From Candidatus Gastranaerophilales bacterium (GTDB lineage Bacteria > Cyanobacteriota > Vampirovibrionia > Gastranaerophilales > Gastranaerophilaceae): DNA of 64,000 nucleotides. How positions within the stretch are numbered: position 1 is the stretch's first letter; every line of letters begins with the position of its first letter. The notes under the pieces were generated by a model. It did not search any database. It was not told the origin of the DNA and saw only the letters and a list, made by a program, of their open reading frames with translations. The translations under genes and the position numbers were made by a program. The stretch lies in contig CALUPU010000004.1 in assembly GCA_944322725.1 (NCBI GenBank), positions 62,001 through 126,000 of the forward strand, in the 5' to 3' direction. Of the stretch, positions 1 through 64,000 are shown one piece after another.

Positions 1-1
1 C

Positions 2-619
2 AGCAGGGAATTAGATTATAAGCTTTTTTATAAAGTTGTTAATACTGCATATTATGGTATACCGCAGACCAGAGAACGTTTTATTTGTGTCGGTGTAAAA
101 AAACATTTAAAAGATTTTGTTTTTCCTGAAGAAACACATTATGATCCTAGCAAATATAACCCTGATACGGATAAAAATAAAAAGAAATGGGTAACATGTG
201 GTGATGCAATCGGAGATTTAGATATTGATTTGCCAGAAGATATTAATATGCAGGCTGGTTCTAAGCATAAGGATTTGTTAAAACTTGTACCTCCTGGGGA
301 TAATTATTTGTATTTTACAAAGGAGAGAGGATATAAAAAACCTATTTTTAAATGGCGTTCAAGATACTGGTCGTTTTTATTGAAACTTTCTCCAGAAAGA
401 CCATCTTGGACTATTCAGGCAAGTCATTCTAATAATATGGGACCATTCCACTGGAAAAACAGATTTTTAAGAATTAATGAAATAAAGCGTATACAAACAT
501 TTGCTGATGATTATGAACTGACAGGTTCTTACTTAGAACAATGGAGGCAAATTGGTAATGCTGTGCCTCCTAGACTTGCTTATATAATAGCTAGTGAAAT
601 AAAAAAACAGTTTTTTTAA
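2..619 (+). CDS. DNA (cytosine-5-)-methyltransferase, C-terminal part (5' end outside window)
   Basis: The frame is open from the first bases of the window, so the gene starts upstream. The visible part carries two late C5-methyltransferase motifs: motif VIII, seen as YGIPQTRERF near the beginning, and motif X, QIGNAVPPRLA, just before the stop. The catalytic PCQ and ENV motifs must lie in the missing part. The product would transfer a methyl group from SAM to cytosine in DNA, probably as one half of a restriction-modification pair. No restriction gene follows it here, because the next gene is a protease. It is distinct from the second C5 methyltransferase at 41 kb. The family is clear; the target sequence cannot be told. 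Confidence 0.9.
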   Translation, partial: SRELDYKLFYKVVNTAYYGIPQTRERFICVGVKKHLKDFVFPEETHYDPSKYNPDTDKNKKKWVTCGDAIGDLDIDLPEDINMQAGSKHKDLLKLVPPGDNYLYFTKERGYKKPIFKWRSRYWSFLLKLSPERPSWTIQASHSNNMGPFHWKNRFLRINEIKRIQTFADDYELTGSYLEQWRQIGNAVPPRLAYIIASEIKKQFF

Positions 620-733
620 TTATATTCTAGATGTTAAGGTATAAACTTTTGTAACAATTCGAGCAGATTTTTTAAAAGATTTTGGCAACGTGCCGATATA
701 GTAATTAGTGAAGTAATTACTACAGGTCTTATT

Positions 734-2797
734 ATGTTCAGATTTATAAAAGCTGAAAATATAGAAAAGTCTTCTCAAGATTATAATTCCGGTAAAAAAT
801 TGACTATCGGTCAAACCGGCAAGACTTTTGGTATAAGTATATTCGGTAACGGTTTTGCTATAGATGAAGCTTTTGAAGATATTCTAAAAGATTACGATAC
901 AGACAATAACAACATTCTGGACGAAAATGAAGTGCAGGCTTTTAAAAAAGCTGTATCAGATGCAGCCGGTGATGATAATATTCTTGATGAAAAAGAATTG
1001 AACAGATTGTTTACTAAATCCGAAAAAACTACAGAGTTTTCGGAAAAATCATCAGCGTTGTTTAAGGCGCTTGTTGTTACTCTGCAAAATGGAGCAGAAA
1101 ATCTGAAAGTTTACACCCACGGCGAAGACAGAAGTATTTCTTCAATAAAAGAGGATGGTTCCGGTGTGCGTGCATCTTTATTTAAAATTCGCAGCAGCAA
1201 TGATGACGGTTACAGAGTTGAAATTTTTTCGCAAGGTGGTAAAAGAAAAGAACTGATTACATGTACGAATTGTGATTTGCGTGAAGGTTCAGATATTTCA
1301 CCTAAAGAGGGAAATTTTACTTCACACGTCATATATGATGATTCTGGTAAAGTCAAGGAACAGTCCGGTATTTATCACGGTGATGAAAGAATTAATCCGT
1401 ATACGGAACATACGTTTTTTGAATACTCTGAAAACGGAAAGCTTGTAAAAAAATATAACACTCACAACAACATGAAGTCTGATTATAGAATGTCTGAAAT
1501 TACCCGTTACGGTGAGAATGACAATATTATTGAAAAATATATTTCTACACAAAAAAACGGATTGAACAGAACGGAATTAATGAAATACAACAGTGACGGA
1601 GGAACAATAATCAGCAAAAAGATAAAAAAAGAAAAACAGGATGTTGTTATTATCGAAGAATATGAAGGTGCTAATCTGGACAACAGACTGGATTTTCTTC
1701 CCTCCAAAACAAGTGTCTACGACAAAAAAACAGGAGAACTTAAATCTGTTGTAACAAATAAATTTGACGAACAGGGTATTTTAGTCGGTAAAATTGTAGA
1801 GGATAAAATAAATAATACAACTAAAGAATATGAATACGGTGCGCCTGATTCGGTTATCGAAAATGCATCGCAGGGCGGTATAGGTAATTGCTTCTTTCTT
1901 GAAACAATAAACTCTTTGAATACTGTTAATGAAGGTCAAAAAATTATTAATAATGCAATTACTAAGGATACGATAACAGATGAAAACGGCGCTACGCAGA
2001 CAATATATAAAGTCGCTTTTGCGGGTGTGCCGCAAATTAAAAAGGATTTGAGTAAAGGTGTTAGAAATTTCCCTGAAGAAAAAATATTTATAAAACCCGA
2101 ATATATAGTAACGGAAGAAGAATTGACAGAAGCCTCTCTTCGTGCCGGAAGAGACTATTCTGCCGGAGATAAAGATGTTCTTCTGTATGAAGTTGCGTAC
2201 TCCAAATACCGTAAAGACGCTGCTGAAACAATGCGGGTAAATAACGAATCAATGCAGTCAATAGCCTCTTCTTCTGACTTGATTGCAGGTCTTGATATTG
2301 CCAGAGGCTGGGGTGAGAATCCAGAGAATATCGGCGGAGGAGGAGTTATAGGACTGACTATGTATTTATTTACAGGTAGAAAATCTGATGCGTATTTTAG
2401 CAAGGCTGACACACTGCCTGTATGCAATATTGACTCGGATGGGAATTTGTCTGCAGTTGATGGCAGCAGATTCCGCTGGGCTACAAATACTATAAAAGAA
2501 GATTCGAATGTTTTTGATAAACGCTATGATGATATAGACAGGGTAATGAATATTTTAAAAAAAGACGCTAAAAAAGATGGAACTTTTAAAAATTATGCCG
2601 TAGAAGCATCTATAGCAGTGACAAGTCAGATAATAAACGGTCAGGAAGTAAAAGGCGGCAGCCATGCATTTACTGTTAAAGCTATTAAAGGCGATAAAGT
2701 TATTCTGATAAATCCATGGGATTCCTCTAAAGAGGTACAAATCAGCCTTGACGACTTTATGCATTCAGCACAAATGATAAATATGGTGAAGCTTTAA
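734..2797 (+). CDS. EF-hand plus calpain-like (C2 family) cysteine protease
   Basis: The 687-residue protein has two calcium-loop-like segments near the N-terminus: DYDTDNNNILDENE (about residues 53-66), a good EF-hand loop, and a weaker DAAGDDNILDEKE copy. A middle part of about 250 residues is rich in short beta-repeat-like stretches (for example YDDSGKVKEQSG). The C-terminal part has the calpain catalytic layout: QGGIGNCFFL with Cys386, SHAFTV with His644 and NPWD with Asn660. Papain-fold calpains use this Cys-His-Asn triad with Gln before the Cys, and that Gln is present. There is no signal peptide, so it is predicted to be cytoplasmic unless exported by another route. No strong ribosome site precedes the ATG. 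Bacterial calpain-like proteins are known but uncommon. The catalytic call is firm by motif; the calcium control is inferred. Confidence 0.82.
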   Translation: MFRFIKAENIEKSSQDYNSGKKLTIGQTGKTFGISIFGNGFAIDEAFEDILKDYDTDNNNILDENEVQAFKKAVSDAAGDDNILDEKELNRLFTKSEKTTEFSEKSSALFKALVVTLQNGAENLKVYTHGEDRSISSIKEDGSGVRASLFKIRSSNDDGYRVEIFSQGGKRKELITCTNCDLREGSDISPKEGNFTSHVIYDDSGKVKEQSGIYHGDERINPYTEHTFFEYSENGKLVKKYNTHNNMKSDYRMSEITRYGENDNIIEKYISTQKNGLNRTELMKYNSDGGTIISKKIKKEKQDVVIIEEYEGANLDNRLDFLPSKTSVYDKKTGELKSVVTNKFDEQGILVGKIVEDKINNTTKEYEYGAPDSVIENASQGGIGNCFFLETINSLNTVNEGQKIINNAITKDTITDENGATQTIYKVAFAGVPQIKKDLSKGVRNFPEEKIFIKPEYIVTEEELTEASLRAGRDYSAGDKDVLLYEVAYSKYRKDAAETMRVNNESMQSIASSSDLIAGLDIARGWGENPENIGGGGVIGLTMYLFTGRKSDAYFSKADTLPVCNIDSDGNLSAVDGSRFRWATNTIKEDSNVFDKRYDDIDRVMNILKKDAKKDGTFKNYAVEASIAVTSQIINGQEVKGGSHAFTVKAIKGDKVILINPWDSSKEVQISLDDFMHSAQMINMVKL

Positions 2798-2886
2798 TTT
2801 ATCGAACAGATTATAATAATTTAAAATAGCAAAATTTTTTATTCACGGGCATTCATTCCATTAGAGAAATAAAAAGGTTTTTTACA

Positions 2887-4538
2887 ATGGAAGTTTACCA
2901 GAATTATAAAAAGTACCGTTAGTATATCTCCGAATACCCGTAATGGAAAGAAAAACGCAATAACAAAGAAGCTAAAAGACAAGAATATCTAAAACGCCAC
3001 CCCGAAGCTATGAACCATGACGATTTGCAAAGAAGCAAAGTTCTTTTATGTTATAGATGTTATGGACGAGTATTCTCAAAAAAATGCATAAAATATTGAA
3101 GTTGCAACAGAAATGGCAGTTTCACAGCTATTGAATTTGCAAACCTGCTCGGTATCGGGCTTGGATTTTTAATAATGGTACTTCCTCAAGTAAAAAAAGG
3201 ACTCAATGCACTGGGTAACAAATACCCTAAAATTGGACGCGGAGTTCAATTCCTGCCTGTTGTGCTGGGCTATGTTGCAAGTATTATCGCAAGTTTCCCT
3301 ATTATGGCATGGGCAGCAAAAACACAGGTAGGAGCATCCCGTAAAGGCAGGTTGAAGCTATGCGAACAGACCTAAAAAATCCTAACAGCTTTGCTGTGTT
3401 GACTGAAGACCAGATAAAAAAAGCGAAAGAAGATGCAAAAAGCATAGTTCTGCCTGAAGAAAAAGATAAAAAAGATTTAATAAACCTCGGTTTTAAAGAA
3501 ACTTTCAAAAACCTCAAAAAACTCATTAAAAAAGATAAAGTTTATGAAGCCCAAAAAGCTGCATTTGAGGCGCAGTTGAATGAAAACCAAAAGCATTTTA
3601 ACGACCCGATTTCAGAAAAAGACATAAAAAAAGCAAAACGTGACCAACAACTTTTGACAAAACTTGTTGAAAAAATCGATATCGCATCACAGGATTATGC
3701 AGAAAACGTTGAAATGGCAACAAACATCGTTCAAGGTTCAGCGTTTGCCGGAGGTGTATTTACAGGGTGGATTGCCAAAAAGGCAGCAAAACTCTTTAGA
3801 ATGAACCCTGCTAACAAAATAACACAGGTATTGCCTTATGTTGTGGGTATTATGGTTACATTACCTGTAACGATTTTTGCAGCAAAAATCCAGAAACAAG
3901 CCGCACGTGTCGGTCGTTTTAAAGAAAGACAGGAACTTTTAAAGAACCCGCAAATACTTGTGTATGTCTATGATAAAAAAGCAGACGAAATTCAAGATGC
4001 AAAACCGCTTGAAGAAAAGAAAAAGCCCGGATTCATAAAATTCCTTATTCAGGCATATAAAGACAATAAAATTTACGAAGCATATATGAAAAAAGAGGGT
4101 ATAGAAGACAAAAAGCTGCACAAAGCGATAGACAATCTTCAACTTTCAGAAGCACAACTTAAAGAAGCGAAAGCGTTACAACAAAATACGTTCAAAACAT
4201 TCAATAAAGTAGATGAAAAATCACAAACTTACGCAGAAAGTGTTGAGGCACTGGGGCAAAGTATACAGATTCCGATTGCGCTGTTTGGTTCATTGCTTAG
4301 TATGGGCTTAGCATTCTTGTTTAACAGACAATTGATAAGGAACCCTGCTAAAGTTAATGATAAAAACATGATGAATATTATGACAGGTGTTATTGGTAAA
4401 GCATTAACAGGTATGATTGCAGGTTTGGCACCGGTGTTTGTTACAGAGTACTACATCACAAAAGAACAGAAAAAAGCTTCACGAGTAGCAGATATGCTTG
4501 CAATCAAAGAATTAAACGACTACAGGCACTTTGTATAA
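2887..4538 (+). pseudogene. Decayed gene for a modular, repeated membrane protein
   Basis: The intact 3' part (3360-4538) encodes two homologous modules. Each has a lysine-rich helical linker, a motif of the form D..SQ.YAE.VE, a pair of hydrophobic helices and a Q..A.R.GR/AD tail. Upstream, in changing frames, a third copy of the module is readable: EVYQNYKKYR, then IDVMDEYSQKNA, NIEVATEMAV, then IEFANLLGIGLGF and on to ASRKGR at about 3350. It is broken by stops near 2920, 2941 and 3099 and by at least two frameshifts, one near 3125 and one near 3355 where ASRKGR should continue into AMRTDLKNPNSF. The 392-residue remnant could still be translated from 3360, but no ribosome site precedes it. 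I do not recognise the family; the modules suggest an integral membrane protein. The 5' limit is uncertain. Confidence 0.72.
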
Positions 4539-4661
4539 TCAAGTAACTTTCGACCCACAAACGCTCTCGCTGTGTTGATTATTTAAAATAATCGTACTGT
4601 ATGTCATAATCAAAATACTCATAAAAATACAGTTAAAATACAAAGAATTTTTCCGCAATAA

Positions 4662-4687
4662 AAAAAACTCTCATTAGAGAGTTTTTT
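4662..4687. terminator. Bidirectional hairpin terminator
   Basis: AAAAAACTCTC and GAGAGTTTTTT are perfect arms around a four-base loop. It gives a U-run in both directions, ending the tRNA-Gln transcript on the minus strand and possibly the decayed gene on the plus strand. Confidence 0.8.
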
Positions 4688-4689
4688 AT

Positions 4690-4765
4690 TGGCTGGGGCG
4701 GAAGGATTCGAACCTCCGGAATGGCTGGACCAAAACCAGCTGCCTTACCACTTGGCGACGCCCCA
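4690..4765 (-). tRNA. tRNA-Gln (anticodon TTG)
   Basis: Read on the minus strand it folds as a full cloverleaf. The acceptor TGGGGCG pairs with CGCCCCA, the anticodon loop TTTTGGT gives TTG, and the T-arm contains GGTTCGAATCC. CCA is encoded. A consensus promoter lies upstream and a hairpin terminator directly downstream. Confidence 0.95.
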
Positions 4766-4806
4766 ATATATAATTTTACTAAATGCCCGATGCATCTGTA
4801 TTATAT

Positions 4807-4835
4807 ATAGTATAGGGCACATGATAGCATGTCAA
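4807..4835 (-). promoter_or_regulatory. Promoter of tRNA-Gln(TTG)
   Basis: On the minus strand TTGACA is followed after 17 bases by TACTAT, close to the sigma-70 consensus. It lies 40-70 bases before the tRNA and just past the end of the small cysteine-rich gene. Confidence 0.65.
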
Positions 4836-4838
4836 GGA

Positions 4839-5033
4839 TTATTTAAATAAACCAAGCTGCTCTCCTGTACAGCTTTTCTTATAGATTTCATAATCAAAGC
4901 AGCCTATGTCGTTTATTGCCACAGGATTATTTGCAAGGTCTCTGATTCTGCCCTGTCCGACAGTACAGCGCTTTATGTATTTGCAGAAACTGCATATTTT
5001 CCAGTTCTTATCAAGATTCTTTTGTCGTGCCAT
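4839..5033 (-). CDS. Small cysteine-rich protein (64 aa), function unknown
   Basis: The protein has Cys14-x2-Cys17 and Cys23 near the N-terminus, then a GCFDYE segment with Cys45 and a last Cys54. This spacing suggests a metal or iron-sulfur site. It is basic at the start and has no membrane segment. The gene sits between pfp and the tRNA-Gln promoter with no clear Shine-Dalgarno sequence, right after the pfp terminator. I do not recognise a named family. The ordered cysteines and the CFDYE end argue that it is real rather than chance. Confidence 0.5.
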   Translation of the reverse strand: MARQKNLDKNWKICSFCKYIKRCTVGQGRIRDLANNPVAINDIGCFDYEIYKKSCTGEQLGLFK

Positions 5034-5050
5034 GTTTAAATTTTACAATA

Positions 5051-5085
5051 AAAAACAGGTGCCTGTTAAGAACACCTGCTTTTTA
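5051..5085 (-). terminator. Rho-independent terminator of pfp
   Basis: On the minus strand CAGGTG and CACCTG pair around an 11-base loop and are followed by a run of T. It starts 14 bases after the pfp stop codon. Confidence 0.75.
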
Positions 5086-5098
5086 TCATAATAATAAT

Positions 5099-6778
5099 TT
5101 ATACAGAGGCTGGTACAGCTTCTCTTTCCAGTTTCAGAGTTTGTGTTGTAATATCACATACTTCTGCAGGACCCCAGTACTGAATAGAGCCGGGGAATAA
5201 ATATTTGTCATTCATCGCCCAGTCTTCTCTGTTTGCTTCAAGTTTTTTGAATACAGGACCGTCCAGTCTTACGAGAGCTTTTTGGATAACGGGCTTCATA
5301 TGACCGTGGCGTTTTTCCATATTCATCATCATTGTAAGAGGAACACCTCCTGCAATCCATTCTGTAGAAGGCGCTGTAAGGTTTCTTACAGAAGACAGAT
5401 AACCTGTAAGACCTGATTGAATCAATGCATAAGCGTTGAAACCGAGCGCATAACAATAGTTTGCATCAAAGTTTGAAGGGAAAGCACATCTTCCTTCGTA
5501 ACCAAAGAAATGACACTGGTCGGAGAATTTACCCATAAACTCGCCCTGTGCTTTCATTTCGTCCAATTTAACTTTAATCATTTCGATTAACAGTTTTTCT
5601 GTTTCAATTTTAGAAACCTGAACATTTCCGTGAGGGTCTCTGTCCATAAGCAGCTGTGCCTTGATTAAAACAGGCAGAGATTCAAAAACGGCAGCGTTTG
5701 CAGGTTCGAGTCTGCTTTCGATAAAGTTAAATTTGTCGGCAGGAACTGTTAATTTGTTGTAAGAAGCGTCCTGTTCAAGTGTTGACATAACATCGTTGAG
5801 GTTTGAAATCATTGTTTTCATTTCAGGGATAAATTCAATCAAACCTTCCGGAATCAATGCCACACCAAAGTTTTTACCTGCATTTGCACGTTTTGCTATG
5901 ATGTCAGCCATATAATCAACGATTTGCTTGAGTGACATTTTCTTTTCTTCAACTTCTTCAGAAATTAAAGTAATGTTAGGTTGTGTCTGCAAAGCAACTT
6001 CAAGAGCAACGTGAGTAGCACTTCTGCCCATAACTTTAACAAAGTGCCAGTATTTTTTAGCTGAATTAACGTCTCTTTGAATATTTCCGACAAGTTCTGC
6101 ATAAGTTTTTGTTGCAGTGTCAAACCCGAAAGAAATTTCGATTTGTTCGTTTTTCAAGTCGCCATCGATTGTTTTGGGACATCCGATAACCTGAACACCT
6201 GCATTTTTAGCAACAAACCATTCTGCAAGCATTGCCGCGTTAGTGTTAGAATCGTCACCCCCGATAATAACAATGCCCGAGATATTTAATTTTTTGCAGT
6301 TTTCAAGTGATTTTTCAAACTGTTCTTCTGTTTCGAGTTTTGTTCTACCAGAGCCGATAATATCGAAGCCGCCGGTGTTTCTGTAAGCGTCAATGATTTC
6401 ATCAGTGAATTCAATGTACTGTCCGTCAATGATACCGGAAGGACCGCCTAAGAAACCGTATAATTTGCTTTCAGGATTAGCCTGTTTCAAAGCATCATAC
6501 AAGCCTGCAACAACATTGTGACCGCCGGGAGCCTGACCGCCTGAAAGGATTACACCCACATTTCTTGCGGCAAAGCTTTGTTCTTCGCTGGATTTGAATG
6601 TAACTGTACATCCGCCGTATGTGTTTACGAATAATTTTTTAATCTGCTCCTGATCTTTAACGCATTCTGTTTTGTCTCCTTCAATAACTGCCGCTTTTTT
6701 AATGCCGGCGGCCAGAGTTGAAGGCAATACAGGTTTAAAGCCCAGTCTTGCTTTTTGCAAAGGTGATAATTCTGTCAT
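5099..6778 (-). CDS. pfp: Diphosphate--fructose-6-phosphate 1-phosphotransferase, long form
   Basis: This cytoplasmic enzyme interconverts fructose 6-phosphate and fructose 1,6-bisphosphate with pyrophosphate as phosphoryl donor, giving reversible glycolysis. The 559-residue length fits the long group II (plant/Bacteroidetes-like) enzymes. Visible motifs are [10 protein letters not shown] (79-88), GGDDSNTNA (173-181), [10 protein letters not shown] (201-210) with catalytic Asp205, and MGR (250-252). The second Asp in GGDDS and the Lys of PKTID are the known signature of PPi use; ATP-dependent enzymes have GGDGS and G at these places. The gene stands alone, with its own terminator and an RBS-like GAGG before the ATG. 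Confidence 0.95.
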
Positions 6779-6855
6779 AATTTACTAACCTCATGTTATT
6801 TAACAATTACATGTAAGATTCTAGCATGAAAACAATATCGGGCGTCTTAAACATA

Positions 6856-6905
6856 TTGTTAAGTTTTATTAACAAACTTTTTCTCAAAAAGGCAATTTTT
6901 AACTG
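6856..6905 (+). promoter_or_regulatory. Upstream control region with inverted repeat, shared motif type
   Basis: TTGTTAA and TTAACAA form an inverted repeat with a six-base spacer (6856-6875), followed by AAAAAGGCAATTTTT (6888-6902) and a TATATTAATAC stretch. Closely similar pieces precede the genes at 18490 and 20514. A small hairpin, AAAGACT/AGTCTTT, lies in the later leader near 6945-6966. The role is inferred from similarity only. Confidence 0.35.
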
Positions 6906-7009
6906 AAAAAATTTTTTATATTAATACAGGAACGAGGAATCCAAAAAGACTAAATAAAAAGTCTTTGTTTACAGAGGAAATAACTTAAGGACTATTAGGG
7001 GATAACATT

Positions 7010-8257
7010 ATGGTTAACGGAATTAATTTAAACGGACAAAATAGTTGGGGTTGTAATCCATATATGTTGCGTTACAATCCTGTTCCAACTGAATTATGGT
7101 CTTTTGACCTATCTTGTATGTCTCCTCAAGATAGTATAGGCACTATAAACGATATAGGGCTTTTCAACTTTGATGTTGCTACTAACAATCTTGTAAATCA
7201 AACGGCTGCGTTAAGCTCCAAAATTGTGCCTTATTTGACTGCTTTTCAGGCGAATATATCTTCACAATATCAACAGATAATGGGTCTGCTTTCAAGACCT
7301 GCGACACCCAATATGTTTTTAAATCCTTGGATTTATAATCCTTTTGACAACAATTTTGGTGCTGTAAATAATTCTGGAAAAATAAGCTACAAAGATAAAA
7401 TTGATGAATCTGACGTGGCTACATATATTGGTAAATTAGGAAATGATCCTAAATGGAAAGCTGCTTTAAATGAAAAAATAAAGCTTGATGATGGTACAGA
7501 AGTGACTATTTTACAAAGACTTGTTGACTTATGCCATGACTATCTTACAAATGAAGATCCTGAATTGAGTGCAGAAGAATTCGCACAAATTCAAGAAATT
7601 GCAGGTAAATACGGTAAAACAGGCAAAATTTCAAGAGAAGATTTCCTTACTCTCAAAAAAATAGTAGAAGCTCATACAGGCAAAAAAGCTGATCCAAATG
7701 GCGCAGATGGTGATAAGATAGCTAGACCTGATAAATACCAAGCTGTATTGGACAATGCCGAAGCAGGTTCTCCGAATAATTACAAACAATTATCAAATTA
7801 TTTTAAAGACATCCTTTATAATGGGGATGCAACAGAAGACTCCTTGAACGAAGGTACAAAATTGATGGACAAATACAATGTACTCAATGTTGTACAGCAT
7901 TTCAAAAATGAATACGGACACCTTGAAGAAGAAAATATTATAGATGCAATATTTGCAGATACTTCTAGATGGGGTAATGTGACAGGATTAAATTGGATGA
8001 CAGATGATGCTAAACCTTCTGTGACAAGGATATCTGAGCTCTTGATTGACAGAACGAATGATATTATAGAAAAGAACCCACAAATGTCAGAAGAAGATAA
8101 AAATGCATTAAAAGCAAAAAGTGCAGCATTGTCCAATGCATTGGCAAATACAACTTCTCATAGTGATAGTAATAAAAAAGCTATTAGCGCTGCATTCCAA
8201 GATCTTGCTGATTCTTTAGAAAAAGTAGAAAACAGCATTTATGGAGAAGTTGAATAA
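7010..8257 (+). CDS. Orphan 415-aa protein with degenerate EF-hand-like segments
   Basis: No family is recognised. The first 120 residues are rich in Asn, Pro, Trp and Phe and look non-globular (for example NPWIYNPFDNNFG). The remainder is mostly helical and acidic. KYGKTGKISREDF (about residues 207-219) fits an EF-hand loop pattern with the Gly at position 6, Ile at 8 and an acidic residue at 12, but it lacks the usual early Asp residues. DPNGADGDKI follows soon after as a second possible calcium loop. No signal peptide or membrane helix is evident. AGGGG precedes the ATG by nine bases. The long leader and a terminator after the gene make it a single transcription unit. Confidence 0.75.
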   Translation: MVNGINLNGQNSWGCNPYMLRYNPVPTELWSFDLSCMSPQDSIGTINDIGLFNFDVATNNLVNQTAALSSKIVPYLTAFQANISSQYQQIMGLLSRPATPNMFLNPWIYNPFDNNFGAVNNSGKISYKDKIDESDVATYIGKLGNDPKWKAALNEKIKLDDGTEVTILQRLVDLCHDYLTNEDPELSAEEFAQIQEIAGKYGKTGKISREDFLTLKKIVEAHTGKKADPNGADGDKIARPDKYQAVLDNAEAGSPNNYKQLSNYFKDILYNGDATEDSLNEGTKLMDKYNVLNVVQHFKNEYGHLEEENIIDAIFADTSRWGNVTGLNWMTDDAKPSVTRISELLIDRTNDIIEKNPQMSEEDKNALKAKSAALSNALANTTSHSDSNKKAISAAFQDLADSLEKVENSIYGEVE

Positions 8258-8334
8258 TAAAAACAAAATGATATTAATTACAAATATATAAATAATTTAT
8301 TCCTCGGTTTATAATAGGTATGGTAGGTTTTTAA

Positions 8335-8362
8335 GGGCACATATTGTGCCCATTATTTTTTT
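8335..8362 (+). terminator. Rho-independent terminator
   Basis: GGGCACA and TGTGCCC pair around TAT, followed by ATTATTTTTTT. It closes the orphan gene at 7010-8257 and lies only 16 bases before the nadE start. Confidence 0.8.
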
Positions 8363-8377
8363 GTTAAAATTAAAACC

Positions 8378-10351
8378 ATGAATGAAAAGATTTATTTGTT
8401 AACAGAAAAAATTGATAAAGATTTAGCACTGGACAATCTTTCACAGGATGAAAAAGCTGTAATAGCCGATGACCTAAAGCCGCTGCTGGCACAGGATTCA
8501 ATTGTTCTTGCTCAGACAAATCCGGTATCAGGAGATATCAAGGGCAATGCAAAGAAGGCTCTTAAATGGATTCAATGGGCGCAAAGACTTGACGTTAATG
8601 CAATTGTATTTCCGGAAATGTATCTCATCGGATATCCGATAGGTGATTTTATTGAAAGATTTCCAATAATTGTTGAAGAGAATCTTGAATGGCTTGAAGC
8701 CCTTGCTCATTATGTTATGGGAAAAACAAAAGTTATAATAGGGTTTGCGGAATTTAATAAAAGTAAATGCGGTAAAAAATATTACAATTCTATTGCTGTT
8801 TTGAGTAACGGGAAAATTGAAAGAGTAATAAGAAAGTCTCTTATTCCAAACTATGCGGAATTTAATGATTACAGACATTTTGAACCTGCACCGGTAGACA
8901 GTTTGAACAGGATAATTGAAATAAGCGCCCAAAAAGCCGGAATCATCGTCTGTGAGGACGGCTGGAACGATTCTGATTTCTTTGATAAAAACCTGTACTG
9001 TGTTGACCCTGTTGAAACAGTTGTTAAAGAACAGCAGCCGGATTATTTGATTAACTGTTCGGCTTCAATTACACGTGCCAAAAAAGAACAACTCAAGCAC
9101 AATATGCTTTCATTTGCAGCTAAAAAATATAATACGCCGATTGTGTATGTAAATCAGGCAGGCTCGGGAGACAGCCTGTCTTTTGAAGGCGCTTCAAGGG
9201 TTTATGACGCACAGGGCAGACTTATTGCAATGGCAAAATCTTATCAGGAACAGTTTTTCATTGTTTCACCGTCTAAAGGCGGGCAGATTAACTCTCTGCC
9301 TGACGGTCTGGAAAAAACTTTGACATCTCAAAAAGCTTTTACCCTTGACCATGAGCCTGATTTAGAGAGAACATATCTTACAATTGTTCAGTCAATTCGT
9401 GATTATTTTAAAAAGACAGGCTTCAAACGTGCGGTATTAGGCTTGTCCGGCGGGCTTGATTCTACTGTCAGTGCTGTACTTCTTGCAGACGCACTGGGGG
9501 CAGATAATGTTTTCGGTATAAGTATGCCTTCAAAAATTACAAGCACGGAAAGCAAAAATGACGCAGAGGAACTTGCTCAAAACCTCGGAATAAACTTTAC
9601 AGAAGTTCCGATAAAAGATTTGTTCGACTGTACCCGTACTAAATTTGATGAAGTGTTTGACACAGTGGAAAAAAACTGGAACTGCCGTTATAAAGAAAGC
9701 TTTACCAATGACAATATACAGGCTCGTTCAAGAGCATTAATACTCTGGGGCATTGCAAACGAATTTGCCTCCTGTCTGCCTATAGCAACTTCTGATAAGT
9801 CAGAATTGTATATGGGCTATGCAACAATAAACGGTGATATGTCAGGAGGGTTTGCTCCTTTAGCCGATGTTTCAAAGACAAAACTTTTTGCATTGGCAAG
9901 ATGGATGAACAAAAATCGCCCTGTCAAAAATGCAATTCCTGAAAGTATTATTGCAAAGCGTCCCGGCGCTGAACTTGCTATTAACCCAAAAACAGGCAAA
10001 CCTCTTCTTGCAGAAGAAGCACTTATGCCTTATGAATTTCTTGATGAGGTAATCTGGCGTGTGGAAAACCTGCAGCAGTCTGTTGGTGATATGATGCAGG
10101 CTGAATTTTTACACGAAAAACATATGAAAGAAAAGGACGAGCCGGTATCTGAGGAACAAAAGCTTGAATGGCTTCAAAAATTCTTCCGCAGAATGTCTAC
10201 TGCACTATACAAATGGACTATTATGCCGCCTTCTCCGATTGTTGATGCACGTTCGATAAACAAGTCCGAGTATGTTCAGCCTATAATTTCTTCAAGGATT
10301 AATTATCACAAAACATCATTTGAACAAAAGTTAAAAGAATTAATATCCTGA
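8378..10351 (+). CDS. nadE: Glutamine-dependent NAD+ synthetase
   Basis: The enzyme makes NAD+ from nicotinic acid adenine dinucleotide, ATP and glutamine. The N-terminal nitrilase-type amidase domain shows the triad Glu80 (FPEMYLIGYP), Lys153 (IRKSLIP) and Cys192 (VCEDGWN), and it channels ammonia to the C-terminal synthetase. That domain has the ATP pyrophosphatase loop SGGLDS at 357-362 and the conserved ATSDKSELYMGY segment. At 657 residues it is the full two-domain form, a little longer than many. No clear ribosome site is present, since the terminator of the previous gene lies close upstream. The pyridine-nucleotide transporter gene pnuC occurs elsewhere in the window. Confidence 0.95.
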   Translation: MNEKIYLLTEKIDKDLALDNLSQDEKAVIADDLKPLLAQDSIVLAQTNPVSGDIKGNAKKALKWIQWAQRLDVNAIVFPEMYLIGYPIGDFIERFPIIVEENLEWLEALAHYVMGKTKVIIGFAEFNKSKCGKKYYNSIAVLSNGKIERVIRKSLIPNYAEFNDYRHFEPAPVDSLNRIIEISAQKAGIIVCEDGWNDSDFFDKNLYCVDPVETVVKEQQPDYLINCSASITRAKKEQLKHNMLSFAAKKYNTPIVYVNQAGSGDSLSFEGASRVYDAQGRLIAMAKSYQEQFFIVSPSKGGQINSLPDGLEKTLTSQKAFTLDHEPDLERTYLTIVQSIRDYFKKTGFKRAVLGLSGGLDSTVSAVLLADALGADNVFGISMPSKITSTESKNDAEELAQNLGINFTEVPIKDLFDCTRTKFDEVFDTVEKNWNCRYKESFTNDNIQARSRALILWGIANEFASCLPIATSDKSELYMGYATINGDMSGGFAPLADVSKTKLFALARWMNKNRPVKNAIPESIIAKRPGAELAINPKTGKPLLAEEALMPYEFLDEVIWRVENLQQSVGDMMQAEFLHEKHMKEKDEPVSEEQKLEWLQKFFRRMSTALYKWTIMPPSPIVDARSINKSEYVQPIISSRINYHKTSFEQKLKELIS

Positions 10352-10455
10352 TTAGAAAATCATAGACTTTTTTCTGTTTAATTCTGTTTTCCTTTGCGCT
10401 AAAATATTGGTGTGAAAATGGAGTATCGTAAACAATAAATTAAAGGAAATAAACC

Positions 10456-11277
10456 ATGTGGGATTATACAGATAAAGTAATGGATCATTATAAGAATCCG
10501 AGAAATGTCGGCGAGATAGAAAATCCGTCAGCAATAGGTGAGGCAGGCTCGCTTGTTTGCGGAGACGCCTTGAAGCTTTATCTTAAAGTGGATGACAACG
10601 GCATTATTACGGATGCAAAATTTCAGACTTTCGGCTGTGGTTCTGCTGTTGCATCTTCAAGTGTTTTAACGGAAATGCTTAAAGGAATGACTATTGATGA
10701 AGCTTCAAAAATTACTAATCAGCAGATTGCAGATGCACTTGGCGGTCTTCCTCCTCAGAAAATGCACTGTTCCGTTATGGGACACGAGGCTCTGGAGTCT
10801 GCTATTGCAAACTATAAAGGAGAAGATGCGGCAGCACATTGCGATGAAAAAATTATCTGCACCTGCTATCACGTTACAGAGAGTGCGTTAAGAGAAGCTG
10901 TTGAACAAAACAACCTTACAGACCTTGAAGATGTGATGAATTATACAAAAGCAGGCGGTGCGTGCGGTCAATGCCACATTGCAATCCAAAAAATTATTGA
11001 CGAAATCAAAAATAAAAAAGAAAAAGTTGATATTAAGAACATGTCCACAACACAGCTTGTTTTAAAAATTAATAATGTAATAGAAAAACATATCGCGTCA
11101 GAACTCAGAAAAGACGGCGGGGACATAGAACTTGTGGATGTTAAAGATAACAAAGTCTTTGTTTCTTTAAAAGGTATGTGCAAATCCTGCAAATTTTCTT
11201 CAAATACGCTGAAAAATTTTGTAGAGGCTTCTTTGAAGGAGCATATTTCTCCTGATATAGAAGTTGTGGAGGTGTAG
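10456..11277 (+). CDS. nifU: NifU three-domain Fe-S cluster scaffold
   Basis: The protein assembles iron-sulfur clusters from sulfur delivered by NifS. Three domains are visible. The IscU-like domain has Cys35 with Asp37, Cys61 and Cys105 as cluster ligands. A central BFD-like [2Fe-2S] domain has Cys135, Cys137, Cys170 and Cys173. A C-terminal Nfu domain has CKSC at 242-245. The length (273) matches full nitrogen-fixation-type NifU, but no nif enzyme genes are near, so it is likely the general system here. AAAGGAA precedes the ATG. It lies two bases before nifS and forms an operon with it. Confidence 0.95.
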   Translation: MWDYTDKVMDHYKNPRNVGEIENPSAIGEAGSLVCGDALKLYLKVDDNGIITDAKFQTFGCGSAVASSSVLTEMLKGMTIDEASKITNQQIADALGGLPPQKMHCSVMGHEALESAIANYKGEDAAAHCDEKIICTCYHVTESALREAVEQNNLTDLEDVMNYTKAGGACGQCHIAIQKIIDEIKNKKEKVDIKNMSTTQLVLKINNVIEKHIASELRKDGGDIELVDVKDNKVFVSLKGMCKSCKFSSNTLKNFVEASLKEHISPDIEVVEV

Positions 11278-11279
11278 TT

Positions 11280-12482
11280 ATGTCACAAAAAATTGTTTAT
11301 CTTGATAACAATGCAACAACAATGACTGACCCCGAAGTTTTTGAGGCAATGAAACCGTATTTTTGTGATTTATACGGAAATCCTTCAAGCATGCATGAGT
11401 TTGGCGGTCAGGTTGCAAAGGCTGTTGAAAAGGCCAGGGAACAGGTAAAAGACTTTATCGGTGCAAAAGATGCAAAAGAAATCATCTTTACAGCATCAGG
11501 TTCAGAGGGTGACAATATGGCTATCAGAGGTATTCTCGAAGCCAATAAGAATAAAAAACATATTATTACTACAAAAATTGAACACCCTGCTGTTTTAAAT
11601 TTATTTAAATACTTTGAAAAACAGGGATATGAAGTTACATATTTAAGTGTTGATTCAAAAGGCAATCTTGACTTAAACGAATTAAGCAATTCAGTAACAG
11701 AAGATACGGCAATTGTCAGCCTTATGTATGCCAATAATGAGACAGGTGTTATTCTTCCTGTTGAAAAGGCAGCCAAAATCGTAAAACAAAAGAACCCTAA
11801 AACCAAAGTGCATGTTGATGCTGTTCAGGCAGCAGGAAAGATTCCTCTTGATGTCAAAAATACTGATATTGACCTGTTAACTATAGCCGGACACAAAATC
11901 CACGCTCCAAAAGGTATAGGCGCTCTCTATGTAAAAACCGGCACTCTGCTTCCGGCATTTGTAATAGGAGGACATCAGGAAAGAGGTAAAAGAGCAGGCA
12001 CAGAAAATGTACCTTATATTGTAGGGCTTGGAAAAGCGTGTGAAATTGCTAAAAACTCTCTTGAGTATGAAATGAACGAAGTCAAAAGACTGAGAGACAA
12101 ACTTGAAAACGGTATAATTAAGTCCGTATATAATGCAAAAGTGAACGGTTCAACAACTAACAGGGTACCGAATACAACCAACATCGGTTTTCAGTATATT
12201 GAAGGGGAACTGATTCTTCTTCATTTAAGTGACCTGGGTATTTGTGCAAGTTCCGGAAGTGCGTGCACATCAGGCAGTCTTGAGCCCAGCCATGTATTGA
12301 AGTCCATGGGTGTGCCTTTTGAAGCACTACACGGAAGTATCCGTTTCAGCTTAAGCCGCTTTACAACAGAAGAAGAAATCGACTATGTTTTAAAAGTTCT
12401 TCCGGATGTAATATTTAAGCTTAATAAAATATCACCTTATCAGAGAGAACTTAAAGCACTGGAGGAAGCTCATAAAAGATAA
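11280..12482 (+). CDS. nifS: Cysteine desulfurase NifS/IscS class
   Basis: This PLP enzyme removes sulfur from cysteine as a persulfide and passes it to NifU. The N-terminal YLDNNATT segment is typical. Lys206 in AGHKIHAPKG binds PLP. Cys329 in SSGSACTSGS is the persulfide-bearing residue on the mobile loop of class I desulfurases. At 400 residues it has the usual length. The start is two bases after the nifU stop, with GGAGGTG directly before it inside the end of nifU. It ends five bases before the stop codon of the convergent ispD. Confidence 0.95.
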   Translation: MSQKIVYLDNNATTMTDPEVFEAMKPYFCDLYGNPSSMHEFGGQVAKAVEKAREQVKDFIGAKDAKEIIFTASGSEGDNMAIRGILEANKNKKHIITTKIEHPAVLNLFKYFEKQGYEVTYLSVDSKGNLDLNELSNSVTEDTAIVSLMYANNETGVILPVEKAAKIVKQKNPKTKVHVDAVQAAGKIPLDVKNTDIDLLTIAGHKIHAPKGIGALYVKTGTLLPAFVIGGHQERGKRAGTENVPYIVGLGKACEIAKNSLEYEMNEVKRLRDKLENGIIKSVYNAKVNGSTTNRVPNTTNIGFQYIEGELILLHLSDLGICASSGSACTSGSLEPSHVLKSMGVPFEALHGSIRFSLSRFTTEEEIDYVLKVLPDVIFKLNKISPYQRELKALEEAHKR

Positions 12483-12487
12483 TAAAA

Positions 12488-13168
12488 TCAGTTATCTTCA
12501 AATAAAAGCTGAGCAAGATAGATGTCTTTTTTTGTTGTTATTTTAATGTTGGAATAACTTCCCTCCGAGACATAGACTTTTTTACCCGAAGCTTCTACAA
12601 GTCCTGCGTCATCGGAGAAACTCTGTCCTTCGAATTTTTTATGCGCCTGCATAATCAGATTGTATTCAAAAATCTGCGGCGTCTGCACATACCAAAGAGT
12701 CTCTCTGTCCGGTGTGTCAATGATTTCATTGTCTTTTTTAACAACTTTTATTGTATCAACGGCTTTTACGGCAACGATTGCAGCATCTGTTTTCATTGCT
12801 TTTTCTAAACATTTTTCAATATCTTCCTTTTTAACAAGAGGGCGTGCTGCATCGTGTATTGCTGCATAATCAGGAGCATTACAAGCCTTTAGTGCATTAA
12901 ACACAGATGCCTGTCTTGTTTCACCGCCTCGCACGACTTTTACTTGATTATGCCCGTATTTCTTTAGCAATTCTTTTATTACAGGTTCAAGGCTTTCTGA
13001 TGCAGATACAATAATTTCGTAAGGTTTCAAAGGCAAAAAAGCTTCTATTGAACGGATTATTACTTCTTTGTCTTTGATTTTTTCAAGAAGTTTGTTTGTC
13101 TTTCCGTATCTTGTGGAACTTCCGCCTGCTGTAATTATTACTGTCAGTTTCATATTATCTGTACACAT
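12488..13168 (-). CDS. ispD: 2-C-methyl-D-erythritol 4-phosphate cytidylyltransferase
   Basis: The enzyme adds CMP to methylerythritol 4-phosphate in the MEP route to isoprenoids. The nucleotide-binding start AGGSSTRYGKTNK is seen with the basic residues in place. VRGGETRQASV and HDAARPLV are also conserved family motifs. The 226-residue length is normal. The first ATG (13168) follows GAGG by eight bases and lies directly after the thiL stop, which favours it over the second ATG five codons later. It presumably shares a transcript with thiL and ends convergently to nifS. Confidence 0.93.
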   Translation of the reverse strand: MCTDNMKLTVIITAGGSSTRYGKTNKLLEKIKDKEVIIRSIEAFLPLKPYEIIVSASESLEPVIKELLKKYGHNQVKVVRGGETRQASVFNALKACNAPDYAAIHDAARPLVKKEDIEKCLEKAMKTDAAIVAVKAVDTIKVVKKDNEIIDTPDRETLWYVQTPQIFEYNLIMQAHKKFEGQSFSDDAGLVEASGKKVYVSEGSYSNIKITTKKDIYLAQLLFEDN

Positions 13169-14095
13169 TTATTTATCCTCAAAATGTTTAAAACTTTTTT
13201 TCTCAAATATTTCTTCTTCCTCTTTAGAAAAGTGTCTTTTTGTTACATAGCCGATTTTAAAGAACCTTGTCCTGTCCAGCTTTTCATAAGCGTGTTCAGG
13301 CATGGTAAAGAGTAATTCAAAATCTTCTCCGCCCCATAGCACAAGGTCTTTATATTCATCGGGAAAAGCTTCTTTTAACTCGCTGCTTACAGGTACTGAA
13401 TCAAAATCTATGTCAAAGGCAAACCCGCACCCCTTTGAAAGCTTGTAAATCGCATCACCCAATCCGTCCGAGGTGTCCATCATTGCAAGCTGCTTTAATC
13501 CTGATTCCTCTGCTGTCTGCATTATAATATTGCTTTCTTCTGTCTTTGCCTGTGCAATAAGATGCTTTTGTATCAAAATTTCAGGAGCTGTTTTACCCTG
13601 CTGCAAAAGTTTTAACCCGCCGGCGCTATCCCCGTGAGTTCCTGTTGTTACAATAATGTCGTCCGGCTTTGCAGCGTTTCTTGATACGGATACACTGTTG
13701 TATTTCTTTCCGAGTGCGCAAACAGAAATAAATACCCTGTCTGAGCCTGTCAAATCACCGCCGGCAACCTTGACTCCATGTGTAGTGCAGATTTTATCAA
13801 CACCTTTATAAAACTCTTGTAGAAAAGAGTTATCCGTATTTGGTGGTAAAGACATAGATATTGTTAAATAAAGAGGCTTTGAACCGGATGCTGCAAGGTC
13901 TGACAGGTTTACATTTACTGCTTTTTGCCCGAGTTCAAAAGGCGTAGTTGTATCAAGTGTAAAATGTATACCTTCAACCAGAGTATCCTGTGTTATGCAA
14001 ATATCAAATTCTTTCAAATAAGCACAATCATCCCCGAGCAGAGTTGTGTCGGACAGGGTGTCATTAATAATCTCTAGATATTCCAGTTCTTTCAT
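13169..14095 (-). CDS. thiL: Thiamine-monophosphate kinase
   Basis: ThiL phosphorylates thiamine monophosphate to thiamine pyrophosphate with ATP. The 308-residue protein has the AIR-synthase-like layout, with LLGDDCAYL near the N-terminus as a metal/ATP site, GGDLTGSD in the middle and MDTSDGLGDA as the second conserved acidic motif. No TPP riboswitch is visible upstream. It is followed without a gap by ispD, and 35 bases separate it from the membrane protein gene upstream. Confidence 0.92.
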   Translation of the reverse strand: MKELEYLEIINDTLSDTTLLGDDCAYLKEFDICITQDTLVEGIHFTLDTTTPFELGQKAVNVNLSDLAASGSKPLYLTISMSLPPNTDNSFLQEFYKGVDKICTTHGVKVAGGDLTGSDRVFISVCALGKKYNSVSVSRNAAKPDDIIVTTGTHGDSAGGLKLLQQGKTAPEILIQKHLIAQAKTEESNIIMQTAEESGLKQLAMMDTSDGLGDAIYKLSKGCGFAFDIDFDSVPVSSELKEAFPDEYKDLVLWGGEDFELLFTMPEHAYEKLDRTRFFKIGYVTKRHFSKEEEEIFEKKSFKHFEDK

Positions 14096-14130
14096 AGGTT
14101 AATTCTAACACAATTTAAGAAACGGAGTAT

Positions 14131-14913
14131 TTAGTCCTGCTGTTGTTTTTCCTTTGCACTCAATACAAATTGTGCGCAGAGTTCTGCAATAACAAGGTAA
14201 ATATAAAAATACACAAACGGAATCAGTATTACTCCGGCAATAGTCATTATAAGTATTGAAGATACAAACTGTGCAAGTATACTCATTGCTATGAACAACA
14301 GTATTATTACAAAATAATTACCCGCATTGTTTTTTAGCAATTCAAAGGCTCCTTTAAAATCTACAAACGCCAGAGTTTTTAAACTTTTAAAGTAATTTGA
14401 CATCATAAGCGGGCAAAATATTGTAACCAGAATAAAACACATAAGAACCAATGCACCCATAAGGGTCATCAATAAAAATATAACGGTATTAAAGGCTCCT
14501 GTATAAAAAGATGCGGAGCCAATCATCATTCCCGTAAGGAAAAGAAAAATTAAGCACAGTACAAGTACAGGCAGTAAATATAAAAAATAGCCTGCAAAGT
14601 ATTTTAAACCGCTTATAATAAACTGCCCGAAACTGCTCCAGTCCGGAAGAAGCGAATTTTGATAGTTTATTCTTTTATTTGCCGTTTCTGCAATATATCC
14701 GGCAAGAGCAAAACTGAGAATAAAAGAAACAGTATAACAAATCAGAAATACAATACCTGATACAAATGCTGAATCTGAAAAAACAAATACGGCGGCGGGA
14801 ATTAAAAGTACTGCAAGAATTGCATATATAAGACCTGTGCCGGCAAGAAGTTTGTTTACCCATTGAGGGTCTTTGAATACATATGTTAAAGCTTTTTCAA
14901 AATCAAGATTCAT
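14131..14913 (-). CDS. Multi-pass membrane protein, DUF4013-like
   Basis: The 260-residue protein begins with a short soluble stretch containing KALTYVFKDPQWVNKLL, then has about six hydrophobic segments, several of them glycine- and phenylalanine-rich. The early VFKDPQW-type start and the later SNYFKSLKTLAFVDFKGAF segment are what I associate with DUF4013 proteins, whose role is unknown. It is probably cotranscribed with thiL. There is no transporter or enzyme motif. Confidence 0.7.
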   Translation of the reverse strand: MNLDFEKALTYVFKDPQWVNKLLAGTGLIYAILAVLLIPAAVFVFSDSAFVSGIVFLICYTVSFILSFALAGYIAETANKRINYQNSLLPDWSSFGQFIISGLKYFAGYFLYLLPVLVLCLIFLFLTGMMIGSASFYTGAFNTVIFLLMTLMGALVLMCFILVTIFCPLMMSNYFKSLKTLAFVDFKGAFELLKNNAGNYFVIILLFIAMSILAQFVSSILIMTIAGVILIPFVYFYIYLVIAELCAQFVLSAKEKQQQD

Positions 14914-15009
14914 ATTCCTGCTCCTTTGTTGTTATTCTACAGTATTTTTTGATTTGGTTATATTGGCGGATAGTACTGTTAGATGTGTTATGACAATTTG
15001 AATGAAGAT

Positions 15010-17286
15010 TTAAAACCTCAATGTTTCACTGTAATTAGGAATTATGAATTTGGCATTATTTGCATCTTTGTTTGTAAATACAGCATAGTCCTTTAATGAT
15101 ATTTCTTTTGCTTTGTCGTACAAATCCATATCAACGTATTTTGTGTACAGATCTGTTAAGTCACCTGAATAGTTGCCCATAATACGTGCAAAATTTTTGA
15201 TTTCGTCCTTGCTGGCGCCTGCACCGTAGGCTTTTGTCTTGGCATCAGTACCCGAGGGGCGGATTTCTATAAACTTGTCGCTGAACTCGAGATAAGTGCC
15301 GTCGCCCACAAATTTAACATCTATAAGATTGTCAAAGTTTAATTCTTTGAAGGTGTCGGAAAGAATTTCTCTAATCTGTTCAAGAGTCATTTTTCCTGCT
15401 TTTTTTGCAACCGCCATTGTGAGGTAGAATACATCATTCTTTGTTCTCTTTGCTTCACCTGCAGCTTTGGCAAGTTTTAGCTTTTCAATATCAGGTTCAG
15501 ACTCGTTGTAGTATGAAATGTCTTCTCTTATGTCGAATTTGGAAATTATTTCGTTATTTTTGAACACATCATCAAGGTACTGTGACATTGTTTTGTGTTC
15601 TTTTTCAAGGTAAGAAGTCAAAGCAGACGCTACAATAATTGCCTCTGTTGCGCTTTTTTCACGCATTGCAATTGCTATTCTGCCTGCATGTGATTTTATC
15701 AGTTCTTCCGAGCCGATAATCATGCCGCCTGATTCTTCACCGCCGAATATAAGTTTGGGATTCACGCCCAGGTTTATGTCATTGCCAAGTACATCGGTTA
15801 TGATAACTTCTTTTTCAGGGTTATCCGTAATTTGTTTTTCCACTTTTTTCATTACATTGGCTATTTCTTTAAAACCGACAGGCACATTAACTACCTTTAT
15901 GTTGTTTTTCTTTGCCCATTCATCCCATGAACGTGCTGACGCCGTTGTTTTAATCATAAATCTCGGGTGGTTTTCAAATAAACCTTCTGCTTTTAATTGC
16001 TGTGCCCAAAAATCCATAATCATAAGAAAGGACTGGTTTGCTGTGAAAACAGTCAAAATTCTGCCATTATCCAGTTCAACATAATCTACCCCGAGAGACT
16101 TGATGTATTCGATTTTATCTGCAGATTCTATCTGGCATACTGTGAGCCTGTCGTGGTCCGGGTCAGTTATTAAGACAGCTGTGCCGGCAGGATAAGATTT
16201 AAGTTTTTCTTCATAATGCAGGGATTTTATCACGGGGAAGTATGGATTTCCGTCTTTGTCTTTTGCAATTACAGTGGCATCTACAGAATAATCATAGAAG
16301 GTTTTGTTTCCTTTGGGGTCAGTATCATACTTGCCTATGCCATGGAAAAACGGATCTTCTTCTTTGTTCATCCATACGAATTTATCTTCGATGCCCAGTT
16401 CTTTTAAAATTCTGCTTAATGTTCTGTATGCTGAACCGCCTACGTTTTCGATAACAATTTTTTCGTTAAGGCTTTTTATAAGATTGAGGTTTGCATTTTT
16501 TGCCACACCGTCTAAAAGATACTGTTTATATAGTTTTACACCGTCATCAAGTTTTTTCATTAATTCTTCTGAAATTAAAGAGTCGTTGTTTGATGCGATA
16601 TTTATATCGTAATAACCGTTTTTATCAACTTCATCAAAAATATATTTTATTTTATCCACAAAAAGCATAGACTCTTCGGGCAAATACTGGCTGCCCTGAG
16701 AATTTAAGTCTTTTGTTGCATTTTTTACCGAGATACCGTGGCTTGAGGTAATGTATTCACCTCCAAGCAAATCAAGTTTGAATGCTAAAAATGAAGCAAG
16801 CCAGATGGGAATAGTCTTTCTGTCAACCGATACAAGTGTCTTTATTCCGTGTGCAGCCTGAACACGAGCAATGAGTTCAAGCATTTCCTGAGAGTTGTAA
16901 CGCACTTCGCAGCCTGCGAGTTTTATTAGTTCGGAATCAGGATAAAGTTCCTTTGCAACAAGTGCTTTTGCCTCTGTTGCAAGCATAATACCGATTAAAT
17001 TGATAGGAAAACGTGTATCGTGCGGATAGAGAATGTTTTGAGGGCCTCTGATACCGGCGGTGGATACTTCTGCCTCTTTAGCATAGTTTTTAAACCAGTC
17101 TTTTAAATTCAGCCCTTCAGGATTGTTTTGTGCATCATAAGGTTCAAGATGCTCTTTTTTTAATCTGAACGAAAAAGCTTCTTTATTATCAATGTTTAAA
17201 AGTTTATCGGCTTTAATATAATCAGGGGTTTTTGACTCTACAGACTCAAACAGTGATTTTTCCAGTTCACAGTGGGGTTCTTTCAT
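15010..17286 (-). CDS. Long phosphoglucomutase/phosphomannomutase family protein
   Basis: The family interconverts hexose 1- and 6-phosphates through a phosphoserine. All four loops are visible: STAGIRGPQ near the N-terminus, ITSSHGISVKN as the catalytic serine loop, DPDHDRLT as the Mg-binding DxDxD loop, and GGEESGGM for sugar binding. The phosphate-binding EIRPSGTDAK loop comes near the C-terminus. At 758 residues it is much longer than the usual 450-580, with extra sequence between loops. The ATG at 17286 is chosen because AAGGAGAG precedes it; an upstream in-frame ATG at 17331 has no such site and overlaps the likely promoter. The sugar specificity is not decided by sequence. Confidence 0.88.
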   Translation of the reverse strand: MKEPHCELEKSLFESVESKTPDYIKADKLLNIDNKEAFSFRLKKEHLEPYDAQNNPEGLNLKDWFKNYAKEAEVSTAGIRGPQNILYPHDTRFPINLIGIMLATEAKALVAKELYPDSELIKLAGCEVRYNSQEMLELIARVQAAHGIKTLVSVDRKTIPIWLASFLAFKLDLLGGEYITSSHGISVKNATKDLNSQGSQYLPEESMLFVDKIKYIFDEVDKNGYYDINIASNNDSLISEELMKKLDDGVKLYKQYLLDGVAKNANLNLIKSLNEKIVIENVGGSAYRTLSRILKELGIEDKFVWMNKEEDPFFHGIGKYDTDPKGNKTFYDYSVDATVIAKDKDGNPYFPVIKSLHYEEKLKSYPAGTAVLITDPDHDRLTVCQIESADKIEYIKSLGVDYVELDNGRILTVFTANQSFLMIMDFWAQQLKAEGLFENHPRFMIKTTASARSWDEWAKKNNIKVVNVPVGFKEIANVMKKVEKQITDNPEKEVIITDVLGNDINLGVNPKLIFGGEESGGMIIGSEELIKSHAGRIAIAMREKSATEAIIVASALTSYLEKEHKTMSQYLDDVFKNNEIISKFDIREDISYYNESEPDIEKLKLAKAAGEAKRTKNDVFYLTMAVAKKAGKMTLEQIREILSDTFKELNFDNLIDVKFVGDGTYLEFSDKFIEIRPSGTDAKTKAYGAGASKDEIKNFARIMGNYSGDLTDLYTKYVDMDLYDKAKEISLKDYAVFTNKDANNAKFIIPNYSETLRF

Positions 17287-17317
17287 TATCGGCTCTCCTT
17301 GTGTGTATTTTGTGTAT

Positions 17318-17347
17318 ATTATACAAAACATTTACAATATAAATCAA
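17318..17347 (-). promoter_or_regulatory. Probable promoter of the phosphohexomutase gene
   Basis: On the minus strand TTGATT lies 18 bases before a perfect TATAAT. This places the start of transcription about 25 bases before the chosen ATG and supports that start over the longer frame. Confidence 0.5.
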
Positions 17348-17409
17348 ATGTGCAATATTAAAATTCATCAGGTATGGTATTTTTTTGATAAACAAAAGGA
17401 GAAATAAAT

Positions 17410-18192
17410 ATGATAAGAGTCGGTGTTGTAGGTGCAATGGGTAAAATGGGACAGGAAGTCGTCAAAGCGGTTTGTGATGATGATAAACTGGAACTTGTTA
17501 CTGCTGTAGATATTAACCAAATAGATACAGAAGTCTGCCCGCCTAAAGAAGTGCGGATTATGGGCGATTTAAAGTCGGCAATTCTTATGCACAAACCCGA
17601 TGTTATGGTTGATTTTACCCAGCCGAAGTATGTCTTTGAAAACGCAAAGATTTGTCTTGAAAACGGTGTTCGACCTGTTATTGGTACAACAGGGCTTTCT
17701 GATGAACAGATTGCCGAACTTAAAACACTGGCAGAGTCAAAAGGGCTGGGGTGTTTGATAGCACCAAACTTTTCTACCGGTGCAATTTTAATGATGATGT
17801 TCGCTAAACAGGCTGCAAGATACTTTGATAATGCGGAAATTATAGAACTTCACCACAACCAGAAAAAAGATGCACCGTCAGGTACAGCAATAAAAACAGC
17901 ACTTATGATGTCAGAAGAAGGCAAAATGTCATTTGAAACCGGCAACTGCCCTGAAACAGAAACTATTCAAGGGGCAAGAGGCGGTAAATCTTATTCTGAT
18001 ATACATATACATTCTGTCAGAATGCCCGGGTATATAGCTTCTCAGGAGGTTATTTTCGGTGCTTCGGGGCAGATTTTGACAATCCGTCATGACTCAATGG
18101 ACAGACAGTGCTATATGGCAGGTGTAAAACTAGCTATTAAGTATATTGCAGAGCACAATGAATTTATTTACGGTTTGGAAAAAATTATGTAA
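17410..18192 (+). CDS. dapB: 4-hydroxy-tetrahydrodipicolinate reductase
   Basis: The enzyme reduces HTPA in the lysine/diaminopimelate pathway using NAD(P)H. The N-terminal Rossmann loop is GAMGKMG (8-14). The catalytic segment HHNQKKDAPSGTA (148-160) holds the His and Lys residues of the active site and the substrate loop. At 260 residues the length is typical. AAAGGAG lies nine bases before the ATG. A strong hairpin terminator follows, so it is monocistronic and divergent from the phosphohexomutase gene. Confidence 0.96.
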   Translation: MIRVGVVGAMGKMGQEVVKAVCDDDKLELVTAVDINQIDTEVCPPKEVRIMGDLKSAILMHKPDVMVDFTQPKYVFENAKICLENGVRPVIGTTGLSDEQIAELKTLAESKGLGCLIAPNFSTGAILMMMFAKQAARYFDNAEIIELHHNQKKDAPSGTAIKTALMMSEEGKMSFETGNCPETETIQGARGGKSYSDIHIHSVRMPGYIASQEVIFGASGQILTIRHDSMDRQCYMAGVKLAIKYIAEHNEFIYGLEKIM

Positions 18193-18200
18193 TCAGCAAT

Positions 18201-18226
18201 AAAAAGCGCCTATTAGGCGCTTTTTA
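18201..18226 (+). terminator. Rho-independent terminator of dapB
   Basis: AAAAAGCGCC and GGCGCTTTTT pair around TATTA, with A and T runs that could serve both strands. It lies nine bases after the dapB stop. Confidence 0.85.
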
Positions 18227-18330
18227 AATATTCGGGATATTGATTCTCTTATGTTGTAGGCGACAAAACGAGTGTTTACATACACTCATTTTGAGAAGAA
18301 AAAACAGTCTATTTGAGAAATTTTGCGTAA

Positions 18331-18376
18331 TTGTTAAGTTTTGTAAACATGAGTTTTTTAAGGCTGAAATTCAAGT
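18331..18376 (+). promoter_or_regulatory. Upstream region with shared motif and possible -10
   Basis: TTGTTAAGTTTTGTAAACA (18331-18349) resembles the inverted repeat before the gene at 7010, at almost the same distance (about 155-160 bases) from the start codon. TTTTTTAAGGCTGAAATT follows and then TATACT, a good -10. A hairpin, GAGTGT/ACACTC, lies further upstream near 18271-18288. Function is inferred. Confidence 0.35.
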
Positions 18377-18489
18377 ATACTGCCTAATAGGATAGGATAG
18401 ATGAGGCTGGATTATGCCTGTAGCAATTATTTTAAGCTTCTTTTTTTTATAAAAGTGTAGGATTTCAAATAAAGTAAAGGAAGATAGAC

Positions 18490-19269
18490 ATGACTTCATT
18501 CGCAAAAAATATTAATTGGACGCCTCATCTTATTGAGCAGGACAGATTACTAAAAGAAAAGTATGGACAGGGTGCTCATATTACTCCAGCTTCTTCTTAT
18601 CAAATTCCTGATTCTCTCAAAACACCGGAACAAGATACAGTTTCTTTTAAAGCAAAGCATGAACCAATGAAACAAAAAAATGATAAGAAAATGCCAAATT
18701 GGACAAAAGCTTTTATTGTAGCTGTTGCTACAGGTGTTGGGGTTTATGCTTTTAAAAAGATTCCTGCAAAATTTAAGAATTTAGAGGCTTTGGGACTAGG
18801 CGGCAAATCTTCCCATCATGCGTCTCCGCGTATTACAGATAAAGATAGAAAAATTTGCCAAGAAGCAGCTGAAAAGTTAAAATCTAATGAAAAATTTCGT
18901 GCAAAATCGAAATATGTAAAGGATATAATTCAAGAATCTGAAAACCGTAAAATTATTAAATATGCAGATGATGCTCCATTTGCTGAGGCATCTACTTTAA
19001 ATAATTTTGAAAGTGAAGGTTCAAAATGGGTTCAGCTTACATTGAAAGATGGTAAGCAAGTCGGCTTAAAATACAATCCGAATAGCGGAATATTCCCACC
19101 TTATTCTACTTGGGAATCCGGTGGTCTACATATTGGTTTGTGGACTCCGGGTGGTAAAGATGGCGGTTATGCCGAATGCTTAAGAATAATCTCTGATGGC
19201 ATAAAAGCACACGGAAAACATGATTCTGAGGCTATTATAAAAGAACTTCAAAACTTATTGATATTGTAG
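18490..19269 (+). CDS. Orphan single-pass membrane protein with FK motif
   Basis: This 259-residue protein is not recognised. Residues 1-60 are polar and carry VSFKA at 51-55, the same [PV]-[SN]-F-K-[GAS] motif seen in four other proteins of this window. One hydrophobic helix follows at about 71-87 (AFIVAVATGVGVYAF), then a basic stretch. The globular C-terminal domain has aromatic and glycine-rich segments such as LHIGLWTPGGKDGGYAE. There is no classic signal peptide, so the topology is unclear. AAGGAAG precedes the ATG. A 15-bp hairpin overlaps its stop codon. Confidence 0.75.
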   Translation: MTSFAKNINWTPHLIEQDRLLKEKYGQGAHITPASSYQIPDSLKTPEQDTVSFKAKHEPMKQKNDKKMPNWTKAFIVAVATGVGVYAFKKIPAKFKNLEALGLGGKSSHHASPRITDKDRKICQEAAEKLKSNEKFRAKSKYVKDIIQESENRKIIKYADDAPFAEASTLNNFESEGSKWVQLTLKDGKQVGLKYNPNSGIFPPYSTWESGGLHIGLWTPGGKDGGYAECLRIISDGIKAHGKHDSEAIIKELQNLLIL

Positions 19270-19302
19270 TTTGAATGGCGCAATTTTTTGCGCCATTCAA
19301 AC
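19269..19302 (+). terminator. Long perfect hairpin at the end of the orphan gene
   Basis: The arms 19269-19283 and 19288-19302 are fully complementary (15 bp) around TTTT and begin at the last base of the stop codon. No T-run follows, so it may protect the 3' end or stop transcription together with the next hairpin at 19348. Confidence 0.6.
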
Positions 19303-19347
19303 TTATAAAAGAATAACCTGTTTGAGAAGAATGAATCAATCTTTACT

Positions 19348-19377
19348 AAAAAAAGACCTCACAAGAGGTCTTTTTTA
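19348..19377. terminator. Bidirectional hairpin terminator
   Basis: AAAAAAAGACCTC and GAGGTCTTTTTT pair around ACAA. It directly follows the minus-strand tRNA-Gln and faces the orphan gene from the other side. Confidence 0.8.
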
Positions 19378-19378
19378 A

Positions 19379-19452
19379 TGGCTCCGGGACATGGATTCGA
19401 ACCACGATTAGATGATCCAGAGTCACCTGTCCTGCCGTTAGACGATCCCGGA
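19379..19452 (-). tRNA. tRNA-Gln (anticodon CTG)
   Basis: A cloverleaf forms on the minus strand: acceptor TCCGGGA with TCCCGGA, anticodon arm GGTGA-CTCTGGA-TCATC giving CTG, and a T-arm with GGTTCGAATCC. CCA is encoded. It is the second glutamine acceptor in the window and complements the TTG species at 4.7 kb. Confidence 0.93.
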
Positions 19453-19469
19453 ATGTGACTACATAAATT

Positions 19470-19497
19470 ATTTTATCACGTGCACAATCTGCGTCAA
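19470..19497 (-). promoter_or_regulatory. Promoter of tRNA-Gln(CTG)
   Basis: On the minus strand TTGACG is followed after 16 bases by TAAAAT, about 18 bases before the tRNA. Confidence 0.6.
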
Positions 19498-19539
19498 TAA
19501 AAATAATCATCAAAACTTATAAATGATTTGTAGCGTATA

Positions 19540-19590
19540 TTGAGAAGTGTATTTAAGTGTGGTACAATGTAATACAAAGTAATACAAGGA
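19540..19590 (+). promoter_or_regulatory. Promoter and probable operator of the toxin-antitoxin operon
   Basis: TTGAGA and TACAAT are separated by 17 bases. The direct repeat GTAATACAA follows twice, overlapping the start of transcription, and a related GTACAA lies in the -10. Ribbon-helix-helix antitoxins usually repress their own operon through such short repeats, so this is the likely operator. AAGGAG for the antitoxin lies at its end. Confidence 0.55.
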
Positions 19591-19596
19591 GAAAAT

Positions 19597-19827
19597 ATGT
19601 CATCAGAACAATTTTCATTAAGAATACCAAAAGGAACAAAAGAAAAACTTGAAGAACTTGCAAAAGCTACAGGCAGAACAAAAGCTTATTTGGCAATTGA
19701 AGCTATTGAAAAATACCTTGAGCTTGAATCCTGGCAAATCAGTGCAATTCAAAAAGGCATTAAAGATATTGATAACGGCAAACATGTATCAATTGATGAT
19801 GTCAAAAAAGAATGGGGCATTGAGTAG
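19597..19827 (+). CDS. Ribbon-helix-helix antitoxin (CopG/RelB-like)
   Basis: The 76-residue protein opens with the RHH fold: strand QFSLRIP, helix GTKEKLEELAKATG, turn and helix RTKAYLAIEAIEKYLE. The C-terminal part, GIKDIDNGKHVSIDDVKKEWG, is the acidic segment that binds and blocks the toxin in type II systems. It is expected to bind DNA as a dimer and repress the operon. A perfect AAGGAG precedes the ATG. Its stop codon shares one base with the GTG start of the toxin. Confidence 0.9.
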   Translation: MSSEQFSLRIPKGTKEKLEELAKATGRTKAYLAIEAIEKYLELESWQISAIQKGIKDIDNGKHVSIDDVKKEWGIE

Positions 19828-20108
19828 TGGAAGTAAGATTTTCTGAAAGTTCTTTAGAGGATTTGCTTTCAATCAGAGAGTACATTTGTGCAAACAATGA
19901 AGAATCAGCTAAAAAGGTTGTAGCACATATACTTGAACAGGTAGAAACTATTTTAATTCATAATCCTGCAATTGGCAGAGCAGGAAGAATTTTGAGAACA
20001 AGAGAGTTTGTTGTTTCAAAATACCCGTATATTGTGCCGTATCAAGTGAGGGAAAATACAATTTACATATTAAGAGTTTTGCATACATCGAGAAAGTGGG
20101 AGATTTAA
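19827..20108 (+). CDS. RelE/ParE-family toxin
   Basis: The 93-residue protein has the ParE/RelE fold pattern: VRFSESSLEDLLSIREYI at the start, a helix with AKKVVAHILEQVE, NPAIGRAGRILRTREFVV in the middle and IYILRVLHTSRKW at the end. The last Arg-Val-Leu-His-x-x-Arg segment is typical of ParE-type toxins, which poison gyrase; RelE-type members cut mRNA. Which activity applies is not decided. It starts with GTG overlapping the antitoxin stop, so translation is coupled. A hairpin terminator ends the operon. Confidence 0.88.
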   Translation: MEVRFSESSLEDLLSIREYICANNEESAKKVVAHILEQVETILIHNPAIGRAGRILRTREFVVSKYPYIVPYQVRENTIYILRVLHTSRKWEI

Positions 20109-20179
20109 GATAATAAAAGCAATTGGTATCAATTCTGCTATTTAACTATTAAAGTAGGACAAAAACAGGACAAAAAACA

Positions 20180-20215
20180 AAAAAGAGTTTCCATAAATCG
20201 TGGAAACTCTTTTTA
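20180..20215. terminator. Hairpin terminator between toxin gene and tRNA-Asn
   Basis: AAAAAGAGTTTCCA and TGGAAACTCTTTTT pair around a seven-base loop. It can end the toxin-antitoxin transcript on the plus strand and tRNA-Asn on the minus strand. Confidence 0.8.
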
Positions 20216-20219
20216 AAAA

Positions 20220-20294
<75 letters not shown>

Positions 20295-20329
20295 ATAACT
20301 CGAAGGTCTTTAACAACCTTGTATACATT

Positions 20330-20357
20330 ATTATAGCAAGACAATATTTTTTGTAAA
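20330..20357 (-). promoter_or_regulatory. Promoter of tRNA-Asn
   Basis: TTTACA and a perfect TATAAT are 16 bases apart on the minus strand, about 35 bases before the tRNA. Confidence 0.6.
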
Positions 20358-20411
20358 CACTTTTATCTTAAAAATTTTTATCGCTCTTATAGCAAGGCTT
20401 TTCAATGGTTT

Positions 20412-20505
20412 TGCGTTAATGTTAACAAATTTAAACAACATGCCGTGTAAAAAAGGCAATTTTTCTCTCAATATATACTTTATATATATAAGAGAAAAGT
20501 AAAGA
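20412..20505 (+). promoter_or_regulatory. Third copy of the shared upstream motif
   Basis: TTTTGCGTTAATGTTAACAAATTT is followed by AAAAAAGGCAATTTTT and by TATATACTTTATATATATA. The first piece matches the region before 18490 and the second matches the region before 7010. It lies before the tiny reading frame at 20514. Confidence 0.35.
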
Positions 20506-20513
20506 GAGAAACT

Positions 20514-20579
20514 ATGAGAGCATTATTAGTAAGATTTTTAAACAGAAATAAAAAATTCAGTCCTGCTGACTTAATATAA
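20514..20579 (+). CDS. Possible 21-aa peptide
   Basis: An ATG with AAAGAGAG eight bases upstream opens a basic 21-residue peptide (MRALLVRFLNR start, ending SPADLI) that stops one base before the mutS2 stop codon, which lies on the other strand. It sits behind the shared promoter-like region. It could be a leader, a real small protein or the stump of a lost gene. No homologue is recognised. Confidence 0.35.
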   Translation: MRALLVRFLNRNKKFSPADLI

Positions 20580-22949
20580 TTAATTTATATCTACTATTGT
20601 AACACCGTTGCCGCCTTCTCCTTCTTCACCCTGGCGGTATTTTGCAACATAAGGGGAATCACTCAAATAATCACGAACAGCTGTGCGCAGCTGTCCTGTG
20701 CCGTGTCCGTGGATGATTTCCACAGGTGTCAGATTAACAAGACTTGCTTTGTCAAGGAATGCTTCCAATTCTGCTAGTGCTTCGTCTATTCTGCAGCCTC
20801 TAATATCTAGTTTTGGAGACATATTTATACGTTCAATTGCAAATTTTGCGTTGCCGATATTAATTTTCTTTTTGATAATGTCTTTCTGACGTTTAAGACT
20901 TTTAGCAAGCTTTTCCACCTTAATTGTAGATTGAAGCTGACCTACAAGAATCTTGATATTACCTTTTTTGTCAGGAAGTGAGTTTATAACGACATCGGTA
21001 TCCAAACCTTTTATTATTGCTTTGGCTCCGATTTTTATATCTTCCGGCGTGAGTTCTGTGTATTTGATATCTACTTTTGAAAACTCATCAGCAAGAGCCT
21101 GTGCTGCTTTTGAACCTTTTTGAGAAAGCTTTTTATAAGAGTTAATTGCATTCTCTTTAGTTTTGTGATGATTGAGATTTTCAAGCACCTTTTTAATTTG
21201 AGACTTTGCTTCCTGAAGATTATCTTCATATCGGCGTTTGTAGTCTTTTAATGTTTTTCTTTTCTGTGCGTTGAGATTTTCGAAAAGTTCATTATACTCT
21301 TTGTATTTTGCTTCGGATTCTGTTTTCAAGGTTTGCGCTTCTTCTGTCAGCCTGTTAAGTTCAGAATATTTTGCCTGAAGTTCTCCAAGAATTTTTGATT
21401 CCTCTGTAATTTCTGATTCATAATTTTTTACTGCTTTGTCCACAATCTCTTTCGCTATTCCAAAATTTTTAGCAATAGCAAAGGCATTTGACGCCCCCGG
21501 TACACCGATTCTCAGTTTATAAGTGGGCATGAGTGTTTCAACATCAAAATCAACAGACGCGTTTTGAAAAGCCTGATTGTTAAAGGGTAAAGATTTTAAT
21601 TCGTTAAAGTGTGTAGTGATTAATGAAAGTGCGCCTTTTTCAACAAAAGCTTCCATTACTGCTTTGGCAAGGCTGGCTCCTTCTTTGGGATCAGTGCCTG
21701 CTGCTATTTCATCAATTAAAATAAATGTCTCGGAATCTGCATCATCCAGTATTTCTTTAATATTTTTAATGTGAGAAGAAAAAGTGGACAGGCTCTGGAT
21801 AATGTTCTGGTCATCTCCTATTTCTGCAAAAAGTTTTCTGAAAGGATAAATTTTGGCGCTAAAACAGGGGATATGCAATCCTGCTCGAGTCATTGCAATA
21901 GCAAGTGCTACTGTTTTTAATACAACAGTTTTTCCCCCTGCGTTAGAGCCAGTAATAATTATTGATTTGTACGGCTCGCCTATATAAAAATCATTTTCAA
22001 TAACCTTATCCAATACAGACAGCAAAACAGGGTTTTTCATTGATTTCAGATCAATTATATGTTCTTCTGTGATTTCAGGTTCACAGGCATCTATGCTCGT
22101 TGAGTATTTTGCTTTTGCAAAAATAAAATCAAGTTCCACAAGGGTATGGAAAGATGACTTAATTTCTTCATAATGAAGAGAAAAATTATCCGACAGCTGT
22201 CTGATAATTTTTTTTATTTCAGCTTCAACAGCTATTTCAAGTTCTCTCAATTTATTATTTAACCCGACAACCTGACGGGGTTCGATAAAATATGTCTGAC
22301 CTGACTGAGAAATATCATGCACAATACCCTGTATTTTGTTTTTTGATTCGGCTTTTACCTGAAATACAACGCGGTTGTCTCTTAATGTATAAACAGTATC
22401 CTGCAGATAAGACGTAAATGTCGAGTTCTTCATCAAATCCGATACTGTGTTTTTTAAGTTTTCCTGAGTATCTCTTTGAGCCTGATACAGGGATTTTAAT
22501 TCCTGTGAAGCTGTTTCTCTGATATTAAAATTAGAGTCAAAAATATTTTCAATTTGTTCTTCTATATCAGATAGGACAAATAATTTTTCACAAAATTTGA
22601 ATAAATCCTCCTGTTCTGACGCGTATTTGTGCAGGAATGAAGAAAATTTTCTTGAGGAGACAATTATTTCAAAAATATCTTTTATATCTTCAATTGACAA
22701 AGTTATTTTGTTTTTAAGTATATTAAGAGTTTCTGTTATGTCAGGCAGATTGGCAGCAGGAATAGCAGTTGCGCTGAGCCTGTATGCATTTTGTGCCTGA
22801 GTCGTGAGTTTTTGGGCAAGCCGAATATCAGTTGTATTATCCATCGGCAATGTATTAAGGCAGCGCATTTTACCTGGTTCACTCACGGCAAATCCGCTTA
22901 AAAGTTCCAGAACTTTATCAAATTCAATTGTTTTCAGTGTTTTGTTCAC
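20580..22949 (-). CDS. mutS2: MutS2 family ATPase/endonuclease
   Basis: MutS2 proteins act on branched DNA to suppress recombination and also rescue collided ribosomes in some bacteria. The 789-residue protein has the MutS core, clamp and lever without the mismatch-recognition domain, Walker A as GSNAGGKT, Walker B as ILIDEIAAGTDP, a long coiled coil (about 505-620) and a C-terminal Smr domain with LDIRGCRIDEAL and HGHGTGQL. It starts with GTG at 22949. A perfect TATAAT ends six bases before this GTG, which suggests a leaderless transcript. Its 3' end converges on the tiny frame at 20514. Confidence 0.95.
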   Translation of the reverse strand: MNKTLKTIEFDKVLELLSGFAVSEPGKMRCLNTLPMDNTTDIRLAQKLTTQAQNAYRLSATAIPAANLPDITETLNILKNKITLSIEDIKDIFEIIVSSRKFSSFLHKYASEQEDLFKFCEKLFVLSDIEEQIENIFDSNFNIRETASQELKSLYQAQRDTQENLKNTVSDLMKNSTFTSYLQDTVYTLRDNRVVFQVKAESKNKIQGIVHDISQSGQTYFIEPRQVVGLNNKLRELEIAVEAEIKKIIRQLSDNFSLHYEEIKSSFHTLVELDFIFAKAKYSTSIDACEPEITEEHIIDLKSMKNPVLLSVLDKVIENDFYIGEPYKSIIITGSNAGGKTVVLKTVALAIAMTRAGLHIPCFSAKIYPFRKLFAEIGDDQNIIQSLSTFSSHIKNIKEILDDADSETFILIDEIAAGTDPKEGASLAKAVMEAFVEKGALSLITTHFNELKSLPFNNQAFQNASVDFDVETLMPTYKLRIGVPGASNAFAIAKNFGIAKEIVDKAVKNYESEITEESKILGELQAKYSELNRLTEEAQTLKTESEAKYKEYNELFENLNAQKRKTLKDYKRRYEDNLQEAKSQIKKVLENLNHHKTKENAINSYKKLSQKGSKAAQALADEFSKVDIKYTELTPEDIKIGAKAIIKGLDTDVVINSLPDKKGNIKILVGQLQSTIKVEKLAKSLKRQKDIIKKKINIGNAKFAIERINMSPKLDIRGCRIDEALAELEAFLDKASLVNLTPVEIIHGHGTGQLRTAVRDYLSDSPYVAKYRQGEEGEGGNGVTIVDIN

Positions 22950-22992
22950 AGCTTCATTATATCACGGCAAAATTGTAAATAGAAAGGCAAAT

Positions 22993-23027
22993 AAAAAAGC
23001 CCTGTTTGGATAAACAGGACTTTTTTG
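22993..23027 (-). terminator. Rho-independent terminator of adhE
   Basis: AAAAAAGcCCTGTTT and AAACAGGaCTTTTTT pair around GGAT with one mismatch. It lies 15 bases after the adhE stop codon. Confidence 0.8.
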
Positions 23028-23041
23028 TTATATAACCGGAA

Positions 23042-25684
23042 TTATATTCTTCCGTAGTATGCATCGAGGTACATTTGTTTGATTTCTTCAAACAGCGGAT
23101 ATCTCGGGTTAGCGCCTGTGCACTGGTCGTCGAATGCAAGTTCAACCATTTCATCAAGCTTAGAGAGGAATTCCTGCTCATCGATACCGAATTCTTTGAT
23201 TGACATCGGTAAACCTAGGTCTTTTTTCATTTGAACTAAAGCCTGCTGTAGCAGTTCAACTTTTTCATCGTCAGTTTTGCCGCCCAAGCCTAATTCATCA
23301 GCGATTTGACCGTATTTAGCCTTAGCGCATGGGAATTTGTACTGAGGGAACGCTGTTTGTTTAACCGGTTTGTCAGTTGCGTTGAACTTGATAACCTGAT
23401 TTATTAACAGTGCGTTAGCCATACCGTGAGGTACGTGGAACATTGCACCCAGTTTGTGAGCCATAGAGTGGCAAACACCGAGGAATGCGTTAGCAAATGC
23501 CATACCTGCAATTGTTGAAGCATAGTGAACTTTTTCTCTTGCAATCGGGTCTTTTGCACCGTTGTCGTAAGAGCGTTTCAAGTATCTGAATAACAACTTC
23601 AATGCTTCTAATGAATTAGAATTTGTGAAGTTTGTTGCCATTGCAGATACATAGGCTTCGATTGCGTGAGTAATAGCATCGTAACCGGAAACTGCTGTCA
23701 AACCTTTAGGCATAGAGTCTACAAGGTTCGGGTCAATGATTGCTACGTTCGGAGTCAATGCGTAGTCAGCGATTGCGTATTTAACTCCTGTTTCATCATC
23801 AGTGATGATAGCAAACGGAGTAACTTCAGAACCTGTACCAGAAGTAGTCGGTACACAAACCATTTCAGCTTTTTTGCCGAGTTCAGGAATCATGCAGATT
23901 CTCTTTCTGATGTCCATAAATCTCATTGCGATATCTTCGAACACTGTATCAGGCTGTTCGTACATTAACCACAAGATTTTAGCTGCGTCCATAGAAGAAC
24001 CGCCGCCAAGTGCGATGAATACATCAGGTTCGTATGCTTTAACCATCATCATAGCATCGTTTATTGTTGACAATGTCGGGTCAGGTTTAACATCAAAGAA
24101 TATCTGGTAATCAACGCCGATATCATCAAGAGTTTGAGTGATTGCGTTAGTCATGCCGCTATTGAACAGGAATCTGTCAGTAACGATGAATGCACGTTTT
24201 TTACCCTGCAATTCTCTGAGAGCCAGATCCAAAGCTCCTCTTTTGAAGTAAACTTTAGCGGGAACTTTGTACCAGAGCATGTTTTCTCTCCTTTCAGCAA
24301 CTGTTTTGATATTCAATAAGTGTTGAGGACCAACGTTTTCACTGACAGCGTTGCCGCCCCAGGATCCGCAGCCCAGTGTCAATGACGGATTGAGTCTAAA
24401 GTTGTATAAGTCACCGATACCGCCCTGTGAAGATGGTGAGTTGATTAAAATTCTGCTTGTATGAAGTTTCAAGCCAAATGCGTCAATTCTTTCAGGGAAT
24501 CTTTCATCTGTATAAAGAACGGAAGTGTGACCTGCACCGCCGAAATCAACAAGGTCATAAGCTTTTTGAGTTGCATCTTCAAAATCTTTTGCCTTATACA
24601 TAGCAAGAACCGGTGAAAGTTTTTCGTGTGCAAACGGTTCTTCTTCGCAGATATCAGTAACTTCGCCTATAAGAACTTTTGTATCTTTCGGTACTTCGAT
24701 ACCAGCCATTTCAGCAATTTTATATGCAGGCTGACCTACGATAGCAGCGTTTAATCTGCCGTCTTTAATAATTGTAGCTGCAACTTTATCTCTTTCTGTT
24801 TTAGAGAGGATATGAGCACCTCTTAAAACAAATTCTTTTTTAACTTCTTCATAAACATCTTTAACAATAATAACTGATTGTTCAGAAGCACAAATCATAC
24901 CGTTATCAAAAGTTTTTGATAATAATATTGAAGAAACTGCCATTTTGATATCAGCTGTTTCGTCAATAACAGCAGGTGTGTTACCCGGGCCTACACCCAA
25001 AGCGGGTTTGCCTGATGAGTAAGCTGCTTTAACCATTCCCGGGCCGCCTGTAGCAAGAATCATATCGATATCTTCGTGATGCATCAATGCTGCAGAAAGT
25101 TCAACAGAAGGTTCGTCAATCCAAGCGATAAGTCCGTCAGGAGCACCGGCTTTAACTGCTGCATCAAGAACAATTCTTGCAGCTTCTATTGTACATTTTT
25201 TTGCTCTCGGGTGAGGAGAGAATACAAGAGCATTTCTTGTTTTCAATGCGATTAATGATTTGAAAATAGCAGTTGAAGTCGGGTTAGTTGTAGGAATAAC
25301 CGCAGCTATAACACCGATAGGTTCAGCTACCTGTTTGATTCCGTTAGCTTTGTCTTCGGAAATAACGCCTGCTGTTTTCATATTTTTGTATTTGTTGTAG
25401 ATATATTCGGCAGCGAAGTGGTTTTTGATGATTTTGTCTTCCATTACGCCCATGCCTGATTCTTCAACAGCCATTTTTGCAAGAGGTATTCTCATTTTGT
25501 CAGCTGCAGTAGCGGCTGCTTTAAAGATTTTGTCTACCTGTTCTTGAGAATAAGTGGCATAAATTTTTTGAGCTTTTTTAGCTCTTTCAATGATTAATTT
25601 CAAATCGTCGTGAGTTTTAACTTCACTGGATTTGTTAAAAGCCTGTTCCAGCTTTTCTTTTTCGGCTTGCTTTTTAGTTGCCAT
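23042..25684 (-). CDS. adhE: Bifunctional acetaldehyde-CoA/alcohol dehydrogenase
   Basis: AdhE turns acetyl-CoA to ethanol in two NADH-using steps, regenerating NAD+ in fermentation, and forms long spirosome filaments in known cases. The N-terminal aldehyde dehydrogenase half has the catalytic Cys in NGMICASEQS. The C-terminal iron-dependent alcohol dehydrogenase half has GGGSSMDAAK for NAD and the metal-binding His residues in HAIEAYVS and CHSMAHKLGAMFHVPHG. The length (880) is typical. The ATG at 25684 is chosen because AAAGGAGA precedes it; the frame also opens 22 codons earlier, beyond the promoter, without a ribosome site. Two Rex-like operators upstream fit NADH control. Confidence 0.96.
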   Translation of the reverse strand: MATKKQAEKEKLEQAFNKSSEVKTHDDLKLIIERAKKAQKIYATYSQEQVDKIFKAAATAADKMRIPLAKMAVEESGMGVMEDKIIKNHFAAEYIYNKYKNMKTAGVISEDKANGIKQVAEPIGVIAAVIPTTNPTSTAIFKSLIALKTRNALVFSPHPRAKKCTIEAARIVLDAAVKAGAPDGLIAWIDEPSVELSAALMHHEDIDMILATGGPGMVKAAYSSGKPALGVGPGNTPAVIDETADIKMAVSSILLSKTFDNGMICASEQSVIIVKDVYEEVKKEFVLRGAHILSKTERDKVAATIIKDGRLNAAIVGQPAYKIAEMAGIEVPKDTKVLIGEVTDICEEEPFAHEKLSPVLAMYKAKDFEDATQKAYDLVDFGGAGHTSVLYTDERFPERIDAFGLKLHTSRILINSPSSQGGIGDLYNFRLNPSLTLGCGSWGGNAVSENVGPQHLLNIKTVAERRENMLWYKVPAKVYFKRGALDLALRELQGKKRAFIVTDRFLFNSGMTNAITQTLDDIGVDYQIFFDVKPDPTLSTINDAMMMVKAYEPDVFIALGGGSSMDAAKILWLMYEQPDTVFEDIAMRFMDIRKRICMIPELGKKAEMVCVPTTSGTGSEVTPFAIITDDETGVKYAIADYALTPNVAIIDPNLVDSMPKGLTAVSGYDAITHAIEAYVSAMATNFTNSNSLEALKLLFRYLKRSYDNGAKDPIAREKVHYASTIAGMAFANAFLGVCHSMAHKLGAMFHVPHGMANALLINQVIKFNATDKPVKQTAFPQYKFPCAKAKYGQIADELGLGGKTDDEKVELLQQALVQMKKDLGLPMSIKEFGIDEQEFLSKLDEMVELAFDDQCTGANPRYPLFEEIKQMYLDAYYGRI

Positions 25685-25703
25685 AGTGTAAGTCTCCTTT
25701 ATC

Positions 25704-25717
25704 GTGAAATTATTCAC
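25704..25717. promoter_or_regulatory. Rex-type operator at adhE start of transcription
   Basis: GTGAA-ATTA-TTCAC is a perfect arm match, with the same spacing, to the core of the known Rex consensus (TTGTGAA-N4-TTCACAA). It covers the predicted start of transcription of adhE, a good position for repression when NADH is low. No rex gene is in the window. Confidence 0.6.
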
Positions 25718-25721
25718 TATT

Positions 25722-25750
25722 AATATAACGCAATAAAAATAAAAAAGCAA
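25722..25750 (-). promoter_or_regulatory. Promoter of adhE
   Basis: TTGCTT and TATATT are 17 bases apart on the minus strand. Transcription would start near 25715, inside the Rex-like operator, giving a leader of about 30 bases. Confidence 0.6.
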
Positions 25751-25861
25751 GTGTTATTTTTACAATTATTAAAAATTTTATACATTTAAAAGACACTCAT
25801 ATTGTGTCATTGGGTATACAAGGCAAATTTGTGAAAATGTAAAAACAACTTTTAATTAAAT

Positions 25862-25875
25862 GTGATTTTTTTCAC
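25862..25875. promoter_or_regulatory. Second Rex-like operator
   Basis: GTGAT-TTTT-TTCAC matches the Rex core with one mismatch. It lies between adhE and the glycan cluster and could act on either; a half-site TTGTGAAAA lies at about 25829. Confidence 0.45.
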
Positions 25876-25943
25876 TATTAAATGAAAAATACTTTATGAT
25901 ATTATTAAAAAGTATAAAAATTGCACAAATAAAGGATTTTTTT

Positions 25944-27176
25944 TTGAGTATTAAGGTGTCAGTGGTTATTCCTGTATATAATACAGCGTTGTATTTGGAA
26001 CAATGTCTGGACAGTCTCATTAATCAAACACTGCAGGATATAGAGATAATTTGTATTAATGACGGTTCAACTGACGAATCTTTGAGTATTTTAGACAGGT
26101 ATAAGAATCAGGATAAACGTATAAGAGTTTTTAATCAGGAGAACAAAGGTCAGTCAGCTGCCAGAAATCTTGGAATTAATCGTGCACAGGGCGAGTATAT
26201 AGGTTTTTTGGATTCTGATGATTTTGCAAAACCGGAAATGTTTGAAAAACTGTATGGTAATGCAAAATCCAATGATTCTGATATAACAATGTGTTCAATT
26301 GAAGTTTTTAATGAAAAAACACAACAGACAACAGAGCACGACCCTTATTTGAGTCTTGATATTTTTAATAAAAGCTTTGAGAACAGAGTGTTTTCACATT
26401 ACGATTGTTCTGACTTTTTATTCAGAATTTGTGTTACGCCATGGAATAAAATATTTAAAAGAGAACTTATAGATAAAAATAAAATAAGCTTTATAGAAGG
26501 TGTAAACTTTGAGGACAATGTTTTTTGTCTAGAGACCTTGCTCAGAGCCGGAAAAATCACAATTATAAAAGAACCGCTTGTTGTTTATAGAAAAGAGTCT
26601 GAAACTTCTTATTCTTTCGGGCATAATGACTATAAAAAACTGGATTTCTTTAAAATAACTGAGTTTGAGGAAAATGTATTAAAAGAATCCTCTTTTTATG
26701 AAAAGTACAGGGATTATTTTGAGTTTCATAAAAAAAACCTTCTTTTTTACTGGTATCAAAAAATACACGCCCCTGTTGTTAAAGGTATTTATTTTCTAAA
26801 ATTATCATCAATTTATCCGTTTTTCATGTTTGAAAAGTTGAAAGAAAAATATTTTAAACTTGAAATACAAAAAAATCTTAAGGACATTGTAAAAACTAAA
26901 AAAGTAATTATATGGGGTGCTTCTAAATATGCTTCGGAAATCGCGGCAAAAATAAAATCTGATAATATGCTGGGTTTTGTTGATATAAATCCTCAAATGC
27001 ACGGCAAAAAAATTATAGAAAAACCTGTGTATTCTGTTGATGAATTGAACCTGATAAAACCAGATGCAATAATCGCAATAAGCAAAAATTACTATCACTT
27101 TGACAAATTGATTCAAAACGATTTACGTGAAAGAAATATAGACATTCCTGTAATAAATTATTCTACGTATTCTTAA
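25944..27176 (+). CDS. Family 2 glycosyltransferase with C-terminal Rossmann-like module
   Basis: The GT-A domain is clear: VSVVIPVYNTALYLEQCLDS at the start, ICINDGSTDES and LDSDDFAKPEMFE (the DxD-type metal site). It would move a sugar from a nucleotide donor to a surface glycan on the cytoplasmic side of the membrane. The last 100 residues form a separate Rossmann-like domain (KKVIIWGASKYASEIAAKI, then a GFVDINP strand end) of a type shared with four following proteins. A TTG at 25944 after AAAGGA fits the family start (MSIKVSVVIPVYN) better than a longer frame from 25896. It is the first gene of a six-gene cluster. Confidence 0.85.
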   Translation: MSIKVSVVIPVYNTALYLEQCLDSLINQTLQDIEIICINDGSTDESLSILDRYKNQDKRIRVFNQENKGQSAARNLGINRAQGEYIGFLDSDDFAKPEMFEKLYGNAKSNDSDITMCSIEVFNEKTQQTTEHDPYLSLDIFNKSFENRVFSHYDCSDFLFRICVTPWNKIFKRELIDKNKISFIEGVNFEDNVFCLETLLRAGKITIIKEPLVVYRKESETSYSFGHNDYKKLDFFKITEFEENVLKESSFYEKYRDYFEFHKKNLLFYWYQKIHAPVVKGIYFLKLSSIYPFFMFEKLKEKYFKLEIQKNLKDIVKTKKVIIWGASKYASEIAAKIKSDNMLGFVDINPQMHGKKIIEKPVYSVDELNLIKPDAIIAISKNYYHFDKLIQNDLRERNIDIPVINYSTYS

Positions 27177-27240
27177 CAACTTTCATCAGTGAATATTAAT
27201 ATGTTATAATTTTTCGGATTAGAGGAGGAAGTATTTTATA

Positions 27241-28515
27241 ATGGCAGAACAAAATAAAAATAACGATTTTTGCAGTTTTTTAAAACGCAGGAATTTTAAA
27301 AGCAGATTAAAAAAATTAACACAAAAGCTGAAAAATAAGAAAATAGTCATATACGGTGCAGGGCAGCTTTTTGAAGAAATAAACAGACACTATGATCTTA
27401 GCGGACTCAATATAATTGCTCTTGCCGATAGAAAATTCAATGATTATGAAGAAGAAAAGTTCCTTAATTATCCGGCTGTTTCGCCTTCAAAAATTATTGA
27501 ACTTGCTCCCGATTATGTTCTTGTTTCTACTTTAAAATATTTTGATGTTGTAAAAACCATGGACAAGGATAAATTTGATGAAAAAAATATCAAAATTATT
27601 CCTTTTCTCGGCATTGATTTTATAAATAAAATCAAAGGTATCTGGCAGATACCGGAGCGTACGACCCAGAACGTACAGTCTTCTCAATTAGGTGATTTAT
27701 ATTTAAAGGATTCTGAAATGACATTGTCTGAATCAGAGTTTTTGAAAAATATTATATTAAATAAAAAGCCGCAAAAAATACTGGAACTCGGTGTTGCTGC
27801 CGGTGCTTCTTCTACATTGATACTTGATACAATTAAGGATTTTGAAAACTCTCAGCTTTACTCTATAGACTTTAATACTGAATATTACAGAAATCCTCAG
27901 AAACTTACGGGCTATACAGTGCCGGAAGAGTTAAAAAGTAAATGGCAGCTTTATACTGGCGGACTTGCTTACAAATTTATGGAGAAAATCGGAGGGGACA
28001 TTGATATGTGTCTTTTAGACACGATGCATTGCAATCCGGGTGAGATTCTGGATTTTCTGATGATATATCCGTTTTTGAAAAAAGATTGTACTGTTGTTAT
28101 CCATGATATTACAAGACATACGCAGTTTCAGAACTGTCCTGACACCTGCTGTACTTTATTCAGCGCTTTGACAGGCAAAAAGTCTGTTCCTTCTTATACC
28201 GAGTACAAATATTTTCCTAATATTGGTGCGGTTGAACTGTCTGATGCAATGAAAGAAAATATTTTTAATGTTTTTATGCTGCTTATGCTGGACTGGGAAT
28301 ACAGAGTCAGTGATAAAGATATAAAAAATTTGTCAAAATATTTCCGGAAATATTACCCTCAAGAACTTGTTGAGTTATATGAAAAAGCTGTAGTATACAG
28401 CAAAGAAGTCTTAAAGAATATGACTGAAAAACCTAACCATACACATATAAAACAGAAATTCAGGCATTTTTTTAAGACGTTTATACCGAACTTTATTGAA
28501 TATTCAAAATATTGA
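27241..28515 (+). CDS. Rossmann module plus class I SAM methyltransferase
   Basis: The N-terminal 120 residues are the cluster-specific Rossmann-like module (NKKIVIYGAGQLFEEI, ALADRKF, PDYVLVSTLKY). From about residue 150 follows a class I SAM-dependent methyltransferase of the Methyltransf_24 type: ILELGVAAGASSTLIL as motif I, LYSIDFNTEYY and IDMCLLDTMHCNPGE, then VVIHDITRH. A hydroxyl or sugar group of the glycan is the likely target. AGGAGG precedes the ATG by eleven bases. Its end lies next to or overlaps the start of the following gene. Confidence 0.8.
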   Translation: MAEQNKNNDFCSFLKRRNFKSRLKKLTQKLKNKKIVIYGAGQLFEEINRHYDLSGLNIIALADRKFNDYEEEKFLNYPAVSPSKIIELAPDYVLVSTLKYFDVVKTMDKDKFDEKNIKIIPFLGIDFINKIKGIWQIPERTTQNVQSSQLGDLYLKDSEMTLSESEFLKNIILNKKPQKILELGVAAGASSTLILDTIKDFENSQLYSIDFNTEYYRNPQKLTGYTVPEELKSKWQLYTGGLAYKFMEKIGGDIDMCLLDTMHCNPGEILDFLMIYPFLKKDCTVVIHDITRHTQFQNCPDTCCTLFSALTGKKSVPSYTEYKYFPNIGAVELSDAMKENIFNVFMLLMLDWEYRVSDKDIKNLSKYFRKYYPQELVELYEKAVVYSKEVLKNMTEKPNHTHIKQKFRHFFKTFIPNFIEYSKY

Positions 28516-28516
28516 T

Positions 28517-28936
28517 ATGCTGGAAAGATTAATTTATACATATTTAAAACTTAGATATAAAAACAAAAGGACTGTAATATACGGTGCAGGAAAGCTGTGT
28601 CATGAATATTTCGAAAAATATGATTTAAATAACTGGAATATTTTGGCTGTTGCGGATAAAAAATATTCTTACGGCTCGGATGAAGAATTTTGTACTATAA
28701 AAACAATCGCACCTGCGCAGATATATAATTATAATCCGGAAGTTATTTTTATAACTTTAAAGTATCCTTGTATTGCGCAGGCGTTTCTCAGGGAGAATTT
28801 TCGAAAAGAAATGAAAAATACAAAGATTATAAGCCTCCATACATGCAGTATATATGAAGTAATAAAAGAGTTTTATCACTTAATATATAAAAATAAGTAT
28901 TATACCGGCTATTGTTCGTTTGATGAGGAAGTGTAG
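28517..28936 (+). CDS. Stand-alone Rossmann-like module
   Basis: This 139-residue protein consists only of the module seen at the start of the previous gene product. KNKRTVIYGAGKLCHEYFEKYDL and LAVADKKY here match KNKKIVIYGAGQL and ALADRKF there so well that a recent duplication is likely. No catalytic domain follows. The ATG at 28517 begins one base after the previous stop; a TTG at 28496 would add seven residues, and neither start has a clear ribosome site. It may serve as a free partner or subunit for the enzymes around it. Confidence 0.7.
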   Translation: MLERLIYTYLKLRYKNKRTVIYGAGKLCHEYFEKYDLNNWNILAVADKKYSYGSDEEFCTIKTIAPAQIYNYNPEVIFITLKYPCIAQAFLRENFRKEMKNTKIISLHTCSIYEVIKEFYHLIYKNKYYTGYCSFDEEV

Positions 28937-31036
28937 ATGGTCTGTCAAATTTGGAATGAGTCTGAGAAAGAAAAATTTATATCTCTTGTTACTCCGGTGA
29001 GCGGTCGTTTTGACCTTTTTGTTGAAACAATAAAAAGTATAAGCTTGCAGACGTCAAAGGATTTTGAATGGATTGTTACTGATGATACAGCAGATATCGA
29101 AGAAAGAAACAGAAACTTTGACGCTGTAAAAAAATTTGCACTGGAAAATCCTCTTATTCAAACCACATATATTTTTACCAAGCCAAGACTGTATCAATCT
29201 AAAAATGTAAATCAGGGATTAAGACATGCAGCGGGGAATTTTGTACACATTCTCCACAGTGATGATTTAATACACCCGGATACGATTGATTATGAGATAC
29301 AATATTTGAAAAAATATCCTGATTGTGCGTGCTTATATTATAAAGAAACTCTTTTCTATGACAAGCCGAATTTGCAGTACAAAGACGGTATATCTTTTGT
29401 TTGTCCAAAACTTTTTCTTGATATTGATTATCTTTTAGGACATCCATTGCCGAGCGCAACGGTTTTTAGCAGAGAATTGCTGTTCAATACATCTTTGATG
29501 GATTCAAGATTTAAGTTTATATGCGATTTTGATTTATTTTTTTCTTTTACGAAAGAAGCAATTAAAGCTAAAAAATTCTTTATATATTCAAATGCTTCTT
29601 TTATAGGCTGGCGCAGGCATGATGCAAGTGTATCCACATCTGACATGCAATTTCACAGAGAACATTTAAAACTTATGAAGAAAATTTTTTTCTTAGAGTT
29701 TAACCAAAAGACTCCTCTTATAGAGAAACCGGATCTTATAAATTATGTTATAAGGGCTTATCACAGTAGAATTTTAAGGATTTTTGAGTTTTTTATTGAT
29801 GGAAATAAACATCTTTATTTAAAGGACTTGCCAGAGTTAATAAAAATACATTCAAAAGAACATAATTTTTATAATAAGATAAGGAGTTTGAGCAAAAAGT
29901 TCAAATTTCCTCAAAATTTGAAAAATAAAATCTATAACAGAATAAAAAAACAGCATATTTTTTCATACGTAAATCTTAAACCCGAGGATATACCAACTGG
30001 TAAAGTTCTTAATATTACCAATTACAAAGAATCTTCTTTTGATTACAACCTGAATTGCACATTTGACAATGAATTTAATCTGCATGACAAAAAAGAAATA
30101 ATAAAACAATTTAATACTGTAGTCTTGTCAAACTTTTATTTTAACAGATATGCAAGAAGGACATTGAATGAAGTAATCAAGTATATAAACAAAAATCAAG
30201 ATTTTGTAATTACAATTTACGATAATATGTTTTTTAATGCACAGAGTGCAATTGAATTTATACAAAAAAAATACAAAAATAAATTCGAACTTATCTGTAA
30301 TAAATCATACTCTAATGACAGGCATGTTATTGTTTATAAATGTGTTCAAAGCTGTGAACAAACCTGCAAAGGTCTTACAATTGCATTATTGCTCAATGAG
30401 CATGACAAACAGTATGTTGAAAAATTTGAAGAAAAAATAAAAAAACAGGGCTTTTCGAATTATGAGATTTTGATTTTTGAGCAAAATTCAAAATGGCGAA
30501 ATAATGCGGTATTTTCTGACAGAATAAGAATTTTGAACAAAAATGAAACAGGCTGTGATATAAGAGAATATACTTGGAAAAATGCAGCTTTTGAAGATAT
30601 TCTGTTTATTCAAGAAGGTATTATGCCTTCCGACTTTTTAAATCGCGATATGAAAGCAAGAGGGATGCTATATGATGTTATGCTGCCTCATATAATCAAT
30701 CAGGATAGTGAAAGAGTTAACGATTATTACTATATGAAAGGTAGTCTAAAGCATCCTTTGAGTTATACGGATTACAGCGACTTTTCAATAATTGAACCCA
30801 ATGCTTATTTTATAAAAAAACATATATTAAAAGATTTATTTTTTAATAATAGTGATGAAGAGAATATAAAATTTTCAATGGATATACATAAAAGAGGTGA
30901 TATTGTTGAAATAATAGATACGGATTTTGTTGATACAACAAACAAATTGGAGGAATTGCCTTTTATTCCTTACAAAAATCCGTTGTACGAACAACTTTAT
31001 GATAAAATAGCAATAGATGGAAAAATTTATACTTAG
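28937..31036 (+). CDS. Large glycosyltransferase with second GT-A-like half
   Basis: Residues 14-230 form a family 2 GT domain: FISLVTPVSGRFDLFVETI, WIVTDDTADIEER, and HILHSDDLIHPDTIDYE as the metal site. The middle is lysine-rich and helical. The last 240 residues look like a second, divergent GT-A fold: LTIALLLNEHDKQYVEKF, FSNYEILIFEQNS, RIRILNKNETG, but with no clear DxD. The start directly follows the previous stop, with GAGGAAG inside the previous gene, so translation is probably coupled. Acceptor and sugar are unknown. Confidence 0.78.
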   Translation: MVCQIWNESEKEKFISLVTPVSGRFDLFVETIKSISLQTSKDFEWIVTDDTADIEERNRNFDAVKKFALENPLIQTTYIFTKPRLYQSKNVNQGLRHAAGNFVHILHSDDLIHPDTIDYEIQYLKKYPDCACLYYKETLFYDKPNLQYKDGISFVCPKLFLDIDYLLGHPLPSATVFSRELLFNTSLMDSRFKFICDFDLFFSFTKEAIKAKKFFIYSNASFIGWRRHDASVSTSDMQFHREHLKLMKKIFFLEFNQKTPLIEKPDLINYVIRAYHSRILRIFEFFIDGNKHLYLKDLPELIKIHSKEHNFYNKIRSLSKKFKFPQNLKNKIYNRIKKQHIFSYVNLKPEDIPTGKVLNITNYKESSFDYNLNCTFDNEFNLHDKKEIIKQFNTVVLSNFYFNRYARRTLNEVIKYINKNQDFVITIYDNMFFNAQSAIEFIQKKYKNKFELICNKSYSNDRHVIVYKCVQSCEQTCKGLTIALLLNEHDKQYVEKFEEKIKKQGFSNYEILIFEQNSKWRNNAVFSDRIRILNKNETGCDIREYTWKNAAFEDILFIQEGIMPSDFLNRDMKARGMLYDVMLPHIINQDSERVNDYYYMKGSLKHPLSYTDYSDFSIIEPNAYFIKKHILKDLFFNNSDEENIKFSMDIHKRGDIVEIIDTDFVDTTNKLEELPFIPYKNPLYEQLYDKIAIDGKIYT

Positions 31037-31051
31037 TATTGAGGGAGAGTT

Positions 31052-32647
31052 ATGAAAGATAATTACAGAATAATAAAAAAAGACGGATATGTACTTACCG
31101 ATTACAGAGCACTGTGCAGAAGGGCTACGCTGTGGATTGGTCAGACATGTAATCAAAGATGCAAATTCTGTTATTATGCCAAAATTCTCGATGACAAACA
31201 GCATCCCGAGCATGGTTTTATGTCTCTGGATAAAATTAAAAAGATGTGTAAAACACTTGTTGATAAATACAACAACAATGCTGTTGATATAGAAGGCGGA
31301 GAACCGACAATTTATAAAGACGCTGTAGAAATGGTTCGGTATTGCAGAGAAATTGGTCTTAAACCTACTTTGATTACAAATGCACTGGTTTTAGACAATA
31401 AAGAAAAACTTAAAAAATTTCAAGACGCAGGTATATATGACTTTTTAATAAGTGTACATGCGCTTGGCGAAACATATGATGAACTTGTCAGAGTGCCGGG
31501 TGCAAGCAAACGCCAGATGAAAGCCATTGATAATATGATAGAACTCGGTATTCCTTTCAGATTCAATACTGTTTTGTCTGCAGATGTGCTTGATCAGCTT
31601 ATGGATGTAGCAAAACTTGCTGTAGAAAAAGGAGCTAGAACAGTAAACTTTATTACTTACAATCCATTTCAGGATCAAAGGGAAGAAAGAACTACAGAAA
31701 TTCCTTCTTACAAAGATATTATGAAAAATCTTACACCGGCTATTGACTATCTTGAATCAAATGAAATCGAAGTTAACCTCAGGTATCTGCCGTTTTGCGT
31801 TGTGGAAGAAAGACATAGAAAGAATATTCAGGACTTCCAGCAGAGAAATTATGACCTGCATGAATGGGAATGTGCCGGTGAATGCTGGACTGCTGCACCT
31901 ATGCAGAGACAGGTCGGTGATGAATTGTCCTGCCCTCCGGATTTCTTTACTGTAATGAATAACTGGAGACAAAAATACAAAAATGACAGTTTCAGTTTTA
32001 TTCTTAATAAATTAAAAGATTTAACAAAAGACAAAAAATTGACTCTAGCTCTGTTCGGACATCACACAACCAATAAAAAGCTTGCTGATTTGATTAAAGA
32101 AAATAACCTGAACTGTGAAATATCCGCATTTGTTTCTTCTAAACAGTATGTTACGTCAGATACAATAGAAGGTTACAAGTTCAGAGATGAAGAATGGCTA
32201 AAAGAAAATCAGCCTGACTACATCCTTGTAACATCATATACCTACAAAGATGACATAATGGAGTTATTAAAAGACTCAGGTCTTGGTGATAAGGCATTAT
32301 TTATTTATGATTGTTCAATTGATGAAGCATCTGACAAATATATAAGAGACTTTGATTACATTGAAGAATTTAAAGAAATAGAAGGCTTTACGGATCTTGA
32401 GTATGCGTATAAAGAACACAGACTACTCGGTTCTAAAGAAAATCCTTACTATAAAGGTGAAGAATGCAGACAATGTTCGTTATACGGTATCTGTGACGGT
32501 TTCCATTCCGATTATGTAGAATTAAAGGGAAAAGCTGAAATTAAACCAATACAACTTGGTAAAGTTATTGTTGATCCCAGGTATTATATGGTTGACCAGC
32601 TTAAAGTAGTTGAAGATGAAGAAGCTGATTGGGCATTGCCTGAGTAA
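31052..32647 (+). CDS. Radical SAM enzyme with inserted Rossmann-like module and C-terminal Cys cluster
   Basis: The N-terminal domain carries the [4Fe-4S] motif CNQRCKFC (CxxxCxxC, about residue 33-40), then IEGGEPTIYKD, the GGE-type SAM contact, so it should generate a 5'-deoxyadenosyl radical. Further Cys residues (CAGECW, SCPPDFF) follow. Residues of about 325-425 form the cluster Rossmann-like module (LTLALFGHHTTNKK, PDYILVTSYTY). CRQCSLYGIC near the end resembles a SPASM-type auxiliary cluster site. The substrate is unknown; the context suggests a sugar or a lipid-linked glycan. GGGAGAG precedes the ATG. Confidence 0.85.
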   Translation: MKDNYRIIKKDGYVLTDYRALCRRATLWIGQTCNQRCKFCYYAKILDDKQHPEHGFMSLDKIKKMCKTLVDKYNNNAVDIEGGEPTIYKDAVEMVRYCREIGLKPTLITNALVLDNKEKLKKFQDAGIYDFLISVHALGETYDELVRVPGASKRQMKAIDNMIELGIPFRFNTVLSADVLDQLMDVAKLAVEKGARTVNFITYNPFQDQREERTTEIPSYKDIMKNLTPAIDYLESNEIEVNLRYLPFCVVEERHRKNIQDFQQRNYDLHEWECAGECWTAAPMQRQVGDELSCPPDFFTVMNNWRQKYKNDSFSFILNKLKDLTKDKKLTLALFGHHTTNKKLADLIKENNLNCEISAFVSSKQYVTSDTIEGYKFRDEEWLKENQPDYILVTSYTYKDDIMELLKDSGLGDKALFIYDCSIDEASDKYIRDFDYIEEFKEIEGFTDLEYAYKEHRLLGSKENPYYKGEECRQCSLYGICDGFHSDYVELKGKAEIKPIQLGKVIVDPRYYMVDQLKVVEDEEADWALPE

Positions 32648-32673
32648 AAAAACTATAGGGGAGAATAAATAAT

Positions 32674-33873
32674 ATGAACAAAGGGTTAGATACTTTTTTA
32701 AGAAAAATACCGTTAAACTCTCGTGTTGCAATATACGGGACAAATCATGTAGCGAAATTTATTAAAAATTCTATACTGGAAAATAGAAAAGATATAACCA
32801 TTAACGGTTTTATAAATACAAATGATAAATATTTTCCGATTAATGGTGGATTTGTTTATATACATCAAAATCATCCTGAGTTTGATGGTTACAAGATGCA
32901 TACAATTGAAGATTTGCCTGATTTAAGTAAAAATACGGATGTTGTTATAATTGCATCATTTTCACATGCGGAAATTATGGAGTTTATTGTTTCTGTATTT
33001 AATTTTCCAAAATGTATAGCGATTTCAAAAGAAGAATTTGATTATAGTATAAGTATGGTTTCAAATGATACTATACTTCCTATGTCTTCTTATACTGATA
33101 AAGAGAGAAGAGTAATTGATATTTTGGAAACAGATGAAGATAAAGATTTATATAGAAAAATTCTTGCAGCAAGGCGTTCTGATAATTGGATTGCTATTCA
33201 GGATTATATGGCAAAACATAATAAAGAATACTGGCCGATAGGATATTATAAAAATGAATATTTTGAATATATAAATAAAAATGCGATTAAAACTGTGTTT
33301 GATTGCGGTGCGCACGAATGTGCTCAAAGTGTTATTTCTCTTTCTATATTTAAAAATATTGAAAAAGTCTATGCTTTTGAGCCTATTTATGAATACTGTA
33401 AAACAGAGTTAATGGATAGATTTGTTCAGGCTAATAAAGACAGACTTGAGCTTGTTGATTATGCACTGTGGGATGAAAAATCTATTTTAGAAATGCAGGT
33501 TTCGGACAATCTGGGAGGTTCTCGATTGTGTGAAGCAGAGGTGCTTGATGATGACATTGTAATGACAAAACTTGATGTAAAAACTATTTCTATTGATGAA
33601 TTGGCTGCAGAAAAACATATTGATAAAGTCGATTTTATAAAAATGGATATCGAGGGGTCTGAATTGCGTGCATTAAAAGGCGGGCTAAAAACAATTCAAA
33701 AAGACCGACCGCAGATGGCAATATGTATTTATCATATGCCGGGGGATATCGTCGATATTCCTTTATGGCTTTATGAAAATTTAAAAAATTATAAGTTCAG
33801 ACTCGGGCATTACTCTAATATGTATACAGAAACCGTACTATACGCAATTCCTGAAGAATTATACGATAAATAA
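32674..33873 (+). CDS. Rossmann module plus FkbM-family methyltransferase
   Basis: The first 130 residues are the Rossmann-like module (SRVAIYGTNHVAKFI, GFINTNDKYF, VVIIASFSH). The C-terminal half is an FkbM-type SAM methyltransferase: TVFDCGAHECAQSVI as motif I, KVYAFEPIYEYC, and VDFIKMDIEGSELRALKGG, the family hallmark. FkbM proteins O-methylate hydroxyls of sugars or polyketides. AGGGGAGA precedes the ATG. It closes the cluster that begins at 25944. Confidence 0.87.
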   Translation: MNKGLDTFLRKIPLNSRVAIYGTNHVAKFIKNSILENRKDITINGFINTNDKYFPINGGFVYIHQNHPEFDGYKMHTIEDLPDLSKNTDVVIIASFSHAEIMEFIVSVFNFPKCIAISKEEFDYSISMVSNDTILPMSSYTDKERRVIDILETDEDKDLYRKILAARRSDNWIAIQDYMAKHNKEYWPIGYYKNEYFEYINKNAIKTVFDCGAHECAQSVISLSIFKNIEKVYAFEPIYEYCKTELMDRFVQANKDRLELVDYALWDEKSILEMQVSDNLGGSRLCEAEVLDDDIVMTKLDVKTISIDELAAEKHIDKVDFIKMDIEGSELRALKGGLKTIQKDRPQMAICIYHMPGDIVDIPLWLYENLKNYKFRLGHYSNMYTETVLYAIPEELYDK

Positions 33874-33950
33874 AATAACTAAATACATAGATATAAAAAA
33901 TAATTACAATGGTTATTTTATATTGTAAAAAAATATAATATACTATAGCA

Positions 33951-34829
33951 ATGGATGAAAATGCTAAAGATATAGTCGAAGAATATTTCAGGGCAAGAAA
34001 ACATTGCACTACACTTGATTGTGCAAAAGTAATCTTTGAACCATCTGAAAAAAAAGAATGGTTCTTTGATGAAGGCAAGTGGTGCTATTTTGAGTTTTGC
34101 TGTGAAGACAGAGATTACAGACTCATTTGTACACTGGAAAAAGACTTTGATGACAGCTGTGTGTTAAAGGATATGAGTTATGAAATCAAAATGCTTCTCG
34201 GTTTAAACAGGTTGAGGAAAATTTCCTCAATAGAAAAAGATGTGTTCTCCGCTTATATCACGAAGTACGAAAATGAACGCAAAATCAATCCTTCTTTGAC
34301 TATAGAAAAATTCAATTATGACGTAAAACTGAGAGAAGATGAAGAGTTAGAAAAAGGTGACAGGATTGCAAACAGAATTCTTACAGGCTGTCTTGGTGCA
34401 ATAATATTGACAATAATTGTGTTTGGTATTTTTATACTGACAATGTTTTTTTCTCCTGCAGCCTCTGCCAAATCTAAATACTCTGATGAATTTAAGTATA
34501 ATTTCATAATGTGCAGAAACTTTTCCGAATCAAAATATAATACTGCATATAACTCAAATTCCACATATGAAATTAAAGGATTTGCTCCTGACGGCAGCGG
34601 CAAGTGTGTATATGTTGAGACACACTCATGGCTTAGAGGCACAAATGTGACAACCTGCTATTTTGATTCTAAGCAGATGCAGGAATATTACAATGCAATG
34701 CTCAATCCTGATAAGAAAGCTTCTGTTCTTGTCAAAGGCATGCCGGTTGTCGGCCAGAATGAAGAAGTTGTATTTTTAAAGTTTTTTAATAACCCTAAAG
34801 TCTGCATAACAAAAGGTATAAAAAATTAA
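33951..34829 (+). CDS. Orphan single-pass membrane protein
   Basis: The 292-residue protein is not recognised. An acidic N-terminal domain of about 135 residues, rich in Cys, Trp and Phe (WFFDEGKWCYFEFCCEDRDY), precedes one hydrophobic helix at about 143-165 (CLGAIILTIIVFGIFILTMFF). The outer or inner C-terminal domain of about 120 residues ends in VCITKGIKN. No Shine-Dalgarno sequence is seen before the ATG. The next gene encodes an exported SIMPL protein, so an envelope role is possible. Confidence 0.7.
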   Translation: MDENAKDIVEEYFRARKHCTTLDCAKVIFEPSEKKEWFFDEGKWCYFEFCCEDRDYRLICTLEKDFDDSCVLKDMSYEIKMLLGLNRLRKISSIEKDVFSAYITKYENERKINPSLTIEKFNYDVKLREDEELEKGDRIANRILTGCLGAIILTIIVFGIFILTMFFSPAASAKSKYSDEFKYNFIMCRNFSESKYNTAYNSNSTYEIKGFAPDGSGKCVYVETHSWLRGTNVTTCYFDSKQMQEYYNAMLNPDKKASVLVKGMPVVGQNEEVVFLKFFNNPKVCITKGIKN

Positions 34830-34845
34830 AATGAACATTTTAATT
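34824..34845. repeat. Inverted repeat AATTAAAATG/CATTTTAATT
   Basis: Perfect 10-bp arms with a two-base gap overlap the stop codon of the membrane protein gene and lie just before a TATAAT (34857-34862) of the SIMPL gene. It could be an operator or a weak terminator. Confidence 0.45.
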
Positions 34846-34892
34846 TGAGTATCGTTTATAATAGTGGAAGTTATATTTTTAAAGGAGAGATT

Positions 34893-35639
34893 ATGAAAAA
34901 ATTTTTATCAGCAGCTTTAATAGGTGCGGCAGCTATAGGTTTTATGTACTCAGGCGGACTCAGCGCTACTGCTGACGTTATAGAAAGAGGCTTTGTCTCT
35001 GTTTCTACTACGGCAAATACAGAATTACCTCCTGATGTTGTTGAAATAAGCATTGCTGTACAAACTCAGGATGCAAAATCACTGCAAAAAGCAACCGAAG
35101 AAAATAAACAAATTTCCGACAAAGTGTATTCTGCACTTTCAACAATGATAGACAAAAACAACGGTGACTTTATAAAAACTACAAATTATAATGCCGCTCC
35201 TGTTTACAATTACAAAAATAACAAAAAAGACCTTGTTAGATATGAAGTATCTAATAGCATAGTTGTTCACACAAAAGCTATAAAAGATGCAGGAAAGATG
35301 ATTGACAAAGCAATTTCTCTGGGAGCGACAAATATTGATAATCTCAATTTTTCAATATCTTCTTATGACACCCAATGCGACCAGCTTCTTGGTATAGCTG
35401 CTAAAAAGGCATATACAAGAGCAGGTATTCTTGCTTCTTCTGCAAATAACACACTTGCCGGTATCAAATCCATGAACGGAAGCTGCTCTACATCAAGCGC
35501 TATGCCTCACTACAGAATGCTTGCCAAAAATATGACTATGTCTGCTTCTGCTGGTTCTGCCGATGAAAGTTCAAGCCCGATTCAAGGCGGTGTGATAAAA
35601 CTTTATGCTAATTTGAATGCATCTTATTTTGTAAAATAA
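34893..35639 (+). CDS. Exported SIMPL (DUF541) domain protein
   Basis: The start MKKFLSAALIGAAAIGFMYSGG is a signal peptide, so the 248-residue protein goes to the envelope. The remainder matches the SIMPL fold: GFVSVSTTANTELPPDVVEI, an alpha-helical QKATEENKQISDKVYSAL, and ATNIDNLNFSIS. Known members form oligomers in the periplasm (such as BP26) and have no enzyme activity. The ATG at 34893 is chosen since AAAGGAGAG precedes it and it begins the signal peptide; the longer frame from 34845 does neither. Confidence 0.88.
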   Translation: MKKFLSAALIGAAAIGFMYSGGLSATADVIERGFVSVSTTANTELPPDVVEISIAVQTQDAKSLQKATEENKQISDKVYSALSTMIDKNNGDFIKTTNYNAAPVYNYKNNKKDLVRYEVSNSIVVHTKAIKDAGKMIDKAISLGATNIDNLNFSISSYDTQCDQLLGIAAKKAYTRAGILASSANNTLAGIKSMNGSCSTSSAMPHYRMLAKNMTMSASAGSADESSSPIQGGVIKLYANLNASYFVK

Positions 35640-35673
35640 ACACATACATATCCGATAAATCGGCGCATGGATT

Positions 35674-36366
35674 CTATATCTGAGCGTCGATTTCTTTTTT
35701 CCAATTAATATAAAAATAAATTGCAAGTATAAAGTAAACTGTCCACATTATAAATGTTGCATAAGTCTTGGCACCATGCATTACAAGATTCAGCCACATT
35801 ATTGCTGACAGTCCGTTTACTATCATCCAGAGTATCCATTGTTCAATATATCTTTTTACAGTCAAAAGCATTCCAAAAACAGATAATACAGTAGTAATTC
35901 CATCAAATACAGGACTGCTTCCGTTAAAATATTTGATGATTTCTATTGCTGTTATGCAGGCAATTAATGCAGCTGCACACAGTTTTATTCTTTGGGAATG
36001 TGTCATTTGCTTTTTTATTATTTCTTTTGTTTCCTTTTTAAGATGTTTTCTCCATTCAAAAATCCCTGTAATCTGCATCGGAAAATAATAACACATATAT
36101 AAAAGAAGATTTCCCCATAGTCCGTTTTCAAAAGAAAGCCAGCTGTAACAGCATGTTCCCATTAAACCGAAAAAGTAACATGAAATCTTTCCTTTGCCTG
36201 CAATTGTTGAATACAGGATTCCGCAGACAGCCGATATAACAGCTATAATACTGTCTTTAACAATAAAAGCATTAACAAAAATAACGGAAAATACTATACA
36301 AAGACCAATAATTTCCGCTTTTTTCCAGCCTTTTAATTCTGTTTTAACAAAATCTTTGATTCCCAA
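35674..36366 (-). CDS. pnuC: PnuC-type nicotinamide riboside (or related vitamin) transporter
   Basis: This 230-residue membrane protein has about seven hydrophobic segments. The PnuC pattern is visible: SAVCGILYSTIAGKGKISCYFFGL, then YMCYYFPMQITGIFEWRKHL, and later WILWMIVNGLSAIMW. PnuC proteins facilitate uptake of a vitamin that is then trapped by phosphorylation. The substrate may be nicotinamide riboside, which would feed the NAD pool, but relatives carry thiamine or riboflavin. No riboswitch is seen in the short upstream gap. Confidence 0.85.
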   Translation of the reverse strand: MGIKDFVKTELKGWKKAEIIGLCIVFSVIFVNAFIVKDSIIAVISAVCGILYSTIAGKGKISCYFFGLMGTCCYSWLSFENGLWGNLLLYMCYYFPMQITGIFEWRKHLKKETKEIIKKQMTHSQRIKLCAAALIACITAIEIIKYFNGSSPVFDGITTVLSVFGMLLTVKRYIEQWILWMIVNGLSAIMWLNLVMHGAKTYATFIMWTVYFILAIYFYINWKKEIDAQI

Positions 36367-36422
36367 TATTTTTATTTCCTGACAATTTACTTTTTGTTAT
36401 GTATGTTATCTAATAAAAATAG

Positions 36423-37454
36423 ATGAAAATAAGTCCGAATACAAATAATCTTAACAATAATACACCTGTGAATTTTAAAGGGATATATAATAATAAGATT
36501 CTTTTAAAGGGTTTGAAATTTGCCGCAAACAACGGTACACTTTTTTCTGCAACAACAACGCTTGCTCTTTCTGTTACAGCCAGGCCGCTTGCTATTATGG
36601 CAACACCAAAAACAGATAAAGAAAATAAAAAGCTTGCTGCAGCAAAATCCTTTGCTTCGGGTATTGTAAATTACTTAATAGTTCTGGGGGCATCTTTGCC
36701 AATTGTAAATGCAGTTAAAAAGATAGATAAAAATCCGTCACAGTTTTTAAATCCCAAAACAATAAAAAATCTAAAGGGTTCAGCCAAAAATCTTGCTTCA
36801 TCAAAAAAATATTCTTTTGCTTCACAATTGTTTAAGCTTGGGCTGGGACTTTTGATTGCCATACCAAAGTCCTATCTTACCTGCGCATTGATACCGCCTG
36901 TTATGTCGGTAATATTTCCTAAGAAAAAAAATAAAATACAAAATCATTCCGATTCTAAACAGCAGGGCAAAATTATTTCTTTTAAAGGGCTATATGACAG
37001 GGCTGCTACAGGTATTGCAAAACGTATCGGAAAAATTATGGATACAAAAATACTTCAAAAAGCAGCAAGCAAACTCTATGACACAAATTTTGCCCAGCAT
37101 ATTATATCACTTACGGATGTTGTTTTGACAATGTCATTTGTTGAAAGAACAGTAAAAAGTAAAAAGATTGAAGAAACAAGAAAGAAACCATTGATATATA
37201 ATTCTATAATATCAACAGCACTGTGTTTGTCTGGCGGTTATGCCGTGAATGATTTAACAAACATTCCTACTGAAAAATTTATAAAAAAGTTTAAACAGGT
37301 AAACAAAGATCTGCCTGAACTTGAAAAATATCTGGAAGGGATAAAGGTGGCAAAGCCGGTGCTGATTCTTGCAGGAATTTATTATATATTTATACCTTTG
37401 ATTTCAACTTTTCTTGCAGACAGAACAGACAATAAAAGCTATAATAAACTATAA
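36423..37454 (+). CDS. Orphan membrane protein with FK motif
   Basis: The 343-residue protein starts MKISPNTNNLNNN and has VNFKG at 16-20, with a second ISFKG at 185-189 after a polar linker. Several hydrophobic segments are seen, about 40-60, 80-98, 138-160, 260-275 and 313-333. Basic patches lie between them. Two halves, each starting with an FKG(I/L)Y segment, suggest an internal duplication. The family is not known to me. There is no clear ribosome site. It faces away from pnuC and is followed after 30 bases by a glycosyltransferase. Confidence 0.72.
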   Translation: MKISPNTNNLNNNTPVNFKGIYNNKILLKGLKFAANNGTLFSATTTLALSVTARPLAIMATPKTDKENKKLAAAKSFASGIVNYLIVLGASLPIVNAVKKIDKNPSQFLNPKTIKNLKGSAKNLASSKKYSFASQLFKLGLGLLIAIPKSYLTCALIPPVMSVIFPKKKNKIQNHSDSKQQGKIISFKGLYDRAATGIAKRIGKIMDTKILQKAASKLYDTNFAQHIISLTDVVLTMSFVERTVKSKKIEETRKKPLIYNSIISTALCLSGGYAVNDLTNIPTEKFIKKFKQVNKDLPELEKYLEGIKVAKPVLILAGIYYIFIPLISTFLADRTDNKSYNKL

Positions 37455-37484
37455 ATCCGAGAGTAAAAATTTTAAGGGGTTAAG

Positions 37485-38468
37485 ATGAGTATCTTGCAGA
37501 ATATTTTTTCTATTAAAAATAAGGATTGTGAAAAAATTATAACAATCTTGGGTATCAAAATAAGGTTTAAGAATAATATAGCTTCTCTTAAAAAAGAAAT
37601 TGCAGACTTAAAATTTGTTATTTATAACGGTATAAACAAGGACAAAATTAACTACCTTATTGAATGTTTTCAAGATACAGGGATAAGCACAGAAGAAAGA
37701 ACTCCTAAAATAATAGTTTCGTTGACTTCTTTTCCTCAGAGGATGTATGAGATTCATTACTGCTTATATTCTTTGCTTACACAATCTTTAAAACCGGATA
37801 AAGTCATACTATGGCTGGCAGAAGAAGAATTCCCCAAGATGGAACAAGAATTACCTCAAAAAGTCCTTGATTTAAAAAAGAATGGTCTTGATATCAGATG
37901 GTGCAGGAATATTAAATCTTATAAAAAGCTTATTCCTGCGTTGAAGGATTTTTCTGATGCTATCCTGGTCACAGCAGATGATGATGTATTCTATCCTTCT
38001 GACTGGCTTGAAAAATTATATAATTCGTATTTGAAAAATCCTTATGATATTCATTGCCACCGCGCGCACAGGATTACCTTTGATAAAAAAGGCAATATTC
38101 TTCCGTATCAAAAATGGGATTTTTGTGTAGATAATTCCGAGTCTTCATATAAAAACTTTTTTACGGGAGTGGGTGGTGTGTTATATCCTCCTTCAAGTTT
38201 TCATAAAGATGTTACAAAAGAAGAAATGTTTGAAGCTTTAGCTCCTGATGCCGATGATATATGGTTCTGGGCAATGCTTGTTCTTAATAATAAAAAGATT
38301 CGGATTGTTGATAATCCCATAAATGAAATTACATATATTAATCCTTTGAGAGAGATAAAACCTGATAGTGAAACTGCATTAGTTCATACTAACCTGACAG
38401 GCGGTAATGATATACAACTGAAAGCAGTGTTGTCTAAATATCCTGAAATACTTGAAAAATTAAGATGA
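37485..38468 (+). CDS. Glycosyltransferase, GT-A type
   Basis: The start contains CEKIITILGIKIRFKNN, a short segment common at the front of surface-polysaccharide glycosyltransferases. The catalytic region has IIVSLTSFPQRMYEIHYCLY, KPDKVILWLA and AILVTADDDVFYPSDWLE, in which DDD is the metal and sugar-nucleotide site. A later CHRAHRITFDKKGNI segment contacts substrate in related enzymes. At 327 residues it is of normal size. AGGGG precedes the ATG. It is the last native gene before the element inserted in tRNA-His. Confidence 0.82.
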   Translation: MSILQNIFSIKNKDCEKIITILGIKIRFKNNIASLKKEIADLKFVIYNGINKDKINYLIECFQDTGISTEERTPKIIVSLTSFPQRMYEIHYCLYSLLTQSLKPDKVILWLAEEEFPKMEQELPQKVLDLKKNGLDIRWCRNIKSYKKLIPALKDFSDAILVTADDDVFYPSDWLEKLYNSYLKNPYDIHCHRAHRITFDKKGNILPYQKWDFCVDNSESSYKNFFTGVGGVLYPPSSFHKDVTKEEMFEALAPDADDIWFWAMLVLNNKKIRIVDNPINEITYINPLREIKPDSETALVHTNLTGGNDIQLKAVLSKYPEILEKLR

Positions 38469-38495
38469 ATTTCGTGTTCGAATTTTATTAAAAAG

Positions 38496-38509
38496 GCCTC
38501 CGAAGAGGC
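38496..38509. terminator. Hairpin at the left border (likely original tRNA-His terminator)
   Basis: GCCTC-CGAA-GAGGC lies ten bases outside the left attachment core. The right end of the element has a matching hairpin with the same CGAA loop, so the insertion seems to have kept a terminator behind the tRNA. Confidence 0.6.
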
Positions 38510-38518
38510 AATTTGTTT

Positions 38519-38527
38519 AAATGGGGC
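38519..38527. repeat. Left attachment core
   Basis: AAATGGGGC matches the last bases of tRNA-His including CCA (complement). The bases after it (AAGCAATGGGTTAAACTTCG) are the element side and faintly resemble the tRNA T-arm region. Confidence 0.6.
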
Positions 38528-38633
38528 AAGCAATGGGTTAAACTTCGAACCTTATTGTGTGAAGTTAGCACATCACTCACTACATGATGAACATGTTATA
38601 AACACAATTAAAAGGCTACTTCAACTCGAATAA
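38520..38633 (+). other. Cut-off alternative C-terminus of the integrase
   Basis: From the core, in exactly the frame used by the integrase at the right core, the sequence stays open for 37 codons and ends at TAA 38631-38633. The first three codons (NGA) are the core itself; the following 34 end in INTIKRLLQLE. If the two cores were joined in a circle the integrase would read into this segment instead of into the tRNA. It has no start codon context of its own. Confidence 0.55.
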
Positions 38634-38697
38634 ATAACTATCACTTTTGATTAATTATCAAGCTATATCTAACTTTGAAGTTAATTCATTTTTACAA

Positions 38698-38815
38698 TTA
38701 ATTCTACATTAGAATAAATAGATTTATGGAATAAGTAGAATTATGAATTAATAGAATTATTTACAACAAATTAAAATAAATAGAACTAATTATATCTCAA
38801 AATAATTCTATTATT
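38698..38815. repeat. Iteron-like AT-rich repeats
   Basis: Short copies of a TAGAATTAT-like word recur in both orientations: TTAATTCTACATTAGAATAA, AGTAGAATTATGAATT, AATAGAATTATTT, AATAGAACTAATTA, AAATAATTCTATTA. They lie 200-320 bases before the 448-residue gene and could bind its product as a replication start. The copies are imperfect. Confidence 0.4.
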
Positions 38816-38821
38816 TCGTAA

Positions 38822-38847
38822 TTCTTTGATAACTAGTTATCAAAGAA
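38822..38847. repeat. 26-bp perfect palindrome
   Basis: The sequence is centred on CTAG at 38833-38836 with 13-base arms (TTCTTTGATAACT on the left). It lies between the iteron-like repeats and the first gene of the element. It may be an operator, an origin structure or a recombination site. A weaker hairpin, AGGTGGA/TCCACCT, follows at about 38925-38951. Confidence 0.65.
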
Positions 38848-39018
38848 AAAAAGGAAGAAGGAGTTATTCCACCAGACCTTGAGATTATATTTTAAGTTGA
38901 AATATATAACTCTTGGTTGTTGATGAGGTGGAGTAAATATATATTCCACCTTAATTTATTTAAACCAAAGCAGTAGAGTTTATATTTTAGTTTATACAAC
39001 ACCAGTGAGGAATATATT

Positions 39019-40365
39019 ATGACAACCAAAACATTTGAAGAAGAAGTATTATCAGTAACACGCAAGTTACAGGGACTTATTAATTCAGGTTTTGTTATTA
39101 AAGATAACATTGGAAAACCTATTACATCAGCACATCAAGCAGCGATAAAGCTAGTTAATTCTGCTTTAACTGTGTATACAATTACCATGCCAGATGACCA
39201 TAAATGCTGTTGCATAAAATGGTCAAATATGGCAATTAAACTGATTAAACCTTACATCAAAAACAAATTCTTTATAGAGCAATGGTCATCTAATTCACAT
39301 TATATGCTGGTCGATAGTTCAATAATTGAACAGTTACAGCAACTCCAACCTATTGATGATATAAAGGTGGTTGATACATTTGATTTAGAGTTCACAAAGT
39401 CAACTTTACCGACCTACACAAATAGAGCTTCGCTTTTTACTGTAAATACTGCACCAGTCTTGACTCCAAAAGAATTGAATAAAGTCTTATCTTTATCAGA
39501 GCGTATTTTAGTCAATCAAAATAACTATTTCCTATTATCAAATTCAATTACGCACACATACAATGCACCTATGACAATTATTCGCCTATTAGGTGAAAAT
39601 GTGGTTTCATTAAATGCTCTAAATCTCTTGGAGTTAATACTTACATATGCAACAAATAGCTCTGCTGTCTTTGGAAATAAGACTGATGAACTTAAACCAT
39701 TCATCATTAGATATGATTTCTTTAATAACAATGATTTTGAACTAAAACAATCTATTGATGATGTATTATCAGCCTTGTCTGAACTTCGAGCTATAACATT
39801 GATTAATAGCTATAAGTATAACTTTGAATTAGAAGCGTTTGAAATAGTATCAAATGTCATAAGTAAATCTATAAAGCAATACTCATATACACAACCTGTT
39901 GGATATTATAAATCTTTCAAATTACACCAGCAGGACTATTGTTATACCTTTATAAACTATTTGCAATATGTTTTAAATGTTAAATATACGACAACATCAA
40001 AAGTTGCTGATAATGTAGAAGATGAGAAAACAACGAAAGTGAAACAGTTGAAAATCTGTCTTAGTAGTCTTTTGTATAACCTAGAATTAGATGAGTATAT
40101 TCATGACCATAATCGCATAGCACAGGTACTGAGTAATTTATATCAAGCAGGTTTAAAAGCTTTTTTGTTGAAACAAATATCCTTTGAGTTTAATAGTAGA
40201 GCAGTAAAAGATATGATAGCACATAAAGATAAATTGCATGAATACTTCGTGCTAGATATAGACCAAAATTCCAAAAGACAATTTGAAAAATGCAAAGATA
40301 TAGTAACGCTAATAAATCTAGATATTAGTTCAGCAAAATGTAGAACTAATATAGTAAGACGGTAA
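39019..40365 (+). CDS. Element protein of 448 aa, possible replication initiator
   Basis: No domain is recognised with certainty. The protein is helical and soluble, with segments such as RKLQGLINSGFVIKD and SIDDVLSALSELRAITLINSY that look like winged-helix pieces. It is the first gene of the element and directly follows iteron-like repeats and a long palindrome, the usual place of a replication gene, hence the guess. GTGAGGA precedes the ATG. It lacks primase, helicase and relaxase motifs. A regulatory or structural role is equally open. Confidence 0.65.
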   Translation: MTTKTFEEEVLSVTRKLQGLINSGFVIKDNIGKPITSAHQAAIKLVNSALTVYTITMPDDHKCCCIKWSNMAIKLIKPYIKNKFFIEQWSSNSHYMLVDSSIIEQLQQLQPIDDIKVVDTFDLEFTKSTLPTYTNRASLFTVNTAPVLTPKELNKVLSLSERILVNQNNYFLLSNSITHTYNAPMTIIRLLGENVVSLNALNLLELILTYATNSSAVFGNKTDELKPFIIRYDFFNNNDFELKQSIDDVLSALSELRAITLINSYKYNFELEAFEIVSNVISKSIKQYSYTQPVGYYKSFKLHQQDYCYTFINYLQYVLNVKYTTTSKVADNVEDEKTTKVKQLKICLSSLLYNLELDEYIHDHNRIAQVLSNLYQAGLKAFLLKQISFEFNSRAVKDMIAHKDKLHEYFVLDIDQNSKRQFEKCKDIVTLINLDISSAKCRTNIVRR

Positions 40366-40404
40366 TACAAAAATAAAATGCCTATATTAGGCAAGGAGTT
40401 TTAA

Positions 40405-40593
40405 ATGGAAGCTTATAAGCAAGAAGAGTACGATTTTATTGAAGATGATGAATTTCAAAGGTTCCTTAAAAGTAGACTAAACGGTAAATTTGTTCCTTTG
40501 AATAAATTCATGGCTATACTTAATAGTTGCAAAAGAGAATATATACGCTATCTCAATAATAAACATCTGTACAGGAATACACCATTATATTAA
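40405..40593 (+). CDS. Small element protein (62 aa)
   Basis: The protein is acidic at the start (EEYDFIEDDEFQRFL) and basic after that, with no known motif. AAGGAG lies seven bases before the ATG. It is followed after 14 bases by another 62-residue frame, so the two are likely one transcript behind the 448-residue gene. Confidence 0.6.
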   Translation: MEAYKQEEYDFIEDDEFQRFLKSRLNGKFVPLNKFMAILNSCKREYIRYLNNKHLYRNTPLY

Positions 40594-40607
40594 AAAGGAT
40601 ATATTAA

Positions 40608-40796
40608 ATGGATAAGAAAGAATTAGCTAAAAAACTTAAAGCAAGAGCAAAAGCTCACAGTGAACAAATACTAAAAACTTCTGATACTCCAGAAGAATTA
40701 ACACCTCTAGAGCGAGCTAAGTTCATGAGACGAAAAATGGCTAATAAATATGATAATTATATAGCTAAAAAACTGCTTTCAGGTTTAGACAAATAG
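40608..40796 (+). CDS. Small basic element protein (62 aa)
   Basis: The protein is lysine-rich (MDKKELAKKLKARAKAHS) with a predicted helical pair and no cysteine or membrane segment. AAAAGGA precedes the ATG. A DNA-binding or nucleoid-like role is possible from charge alone. No homologue is recognised. Confidence 0.6.
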   Translation: MDKKELAKKLKARAKAHSEQILKTSDTPEELTPLERAKFMRRKMANKYDNYIAKKLLSGLDK

Positions 40797-41000
40797 TATA
40801 TATAAATATTTAAATATGTCTATCATGCCAGATAAATCAGCCACATTATTGGCTGGACTTGGCACGTGTATGTAGAATAGAGTCTTATATTGATTTGTAT
40901 CTTTGCTTTATTCATAACTGCACGTTTGATTTGTCTAGGATTTTGGAAATATTAACTTTGCTTGTTTTACATACACAAATAAATCATATATCTTAACATA

Positions 41001-41029
41001 TTGGCTTGCCTATGTTTTTGTGTTACTAT
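41001..41029 (+). promoter_or_regulatory. Promoter of the methyltransferase gene, leaderless type
   Basis: TTGGCT and TACTAT are 17 bases apart. The -10 ends six bases before the ATG at 41036, so transcription should start at or next to the start codon. This also excludes the longer frame beginning at 41006. Confidence 0.55.
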
Positions 41030-41035
41030 AAACAT

Positions 41036-41983
41036 ATGAAGAAGTATCAAGTTGGGGAACTATTTGCTGGTATAGGTGGAATTGGTCTCGGATTTCAAGG
41101 GGCTGGCTTTGAGCTGGCATGGGCTAATGAAATTGACGAAAAGGCTTGTATAACTTATGCAAATAACTTTAGTCATCTGCTTATAAATAAAGATATGACA
41201 GAGGTTGACCCTAATGAACTTCCTAAGATAGATGTGCTAACAGGAGGCTTTCCATGCCAAGCGTTTTCAATAGCAGGATATCGTAAAGGTTTTAAAGATG
41301 ATAGGGGTAATTTGTTCTTTGACATTCTTAGATATATTGACATATTACAGCCTAAAGTTGTATTCCTAGAAAATGTTAAAAACCTTACAGCACATGATAA
41401 TGGAAGAACATTCAATGTTATCCAAAAAGAATTAACTAAAGCTGGATATTATATTAAATCTAATGTGTTAAATACAGCACAATATTCTGATGTTCCACAG
41501 AACAGAGAACGAATTTATATTGTATGTTTCAAGAGTAAAGAGCAGGCTGACAAATTTAAATTTCCACAACCTGTGAATAAAGTACGTAGCATAAGAAGTT
41601 TACTTGATACAAATGTGTCTAATGAATATTCTTATAAAAATAGTAAGTATTACGAGCAATTAAAGTCTGAAATGACTAATCCTAATACAATATATCAGTG
41701 GAGACGTATTTACGTACGAGAAAACAAAAATAATTTATGTCCGACATTGACAGCTAATATGGGCACAGGTGGACATAATGTGCCATTAGTTATGGATAAA
41801 GATGACATACGAAAATTAACTCCTAGAGAATGTGCAAGATTTCAGGGTTTTCCTGATAACTATAAGTTGCCAGATAATTTGCCTAAATCTGCTTTATATA
41901 AGCAAATTGGTAATAGTGTGTCTGTCCCAGTAATAAAGGCTATTGCAAAGAATATCATGCAAGTTCTTGAGGAATGTGAATAA
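41036..41983 (+). CDS. DNA (cytosine-5-)-methyltransferase of the element
   Basis: The 315-residue enzyme has the full C5 set: ELFAGIGGIGLGFQGAGF (motif I, SAM), GGFPCQAFSIAG with the catalytic Cys (IV), FLENVKNL (VI), PQNRERIYIV (VIII) and QIGNSVSVPV (X). The target-recognition region is short, as in simple type II enzymes. There is no ribosome site, in line with a leaderless message. The stop overlaps the next start by one base (TAATG), which couples it to the restriction enzyme gene so that methylation comes first. Confidence 0.93.
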   Translation: MKKYQVGELFAGIGGIGLGFQGAGFELAWANEIDEKACITYANNFSHLLINKDMTEVDPNELPKIDVLTGGFPCQAFSIAGYRKGFKDDRGNLFFDILRYIDILQPKVVFLENVKNLTAHDNGRTFNVIQKELTKAGYYIKSNVLNTAQYSDVPQNRERIYIVCFKSKEQADKFKFPQPVNKVRSIRSLLDTNVSNEYSYKNSKYYEQLKSEMTNPNTIYQWRRIYVRENKNNLCPTLTANMGTGGHNVPLVMDKDDIRKLTPRECARFQGFPDNYKLPDNLPKSALYKQIGNSVSVPVIKAIAKNIMQVLEECE

Positions 41984-43128
41984 TGTTCTTCAATAATCAA
42001 AGCAAAACCGAACAGGATAAGTATGAATTACTATTGCGTATAGTAGCTGCATTATCTAAGTTATCTGCTGATAGTTCTACTATACCTTACCTTTATTATC
42101 GTATGGCTGAGAATATATTTTGCAGAGCCTTTGAAGCCAAGAACCTTTCACGTTCAGATATATCAATAGACGCTAGTAAGTCTTCTTGTGGTATTGGACT
42201 AAAAACATTTTTACATAAGAACAGTCGTTGTTTAGAGAAAGTGGCTGAATTTAACAAAGAAAGACACTTATATGTAAATTCACTCAATAATGCAGATGAA
42301 TTGATATTTAAAATAGCTAACTTTAGAAACAAACGCATTACCTCTACTTGTGGAATTTGTTCTGTTCCTACTGATAATTTAATTTATCATTGCGTTACTA
42401 GAGCTGATTCTGTGCTGTATTTACATGAAGAACCTATGCACCTTATTGATATTGATAATATAAAAATTTCATCAATTAAGGATAATACTATATCTTTTCA
42501 TGATAGTTTAGAAGAATACTGTTTTAATGTGTCCAAAAGCACATTATTTAAAAGGTTTAATATTAGTCCTATTCACACTATTCCAGTAAAGATATTCGAT
42601 GACCCATTTGATTTGCTAGAAAGATACTTATCAGATGAATTTCAAACCGATACTAGTAACCGTATTGTTGATACTATTTATTTACCTTTATATTCTTACG
42701 AAAGGAAAACACATAAGAAATATGTTCCTATGCAAAGTGGATTAAATCAATGGAATGCAGACGGTAGAAAAAGAGACCCAAATGAAGTTTATATAAGAAT
42801 ACCTGCTGAAATAAAACACCATAAACCTGATTTCTTCCCTCCGCGTAATGTTAGCTTTACTTTAAATTTGCCGAATGGCAGTTTTAAAATGGCTAAAGTT
42901 TGTCAAGAAAATGATAAAGCATTAATGAGTAATCCTAACGAAGATTTAGGAAAATGGATTTTGAGAGATGTTCTAAATCTAGCAGAAAATGAACTTGTTA
43001 CTTATGAAAAGTTAGAGCAAATTGGAGTTGATACGGTTCAATTAAACAAGTTTGAAGATGGTACGTACGAGATAAACTTTAGAGAACTAGGCTCTTATGA
43101 ACTGTATAAGCAACAAGAATGTATTTAG
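41983..43128 (+). CDS. Type II restriction endonuclease with C-terminal B3-like DNA-binding domain
   Basis: The last 150 residues match the B3-like recognition domain of the NgoFVII/BfiI group: MQSGLNQWNADGRKRDPNEV, DFFPPRNVSFTLNLPNG, and DKALMSNPNEDLGKWILRDV. The N-terminal part has SCGIGLKTFLHKNSR, KVAEFNKER and NLIYHCVTRAD, which I recall from the same restriction family, whose members cut with a phospholipase D-like site. A clear HxK motif is not seen, so the catalytic type is open. It follows the C5 methyltransferase with a one-base overlap and would cut unmodified DNA at the shared site. Confidence 0.82.
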   Translation: MFFNNQSKTEQDKYELLLRIVAALSKLSADSSTIPYLYYRMAENIFCRAFEAKNLSRSDISIDASKSSCGIGLKTFLHKNSRCLEKVAEFNKERHLYVNSLNNADELIFKIANFRNKRITSTCGICSVPTDNLIYHCVTRADSVLYLHEEPMHLIDIDNIKISSIKDNTISFHDSLEEYCFNVSKSTLFKRFNISPIHTIPVKIFDDPFDLLERYLSDEFQTDTSNRIVDTIYLPLYSYERKTHKKYVPMQSGLNQWNADGRKRDPNEVYIRIPAEIKHHKPDFFPPRNVSFTLNLPNGSFKMAKVCQENDKALMSNPNEDLGKWILRDVLNLAENELVTYEKLEQIGVDTVQLNKFEDGTYEINFRELGSYELYKQQECI

Positions 43129-43730
43129 CTAGATAACATTTTTAATCTTTTCAAGAAGTTATACAAATTACCTGTAGTAGTTTTGTATTGTTTGGCAATT
43201 ATAGTCTTTGGTACACCTAAAGCAACTAGACGTAGTATATCGTCTGAATATTTATCAAGACGTGATTTTCCTTTACCAGTAGGACGACCTAACTTAACTC
43301 CAGAAGCCTGTCTAGCATGCAATGCTTCTTTAGTACGTAATGAGATTAATTCTCTTTCTATTTGTGCTACGAGTGCGAATATAGTTTTTGTTACAGTTGA
43401 AGCAATAGAGTTATCCATATTACAGAAGTTTTCTTTTAGCGAATATAGTGTAATACCTTTATCCTGCGTTAATTGAATAACTTCTAATATTTGAATTGTA
43501 GAACGAGCTATTCTGGACAATTCCGGGACAATTAAAATATCACCAGATGTCATATTATCTAGCAACACACCGAGCTTCCGTTTCTTATAATCCTTAATGC
43601 CAGATATTTTTTCTTCTATGAACTCAACATTACCCAGCTTATGTGCGTTAGCAAACTGCAATATGTCCAGTCTATTTTTTTCAGTGTTTTGGTCAATAGT
43701 TGATACCCTGATAAAACCTTTTGTTGCCAT
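43125..43730 (-). CDS. Small serine recombinase (resolvase/invertase)
   Basis: The 201-residue protein has the catalytic domain with Ser10 (FIRVSTIDQNTEKN), LIVPELSRIARS holding conserved Arg residues, and FALVAQIERELISLRTKEAL. A C-terminal helix-turn-helix follows (LGVPKTIIAKQYKTTTGNLYNFL). GVKLGRPTGKGKS is the usual hinge. It would resolve dimers or invert DNA. It converges on the restriction gene with a four-base overlap of the ends. AAGGAAT precedes the ATG. It is not the integrase, which is the larger protein at 45079. Confidence 0.92.
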   Translation of the reverse strand: MATKGFIRVSTIDQNTEKNRLDILQFANAHKLGNVEFIEEKISGIKDYKKRKLGVLLDNMTSGDILIVPELSRIARSTIQILEVIQLTQDKGITLYSLKENFCNMDNSIASTVTKTIFALVAQIERELISLRTKEALHARQASGVKLGRPTGKGKSRLDKYSDDILRLVALGVPKTIIAKQYKTTTGNLYNFLKRLKMLSS

Positions 43731-43842
43731 GATATTCCTTCTTTTAATGTAAATGTCAATTCTGATGTTTTGTTGTATGAATGCAAATAATAATATATAA
43801 CCGTTATCATTGTGCAGATTTGTGCAATATTGACGTTCGTTT

Positions 43843-44046
43843 TTAGTGTACGTTTACTAGTTCTTCCACCTCAACATAAATGTTATATAAGTTCTGTTCA
43901 ATAGTATCTGCTAATGCTTTAAGTCCTGTTTGCAACTTTTTTTCTAGACTCAAATCCGCTAAATTGTTCTTCATAATTAATGCTAAACCGTATGTGTTCT
44001 TAATGTATTGTAGTAAGTCCATTGTTTCCATATCATTACACCTCAT
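43843..44046 (-). CDS. Small element protein (67 aa)
   Basis: The acidic helical protein (METMDLLQYIKNTYGLALIM, ending YVEVEELVNVH) has no recognised motif. GAGGTG precedes the start region. It follows the 95-residue gene after 18 bases and is probably cotranscribed from the strong promoter at 44388-44416. An ATG four codons in is an alternative start. Confidence 0.55.
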   Translation of the reverse strand: MRCNDMETMDLLQYIKNTYGLALIMKNNLADLSLEKKLQTGLKALADTIEQNLYNIYVEVEELVNVH

Positions 44047-44064
44047 AAATAGCGTAGGCAGACC

Positions 44065-44352
44065 CTACGCTATAGTAAATTTTCTGTAGTTACTTTGTTT
44101 AATGAATGCATTGTACAATTCTAAATACTTCTTCTTAAAGGCACTTGTATTAAAGCTGTTTCTAACAATATTTGTGAAGCGTACTGTAAATGCACCAATC
44201 ATCATTTCTTCTACACCAGCAGCGTCAAGCACTGACTTAATAAGAGCTTCCTTTTCCTGTTTCATTTCATTAAGCTCATTGATTTTAGCTTCCAATGCTC
44301 TGATATCTTTGATTTCATTTTCAAGATTTGCAGTGATTACTAATGTTTTCAT
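44065..44352 (-). CDS. Small coiled-coil phage-type protein (95 aa)
   Basis: The first half is a coiled coil (DIRALEAKINELNEMKQEKE). The second half, AFTVRFTNIVRNSFNTSAFK...YNAFIKQSNYRKFTI, follows a pattern I know from small phage and conjugative-element proteins found with recombination genes; their role is unclear. AGGAGAT precedes the ATG and a consensus promoter lies just upstream. Confidence 0.6.
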   Translation of the reverse strand: MKTLVITANLENEIKDIRALEAKINELNEMKQEKEALIKSVLDAAGVEEMMIGAFTVRFTNIVRNSFNTSAFKKKYLELYNAFIKQSNYRKFTIA

Positions 44353-44387
44353 ATTGTTATCTCCTATTAGTTAACTGTTACATAAAC

Positions 44388-44416
44388 ATTATAAACGATA
44401 TAATGTACATTGTCAA
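44388..44416 (-). promoter_or_regulatory. Consensus promoter for the two small minus-strand genes
   Basis: TTGACA-N17-TATAAT is a perfect sigma-70 match, about 36 bases before the ATG at 44352. Confidence 0.75.
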
Positions 44417-44457
44417 GCATTTGGTTTATTATTTTGTAATATTTCTTTACTAATCAG

Positions 44458-44486
44458 TTGACTAAGTTTACGATTTCGTGTATACT
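44458..44486 (+). promoter_or_regulatory. Promoter of the helix-turn-helix gene
   Basis: TTGACT-N17-TATACT is one base off the consensus in each box, 36 bases before the ATG. It is divergent from the promoter at 44388-44416; the 41-bp gap between them is a natural place for an operator. Confidence 0.7.
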
Positions 44487-44521
44487 GTTAATATGGTCAT
44501 AAGGACAAGAAGGAAATAAAT

Positions 44522-44791
44522 ATGACTGAACAATTAAATACGGATACTTTCAGGCGTGAACAGGACAGCATTGATGAACTTCGCAGAGAAGTAAAAGGAA
44601 TGATTGTAGCGAAAGGCTATACTATGGACAAGCTTGCAGAAGAATTAAATGCTCGTTATGGAACAAAAGAAAGTAAGGCAAATCTATCTAACAAGTTAAA
44701 GCGTGGCTCGTTAAGATACATAGACATGCAACGTATTTGTGATGTACTTGGTTATTATATAGACATCAAACAACACAGAGTTGATAGATAG
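44522..44791 (+). CDS. Helix-turn-helix regulator (DUF6471-like)
   Basis: The 89-residue protein has VKGMIVAKGYTMDKLAEEL followed by KESKANLSNKLKRGSLRYIDMQRICDVLGY. This is a lambda-repressor-like helix-turn-helix of the short kind I associate with DUF6471. It probably controls the two divergent promoters next to it and so the state of the element. AAGGAAA precedes the ATG. Confidence 0.75.
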   Translation: MTEQLNTDTFRREQDSIDELRREVKGMIVAKGYTMDKLAEELNARYGTKESKANLSNKLKRGSLRYIDMQRICDVLGYYIDIKQHRVDR

Positions 44792-44910
44792 AAGCCTCGC
44801 ATAATAGCAGTAGTTAAATTAGTTAAATATGTCATAGAACTTTTGTAGTTTGTGGCAAACTTTTTGCTGTGCAGAATAATCATAGTTAGCAATAATTAAG
44901 GAGACCTTAA

Positions 44911-45060
44911 ATGGTGAGTAAATGCAAAGATTTAGAGATAAAGATTAAGGTATGTTATGTAGCATACAAGCCTAGTATTACAGAAGCTGATGTTGATGAT
45001 TTGGTTAGCTTTATTGTAATAGTCGCACAAGAAGGATTTAAAACAATTAAAGTGGCATAG
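44911..45060 (+). CDS. Small element protein (49 aa)
   Basis: A perfect AAGGAG lies eight bases before the ATG. The frame encodes a 49-residue protein (CKDLEIKIKVCYVAYKPSIT, then a helix VDDLVSFIVIVAQEG) with no known motif. It ends 18 bases before the integrase start, so it is likely the upstream partner in its transcript and perhaps an excision factor. That role is a guess from position. Confidence 0.5.
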   Translation: MVSKCKDLEIKIKVCYVAYKPSITEADVDDLVSFIVIVAQEGFKTIKVA

Positions 45061-45078
45061 CCAGAAAGGTATATTATT

Positions 45079-46785
45079 ATGAATAAAGCAATTATTTATG
45101 TTAGAGTTTCGACAGAAGAACAGAAAAAGAAAGGGTATAGCATTGCTGGACAAGTTCAAGAGTGTACAATCTTTGCACAACGTATGGGGTATGAAGTAGC
45201 GAATATCTTTACAGATGAAGGTAGAAGTGCTAAAGACCTCAATCGTCCAGAATTACAAAGAATGTTAAAGTACATTAAAGATAATCACAAATCTATAAAT
45301 GCACTTATATTCTGGAAATGGGATAGGCTTTCTAGAGGAGAAGACAGTGACTATATCGAGTTAGAAAAGATTTTTAAGAAATACAATGTTATTCCATTGT
45401 CCACGATGGAAAATAATGACGATACACCAGAAGCTGACTTAACCAGAGGAATTACAAGAGTTACAAGTAAGTATGAATTAAAGAAAGACTCACAACGTAC
45501 AAAAATGGGAATGAAGCGTAAAGCTAACGAAGGACACTTTCCAGGAAAAGCACCTATTGGTTATATTAACGTTAGGGATGAAGATGACAGAGGGTATATC
45601 ATAGTTGATGAAAAAATGAAACCTCTTATTAAAAACATCTTTAAGTACTACGCTTCTGGACAGTATTCATTTGAAAGTCTTGGAAACAAGATGTATCTTG
45701 AAGGATTTAAGAATAAATATGGCAAACCATACCCAGCCAGAAAGTTCGAAGAAATCTTAAAAAATGTATTCTATGTTGGTAAATTTAAATGGGCAGGTGA
45801 ACTATATGATGGTAAACACGAAGCTATTGTTGATAATAAACTATTTTATAGAGTACAAGATATGTTTAAAAAGACAGATAAACCAGTACAGAATGACAAG
45901 AATTTCACTTATAGCAAATTAATAAGATGTGCAGATTGTGGACGTGTTTTAACCGCAGAAACACAACGTGGTGGACACAACAGTGGCAACTATGTATATT
46001 ATCACTGTGGCAACAAAAAGTATCATAAAACTCTAAAAGGAATGAGCGTACGTGAAGAAGCGATTGACATTGCAGTACAAACAATAATTGGAGCAATAGA
46101 AATACCTGCTGGTATTGTACGCAGGTTAAAACAAAAAATATTAGATTGTCTTGATGAATTATACTTTGTTGAGAATAGATTGATAAATTCTAGAAATCAA
46201 AGACTTAAAGAACTTGAACAACTTATAAAAAAGAGTTATGAAGACAAGATACTAGGTAAACTACCAGCTTCATTTACTGATGAAATGTTTAATCAACAAT
46301 ATGAGGCTTGGATTAAAGAACGTGATTTGATTACTATAGAAATTAAAGAAAGCAATGACATTAACCGTACAATCTACAAGAATATTGACCTTATTATTGA
46401 CTTCTGTAATCATATTCCAGAATTATATATTAAATCAGATTTGGACAATAAACGCACAATGTTACGCTTGCTTATTGAAGAAATTCTATATAATCACATT
46501 GACAAAGAATTATCTGTGAAATTAAAACCAATTTTTGAAGCTTTAAGAATGATTAAAGACGCTTATAGTGCAGATAAAAAAGTTCGAACCCTTGAAAAGC
46601 CTATTACATCAGAGGTTTGGGAATATCTAGAAGAACAAGTAGAACAATTAGTAAATAGTAAAGTTCGAACCCTGAAAACCCTTATTGTTCCTAACAAAAA
46701 AGGAGCCGAAGCTCCTAATTTGATAAATGGGGCGGATGATGGGATTCGAACCCATGTATATCGGAACCACAATCCGAGGTCTTAA
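45079..46785 (+). CDS. Large serine recombinase, integrase of the element
   Basis: The 568-residue protein begins with the serine recombinase domain: IYVRVSTEEQKKKGYS with nucleophile Ser11, then FWKWDRLSRGED with conserved Arg residues. A recombinase domain (GMKRKANEGHFPGKAPIGY) and a zinc ribbon (CADCGRVL...YHCG) follow, then a coiled coil at about 350-420, as in large integrases of the phiC31/TP901 type. The last 17 residues (from GADDGIRTH on) are encoded by the antisense strand of tRNA-His, so the C-terminus depends on the insertion. AGAAAGG precedes the ATG. Confidence 0.93.
   Translation: MNKAIIYVRVSTEEQKKKGYSIAGQVQECTIFAQRMGYEVANIFTDEGRSAKDLNRPELQRMLKYIKDNHKSINALIFWKWDRLSRGEDSDYIELEKIFKKYNVIPLSTMENNDDTPEADLTRGITRVTSKYELKKDSQRTKMGMKRKANEGHFPGKAPIGYINVRDEDDRGYIIVDEKMKPLIKNIFKYYASGQYSFESLGNKMYLEGFKNKYGKPYPARKFEEILKNVFYVGKFKWAGELYDGKHEAIVDNKLFYRVQDMFKKTDKPVQNDKNFTYSKLIRCADCGRVLTAETQRGGHNSGNYVYYHCGNKKYHKTLKGMSVREEAIDIAVQTIIGAIEIPAGIVRRLKQKILDCLDELYFVENRLINSRNQRLKELEQLIKKSYEDKILGKLPASFTDEMFNQQYEAWIKERDLITIEIKESNDINRTIYKNIDLIIDFCNHIPELYIKSDLDNKRTMLRLLIEEILYNHIDKELSVKLKPIFEALRMIKDAYSADKKVRTLEKPITSEVWEYLEEQVEQLVNSKVRTLKTLIVPNKKGAEAPNLINGADDGIRTHVYRNHNPRS
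46701..46716. terminator. Hairpin inside the integrase gene, at the right border
   Basis: AGGAGC-CGAA-GCTCCT lies in the coding sequence of the integrase, twelve bases from the 3' end of tRNA-His. On the minus strand the T-rich bases after it make it a likely terminator for the tRNA. It mirrors the hairpin outside the left core. Confidence 0.55.
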
Positions 46786-46804
46786 CCACTTGACGACACC
46801 CGCC
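46728..46804 (-). tRNA. tRNA-His (anticodon GTG)
   Basis: On the minus strand GCGGGTG pairs with CATCCGC, with the extra G at -1 opposite C73 as required for histidine. The anticodon loop TTGTGGT reads GTG. The T-arm has GGGTTCGAATCCC and CCA is encoded. Its 3' end is the attachment core of the element. Confidence 0.95.
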
Positions 46805-46841
46805 ACGTTCTTGATTATTTAGTTTTTTAAGTTTTTTGCGT

Positions 46842-46904
46842 GGTTCCGTCTCGGAACCATAATCTATAACAGCGAGGTCTTAACCACTTGACGACACCCG
46901 CCAC
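46842..46904 (-). pseudogene. Broken 5' half of a second tRNA-His
   Basis: A 31-base stretch (46874-46904) is identical to the 5' end of the real gene (46776-46806). It is followed by an eight-base insertion and a changed anticodon stem-loop (GATTATGGTTCCG, G34 to A). The T-arm and acceptor end are missing. It lies between the promoter and the working gene. Confidence 0.75.
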
Positions 46905-46919
46905 AATTGTGCTAAAGCA

Positions 46920-46948
46920 AATATATCAACAAAAAAAAAGTTTTTCAA
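46920..46948 (-). promoter_or_regulatory. Promoter of the tRNA-His locus
   Basis: TTGAAA and TATATT are 17 bases apart on the minus strand, before the broken half-copy. The real tRNA is thus probably cut from a precursor that also holds the half tRNA. Confidence 0.55.
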
Positions 46949-47006
46949 GTCTTTTATCAAAAATATTATTCTTAACTTTTATGTAATGATACTTTACAGC
47001 TAACAT

Positions 47007-47046
47007 ACCCCAAAAGGATTGAGGTTTAACTCAATCCTTTTGGGGT
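47007..47046. terminator. 17-bp perfect hairpin
   Basis: ACCCCAAAAGGATTGAG and its complement enclose GTTTAA, 20 bases after the stop of the FK-motif gene at 47066. No T-run follows on either strand, so it may be a 3' stabiliser or processing site more than a simple terminator. Confidence 0.6.
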
Positions 47047-47065
47047 GGCTGCACTCGCTGTCTGA

Positions 47066-48067
47066 TTAATTTGTTTTTAGATTTACACCTACTCTGTGGG
47101 GTTCATTGATTTCTGCAACAAAGTTGCTTGAATCCGGGGTTTGGAATATTACAGTTGCTTTGTATTTTTCTGCACAACGTGTTAGTACAGCTTTCATCCA
47201 TTCTGTAACTTTAAATTCTGTATCCTTTGAAACAAGCTTGTCCATACCTTTTACTTCTATCAGGGTTCTGTTTCCTGTTTCATCGAATTTTTCTTTTGCA
47301 TTTTTTAGTGCGTCATAAAAGTCTTTTTGCATTTTTGCGGTTTTGTCTTCGTTTACTGTTGCAAAGTATACACCGGATTGCTTTCTTGCAAAGTCTACAA
47401 ACTGTTCGCCTTGTTCTTTGTTACTGCCTTCTATCATAATTGCGTTTGGTATGACTGTATCAATACCTTGTCTTTCGTCTTCTATACAGTTAATGAATCC
47501 TTTTTGCAATTTATCCAGATTTTTGTATTGCTCGAGTTCTCTTTCTTGTTTGTTCATTATTTTTTTAAGCTTATTTAATTGTGTTTCTTGAAATTCTTCT
47601 TCTTTAGCTCTTTTCATATCGCAAATCAGTGTAGCAACACGTGCAGTTTTAGCATCTATTTTGCCGTTTTGTCTGGCTTTTCTTATGTAGGCTTCTGTAG
47701 CACTTATAGGCGAGTTTGCCAATTCCCATAGTCCCAGTGTACATGCATCCAGTAATATTCTCATGAATTCTGCGCCTTCTTTATTATCTATATAATTTTC
47801 TGAATCTAAATTACATAATTTTCCTAGCGGCGCTAAGAGCCAATTCAAGCCGTGAGATTCCATATAAAGGTCGCCATATTTATCACCCTTTTCATCTTTG
47901 TACATTTTTCTCCATTCATCGCCGGTCTGGTTGATAAAACGCTTTGCCAATTCTATTTCATCATCTTCATAATAACCGGACGGAAATTGTTGTCCTTTAA
48001 AATTTGGGCTTGAATATTTGTTTTGTTGTCTGTTGACCATAGGTGTTGAGATACTGTTTATTCTCAT
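47066..48067 (-). CDS. AAA-like paralogue lacking nucleotide-binding motifs, with FK motif (A)
   Basis: The 333-residue protein begins MRINSISTPMVNRQQ and has PNFKG at 21-25. The C-terminal 140 residues align with the AAA domain of the gene at 49177: GIDTVIPNAIMIEG at the place of the P-loop strand, NRTLIEVKGMDKLV at Walker B and EKYKATVIFQTPDSSNF at sensor 1. The P-loop Lys/Thr and the Walker B Asp-Glu are gone, so ATP hydrolysis is not expected. EFKVTEWMKAV is nearly identical to its neighbour. The middle is helical with a coiled coil. No ribosome site of great strength is seen. Confidence 0.75.
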   Translation of the reverse strand: MRINSISTPMVNRQQNKYSSPNFKGQQFPSGYYEDDEIELAKRFINQTGDEWRKMYKDEKGDKYGDLYMESHGLNWLLAPLGKLCNLDSENYIDNKEGAEFMRILLDACTLGLWELANSPISATEAYIRKARQNGKIDAKTARVATLICDMKRAKEEEFQETQLNKLKKIMNKQERELEQYKNLDKLQKGFINCIEDERQGIDTVIPNAIMIEGSNKEQGEQFVDFARKQSGVYFATVNEDKTAKMQKDFYDALKNAKEKFDETGNRTLIEVKGMDKLVSKDTEFKVTEWMKAVLTRCAEKYKATVIFQTPDSSNFVAEINEPHRVGVNLKTN

Positions 48068-48106
48068 ACTTTTCTCCCTTCTGTTTGTTAATCTGTATTG
48101 TGTATT

Positions 48107-49147
48107 TTATTTTTTATTCTCTTTATTGTTATTTCCAATCTGTTCAAAGAATTTTTTAATCTTATCTTTGCCAGCAACAAATATTCCGATAATAGCTACT
48201 AATATCGAGCCGAGTTTGAATTTTTTATTTTTAAATAATTTTGACTTACCTAAGTTTTTACTTGTTTCTTTTATTGTGTCTTTAGCCTCATTTTTGATAT
48301 GTTCAGTTTTTTGGGTAACATTTTTAGTAGTTTCTGTCAGCTTATCTTTTGTTTCGTTGAGGGCTGTTTCAGCTTTTTTGCCTGTTTCTTTAGCTGTTTC
48401 TTTTATTGCGGGTGCAATTTCTTCTATTTCATCAGCCACATAGGGTAGTTTTGTTAGAACATTAACACCAATTCTATGTGGTTCTATAATTTCTTCGATA
48501 AACTTTCCGGAGTCTTTTGTTTTGAAAATAATTGTAGCTTTATATTTGTCTGCACAACGTGTTGTTACAGCTTTCATCCATTCTGTAACTTTAAATTCTG
48601 CTTGCTTATCAACCAGTTTGCAAAAATCATCGAGTTCAATTAGAGTTCTTTTACCTGTTTTTTCAAAATTTTGCAAAGACTCTTGAAGTGCGTAGTACAG
48701 ACCTCTTTGAGCATCCGGGATAGTAGGCTGCTTGGGCACATGTTTATAATTCATACCTCCTTCCATATCTTTTACACTTTTAGCAAAATTAATGATATCG
48801 TCAGCAACTTTGCCGGAAGGGTCTTCAACCATAACACAATTGGGTATAATTGTATCGATACCCTTATGTTCGTCTAAAACCGGAAATATAAAACCGCTCA
48901 ATATATTTTTAAACCCCGGTTCGATATGTTTTTTAAGCATATTATTATCCATATCTTTCAAGCTTGGATATTCATCTAATAAAAGAGGTATTTCACAACC
49001 CCGAATCTGTATTTTCAAGGTTCTCCTCGCAGAAGAAAACTCATCAAATGAAGCTGATTTAAAAGACGGTGCTGTGTTGTTAGATGTAGTTTGTGTTCTG
49101 GTTCTGTAAGTTGTGGTGTTGTGGATGGGCTTGATAGTTATTGGCAT
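48107..49147 (-). CDS. AAA-like paralogue lacking nucleotide-binding motifs, with FK motif and membrane tail (B)
   Basis: The 346-residue protein has PSFKS at 27-31 in a Thr/Asn-rich start. The AAA-like core shows GIDTIIPNCVMVED, KRTLIELDDFCKLV and DKYKATIIFKTKDS, again without a P-loop. It is followed by an 80-residue Lys/Glu/Thr repeat helix (KETGKKAETALNETKDKLTE) of LEA or apolipoprotein type and one hydrophobic helix near the C-terminus (LGSILVAIIGIFVAG). The membrane tail is absent in paralogue A. It lies 29 bases after the ATPase gene and 39 before paralogue A, forming one operon. Confidence 0.75.
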   Translation of the reverse strand: MPITIKPIHNTTTYRTRTQTTSNNTAPSFKSASFDEFSSARRTLKIQIRGCEIPLLLDEYPSLKDMDNNMLKKHIEPGFKNILSGFIFPVLDEHKGIDTIIPNCVMVEDPSGKVADDIINFAKSVKDMEGGMNYKHVPKQPTIPDAQRGLYYALQESLQNFEKTGKRTLIELDDFCKLVDKQAEFKVTEWMKAVTTRCADKYKATIIFKTKDSGKFIEEIIEPHRIGVNVLTKLPYVADEIEEIAPAIKETAKETGKKAETALNETKDKLTETTKNVTQKTEHIKNEAKDTIKETSKNLGKSKLFKNKKFKLGSILVAIIGIFVAGKDKIKKFFEQIGNNNKENKK

Positions 49148-49176
49148 ATATTGCTCCTTATGTTGTTATTGATTTG

Positions 49177-50367
49177 TTAATTTTTGATGAATCTGATGTA
49201 ATCTTCTTTGTAATTTTTTATGAGTTCTTCATTCAATAGCTTTCTTTTATCAAAATCATTTTTAAGAAAATTTAATATATCTTTTTCTGTGTATAGTGTT
49301 AAATTTCTTTGAGATAATGAATCAATAATGGTTCTTACATGTGAATTGTTTAATGTACCATTTTCACTTTTCGCCCATTTTCGCATTTCATCAGCCAATC
49401 GGCTATAGTTTATAGGCTCTGCTTCACGCCCGTTTACATAATATTTGAGCACTTGAATCATATCTGTTTTTGACGGAGGGTCAAAAGAAACAAATACAGG
49501 GTTGATTTCTTTTATTTCTTCACCGGCTTTGCTGAGGTGATTGGTTGTACCGAAGAAGGTGCATTTGTATTTTTGAGAACAGTCTTTCAAAAAGTTGAGC
49601 ATTTTTTCTTTTATGCCCGTTTCCGGTGCCATATATGTAGTGAATTCATCTGAAAATAAGATGGTTCTTCCTTTTTCATTGAATTTGTTTTTTGTGTCTT
49701 CTGCAATTTTTAAAATTCTATTGAAAAATTCCTCAGGTGTTTCTGCAAAATCTAAATATTCAATCTCTGAAATATTACATCCCGTTTCTTCTGCTATGGC
49801 TAATGTTGATGTGGTTTTGCCGTTGCCTTTTGGTCCAAAGAAAAAGAAGGCACTCGGGATATCAACATTTTTACCTTCTTTTTCCAGCTTTATTTTTGAT
49901 ATAAAATATTCGTTTAAGATATTTTTCGTTTCATCATATCCTGCTATTTTCCCCATACCAAAACCTTTTACTGGTACAAAATGCGATTTGCTTGAGAGAT
50001 TTTTATTCGCTTGTTCAATAGTGCGACTATTGTTTTGGAGAGTAGCATCATTAACCGCTGCAAAAATTTCTTTGCTGAGATTTTTTAATTTTTCCATTAG
50101 AGCAGTTCTGGCTTGTTGTTGTAAGTCACCCTTTATTGCTGCAATTTTTTCAAATTGAGAATTTATCCTGTCAATTTTTTCTTGAAATACAGGGAGTAAT
50201 GCTTTATTATGTGCAAGCATTTCCGATAAATCTTTTAATGCTTTCCCTGAGTCATTCCCCAGACCTCTTACTGCTTTAAAAGACGGCGTGGACTGATATG
50301 ATAAATTAGTTTTATTTTTTTTGTATTGTAAGCTGCTTTGATTAATAGAGACGGCTTTTAGATGCAT
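49177..50367 (-). CDS. AAA+ ATPase with FK motif
   Basis: This 396-residue protein has PSFKA at 28-32, a helical region (40-125) and an AAA+ domain. Walker A is GPKGNGKT (178-185), Walker B is TILFSDEF (235-242, Asp240-Glu241) and sensor 1 is TTN (274-276). A C-terminal helical lid follows (SHVRTIIDSLSQ). It resembles chaperone-type AAA proteins rather than replication or protease subunits. It is the first gene of the three-gene operon and its only member with an intact ATP site, so it may drive assemblies containing the two inactive paralogues. The target is unknown. Confidence 0.85.
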   Translation of the reverse strand: MHLKAVSINQSSLQYKKNKTNLSYQSTPSFKAVRGLGNDSGKALKDLSEMLAHNKALLPVFQEKIDRINSQFEKIAAIKGDLQQQARTALMEKLKNLSKEIFAAVNDATLQNNSRTIEQANKNLSSKSHFVPVKGFGMGKIAGYDETKNILNEYFISKIKLEKEGKNVDIPSAFFFFGPKGNGKTTSTLAIAEETGCNISEIEYLDFAETPEEFFNRILKIAEDTKNKFNEKGRTILFSDEFTTYMAPETGIKEKMLNFLKDCSQKYKCTFFGTTNHLSKAGEEIKEINPVFVSFDPPSKTDMIQVLKYYVNGREAEPINYSRLADEMRKWAKSENGTLNNSHVRTIIDSLSQRNLTLYTEKDILNFLKNDFDKRKLLNEELIKNYKEDYIRFIKN

Positions 50368-50517
50368 TGAGAATCCCTTTCAATGTTTCGGATTTTCCAT
50401 ATTAGTATATGATGTAATTGAAAATTATTCAATGGAAAACGACTAATTTTGAAGTATTATTAAAATCGTAAATAACAGAGTATATATTCAGAAAAGATAA
50501 TTCAGCCAATATAGTAG

Positions 50518-50545
50518 TGTAAAATTTTACAAAAAATGATATACT
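50518..50545 (+). promoter_or_regulatory. Palindrome and -10 before the YtxH gene
   Basis: TGTAAAATTTTACA (50518-50531) is a perfect 14-bp palindrome, placed at the -35 position of a TATACT at 50540-50545. It lies in the gap shared with the divergent AAA operon and may be an operator. Confidence 0.45.
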
Positions 50546-50576
50546 ATTCTCACAGGTAATACAATAAGGAGACATT

Positions 50577-50888
50577 ATGTCAAAAGAGGATAATTCTATA
50601 AGCTTTGGTATGGGGCTTTTAGCAGGTATTTTAGGCGGTGTTGTTGCTGCTATCCTGTATGCGCCAAAATCAGGTGAAGAAACAAGAGAAGATATAAAAA
50701 ATTATGTCAATGACTTTGCTCAGAAGCACGCACCTGAGATAAAAGAAGCGAAAAAACAGGCTCTTGAGTCACTGGATATGATGAAGTATAAACTCGAAAA
50801 GCAGTATAACAAGATTAACGAACATATTAAAGCGAAACAAATGGCAAAAGCCCGAGAAATGGAAGATAAGTCCTACGACTTTAACTAG
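50577..50888 (+). CDS. YtxH-domain protein
   Basis: The 103-residue protein has one glycine-rich helix (MGLLAGILGGVVAAILYAP) followed by KSGEETREDIKNYV, the YtxH hallmark, and a long charged helix. YtxH proteins are small membrane-anchored proteins linked to envelope or general stress; their mechanism is not known. AAGGAG precedes the ATG. It is the first of three related envelope genes. Confidence 0.85.
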   Translation: MSKEDNSISFGMGLLAGILGGVVAAILYAPKSGEETREDIKNYVNDFAQKHAPEIKEAKKQALESLDMMKYKLEKQYNKINEHIKAKQMAKAREMEDKSYDFN

Positions 50889-50908
50889 AAAGATTCAGGT
50901 GAAATATT

Positions 50909-51268
50909 ATGTCTACAGCATTGACAGCCAGCCTTATACTGCTGGTATTTGTAATTATGGGGGCAATTATTGCCACAACCGTATATTTTGTTAAATTTTT
51001 AATACAGCTTACACTTCTTACTAAAAATCTTGATGATACAACTACCGTTGTAAAAGATGAATTAAAACCGATACTTGGTGAATTTAAGGAAACAATGGTT
51101 CATGTAAATAGCTTTGCTAAAAATGCTGATAACCAGATGTCGACAATAAAAAAAATTATCGCTACAATAATCGGCTTTTTTACGATGTTTGCAGGAAAGT
51201 TTAAGTTTTTACAGAGCAGCTTCTTTAAGGGCTTTTTATCTTCATTCAATCTTTTCAGAAGAAAATAA
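50909..51268 (+). CDS. DUF948-like membrane protein
   Basis: The 119-residue protein has an N-terminal helix (ALTASLILLVFVIMGAIIAT), then a helix pattern LTKNLDDTTTVVKDELKPIL typical of DUF948 proteins, and a second hydrophobic segment near IIATIIGFFTMFAG. DUF948 and YtxH genes are often found together. It follows the YtxH gene after 20 bases. Confidence 0.75.
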   Translation: MSTALTASLILLVFVIMGAIIATTVYFVKFLIQLTLLTKNLDDTTTVVKDELKPILGEFKETMVHVNSFAKNADNQMSTIKKIIATIIGFFTMFAGKFKFLQSSFFKGFLSSFNLFRRK

Positions 51269-51396
51269 TTAATATTTGTAAATATTGTACAATATACACC
51301 TGTCTTAGAGATTAGACAGATGAAAATCAGGGTACTTAATATAAATAATGTAGTAAATATTCGAGAATAATCGAGTTAGTCCAAAGGAGAATGAAT

Positions 51397-51660
51397 ATGT
51401 CAACAGGAAAATTTTTAGCAGGTTTCATAGTAGGCGGTGTGGTTGGAGCAGTAATGGGGCTTTTATTGGCACCTCAATCAGGTGAAGAAACGCGTGAAAT
51501 GCTTGCAAGAAACTCTGAAGAACTGAAAAATAAAGCAGAAAAAACTGTTAAAGAAATTCAGGGAAAAGCCGAAGATATTGTTTCCGATATGCAAAAAAAA
51601 GGTGACGATATCATGGAAAAAATTCAAACAATGATTAATTCCAAAAAAGAAGAAGCTTAA
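51397..51660 (+). CDS. Second YtxH-domain protein
   Basis: The 87-residue protein repeats the YtxH plan: FLAGFIVGGVVGAVMGLLLAP, then QSGEETREML and a charged amphipathic helix (KAEKTVKEIQGKAEDIVSDM). The ATG at 51397 is preferred, since AAAGGAG is eight bases before it and only two before the ATG at 51391. A 120-base gap suggests its own promoter. A bidirectional terminator follows. Confidence 0.83.
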   Translation: MSTGKFLAGFIVGGVVGAVMGLLLAPQSGEETREMLARNSEELKNKAEKTVKEIQGKAEDIVSDMQKKGDDIMEKIQTMINSKKEEA

Positions 51661-51680
51661 TCAAAAAATTGATTCGTAAA

Positions 51681-51716
51681 AAGAAGCCCGAATTATAACT
51701 AATTCGGGCTTCTTTT
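51681..51716. terminator. Bidirectional terminator
   Basis: AAGAAGCCCGAATTA and its complement pair over 15 bp around TAAC with a T-run after it. It separates the YtxH gene from the convergent oxidoreductase gene. Confidence 0.85.
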
Positions 51717-51735
51717 ATCTAAATATTGGACGGAA

Positions 51736-53124
51736 TTATCTGCTGCAGATTATCCTTGCTGCGTGTACACCGGATGCAGAGGCTTGAATAAGTCCTCTTG
51801 TGACACCTGCTCCGTCACCAATGGTGAAGAGATTTTTAACCTGTTCTGTTTCGAGTTCTTTAGTTAATTTTACACGTCCTGAGTAGAATTTAACCTCAAT
51901 ACCGTATAGAAGAGTGTATCTTGATGCTACACCGGGCGCAATTTTGTCTAATGCCTGAAGCATTTCAATAATTGCTGTCATCTGGCGGTAAGGCAAAACA
52001 AGACTCAAGTCGCCGGGAGTGGCACATTGCAGCGTGGGTGTAATGATGCTGGATTTAATTCTGTCAGGCGTAGAACGTCTTCCGTCTAATAAGTCTCCAA
52101 ATCTTTGTACAAGAATACCGCCGGAAAGCATATTGGCAAGTCTTGCTACATGCTGACCGTATGCAATAGGCTCTTTGAAAGGTTCTGTAAACCTTTCGCT
52201 TACAAGAAGCGCAAAGTTTGTATTTTGGGTTCTTTTTTCAGCATAACTGTGACCGTTTACCGTCGCTATACCGCTGTAATTTTCTGCAACAACTTCACCG
52301 TACGGGTTCATACAGAATGTTCTGACTTCATCGCCGAAAGTTTTTGAATGATAAACAAGCTTGGACTCATATAGTTTATCTGTAATATGAGAGAATACGG
52401 GTGCCGGCAGTTCAACTCTTACACCCACATCTACCGCATTGTTTACCATACCGATTTTATTTTTGGCAAACTCTTTTGTAAGCCAGTCTGCACCTTCTCT
52501 TCCCGGTGCAATAATCAGGTATTCTGCACGGATTTCGTCTCCATCCGAGGTTATAAAACCTTTTACCTGCTCATTTTCAACAATAAGGCTTGCCGCAGTT
52601 TTTTTATTTAAAATAGTTACATTTTTGCTTAAATAGTCCTGCATATTTTTTAATACACCAAGACTTCTTTCTGTACCGAGGTGTCTTACCGGTGAATGAA
52701 CGAGTTTTAATTCTGCAAGGGTAGCTGCGCGTTCAATATCAGCAAAATCGTCTTTATTTGTACCAAATACTTCTTCTGTTGCACCGAATTTAAGATAAAT
52801 ATCATCAGTATATTTTACGAGGTCTTCAACTTCCTGTCTTGACATGTAATCAAGAAGGTGTCCGCCCACATCCGGTGTGAGAGTGAGTTTCCCGTCAGAA
52901 AAAGCGCCTGCTCCGCCCCATCCGCATAAAAGACCGCATGTTCTGCAATTCATGCATTTTGGGACACCTTCTCTAAGAGGGCATTTTCTTTCTTCTATTT
53001 TTAATCCTTTTTCAACAATAATGACTTTCCAGTCAGGCTTGAGTTTCATAATTTCCAGAGCCGCAAAAATACCGGCAGGACCTGCACCTATGATAGCAAC
53101 ATTGTAGTTAGAAACAATATTCAT
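51736..53124 (-). CDS. FAD-dependent oxidoreductase (COG2509 type)
   Basis: The 462-residue protein starts with a dinucleotide fold (YNVAIIGAGPAGIFAALEI), continues with KCMNCRTCGLLCGWGGAGAFSDGK, a Cys-rich segment known from this group, and ends with LFTIGDGAGVTRGLIQASAS, the second FAD contact. Electron partners and substrate are unknown; the group is widespread in anaerobes. The ATG at 53124 is chosen because AAGGAAAG precedes it; the frame could start nine codons earlier without a ribosome site. It is divergent from gdhA. Confidence 0.85.
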   Translation of the reverse strand: MNIVSNYNVAIIGAGPAGIFAALEIMKLKPDWKVIIVEKGLKIEERKCPLREGVPKCMNCRTCGLLCGWGGAGAFSDGKLTLTPDVGGHLLDYMSRQEVEDLVKYTDDIYLKFGATEEVFGTNKDDFADIERAATLAELKLVHSPVRHLGTERSLGVLKNMQDYLSKNVTILNKKTAASLIVENEQVKGFITSDGDEIRAEYLIIAPGREGADWLTKEFAKNKIGMVNNAVDVGVRVELPAPVFSHITDKLYESKLVYHSKTFGDEVRTFCMNPYGEVVAENYSGIATVNGHSYAEKRTQNTNFALLVSERFTEPFKEPIAYGQHVARLANMLSGGILVQRFGDLLDGRRSTPDRIKSSIITPTLQCATPGDLSLVLPYRQMTAIIEMLQALDKIAPGVASRYTLLYGIEVKFYSGRVKLTKELETEQVKNLFTIGDGAGVTRGLIQASASGVHAARIICSR

Positions 53125-53238
53125 CAAAACTTTCCTTATTTTTCCATACAAAAAAATTTTACCTTAAACATTAAAAATTTAATATTATTTGATACAGATA
53201 TAAAGAAAATATTTACATCTTAAGAAATTCAGAAAAAA

Positions 53239-55198
<1,960 letters not shown>

Positions 55199-55208
55199 GC
55201 AGAATCCT

Positions 55209-58200
55209 TTATTTATTAAATTGTGACAAACGCTGTGTCAGTGTATTTATTTTTGTTTGAATTTCGTTTACTTTGGACGAATCATTCTGTGTTTTTATTA
55301 ATATATTATAAATGTGCAGCAGCATTTGAGCAATCGGTGCAAGATATATTTTCAAATCTGTCTTTTGTGCAATGTCAAAAGCCTGCTGTGCACAAAACAG
55401 CGCCTGTTCAGGATTTTTATTAAGCTTTAGCAAAAATTCAGCAGAAATCATTTTAAAAAGCATAATGAATATCGGGCTGATATTCGGATTGCTTTCAATA
55501 TTCAATACAGAGTTGTTTAACAGACCGAAAGCCATTTCTTCGTTATCATCCGTAAATTCGGTTTTAGAAATAATATACCAGCATGTATAAGTAATATTTT
55601 TCAGACCTTTTTCTTCAGAAAGATTTAATATGTCGTAAAAAATTTGTTTGGCTTTTTTAATGTTGCCGAGATTCCTGTAGGCAAGCCCGATCATAAGGTC
55701 ACAGAAGTATTCTGCCTGATGCAGCTGCAAAATTGAAGCTTTTATTTTTGCATTATAAATATTGTTGCCAAAATTGACCCAGTCTTGATTTTTCCAGGCA
55801 ATAAAACCCTCGATAACAGGCAGAAGTATTTTTGAATATTTATCGTTCAACCCATCATTAACAATCTGTTTAAGATTTTGAGTTACATCATCGCCGTGTA
55901 AAAATTGCTGCAAAATAATCAACAGCTTAAGACAGGCGTATTTTTGAGGTATACGGTTTATAAGTGCGGTTATTTTTTCAACCGCATCTGATTTTTGCTG
56001 TATTACCTGTGATGCGCAAACAAAAAATACCGCATCAAGAAGTGCATCATCAAACTGTTTTTTTGAAAAACCTTCGGGCAGTATTACCTCTGAGGCATTA
56101 GAAAAGTCTATATACCGGAATAACTCTTCACCAAGGTCAATACACTCGTTGAGTCTGCCGAGGTTAAAGTATATTTCAAGTGTAACAAGATTAACCAGAA
56201 AATAGTTCAGGTTGAAATCTTTGTCTTGAGGATTAAAACTGCTTCTCTTTGTTCGCGAGAGTATTTTACCCGCATATTCCAGTGCATTATTGTAATTACC
56301 GCTTATAAGGCAGCTTTGTACGAGTTTATTTGCTACTTCTTTAATTTTTTTATCGTCATTTTGTTCTTCAAGATTTTCAAGAAGTGTCTGTAAAAAATTC
56401 AGAATTTTATCAGGATAATATTTGTACATCATAGAGGCAAGTTCTGCATATACATCAAGTTTAACCTGCTCAACTGTTTTATCAGTATCAGTATCTATTA
56501 CGTTATCCACAAGCGAGAGAAATTTGTTTGTGCAATTGAGATATGCGCTAAAATCGCCTATTTGTCCTGATACCATTGCCAGAGCGTGCCAGTGAGAAAA
56601 TGCTTCTTTTTTCAATTTTGCATATTCCAGAAGCATTGCTTTTGTTGTATTTGAAATTGGAATGTTAATATAGATTTTTTCAAGAAGATTTTTTGAAATC
56701 TCTTCAAGTTTTTCTTTTTCGCATACGGCAATAAAGCAATCTTTGTACAAATTGTAGTTATTTATAATAATTTCTTTGTCGTTTATTATTCTTATAAACT
56801 CTTGTTTTTCCATATATTTGAGGAGTTTTATTCCGTCTTTTATTTCTGTTTGAGCAACTGTGCTGACCGGAAGTTTTTCTCCCGTTAAAAGCAGTGAACC
56901 ATATAGTTCAAATGCATTTTGTTTTGTCTGCAGCCGTTGTATCCTTCTTTGAATCAATTCATTTAAATCCTGTGGAATAACAATCATTTTTTCTGCAGAA
57001 ATAGTGTATCTTCCGTCTTTTATTTCAAGTACATTATCATTGGTCAAATACTTTAGCGCCTGTTCAAAATAAAAGTAAGAGCCTTTTGTATTTTCCAGAA
57101 CTTTTTCAATAAAGAAGGAATCTTTTACCTCTTTTAGCTTTTCAATATTTTCAGTAAGAATACTTTTATTGGAGGAAGGTTTCAACTCTATTTCCAGGTA
57201 GTTTGCAGAGGTCATTAGCTTGTATATTCTGCGGTGCAGTGCGTAATCTTCCGAACATGAAATTACAAAGCCGACATTTGATAAAGATTTGTTATCGCAA
57301 AGGTATTTTATAATATCAAGTGAACCTTCATCCGTATTTTCAAAGTCATCAATTATAAAAAGCGTTTTTTGAGGAATTGCACTGATAAATTTTGTAAAAG
57401 CTTCAAAATACGTATAGCGTAAATCCTCGGGGTGAACTTTTGCTTCTATATGCATTTGGAATAAATCCCGTACTGCTTCGTCACCGGAAACGGAGTCAAT
57501 AAGCTCAGGATTAGTCAATATACTGATTTCATCAAGTCCCCTGTATGCAAGAATCATTTGTTTGAACAGACCGAAGGCAATATATTTGTTGTTTTTCGGA
57601 CAGGAGAATCTGACTGCATTGTAATCAGGGAAAATCCTTTGTATTTCTTCTTTTGAAATAAGAGAAAGCTTGCCGAGTCTTTCCTCGCTTCTTATAGATA
57701 CTATCGGATTCTGTATGTTTTTTGCTGCAAACTTCTCTATTTCTTTGATTAGAGCGGATTGTTTTACACGTCTGAATGTACAGTTAAGACTGGAAAAATT
57801 AATCAACTGTTCATCTTCGATTTCTTCATCAGGTTCAAAGTCGATGTTTTTTGGCAGTTTTATATTATTTGACTCAGGTAATTCTTCCTGCTCTGGTTTA
57901 ATAATTTGATGAAGTACGAGTTCAAAAAACATAACCATCTGATTCTTTACATAAACCGCACTTAATGACTGGAACGGATATTGCAGTTTTAGTACCTGAT
58001 ATATGTATGAATCGACTACCACTTCCGTATTGTGGAATCTGTGGGCATTTGCATTTGATGAATACACAACATTAATGTTCAGACCGGACTTGTACTCCGA
58101 GGGTTTAGAATATACATCACGCTTTTGCACTGCCATTTGTACTTTGAGTTCTATGCCTTTGGCGTCAAAAAGTTTTTTATTTATTTCACTTACTGTCTGA

Positions 58201-58688
58201 GCAATGTATATGGAAAAATCCAGGGCTGATTTTGCAGATTCCAAAAAACTGTAATCCTTGCAGAATCTTATTATAAAAGTATCCTGTAAAAACTGTACCC
58301 GCAGCTTTTTCTGCATTGCAGTCTTTTTTATCATCTCGTAGAGATTTTTTTTGAACTTTTGAGTGAGTTTATCACTTTTTAGGGCATTTTTTAACTCTTC
58401 AAAGTTAGTTATTTCAATGGTTAGTGCAGCAAACTCTTCTATAAACGATTCACGAAGCCCTATACTTGCATTTATATCCATTCCGCATTTTGGACATGTA
58501 TCTTGTGCTGTAGAGTTTAGTTTTCCGCATTTGTAGCACTTGTTTATGATAACGGAGCCGCATTTTTCGCACACTGTATTTTTGGTTACTGCACCGCAAA
58601 CAGGACACTTAAGCCTCAGAACCTTTTTACATTCCGGGCAGACTAAATCATTTTCTCCTATTTTTGTATTACATCTGGGGCAATTCAT
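55209..58688 (-). CDS. Large regulator: zinc ribbons, cyclase-like, STAND-like ATPase and TPR domains
   Basis: The 1159-residue protein begins with three CxxC pairs of zinc-ribbon type (CPRC, CPEC; CPVC, CEKC; CYKC, CPKC). Residues 85-250 look like a class III nucleotide cyclase (LTIEITNFEEL, QDTFIIRF, VQMAVQKRDV), but the first metal Asp is replaced by Glu. From about residue 300 a STAND/AAA-like region follows, with a degraded P-loop (SIRSEERLGKLSLI) but a clear Walker B (TLFIIDDFENTDEG). The last 500 residues are helical repeats of TPR type. The layout recalls cyclase-AAA-TPR signal proteins. Loss of motifs suggests a sensor or scaffold more than an enzyme. Confidence 0.78.
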   Translation of the reverse strand: MNCPRCNTKIGENDLVCPECKKVLRLKCPVCGAVTKNTVCEKCGSVIINKCYKCGKLNSTAQDTCPKCGMDINASIGLRESFIEEFAALTIEITNFEELKNALKSDKLTQKFKKNLYEMIKKTAMQKKLRVQFLQDTFIIRFCKDYSFLESAKSALDFSIYIAQTVSEINKKLFDAKGIELKVQMAVQKRDVYSKPSEYKSGLNINVVYSSNANAHRFHNTEVVVDSYIYQVLKLQYPFQSLSAVYVKNQMVMFFELVLHQIIKPEQEELPESNNIKLPKNIDFEPDEEIEDEQLINFSSLNCTFRRVKQSALIKEIEKFAAKNIQNPIVSIRSEERLGKLSLISKEEIQRIFPDYNAVRFSCPKNNKYIAFGLFKQMILAYRGLDEISILTNPELIDSVSGDEAVRDLFQMHIEAKVHPEDLRYTYFEAFTKFISAIPQKTLFIIDDFENTDEGSLDIIKYLCDNKSLSNVGFVISCSEDYALHRRIYKLMTSANYLEIELKPSSNKSILTENIEKLKEVKDSFFIEKVLENTKGSYFYFEQALKYLTNDNVLEIKDGRYTISAEKMIVIPQDLNELIQRRIQRLQTKQNAFELYGSLLLTGEKLPVSTVAQTEIKDGIKLLKYMEKQEFIRIINDKEIIINNYNLYKDCFIAVCEKEKLEEISKNLLEKIYINIPISNTTKAMLLEYAKLKKEAFSHWHALAMVSGQIGDFSAYLNCTNKFLSLVDNVIDTDTDKTVEQVKLDVYAELASMMYKYYPDKILNFLQTLLENLEEQNDDKKIKEVANKLVQSCLISGNYNNALEYAGKILSRTKRSSFNPQDKDFNLNYFLVNLVTLEIYFNLGRLNECIDLGEELFRYIDFSNASEVILPEGFSKKQFDDALLDAVFFVCASQVIQQKSDAVEKITALINRIPQKYACLKLLIILQQFLHGDDVTQNLKQIVNDGLNDKYSKILLPVIEGFIAWKNQDWVNFGNNIYNAKIKASILQLHQAEYFCDLMIGLAYRNLGNIKKAKQIFYDILNLSEEKGLKNITYTCWYIISKTEFTDDNEEMAFGLLNNSVLNIESNPNISPIFIMLFKMISAEFLLKLNKNPEQALFCAQQAFDIAQKTDLKIYLAPIAQMLLHIYNILIKTQNDSSKVNEIQTKINTLTQRLSQFNK

Positions 58689-59049
58689 GGGGTACTTTCG
58701 TGCACTATTCCTATATTTTATTATAATATCCGCATAAAAAAAGTAATCATCTTAATTACCTAGAATATTTGCGAAAAAATAATCAAAAAAGAAGCCGCCT
58801 GATTGACTCATCAGCCGGCAAAGTTTTCATCATGGAGAAAAGGAGTGGAAGAGAAAGTATAAAGAGAATTGGCTACATTAATATAATTCCCTGTATTTGA
58901 TTTACAAAACATATACAAAATATATATTTACATATTTTAACAAACATTATAAATCTCATCTATTACTATGATTCATATTTTGCAGACTTTCCTTATACTT
59001 TAGTTATAGAATGCCTGAAAGCATACCATATTAGAAAACTGAGGGATAT
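58689..59049. other. Divergent intergenic region with a GC-rich hairpin
   Basis: The 361-base gap between the large regulator and the DNA methyltransferase holds one strong stem-loop at 58793-58818 (GCCG, C/C mismatch, CTGAT around TGACTC), which stands out from AT-rich surroundings. It is not followed by a T-run. The gap also contains a purine-rich GGAGAAAAGGAGTGGAAGAG stretch at about 58833-58852. No consensus promoter and no reading frame are convincing; a small RNA is possible. Confidence 0.4.
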
Positions 59050-59967
59050 ATGGCACTTAAAAAATCAAACCTTAAAACAAAAACCAAAGTTACACAAACC
59101 CCTGATTTAAAAGTTGTAACTAAACCAAAAACTTTAACAAAACCATATAACGATATTGATTTGAATAACTGGAAAGACTACTCGCATGTTCTGACAGATA
59201 CTTTGTGGGAATTTCATTCAAGAGAAAAAGGAAACGGTCACTCTTATGACTACCACGGCAACTATATTCCTCAAATTGCTCAACAGTTGTATGAAAGATT
59301 TACAAAAAAAGGTGATATTGTCTTAGATATGTTCTTTGGCTCCGGTACATCGGGTATTGAAGCGGTGAATATGGGCAGACGTTGCATAGGTGTTGAATTA
59401 AAACAGGAAATGGTTGACTATGTAAGTCAAAAATTTGACCCTAAAACACTTGTTACTGATGTAAACATTATTTGCGGAGACAGTGCATCTTCTGACATTG
59501 GCTGTAAAATTCAGGACAGGCTTGCTGTAATGGGGCAGGAAAAGGCTCAATTTCTTGTTCTGCATCCGCCGTATGATGATATTATTAAATTTTCGGATAA
59601 AAAAGAAGATCTTTCTAACTGCGAATCAACAGAAGAATTCTATGATTTGTTTGAAGAAGTTGCTAGAAACGGCTATGAAAAACTGGAAAACGGCAGATTT
59701 GCCGCTCTTATTATCGGTGATAAATATGCAAAAGGTGAATATTATCCGTTAAGTTTTGGCTGCATGGAGAGAATGAACCGTGCAGGTTTTATTACAAAAG
59801 CAATTATTGTGAAAAACATCGAAGGTAATGAAAAAGCTAAGGGAAAGCAGGCAAATCTCTGGAGATACCGTGCTTTATACGGCGGATTTTATATATTCAA
59901 ACACGAGTATATTATGGTTTTTCAAAAACCGTTGAAAACTCCAAAAATTTCTAAGAAAAAGGCTTAA
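59050..59967 (+). CDS. Solitary SAM-dependent DNA methyltransferase
   Basis: The 305-residue enzyme has VLDMFFGSGTSGIEAVNMGR, the SAM motif, with RCIGVELKQEM. The catalytic motif reads HPPYDD where amino-methyltransferases have DPPY or NPPY. HSYDYHGNYIPQIAQQLYER before the SAM motif is typical of the beta-class type II DNA methyltransferases. No restriction gene is adjacent, so it may be an orphan with a role in gene control. GAGGG precedes the ATG. The lysine-rich first 40 residues may help DNA binding. Confidence 0.82.
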   Translation: MALKKSNLKTKTKVTQTPDLKVVTKPKTLTKPYNDIDLNNWKDYSHVLTDTLWEFHSREKGNGHSYDYHGNYIPQIAQQLYERFTKKGDIVLDMFFGSGTSGIEAVNMGRRCIGVELKQEMVDYVSQKFDPKTLVTDVNIICGDSASSDIGCKIQDRLAVMGQEKAQFLVLHPPYDDIIKFSDKKEDLSNCESTEEFYDLFEEVARNGYEKLENGRFAALIIGDKYAKGEYYPLSFGCMERMNRAGFITKAIIVKNIEGNEKAKGKQANLWRYRALYGGFYIFKHEYIMVFQKPLKTPKISKKKA

Positions 59968-60652
59968 AATAAAGGTCAAAATACTCTTCAAAACCTGCTT
60001 TTAAAGAATTGGACAGTCCCTCAAGAGAAACTTGAGGGGCTGATTCTTTTATTGTTGTAATTTTGTCTTCAAGCGGTGCTTCACCAAAAATGTTTTTGAT
60101 TTTTTCTTTATCATAATCAAACATAATCGAGCCGTGCTGCAAAATATAACCCTGTTTTCGAAACTGTGCAGAGCCTGCAATTTTTTTGCCCTTAAAGCTT
60201 AAATCCGCTCCGGTTGATAAGGACATACAGTATTCAAATTTTGTTGAAGCTTTTTTTTCTTCCGGCATATACGCGGCAATGCCTGCTTTTTTTAGTCCTG
60301 TTGCAAGTGCACCTGAAATTTCTTTGTACGAATGTATAATTGTTTCTCCGTTTTTTAAAAAATTAACGGGACATACAAAAGAATAGGTCAGTTCATTGTC
60401 GTGTAAAAGCGCTCTGCCTCCTGTTAATCGTCTGACAATATCTATATTATTTTCATTGCAAAAGTCTTTGTTTATATGCGAGTCATCCTGGTTTCTGCCA
60501 AGCGATACACACGCGGGAGACCACCCGTACAGCCTGAGGGTCGGTGTTTCTTTTTTTTCGCTTACAGCAATATTGAGCAGCTTTTCGTCAAAGTCCATAT
60601 TAAACTTACCGCTGTTAACAGAATAAGGTATAAAAAATGCATGTCCTGTCAT
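59951..60652 (-). CDS. Lipoate/octanoate protein ligase or octanoyltransferase (LplA/LipM family)
   Basis: The 233-residue protein has RRLTGGRALLHDNELTYS and GKKIAGSAQFRKQGYILQHG, the conserved core of the family. A Cys in KFEYCMSLS stands at about the place of the catalytic Cys of LipM, which favours an octanoyltransferase over an ATP-using ligase. It would supply lipoyl groups to dehydrogenase or glycine-cleavage proteins. GGAGT precedes the ATG. It follows nnrD after two bases and ends the operon trmL-nnrD-lipM. Confidence 0.85.
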   Translation of the reverse strand: MTGHAFFIPYSVNSGKFNMDFDEKLLNIAVSEKKETPTLRLYGWSPACVSLGRNQDDSHINKDFCNENNIDIVRRLTGGRALLHDNELTYSFVCPVNFLKNGETIIHSYKEISGALATGLKKAGIAAYMPEEKKASTKFEYCMSLSTGADLSFKGKKIAGSAQFRKQGYILQHGSIMFDYDKEKIKNIFGEAPLEDKITTIKESAPQVSLEGLSNSLKAGFEEYFDLYFKPFS

Positions 60653-60654
60653 AA

Positions 60655-61539
60655 TCAGGACTCCAATAAGAATTTAATTGCGCGTGGTATGTAATCAATC
60701 TGGTCTGTTGCAAGAACACTGTATTGTGTTAAGTCTTTTGCTGCAAGTTCTCCGCATAATCCGTGAAGATATACACCAAGGCAGGATGCATCTTTTACGG
60801 TAAGCCCCTGTGAAATAAAACCGGAAATTAAGCCTGTTAAGACATCACCGCTTCCGGCTTTTGCAAGTGCGGAATTACCGCTTGTATTTACAAATACTTG
60901 CAAATCCTTTGTGCAAATCACTGTTTTATTACCTTTTAAAACCACATTACAGCCAAATTTTTCTGCTGTATAGCGTGCATAATGTATTCGATTGGATTGT
61001 ATTTCTTCTAACGATGTTTTAATAAGCCTTGATAATTCCATCGGGTGAGGAGTGATTACAGTGTTGGGCGGTAATGATGTTAAATCTGATTCTGCAATTA
61101 CATTTATTGCATCTGCATCAATGACAGCCTTTTTTTCTGAAATTTTCAAATACTTTATCAAATCATCAATAAACGCACTTATTGGCGGTGCTGTTGATAA
61201 ACCGGGACCTGCGGAAATAACATTGTATTTGTCTATAATATCTTTCATATCTGCGAAAGCATCAGATGCAATGCATTTTTTGTAATAGTCTCTTAATGGA
61301 TAAAATGTTACCCATGGACAGTTTGAAGCCAGATTATTTATAACATTTTCTATTGTTGCAAGCGTGACAAGCCCTGCACCTGCTTTTAAAGGTGCAACGG
61401 ATGATAACCATGCAGCGCCCTGATACTCAAGACATCCTGCAATGTTTAAGACTTTGCCAAAGCTTCCTTTGTTGCTTTGCAGCGGTCTTTCCGGCAGAAG
61501 TGATTTTGCTTTTTGTGCTGTTATTTCAGTGTAGTCCAT
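60655..61539 (-). CDS. nnrD: ADP/ATP-dependent NAD(P)H-hydrate dehydratase
   Basis: The enzyme repairs hydrated NADH and NADPH. The 294-residue protein has GSFGKVLNIAGCLEYQGAAW, APLKAGAGLVT and, near the end, ALAKAGSGDVLTGLISGF with the catalytic Asp. It is the stand-alone dehydratase domain (YjeF C-terminal), without the epimerase domain that is fused to it in many bacteria. Only three bases separate it from trmL, so it is in the same operon. Confidence 0.92.
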   Translation of the reverse strand: MDYTEITAQKAKSLLPERPLQSNKGSFGKVLNIAGCLEYQGAAWLSSVAPLKAGAGLVTLATIENVINNLASNCPWVTFYPLRDYYKKCIASDAFADMKDIIDKYNVISAGPGLSTAPPISAFIDDLIKYLKISEKKAVIDADAINVIAESDLTSLPPNTVITPHPMELSRLIKTSLEEIQSNRIHYARYTAEKFGCNVVLKGNKTVICTKDLQVFVNTSGNSALAKAGSGDVLTGLISGFISQGLTVKDASCLGVYLHGLCGELAAKDLTQYSVLATDQIDYIPRAIKFLLES

Positions 61540-61542
61540 TTT

Positions 61543-62007
61543 TTATCCGTTAATCTGTCGTAACGCTTCATAAACAACTATAGCAACCGAGTTGGAAAGG
61601 TTCAAGCTTCTCTGCCCGTCTTGCATTGGTATGGTTATAGAGTGTTTACCTTTTGAAAAAAGTAAATCTTCCGGTATTCCTCGAGATTCCGGTCCAAAAA
61701 CAAGAAAGTCTCCGTCTTTGAATTTGATATCCGTATAATAATTCTCGGTCTTTGTTGTAAGATAATAAAAATCTCTGTCGGGAAATTCCTGCCATAAATC
61801 TTCTATTTTTTCTATACGGCGTATATTTACGTCATCCCAGTAATCAAGCCCTGCTCGTTTTAGATGTCTGCTGTCAATAGAAAACCCGAGTTTTCCCACA
61901 AGGTAAACATCACTGTTTGTGCAAGCTGCAAGACGTACTATATTACCTGTATTTTGAGGTATTTCTGGTTCATATAAAACTATATTGAGTTTGGCTGTTA
62001 TTTTCAT
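61543..62007 (-). CDS. trmL: tRNA (cytidine(34)-2'-O)-methyltransferase
   Basis: TrmL methylates the wobble base of certain tRNA-Leu. The 154-residue protein has the SPOUT knot: LYEPEIPQNTGNIVRLAACT, FGPESRGIPEDLL and MQDGQRSLNLSNSVAIVVYE. The length is that of the minimal SpoU family member. Its ATG overlaps the TGA of the upstream protease-like gene (ATGA), so translation is coupled to it. Confidence 0.93.
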   Translation of the reverse strand: MKITAKLNIVLYEPEIPQNTGNIVRLAACTNSDVYLVGKLGFSIDSRHLKRAGLDYWDDVNIRRIEKIEDLWQEFPDRDFYYLTTKTENYYTDIKFKDGDFLVFGPESRGIPEDLLFSKGKHSITIPMQDGQRSLNLSNSVAIVVYEALRQING

Positions 62008-62900
62008 ACAACCTTATTATCTGCTTTCTTTGCCTTTTTTGCAACAAGATAGTCTTTGATTTTTACCGAAGCATAAGAAGCTGCACCAAGGCTTAGAACT
62101 CCTATAATATATGACAGATATGCTACTTTATTGCCTTTTGATACAATTTTTGCCATATCTTTTGATAATAATTTGTTTGCGAGTTTTTGACCTTTGCAGG
62201 TAGCCATGCCCTCTTCCCAAAGTATAGGAAGCATTGCTGCTATAGATAATTTGCCTGCATTATTTCTTACAAAGTTTTTAAATTTTTGTCCTTTAGTAAG
62301 TTCTTTACCGTCTTCCGTTTTCCTGTTTTGAGTAAATGCGCCGTATAATGCAATAGCGCCGGCAAGTCCCATTAGAGGATTTCTCATATGCTGTAATATT
62401 TTTCCGAATTTGGAAAAATTATAATTTAATGCATGCCCAATTTCATGGAATGCAGCAAATGATATGTCTCTTTTTGGCATTAGAATTGTATTTTTTGGGA
62501 AAATAACTTTTTTTGTTATGAAATTTTTCAAATCTTTATTAACAAAAGCTGCATTTTTGCCGTCTTTTATCTGTTCAATGGGATTTAGTATCCTTAAATA
62601 TTTGGGCAGTTTAAAGTCTTGCTTGTTGCGTTCTAAATATTGTATTTTAGCGCCTTTATTGCTTAGACCTGTATCAATCAATGCTTTTTCTGCTGCATTG
62701 TGCATAATCTCAATTTTATCTTGAGGCAGACTTCCGATTTTTTTCATAGTGTTTATTACTGCCAAACTTAATGGCACAGATGCGGTTTGAACAACACTGC
62801 CAAGAAATGATGCCCCAATAGATGCACCGACATTTCTGCTTTTCTTTTTGTTTTTATTAATAGCAGTATTTTGTTGATTGTTAACTTTAGATATATTCAT
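62004..62900 (-). CDS. Membrane zinc metalloprotease candidate (HEXXH)
   Basis: The 298-residue protein starts MNISKVNNQQ, like other orphans of this window, and has hydrophobic segments at about 28-50, 176-190, 214-228 and 258-280. FHEIGHALNY gives a zinc-binding HEXXH motif at 152-156, and LWEEGMATC places Glu229/Glu230 about 75 residues later, as the third ligand in gluzincin proteases. No family is recognised by name. It is first in an operon with trmL and nnrD. Proteolysis is inferred from the motif only. Confidence 0.7.
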   Translation of the reverse strand: MNISKVNNQQNTAINKNKKKSRNVGASIGASFLGSVVQTASVPLSLAVINTMKKIGSLPQDKIEIMHNAAEKALIDTGLSNKGAKIQYLERNKQDFKLPKYLRILNPIEQIKDGKNAAFVNKDLKNFITKKVIFPKNTILMPKRDISFAAFHEIGHALNYNFSKFGKILQHMRNPLMGLAGAIALYGAFTQNRKTEDGKELTKGQKFKNFVRNNAGKLSIAAMLPILWEEGMATCKGQKLANKLLSKDMAKIVSKGNKVAYLSYIIGVLSLGAASYASVKIKDYLVAKKAKKADNKVV

Positions 62901-63000
62901 TGCTTACCTTACATTACATTACATTTTTTACCTGCATTATTTGTAAAAAGTATGAAGAAATTTTTTTGCTATAGTATGATTGTATTTTTACAAAATTTAA

Positions 63001-63034
63001 AAAGAAAACTCCTTTATTAAAAGGAGTTTTCTTT
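63001..63034. terminator. Bidirectional terminator
   Basis: AAAGAAAACTCCTTT and AAAGGAGTTTTCTTT pair around ATTA. It follows the minus-strand phosphatidyltransferase gene by ten bases. Confidence 0.8.
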
Positions 63035-63043
63035 AATGGTTTT

Positions 63044-63715
63044 TTATTTTTTGTCTTCAACAAAGAATCTTTTGCTTTCGATAAGAACCGGTAACCCTCT
63101 TAATACACAGAATGCAACAGCTGCATATACACAAAAGTGTGCAAACGGACATATAGCAATGCAGATATTGTGGAAGGTGTTCCAGGCAGATACTGCCTGT
63201 GCTGATAAAGCAGGATCACCGCCCTGCAAGAAAAGGTTCATTGTTGCAAACGGGAAGTTGCAGAGTATCATCAAAGCAAATGCGAGAGCCTTTGTAACCG
63301 CATATGAGCCTCTTGAAAAGTTTGACGCAACAAGGAAGTGACCCAGCTTTGTTTTCATCATCGTAGTAGAGCCGAACGCTGTAAATCCCTGCTCTAATGC
63401 GATACTTCTTACTCCGTCTGTTAAAATACCTCTTGTTACAACAATCAGCGGAACCCATACAGGAATCCATCCGAGTACCGCAAAAACAATCCAGTAGATG
63501 TTTTCTACAACTCTGTCGCCTAAAATATCAAGCACTGCACCGAATTTTGAACTTTCGTTTAGAAGCCTTGCAACAAAACCGTCCAATCCGTCAAACCATA
63601 TAGCAATTATTGTAAGGATAAATGCTGTGATGTAGCATGCAGGTGTTTGATAAAATAAAAGACATATTGCAATAAAAGCAATAATCATACGTACTATTGT
63701 AATAAAATTAGCCAT
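63044..63715 (-). CDS. CDP-alcohol phosphatidyltransferase
   Basis: This membrane enzyme of phospholipid synthesis has about six hydrophobic segments in 223 residues. The signature D-x2-DG-x2-AR-x8-G-x3-D-x3-D is complete, from DGLDGFVARL to FGAVLDILGD, and holds the metal and catalytic Asp residues. The acceptor alcohol (glycerol phosphate, inositol, serine) is not decided by sequence. GAGGAG lies about ten bases before the ATG. It is downstream of an oxidoreductase gene on the same strand. Confidence 0.9.
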   Translation of the reverse strand: MANFITIVRMIIAFIAICLLFYQTPACYITAFILTIIAIWFDGLDGFVARLLNESSKFGAVLDILGDRVVENIYWIVFAVLGWIPVWVPLIVVTRGILTDGVRSIALEQGFTAFGSTTMMKTKLGHFLVASNFSRGSYAVTKALAFALMILCNFPFATMNLFLQGGDPALSAQAVSAWNTFHNICIAICPFAHFCVYAAVAFCVLRGLPVLIESKRFFVEDKK

Positions 63716-63747
63716 CTTATAATACTCCTCGTGATTTTCTGTAAAAA

Positions 63748-63999
63748 TTATTTTTGTTTGCTTCTTGATGATGCAAAGTTGTGCTGTTCTAAAAGTGCAA
63801 GTTTGTCACCCAGCATCATTTTTTCCGCATCTTCAAGTATTTTTACGACAAAGTAGCCGTTTTCTCCGTCGCTTCTTGCTTTTTTACCGTTTTCAATACA
63901 TTTTACAAAGTGCTCGCATTCAAGCTTTAACGGTTCGATTTCAATGTAATCAAGTGCTATGTTGCTGCCGGAATTAGGCTTGTCGTTTTTGAATACCTG
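63748..63999 (-). CDS. Gfo/Idh/MocA-type oxidoreductase, C-terminal end (gene runs off window)
   Basis: The minus-strand frame is open from the window edge to the TAA at 63748-63750, giving 83 residues. EPLKLECEHFVKCIENGKKA and DGENGYFVVKILEDAEKM match the C-terminal end of sugar-type NAD(P)-dependent oxidoreductases of this family, such as WlbA-like enzymes of surface sugar synthesis. The Rossmann part lies outside. It precedes the phosphatidyltransferase gene by 32 bases. Confidence 0.75.
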   Translation of the reverse strand, partial: QVFKNDKPNSGSNIALDYIEIEPLKLECEHFVKCIENGKKARSDGENGYFVVKILEDAEKMMLGDKLALLEQHNFASSRSKQK

Positions 64000-64000
64000 A

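Follow-up and report, generated by a model that had tools for sequence, protein, structure and literature searches.

The closest precedents for the locus described here are the "suicidal" tyrosine integrases of Archaea (SSV1, pTN3, and pT26-2) and the integration-dependent immunity of mycobacteriophages. In the archaeal elements, attP lies in the element's own integrase gene and integration alters the product, which loses its catalytic part; in free or tandem copies the gene can be intact. A review calls such self-disrupting integrases exclusively archaeal (PMC8371274). In the BPs-type mycobacteriophages, attP lies within the coding sequence of the repressor, and integration shortens the repressor's C terminus by 33 residues (PMC4557955). 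Our literature search, which was not exhaustive, found no serine integrase with attP inside its own gene; phi105, considered as a precedent, was rejected, as its attP lies just after the int stop codon.

The window analyzed here, a stretch of 64,000 nucleotides from a genome of the gut bacteria Candidatus Gastranaerophilales (contig CALUPU010000004.1), holds an 8.2-kb island that adjoins tRNA-His at its 3' end and is bounded by two copies of TAAATGGGGC (Table 1). The cores themselves read AAATGGGGC at 38519-38527 and 46725-46733, and one further identical base on the left of each extends the repeat to TAAATGGGGC. The island's integrase possesses the complete domain set of the large serine integrases (resolvase, recombinase, and zinc ribbon; PF00239, PF07508, and PF13408, each above its cut-off), is 38 to 64% identical to its relatives, and carries a catalytic serine motif, RVS (R9 V10 S11), that is shared without exception by 6 close relatives and a wider set of 53. 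From its domains, its RVS motif, the fold of residues 1 to 488 in a structural model of a relative, and an attachment-site geometry with a 5-bp shift, we assign it to the large serine integrases of the A118/LI, Bxb1, and phiC31 type. Unlike the known members of that class, it appears to have attP inside its gene and an extra C-terminal tail that is exchanged on integration. Unlike the archaeal suicidal integrases, it is a bacterial enzyme with serine recombinase domains and no tyrosine recombinase catalytic domain, and its catalytic and DNA-binding domains stay whole, the last ~37 residues alone being exchanged. The likeness to BPs lies in an attP within a coding gene and the loss of a C-terminal stretch (33 residues there, 37 here), the difference being that the gene carrying attP is the serine integrase itself rather than the repressor.

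No clean empty site with the window's flanking genes was found among the genomes searched. The flanking proteins at 36423-37454, 47066-48067, and 48107-49147 have an N-terminal FKG/FKS-type motif in common (for example, NTPVNFKG and SSPNFKG), which recurs in several otherwise different proteins of the window. Just upstream of the intact tRNA-His gene, its 5' half is present a second time as a partial copy (46851-46901; 82% identical), and other genomes also have pieces of this kind close to tRNA-His.

Table 1. Features of the tRNA-His island, in window coordinates.
Feature	Position	Strand	Basis or remark
Terminator-like hairpin AAAAAGGCCTCCGAAGAGGC	38490..38509	-	Sequence; many relatives have this hairpin type immediately 3' of tRNA-His
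Left core (attL) TAAATGGGGC	38518..38527		Direct repeat with 46724-46733
Stored integrase tail (predicted), 37 codons NGASNGLNFEPYCVKLAHHSLHDEHVINTIKRLLQLE + stop	38520..38633	+	Open in core register
attP P'-arm motif TTCGAACC	38544..38551	+	Tail codons TTC GAA CC, 16 nt past core
Island cargo	39019..45060		Includes 448-aa protein of no known function, small ORFs, DUF6471 protein
C5 methyltransferase	41006-41983		Island cargo
NgoFVII-like restriction enzyme	41983-43128		Island cargo, with C5 methyltransferase
Small serine resolvase	43125-43730	-	Island cargo
Large serine integrase, integrated form	45079..46785	+	568 aa; PF00239, PF07508, PF13408
Direct TTCGAACC copy inside int coding sequence	46583..46590	+	Motif search
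Second direct TTCGAACC copy inside int	46664..46671	+	81 bp from first
Hairpin AAAAAAGGAGCCGAAGCTCC within int codons	46696..46715	-	CTTCGG mirrors P' motif
Right core (attR) TAAATGGGGC	46724..46733		Direct repeat of left core
Replacement C terminus, 19 codons NGADDGIRTHVYRNHNPRS + stop	46726..46785	+	Antisense tRNA-His
tRNA-His (GTG), attB target, intact	46728..46803	-	tRNA call

An initial annotation of this DNA had proposed that int crosses the right core in frame to end in antisense tRNA-His, that the same register continues openly from the left core for 37 codons, and that such an open run has a chance probability of several percent. All of this stands. The right core is read in the int frame as AAT GGG GC, and the frame (45079-46785) ends with NGADDGIRTHVYRNHNPRS and a stop in antisense tRNA-His. 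The left segment runs from AAT (38520) to GAA (38630) with its TAA at 38631-38633, exactly where the annotation had placed it, and 34 of its 37 codons follow the shared N-G-A. A shuffle of the left-end composition puts the chance of 37 open codons at 3.6%. The left segment is the predicted 3' end of int in the circular form, which would encode an integrase of 549 + 37 = 586 residues, versus 568 in the integrated form, and integration would exchange the 37-residue tail for 19 residues encoded by the tRNA.

Comparison with other genomes settles the matter: the left-end segment is a conserved module of protein. Two other genomes contain elements whose left ends continue in the same register (NGASNGLNFEPYCLELIHLCMHDDETIEQIRKFL..., NGASNGLNFEPGVNYIVKFAHLCLHDEETIEQVKQFL..., and NGASSGMISEPLKDVIISIDIELNQVLIQKIQRLIAA), and a tail profile, which matches the window tail with E values of 3e-24 and 5e-20, located the module in 34 of 288 genomes of the family in its first version and in 60 of 383 once improved. 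The modules start at the core nearly always, with unrelated chromosome or a neighboring element's right arm upstream, and they share one register that stays stop-free beyond the DNA arm in dozens of elements. In pooled pairs, and excluding the first 11 tail codons, which overlap the attP DNA arm, pS is 0.54 and pN is 0.21 (pN/pS about 0.4); changes at codon positions 1, 2, and 3 number 98, 62, and 153 over 19 independent pairs (p 2e-9). Because both the codon-position pattern and the excess of pS over pN are seen beyond the arm, the tail is under purifying selection as protein, and its conservation as such in dozens of other elements removes the chance explanation. The tail types are very diverse, at 19 to 83% identity to the window's. 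Tail and integrase lie 6 to 41 kb apart in integrated elements, yet across the eleven elements or contigs that have both, the divergence of the tail correlates with that of its own integrase (Mantel r 0.77, p 1e-4). Selection on the tail must come from states in which it is translated, either the circular element or an array with a right-hand neighbor.

Integrated, tandem, and joined states were all found in sequence. On four IMG/VR contigs (L168, L170, L174, and L176), int continues unbroken through the core into the tail, encoding a protein of 524-560 aa, and no tRNA lies nearby; a contig from a metagenome-assembled genome (L277) carries a joined gene like theirs. The L170 sequence is also present in two identical contigs, and its joined integrase sits in a phage context, the tail segment adjoining an endolysin gene and phage tail genes. 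Two arrays of elements in tandem (G247 and G224) each have a left integrase whose frame continues into the tail of the neighbor on its right. The other chromosomal copies examined at tRNA-His, which have no right-hand neighbor, end in tRNA antisense with the pattern NGA..G.RTH.YRNHNPR. or, like L274 and the right-hand integrase of L271, terminate a little sooner within antisense tRNA. The claim that the gene has different C termini when integrated and when circular is thus borne out in relatives, by tRNA-antisense ends at tRNA-His and by virus-contig homologues that end in a tail of the left-end type. An integrase that stops before the core and a joined copy in another frame were the two observations that the initial annotation had set against its own reading; neither was found among the integrases of this clade and the joined copies examined.

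The joined virus contigs are linear fragments on which no direct terminal repeats were found, and for this reason a tandem prophage origin is possible for any individual contig. They were recovered with an alignment query; IMG/VR searches with the window integrase alone or with the second G247 integrase (int2) alone gave no matches. We considered int2 of G247 with its tail as a free phage and rejected it: the contig derives from a chromosome, since it also holds tRNA-His and another integrase, and the joined gene represents a tandem junction. Related serine integrases are also found at tRNA-Glu (L286 9995-11531 and L287 6707-8433), with frames that run into antisense tRNA; the left ends of these sister elements were not found within the sequence examined. 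One phage contig with a joined integrase also has a reverse transcriptase beside a tail protein (L350 3841-7695), a locus that looks like a diversity-generating retroelement.

The difference between attP and attB of serine integrases has been modeled as a 5-bp shift of the zinc-ribbon domain (PMC3783163). Here the arm motif lies 16 nt from the core in 38 of 38 motif-matching tails, a count that leaves aside 15 further tails in which the motif is diverged or absent by the search pattern, and 11 nt from the core in 62 of 62 tRNA-His genes. The attachment-site geometry, with the motif 5 bp farther out in attP, is by this measure of the large serine integrase type. The motif changes in step on both sides: the window type has TTCGAACC, the G068 type TTAGAACC, and the G057 type TTACAACC. 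The motif type of the copies inside int covaries with the P' motif in relatives, and these copies may serve as additional binding sites for the integrase or be left over from previous joining events. TTCGAACC occurs at 46583, 46664, and 46745 with an exact spacing of 81 bp, in the int 3' end and then in the tRNA T-loop. The CCGAAG-to-core spacing is 13 nt in 29 of 33 copies, and the hairpin within the int codons can be inferred to form the P arm of attP and a replacement terminator for tRNA-His; the last int codons before the core would then be protein coding, P arm, and terminator all at once. The hairpin beyond the left core is presumably the former tRNA-His terminator, moved to the left end by integration. 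Other short repeats of ~130-280 bp, several in a row, lie beside tRNA-His at L055, L057, and L058 (in G001, G022, and G015); these consist of core, tRNA-like pieces, and terminators and are distinct from the tail cassettes discussed below.

An AlphaFold2 model of the joined L170 integrase (mean pLDDT 84, pTM 0.47) follows the canonical fold to about residue 488, the solved serine integrases 9dxh, 9iu2, and 4kis aligning to this part, and continues through a disordered linker into tail helices at 530-544 and 546-559 (pLDDT about 65-77). Structural alignment beyond model residue 492 gave no match, which is not a sign of a new fold. The model thus makes the tail a helical addition, tethered outside the canonical fold. 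Since that fold ends before the core, the tail-less enzyme may still be active.

We consider the following scenario likely. With attP embedded in int, at the 3' end of the gene, the reading frame of the circular element or incoming phage would run through the core into a tail of ~37 residues and stop just past attP. When attP recombines with tRNA-His at its 3' end, the codons of the tail would be carried to the opposite end of the element and int would be fused to antisense tRNA-His, from which 19 other residues and a stop are read. This exchange of 37 residues for 19 is shown by the sequences, through the two forms of the gene, the conserved register, selection on the tail as protein, naturally occurring joined genes, and the attachment-site geometry; the functional steps that follow are inferred. 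The tailed enzyme would be the working form for attP x attB recombination at the circular stage, and the integrated copy would encode a tail-less enzyme of altered or lowered activity, such that integration limits itself. Efficient remobilization would then call for a tail from a tandem neighbor or incoming element, or for a directionality factor. Least certain in this scenario is what the exchange does to activity and direction. Serine integrases are one-way already without a factor, so a further latch is possibly redundant.

We prefer self-limiting integration over two readings in which the tail sets direction or stability. In the first, a direction switch, the tailed form integrates and the tail-less integrated form excises without a directionality factor, or with less need of one. 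Two enzyme forms do exist, each reporting the state of the element, and the tail is tethered just past the zinc-ribbon/coiled-coil region, which controls synapsis in serine integrases (PMC3783163); no serine integrase working in this manner was found in the literature searched, and we regard such a switch as rather doubtful. The second, which we judge unlikely, holds that the tail is a degradation signal with an ssrA/ClpX-like C terminus, which would make the circular-form integrase short-lived until integration removes the signal. The BPs repressor and integrase set the precedent (PMC4557955). An alanine end (AA, VA, CA, or YA) is found in 20 of 43 distinct tails, which share ancestry and are not independent counts, versus 4.3% of 719 ORFs; the host tmRNA tag ends in ALAA, and most phage-type tails end in LIAA or LVA. 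The Ala-ended tails of many relatives may recall the ssrA-like tag of BPs, but the window tail ends in QLE, its whole tail type lacks the Ala end, and conservation spans the entire tail rather than its end, leaving support for a degradation signal mainly in the phage-type tails.

Self-limiting integration also has to be weighed against the view that the tail has little effect, the enzyme being fully folded in its absence and the exchange a tolerated side effect of the position of attP. The great diversity of tail types and the end of the canonical fold, in the model, before the tail are consistent with this; the purifying selection on tail codons past the arm and the parallel divergence of tail and integrase argue against it, and we judge it unlikely too. 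That only the left-arm DNA matters and the open frame arose by chance is highly improbable: the first ~11 codons do overlap the attP arm and its motif, and a single 37-codon run has the chance probability given above, but the third-position excess and the conserved stop-free frames that dozens of elements show past the arm, together with the uninterrupted genes in nature, speak against it.

Most tail-bearing elements for which both ends are in hand (28 of 33) have no recognizable integrase, and many of these are cassettes of 0.4 to 3 kb, with one to three genes each, in tandem at tRNA-His. They keep the tail as protein, and selection on those tails therefore needs an extra argument. Composite excision, in which the tail of the left-most cassette completes the right-most integrase, is a possible reason for the upkeep of tails in cassettes. 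The 5.3-kb array in G203 apparently holds eight cassettes, of which two are weakly called. Tandem arrays of integrase-less cassettes, each cassette starting with a core and an integrase-tail segment, are found at L106 (G203:C9) 799-6137 and also at L056, L107, L108, L110, L112, and L124; their cargo includes a RelE/HigB-like toxin with an HTH partner and a TIR-like protein. We offer only tentatively the broader idea of a serine-integrase cassette system, in which integrase-less cassettes queue at tRNA-His and the exchangeable tail acts as a state sensor of timing and direction. Each cassette would bring attP arms and a spare integrase C terminus, and the integrase would regain a tail only with a cassette or its own circular junction downstream. 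Like integrons, these arrays line up small gene cassettes in tandem at a single place in the chromosome, and most of the cassettes lack a recombinase gene. Unlike integrons, their int-bearing elements have a serine integrase with attP-type arms instead of the tyrosine integrase IntI with attI/attC sites, the cassettes carry attP arms and an integrase tail, and the site is tRNA-His.

For serine integrases, the question that matters most is how direction is controlled, and this locus would provide two natural versions of one enzyme whose C terminus reports the state of the element. Enzyme mining from prophages should take heed, as the annotated protein of such elements would be the tRNA-tailed form, which differs from the product of the free element. 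Self-altering integrases, described as exclusively archaeal and of the tyrosine type, would extend to the serine integrases of Bacteria.
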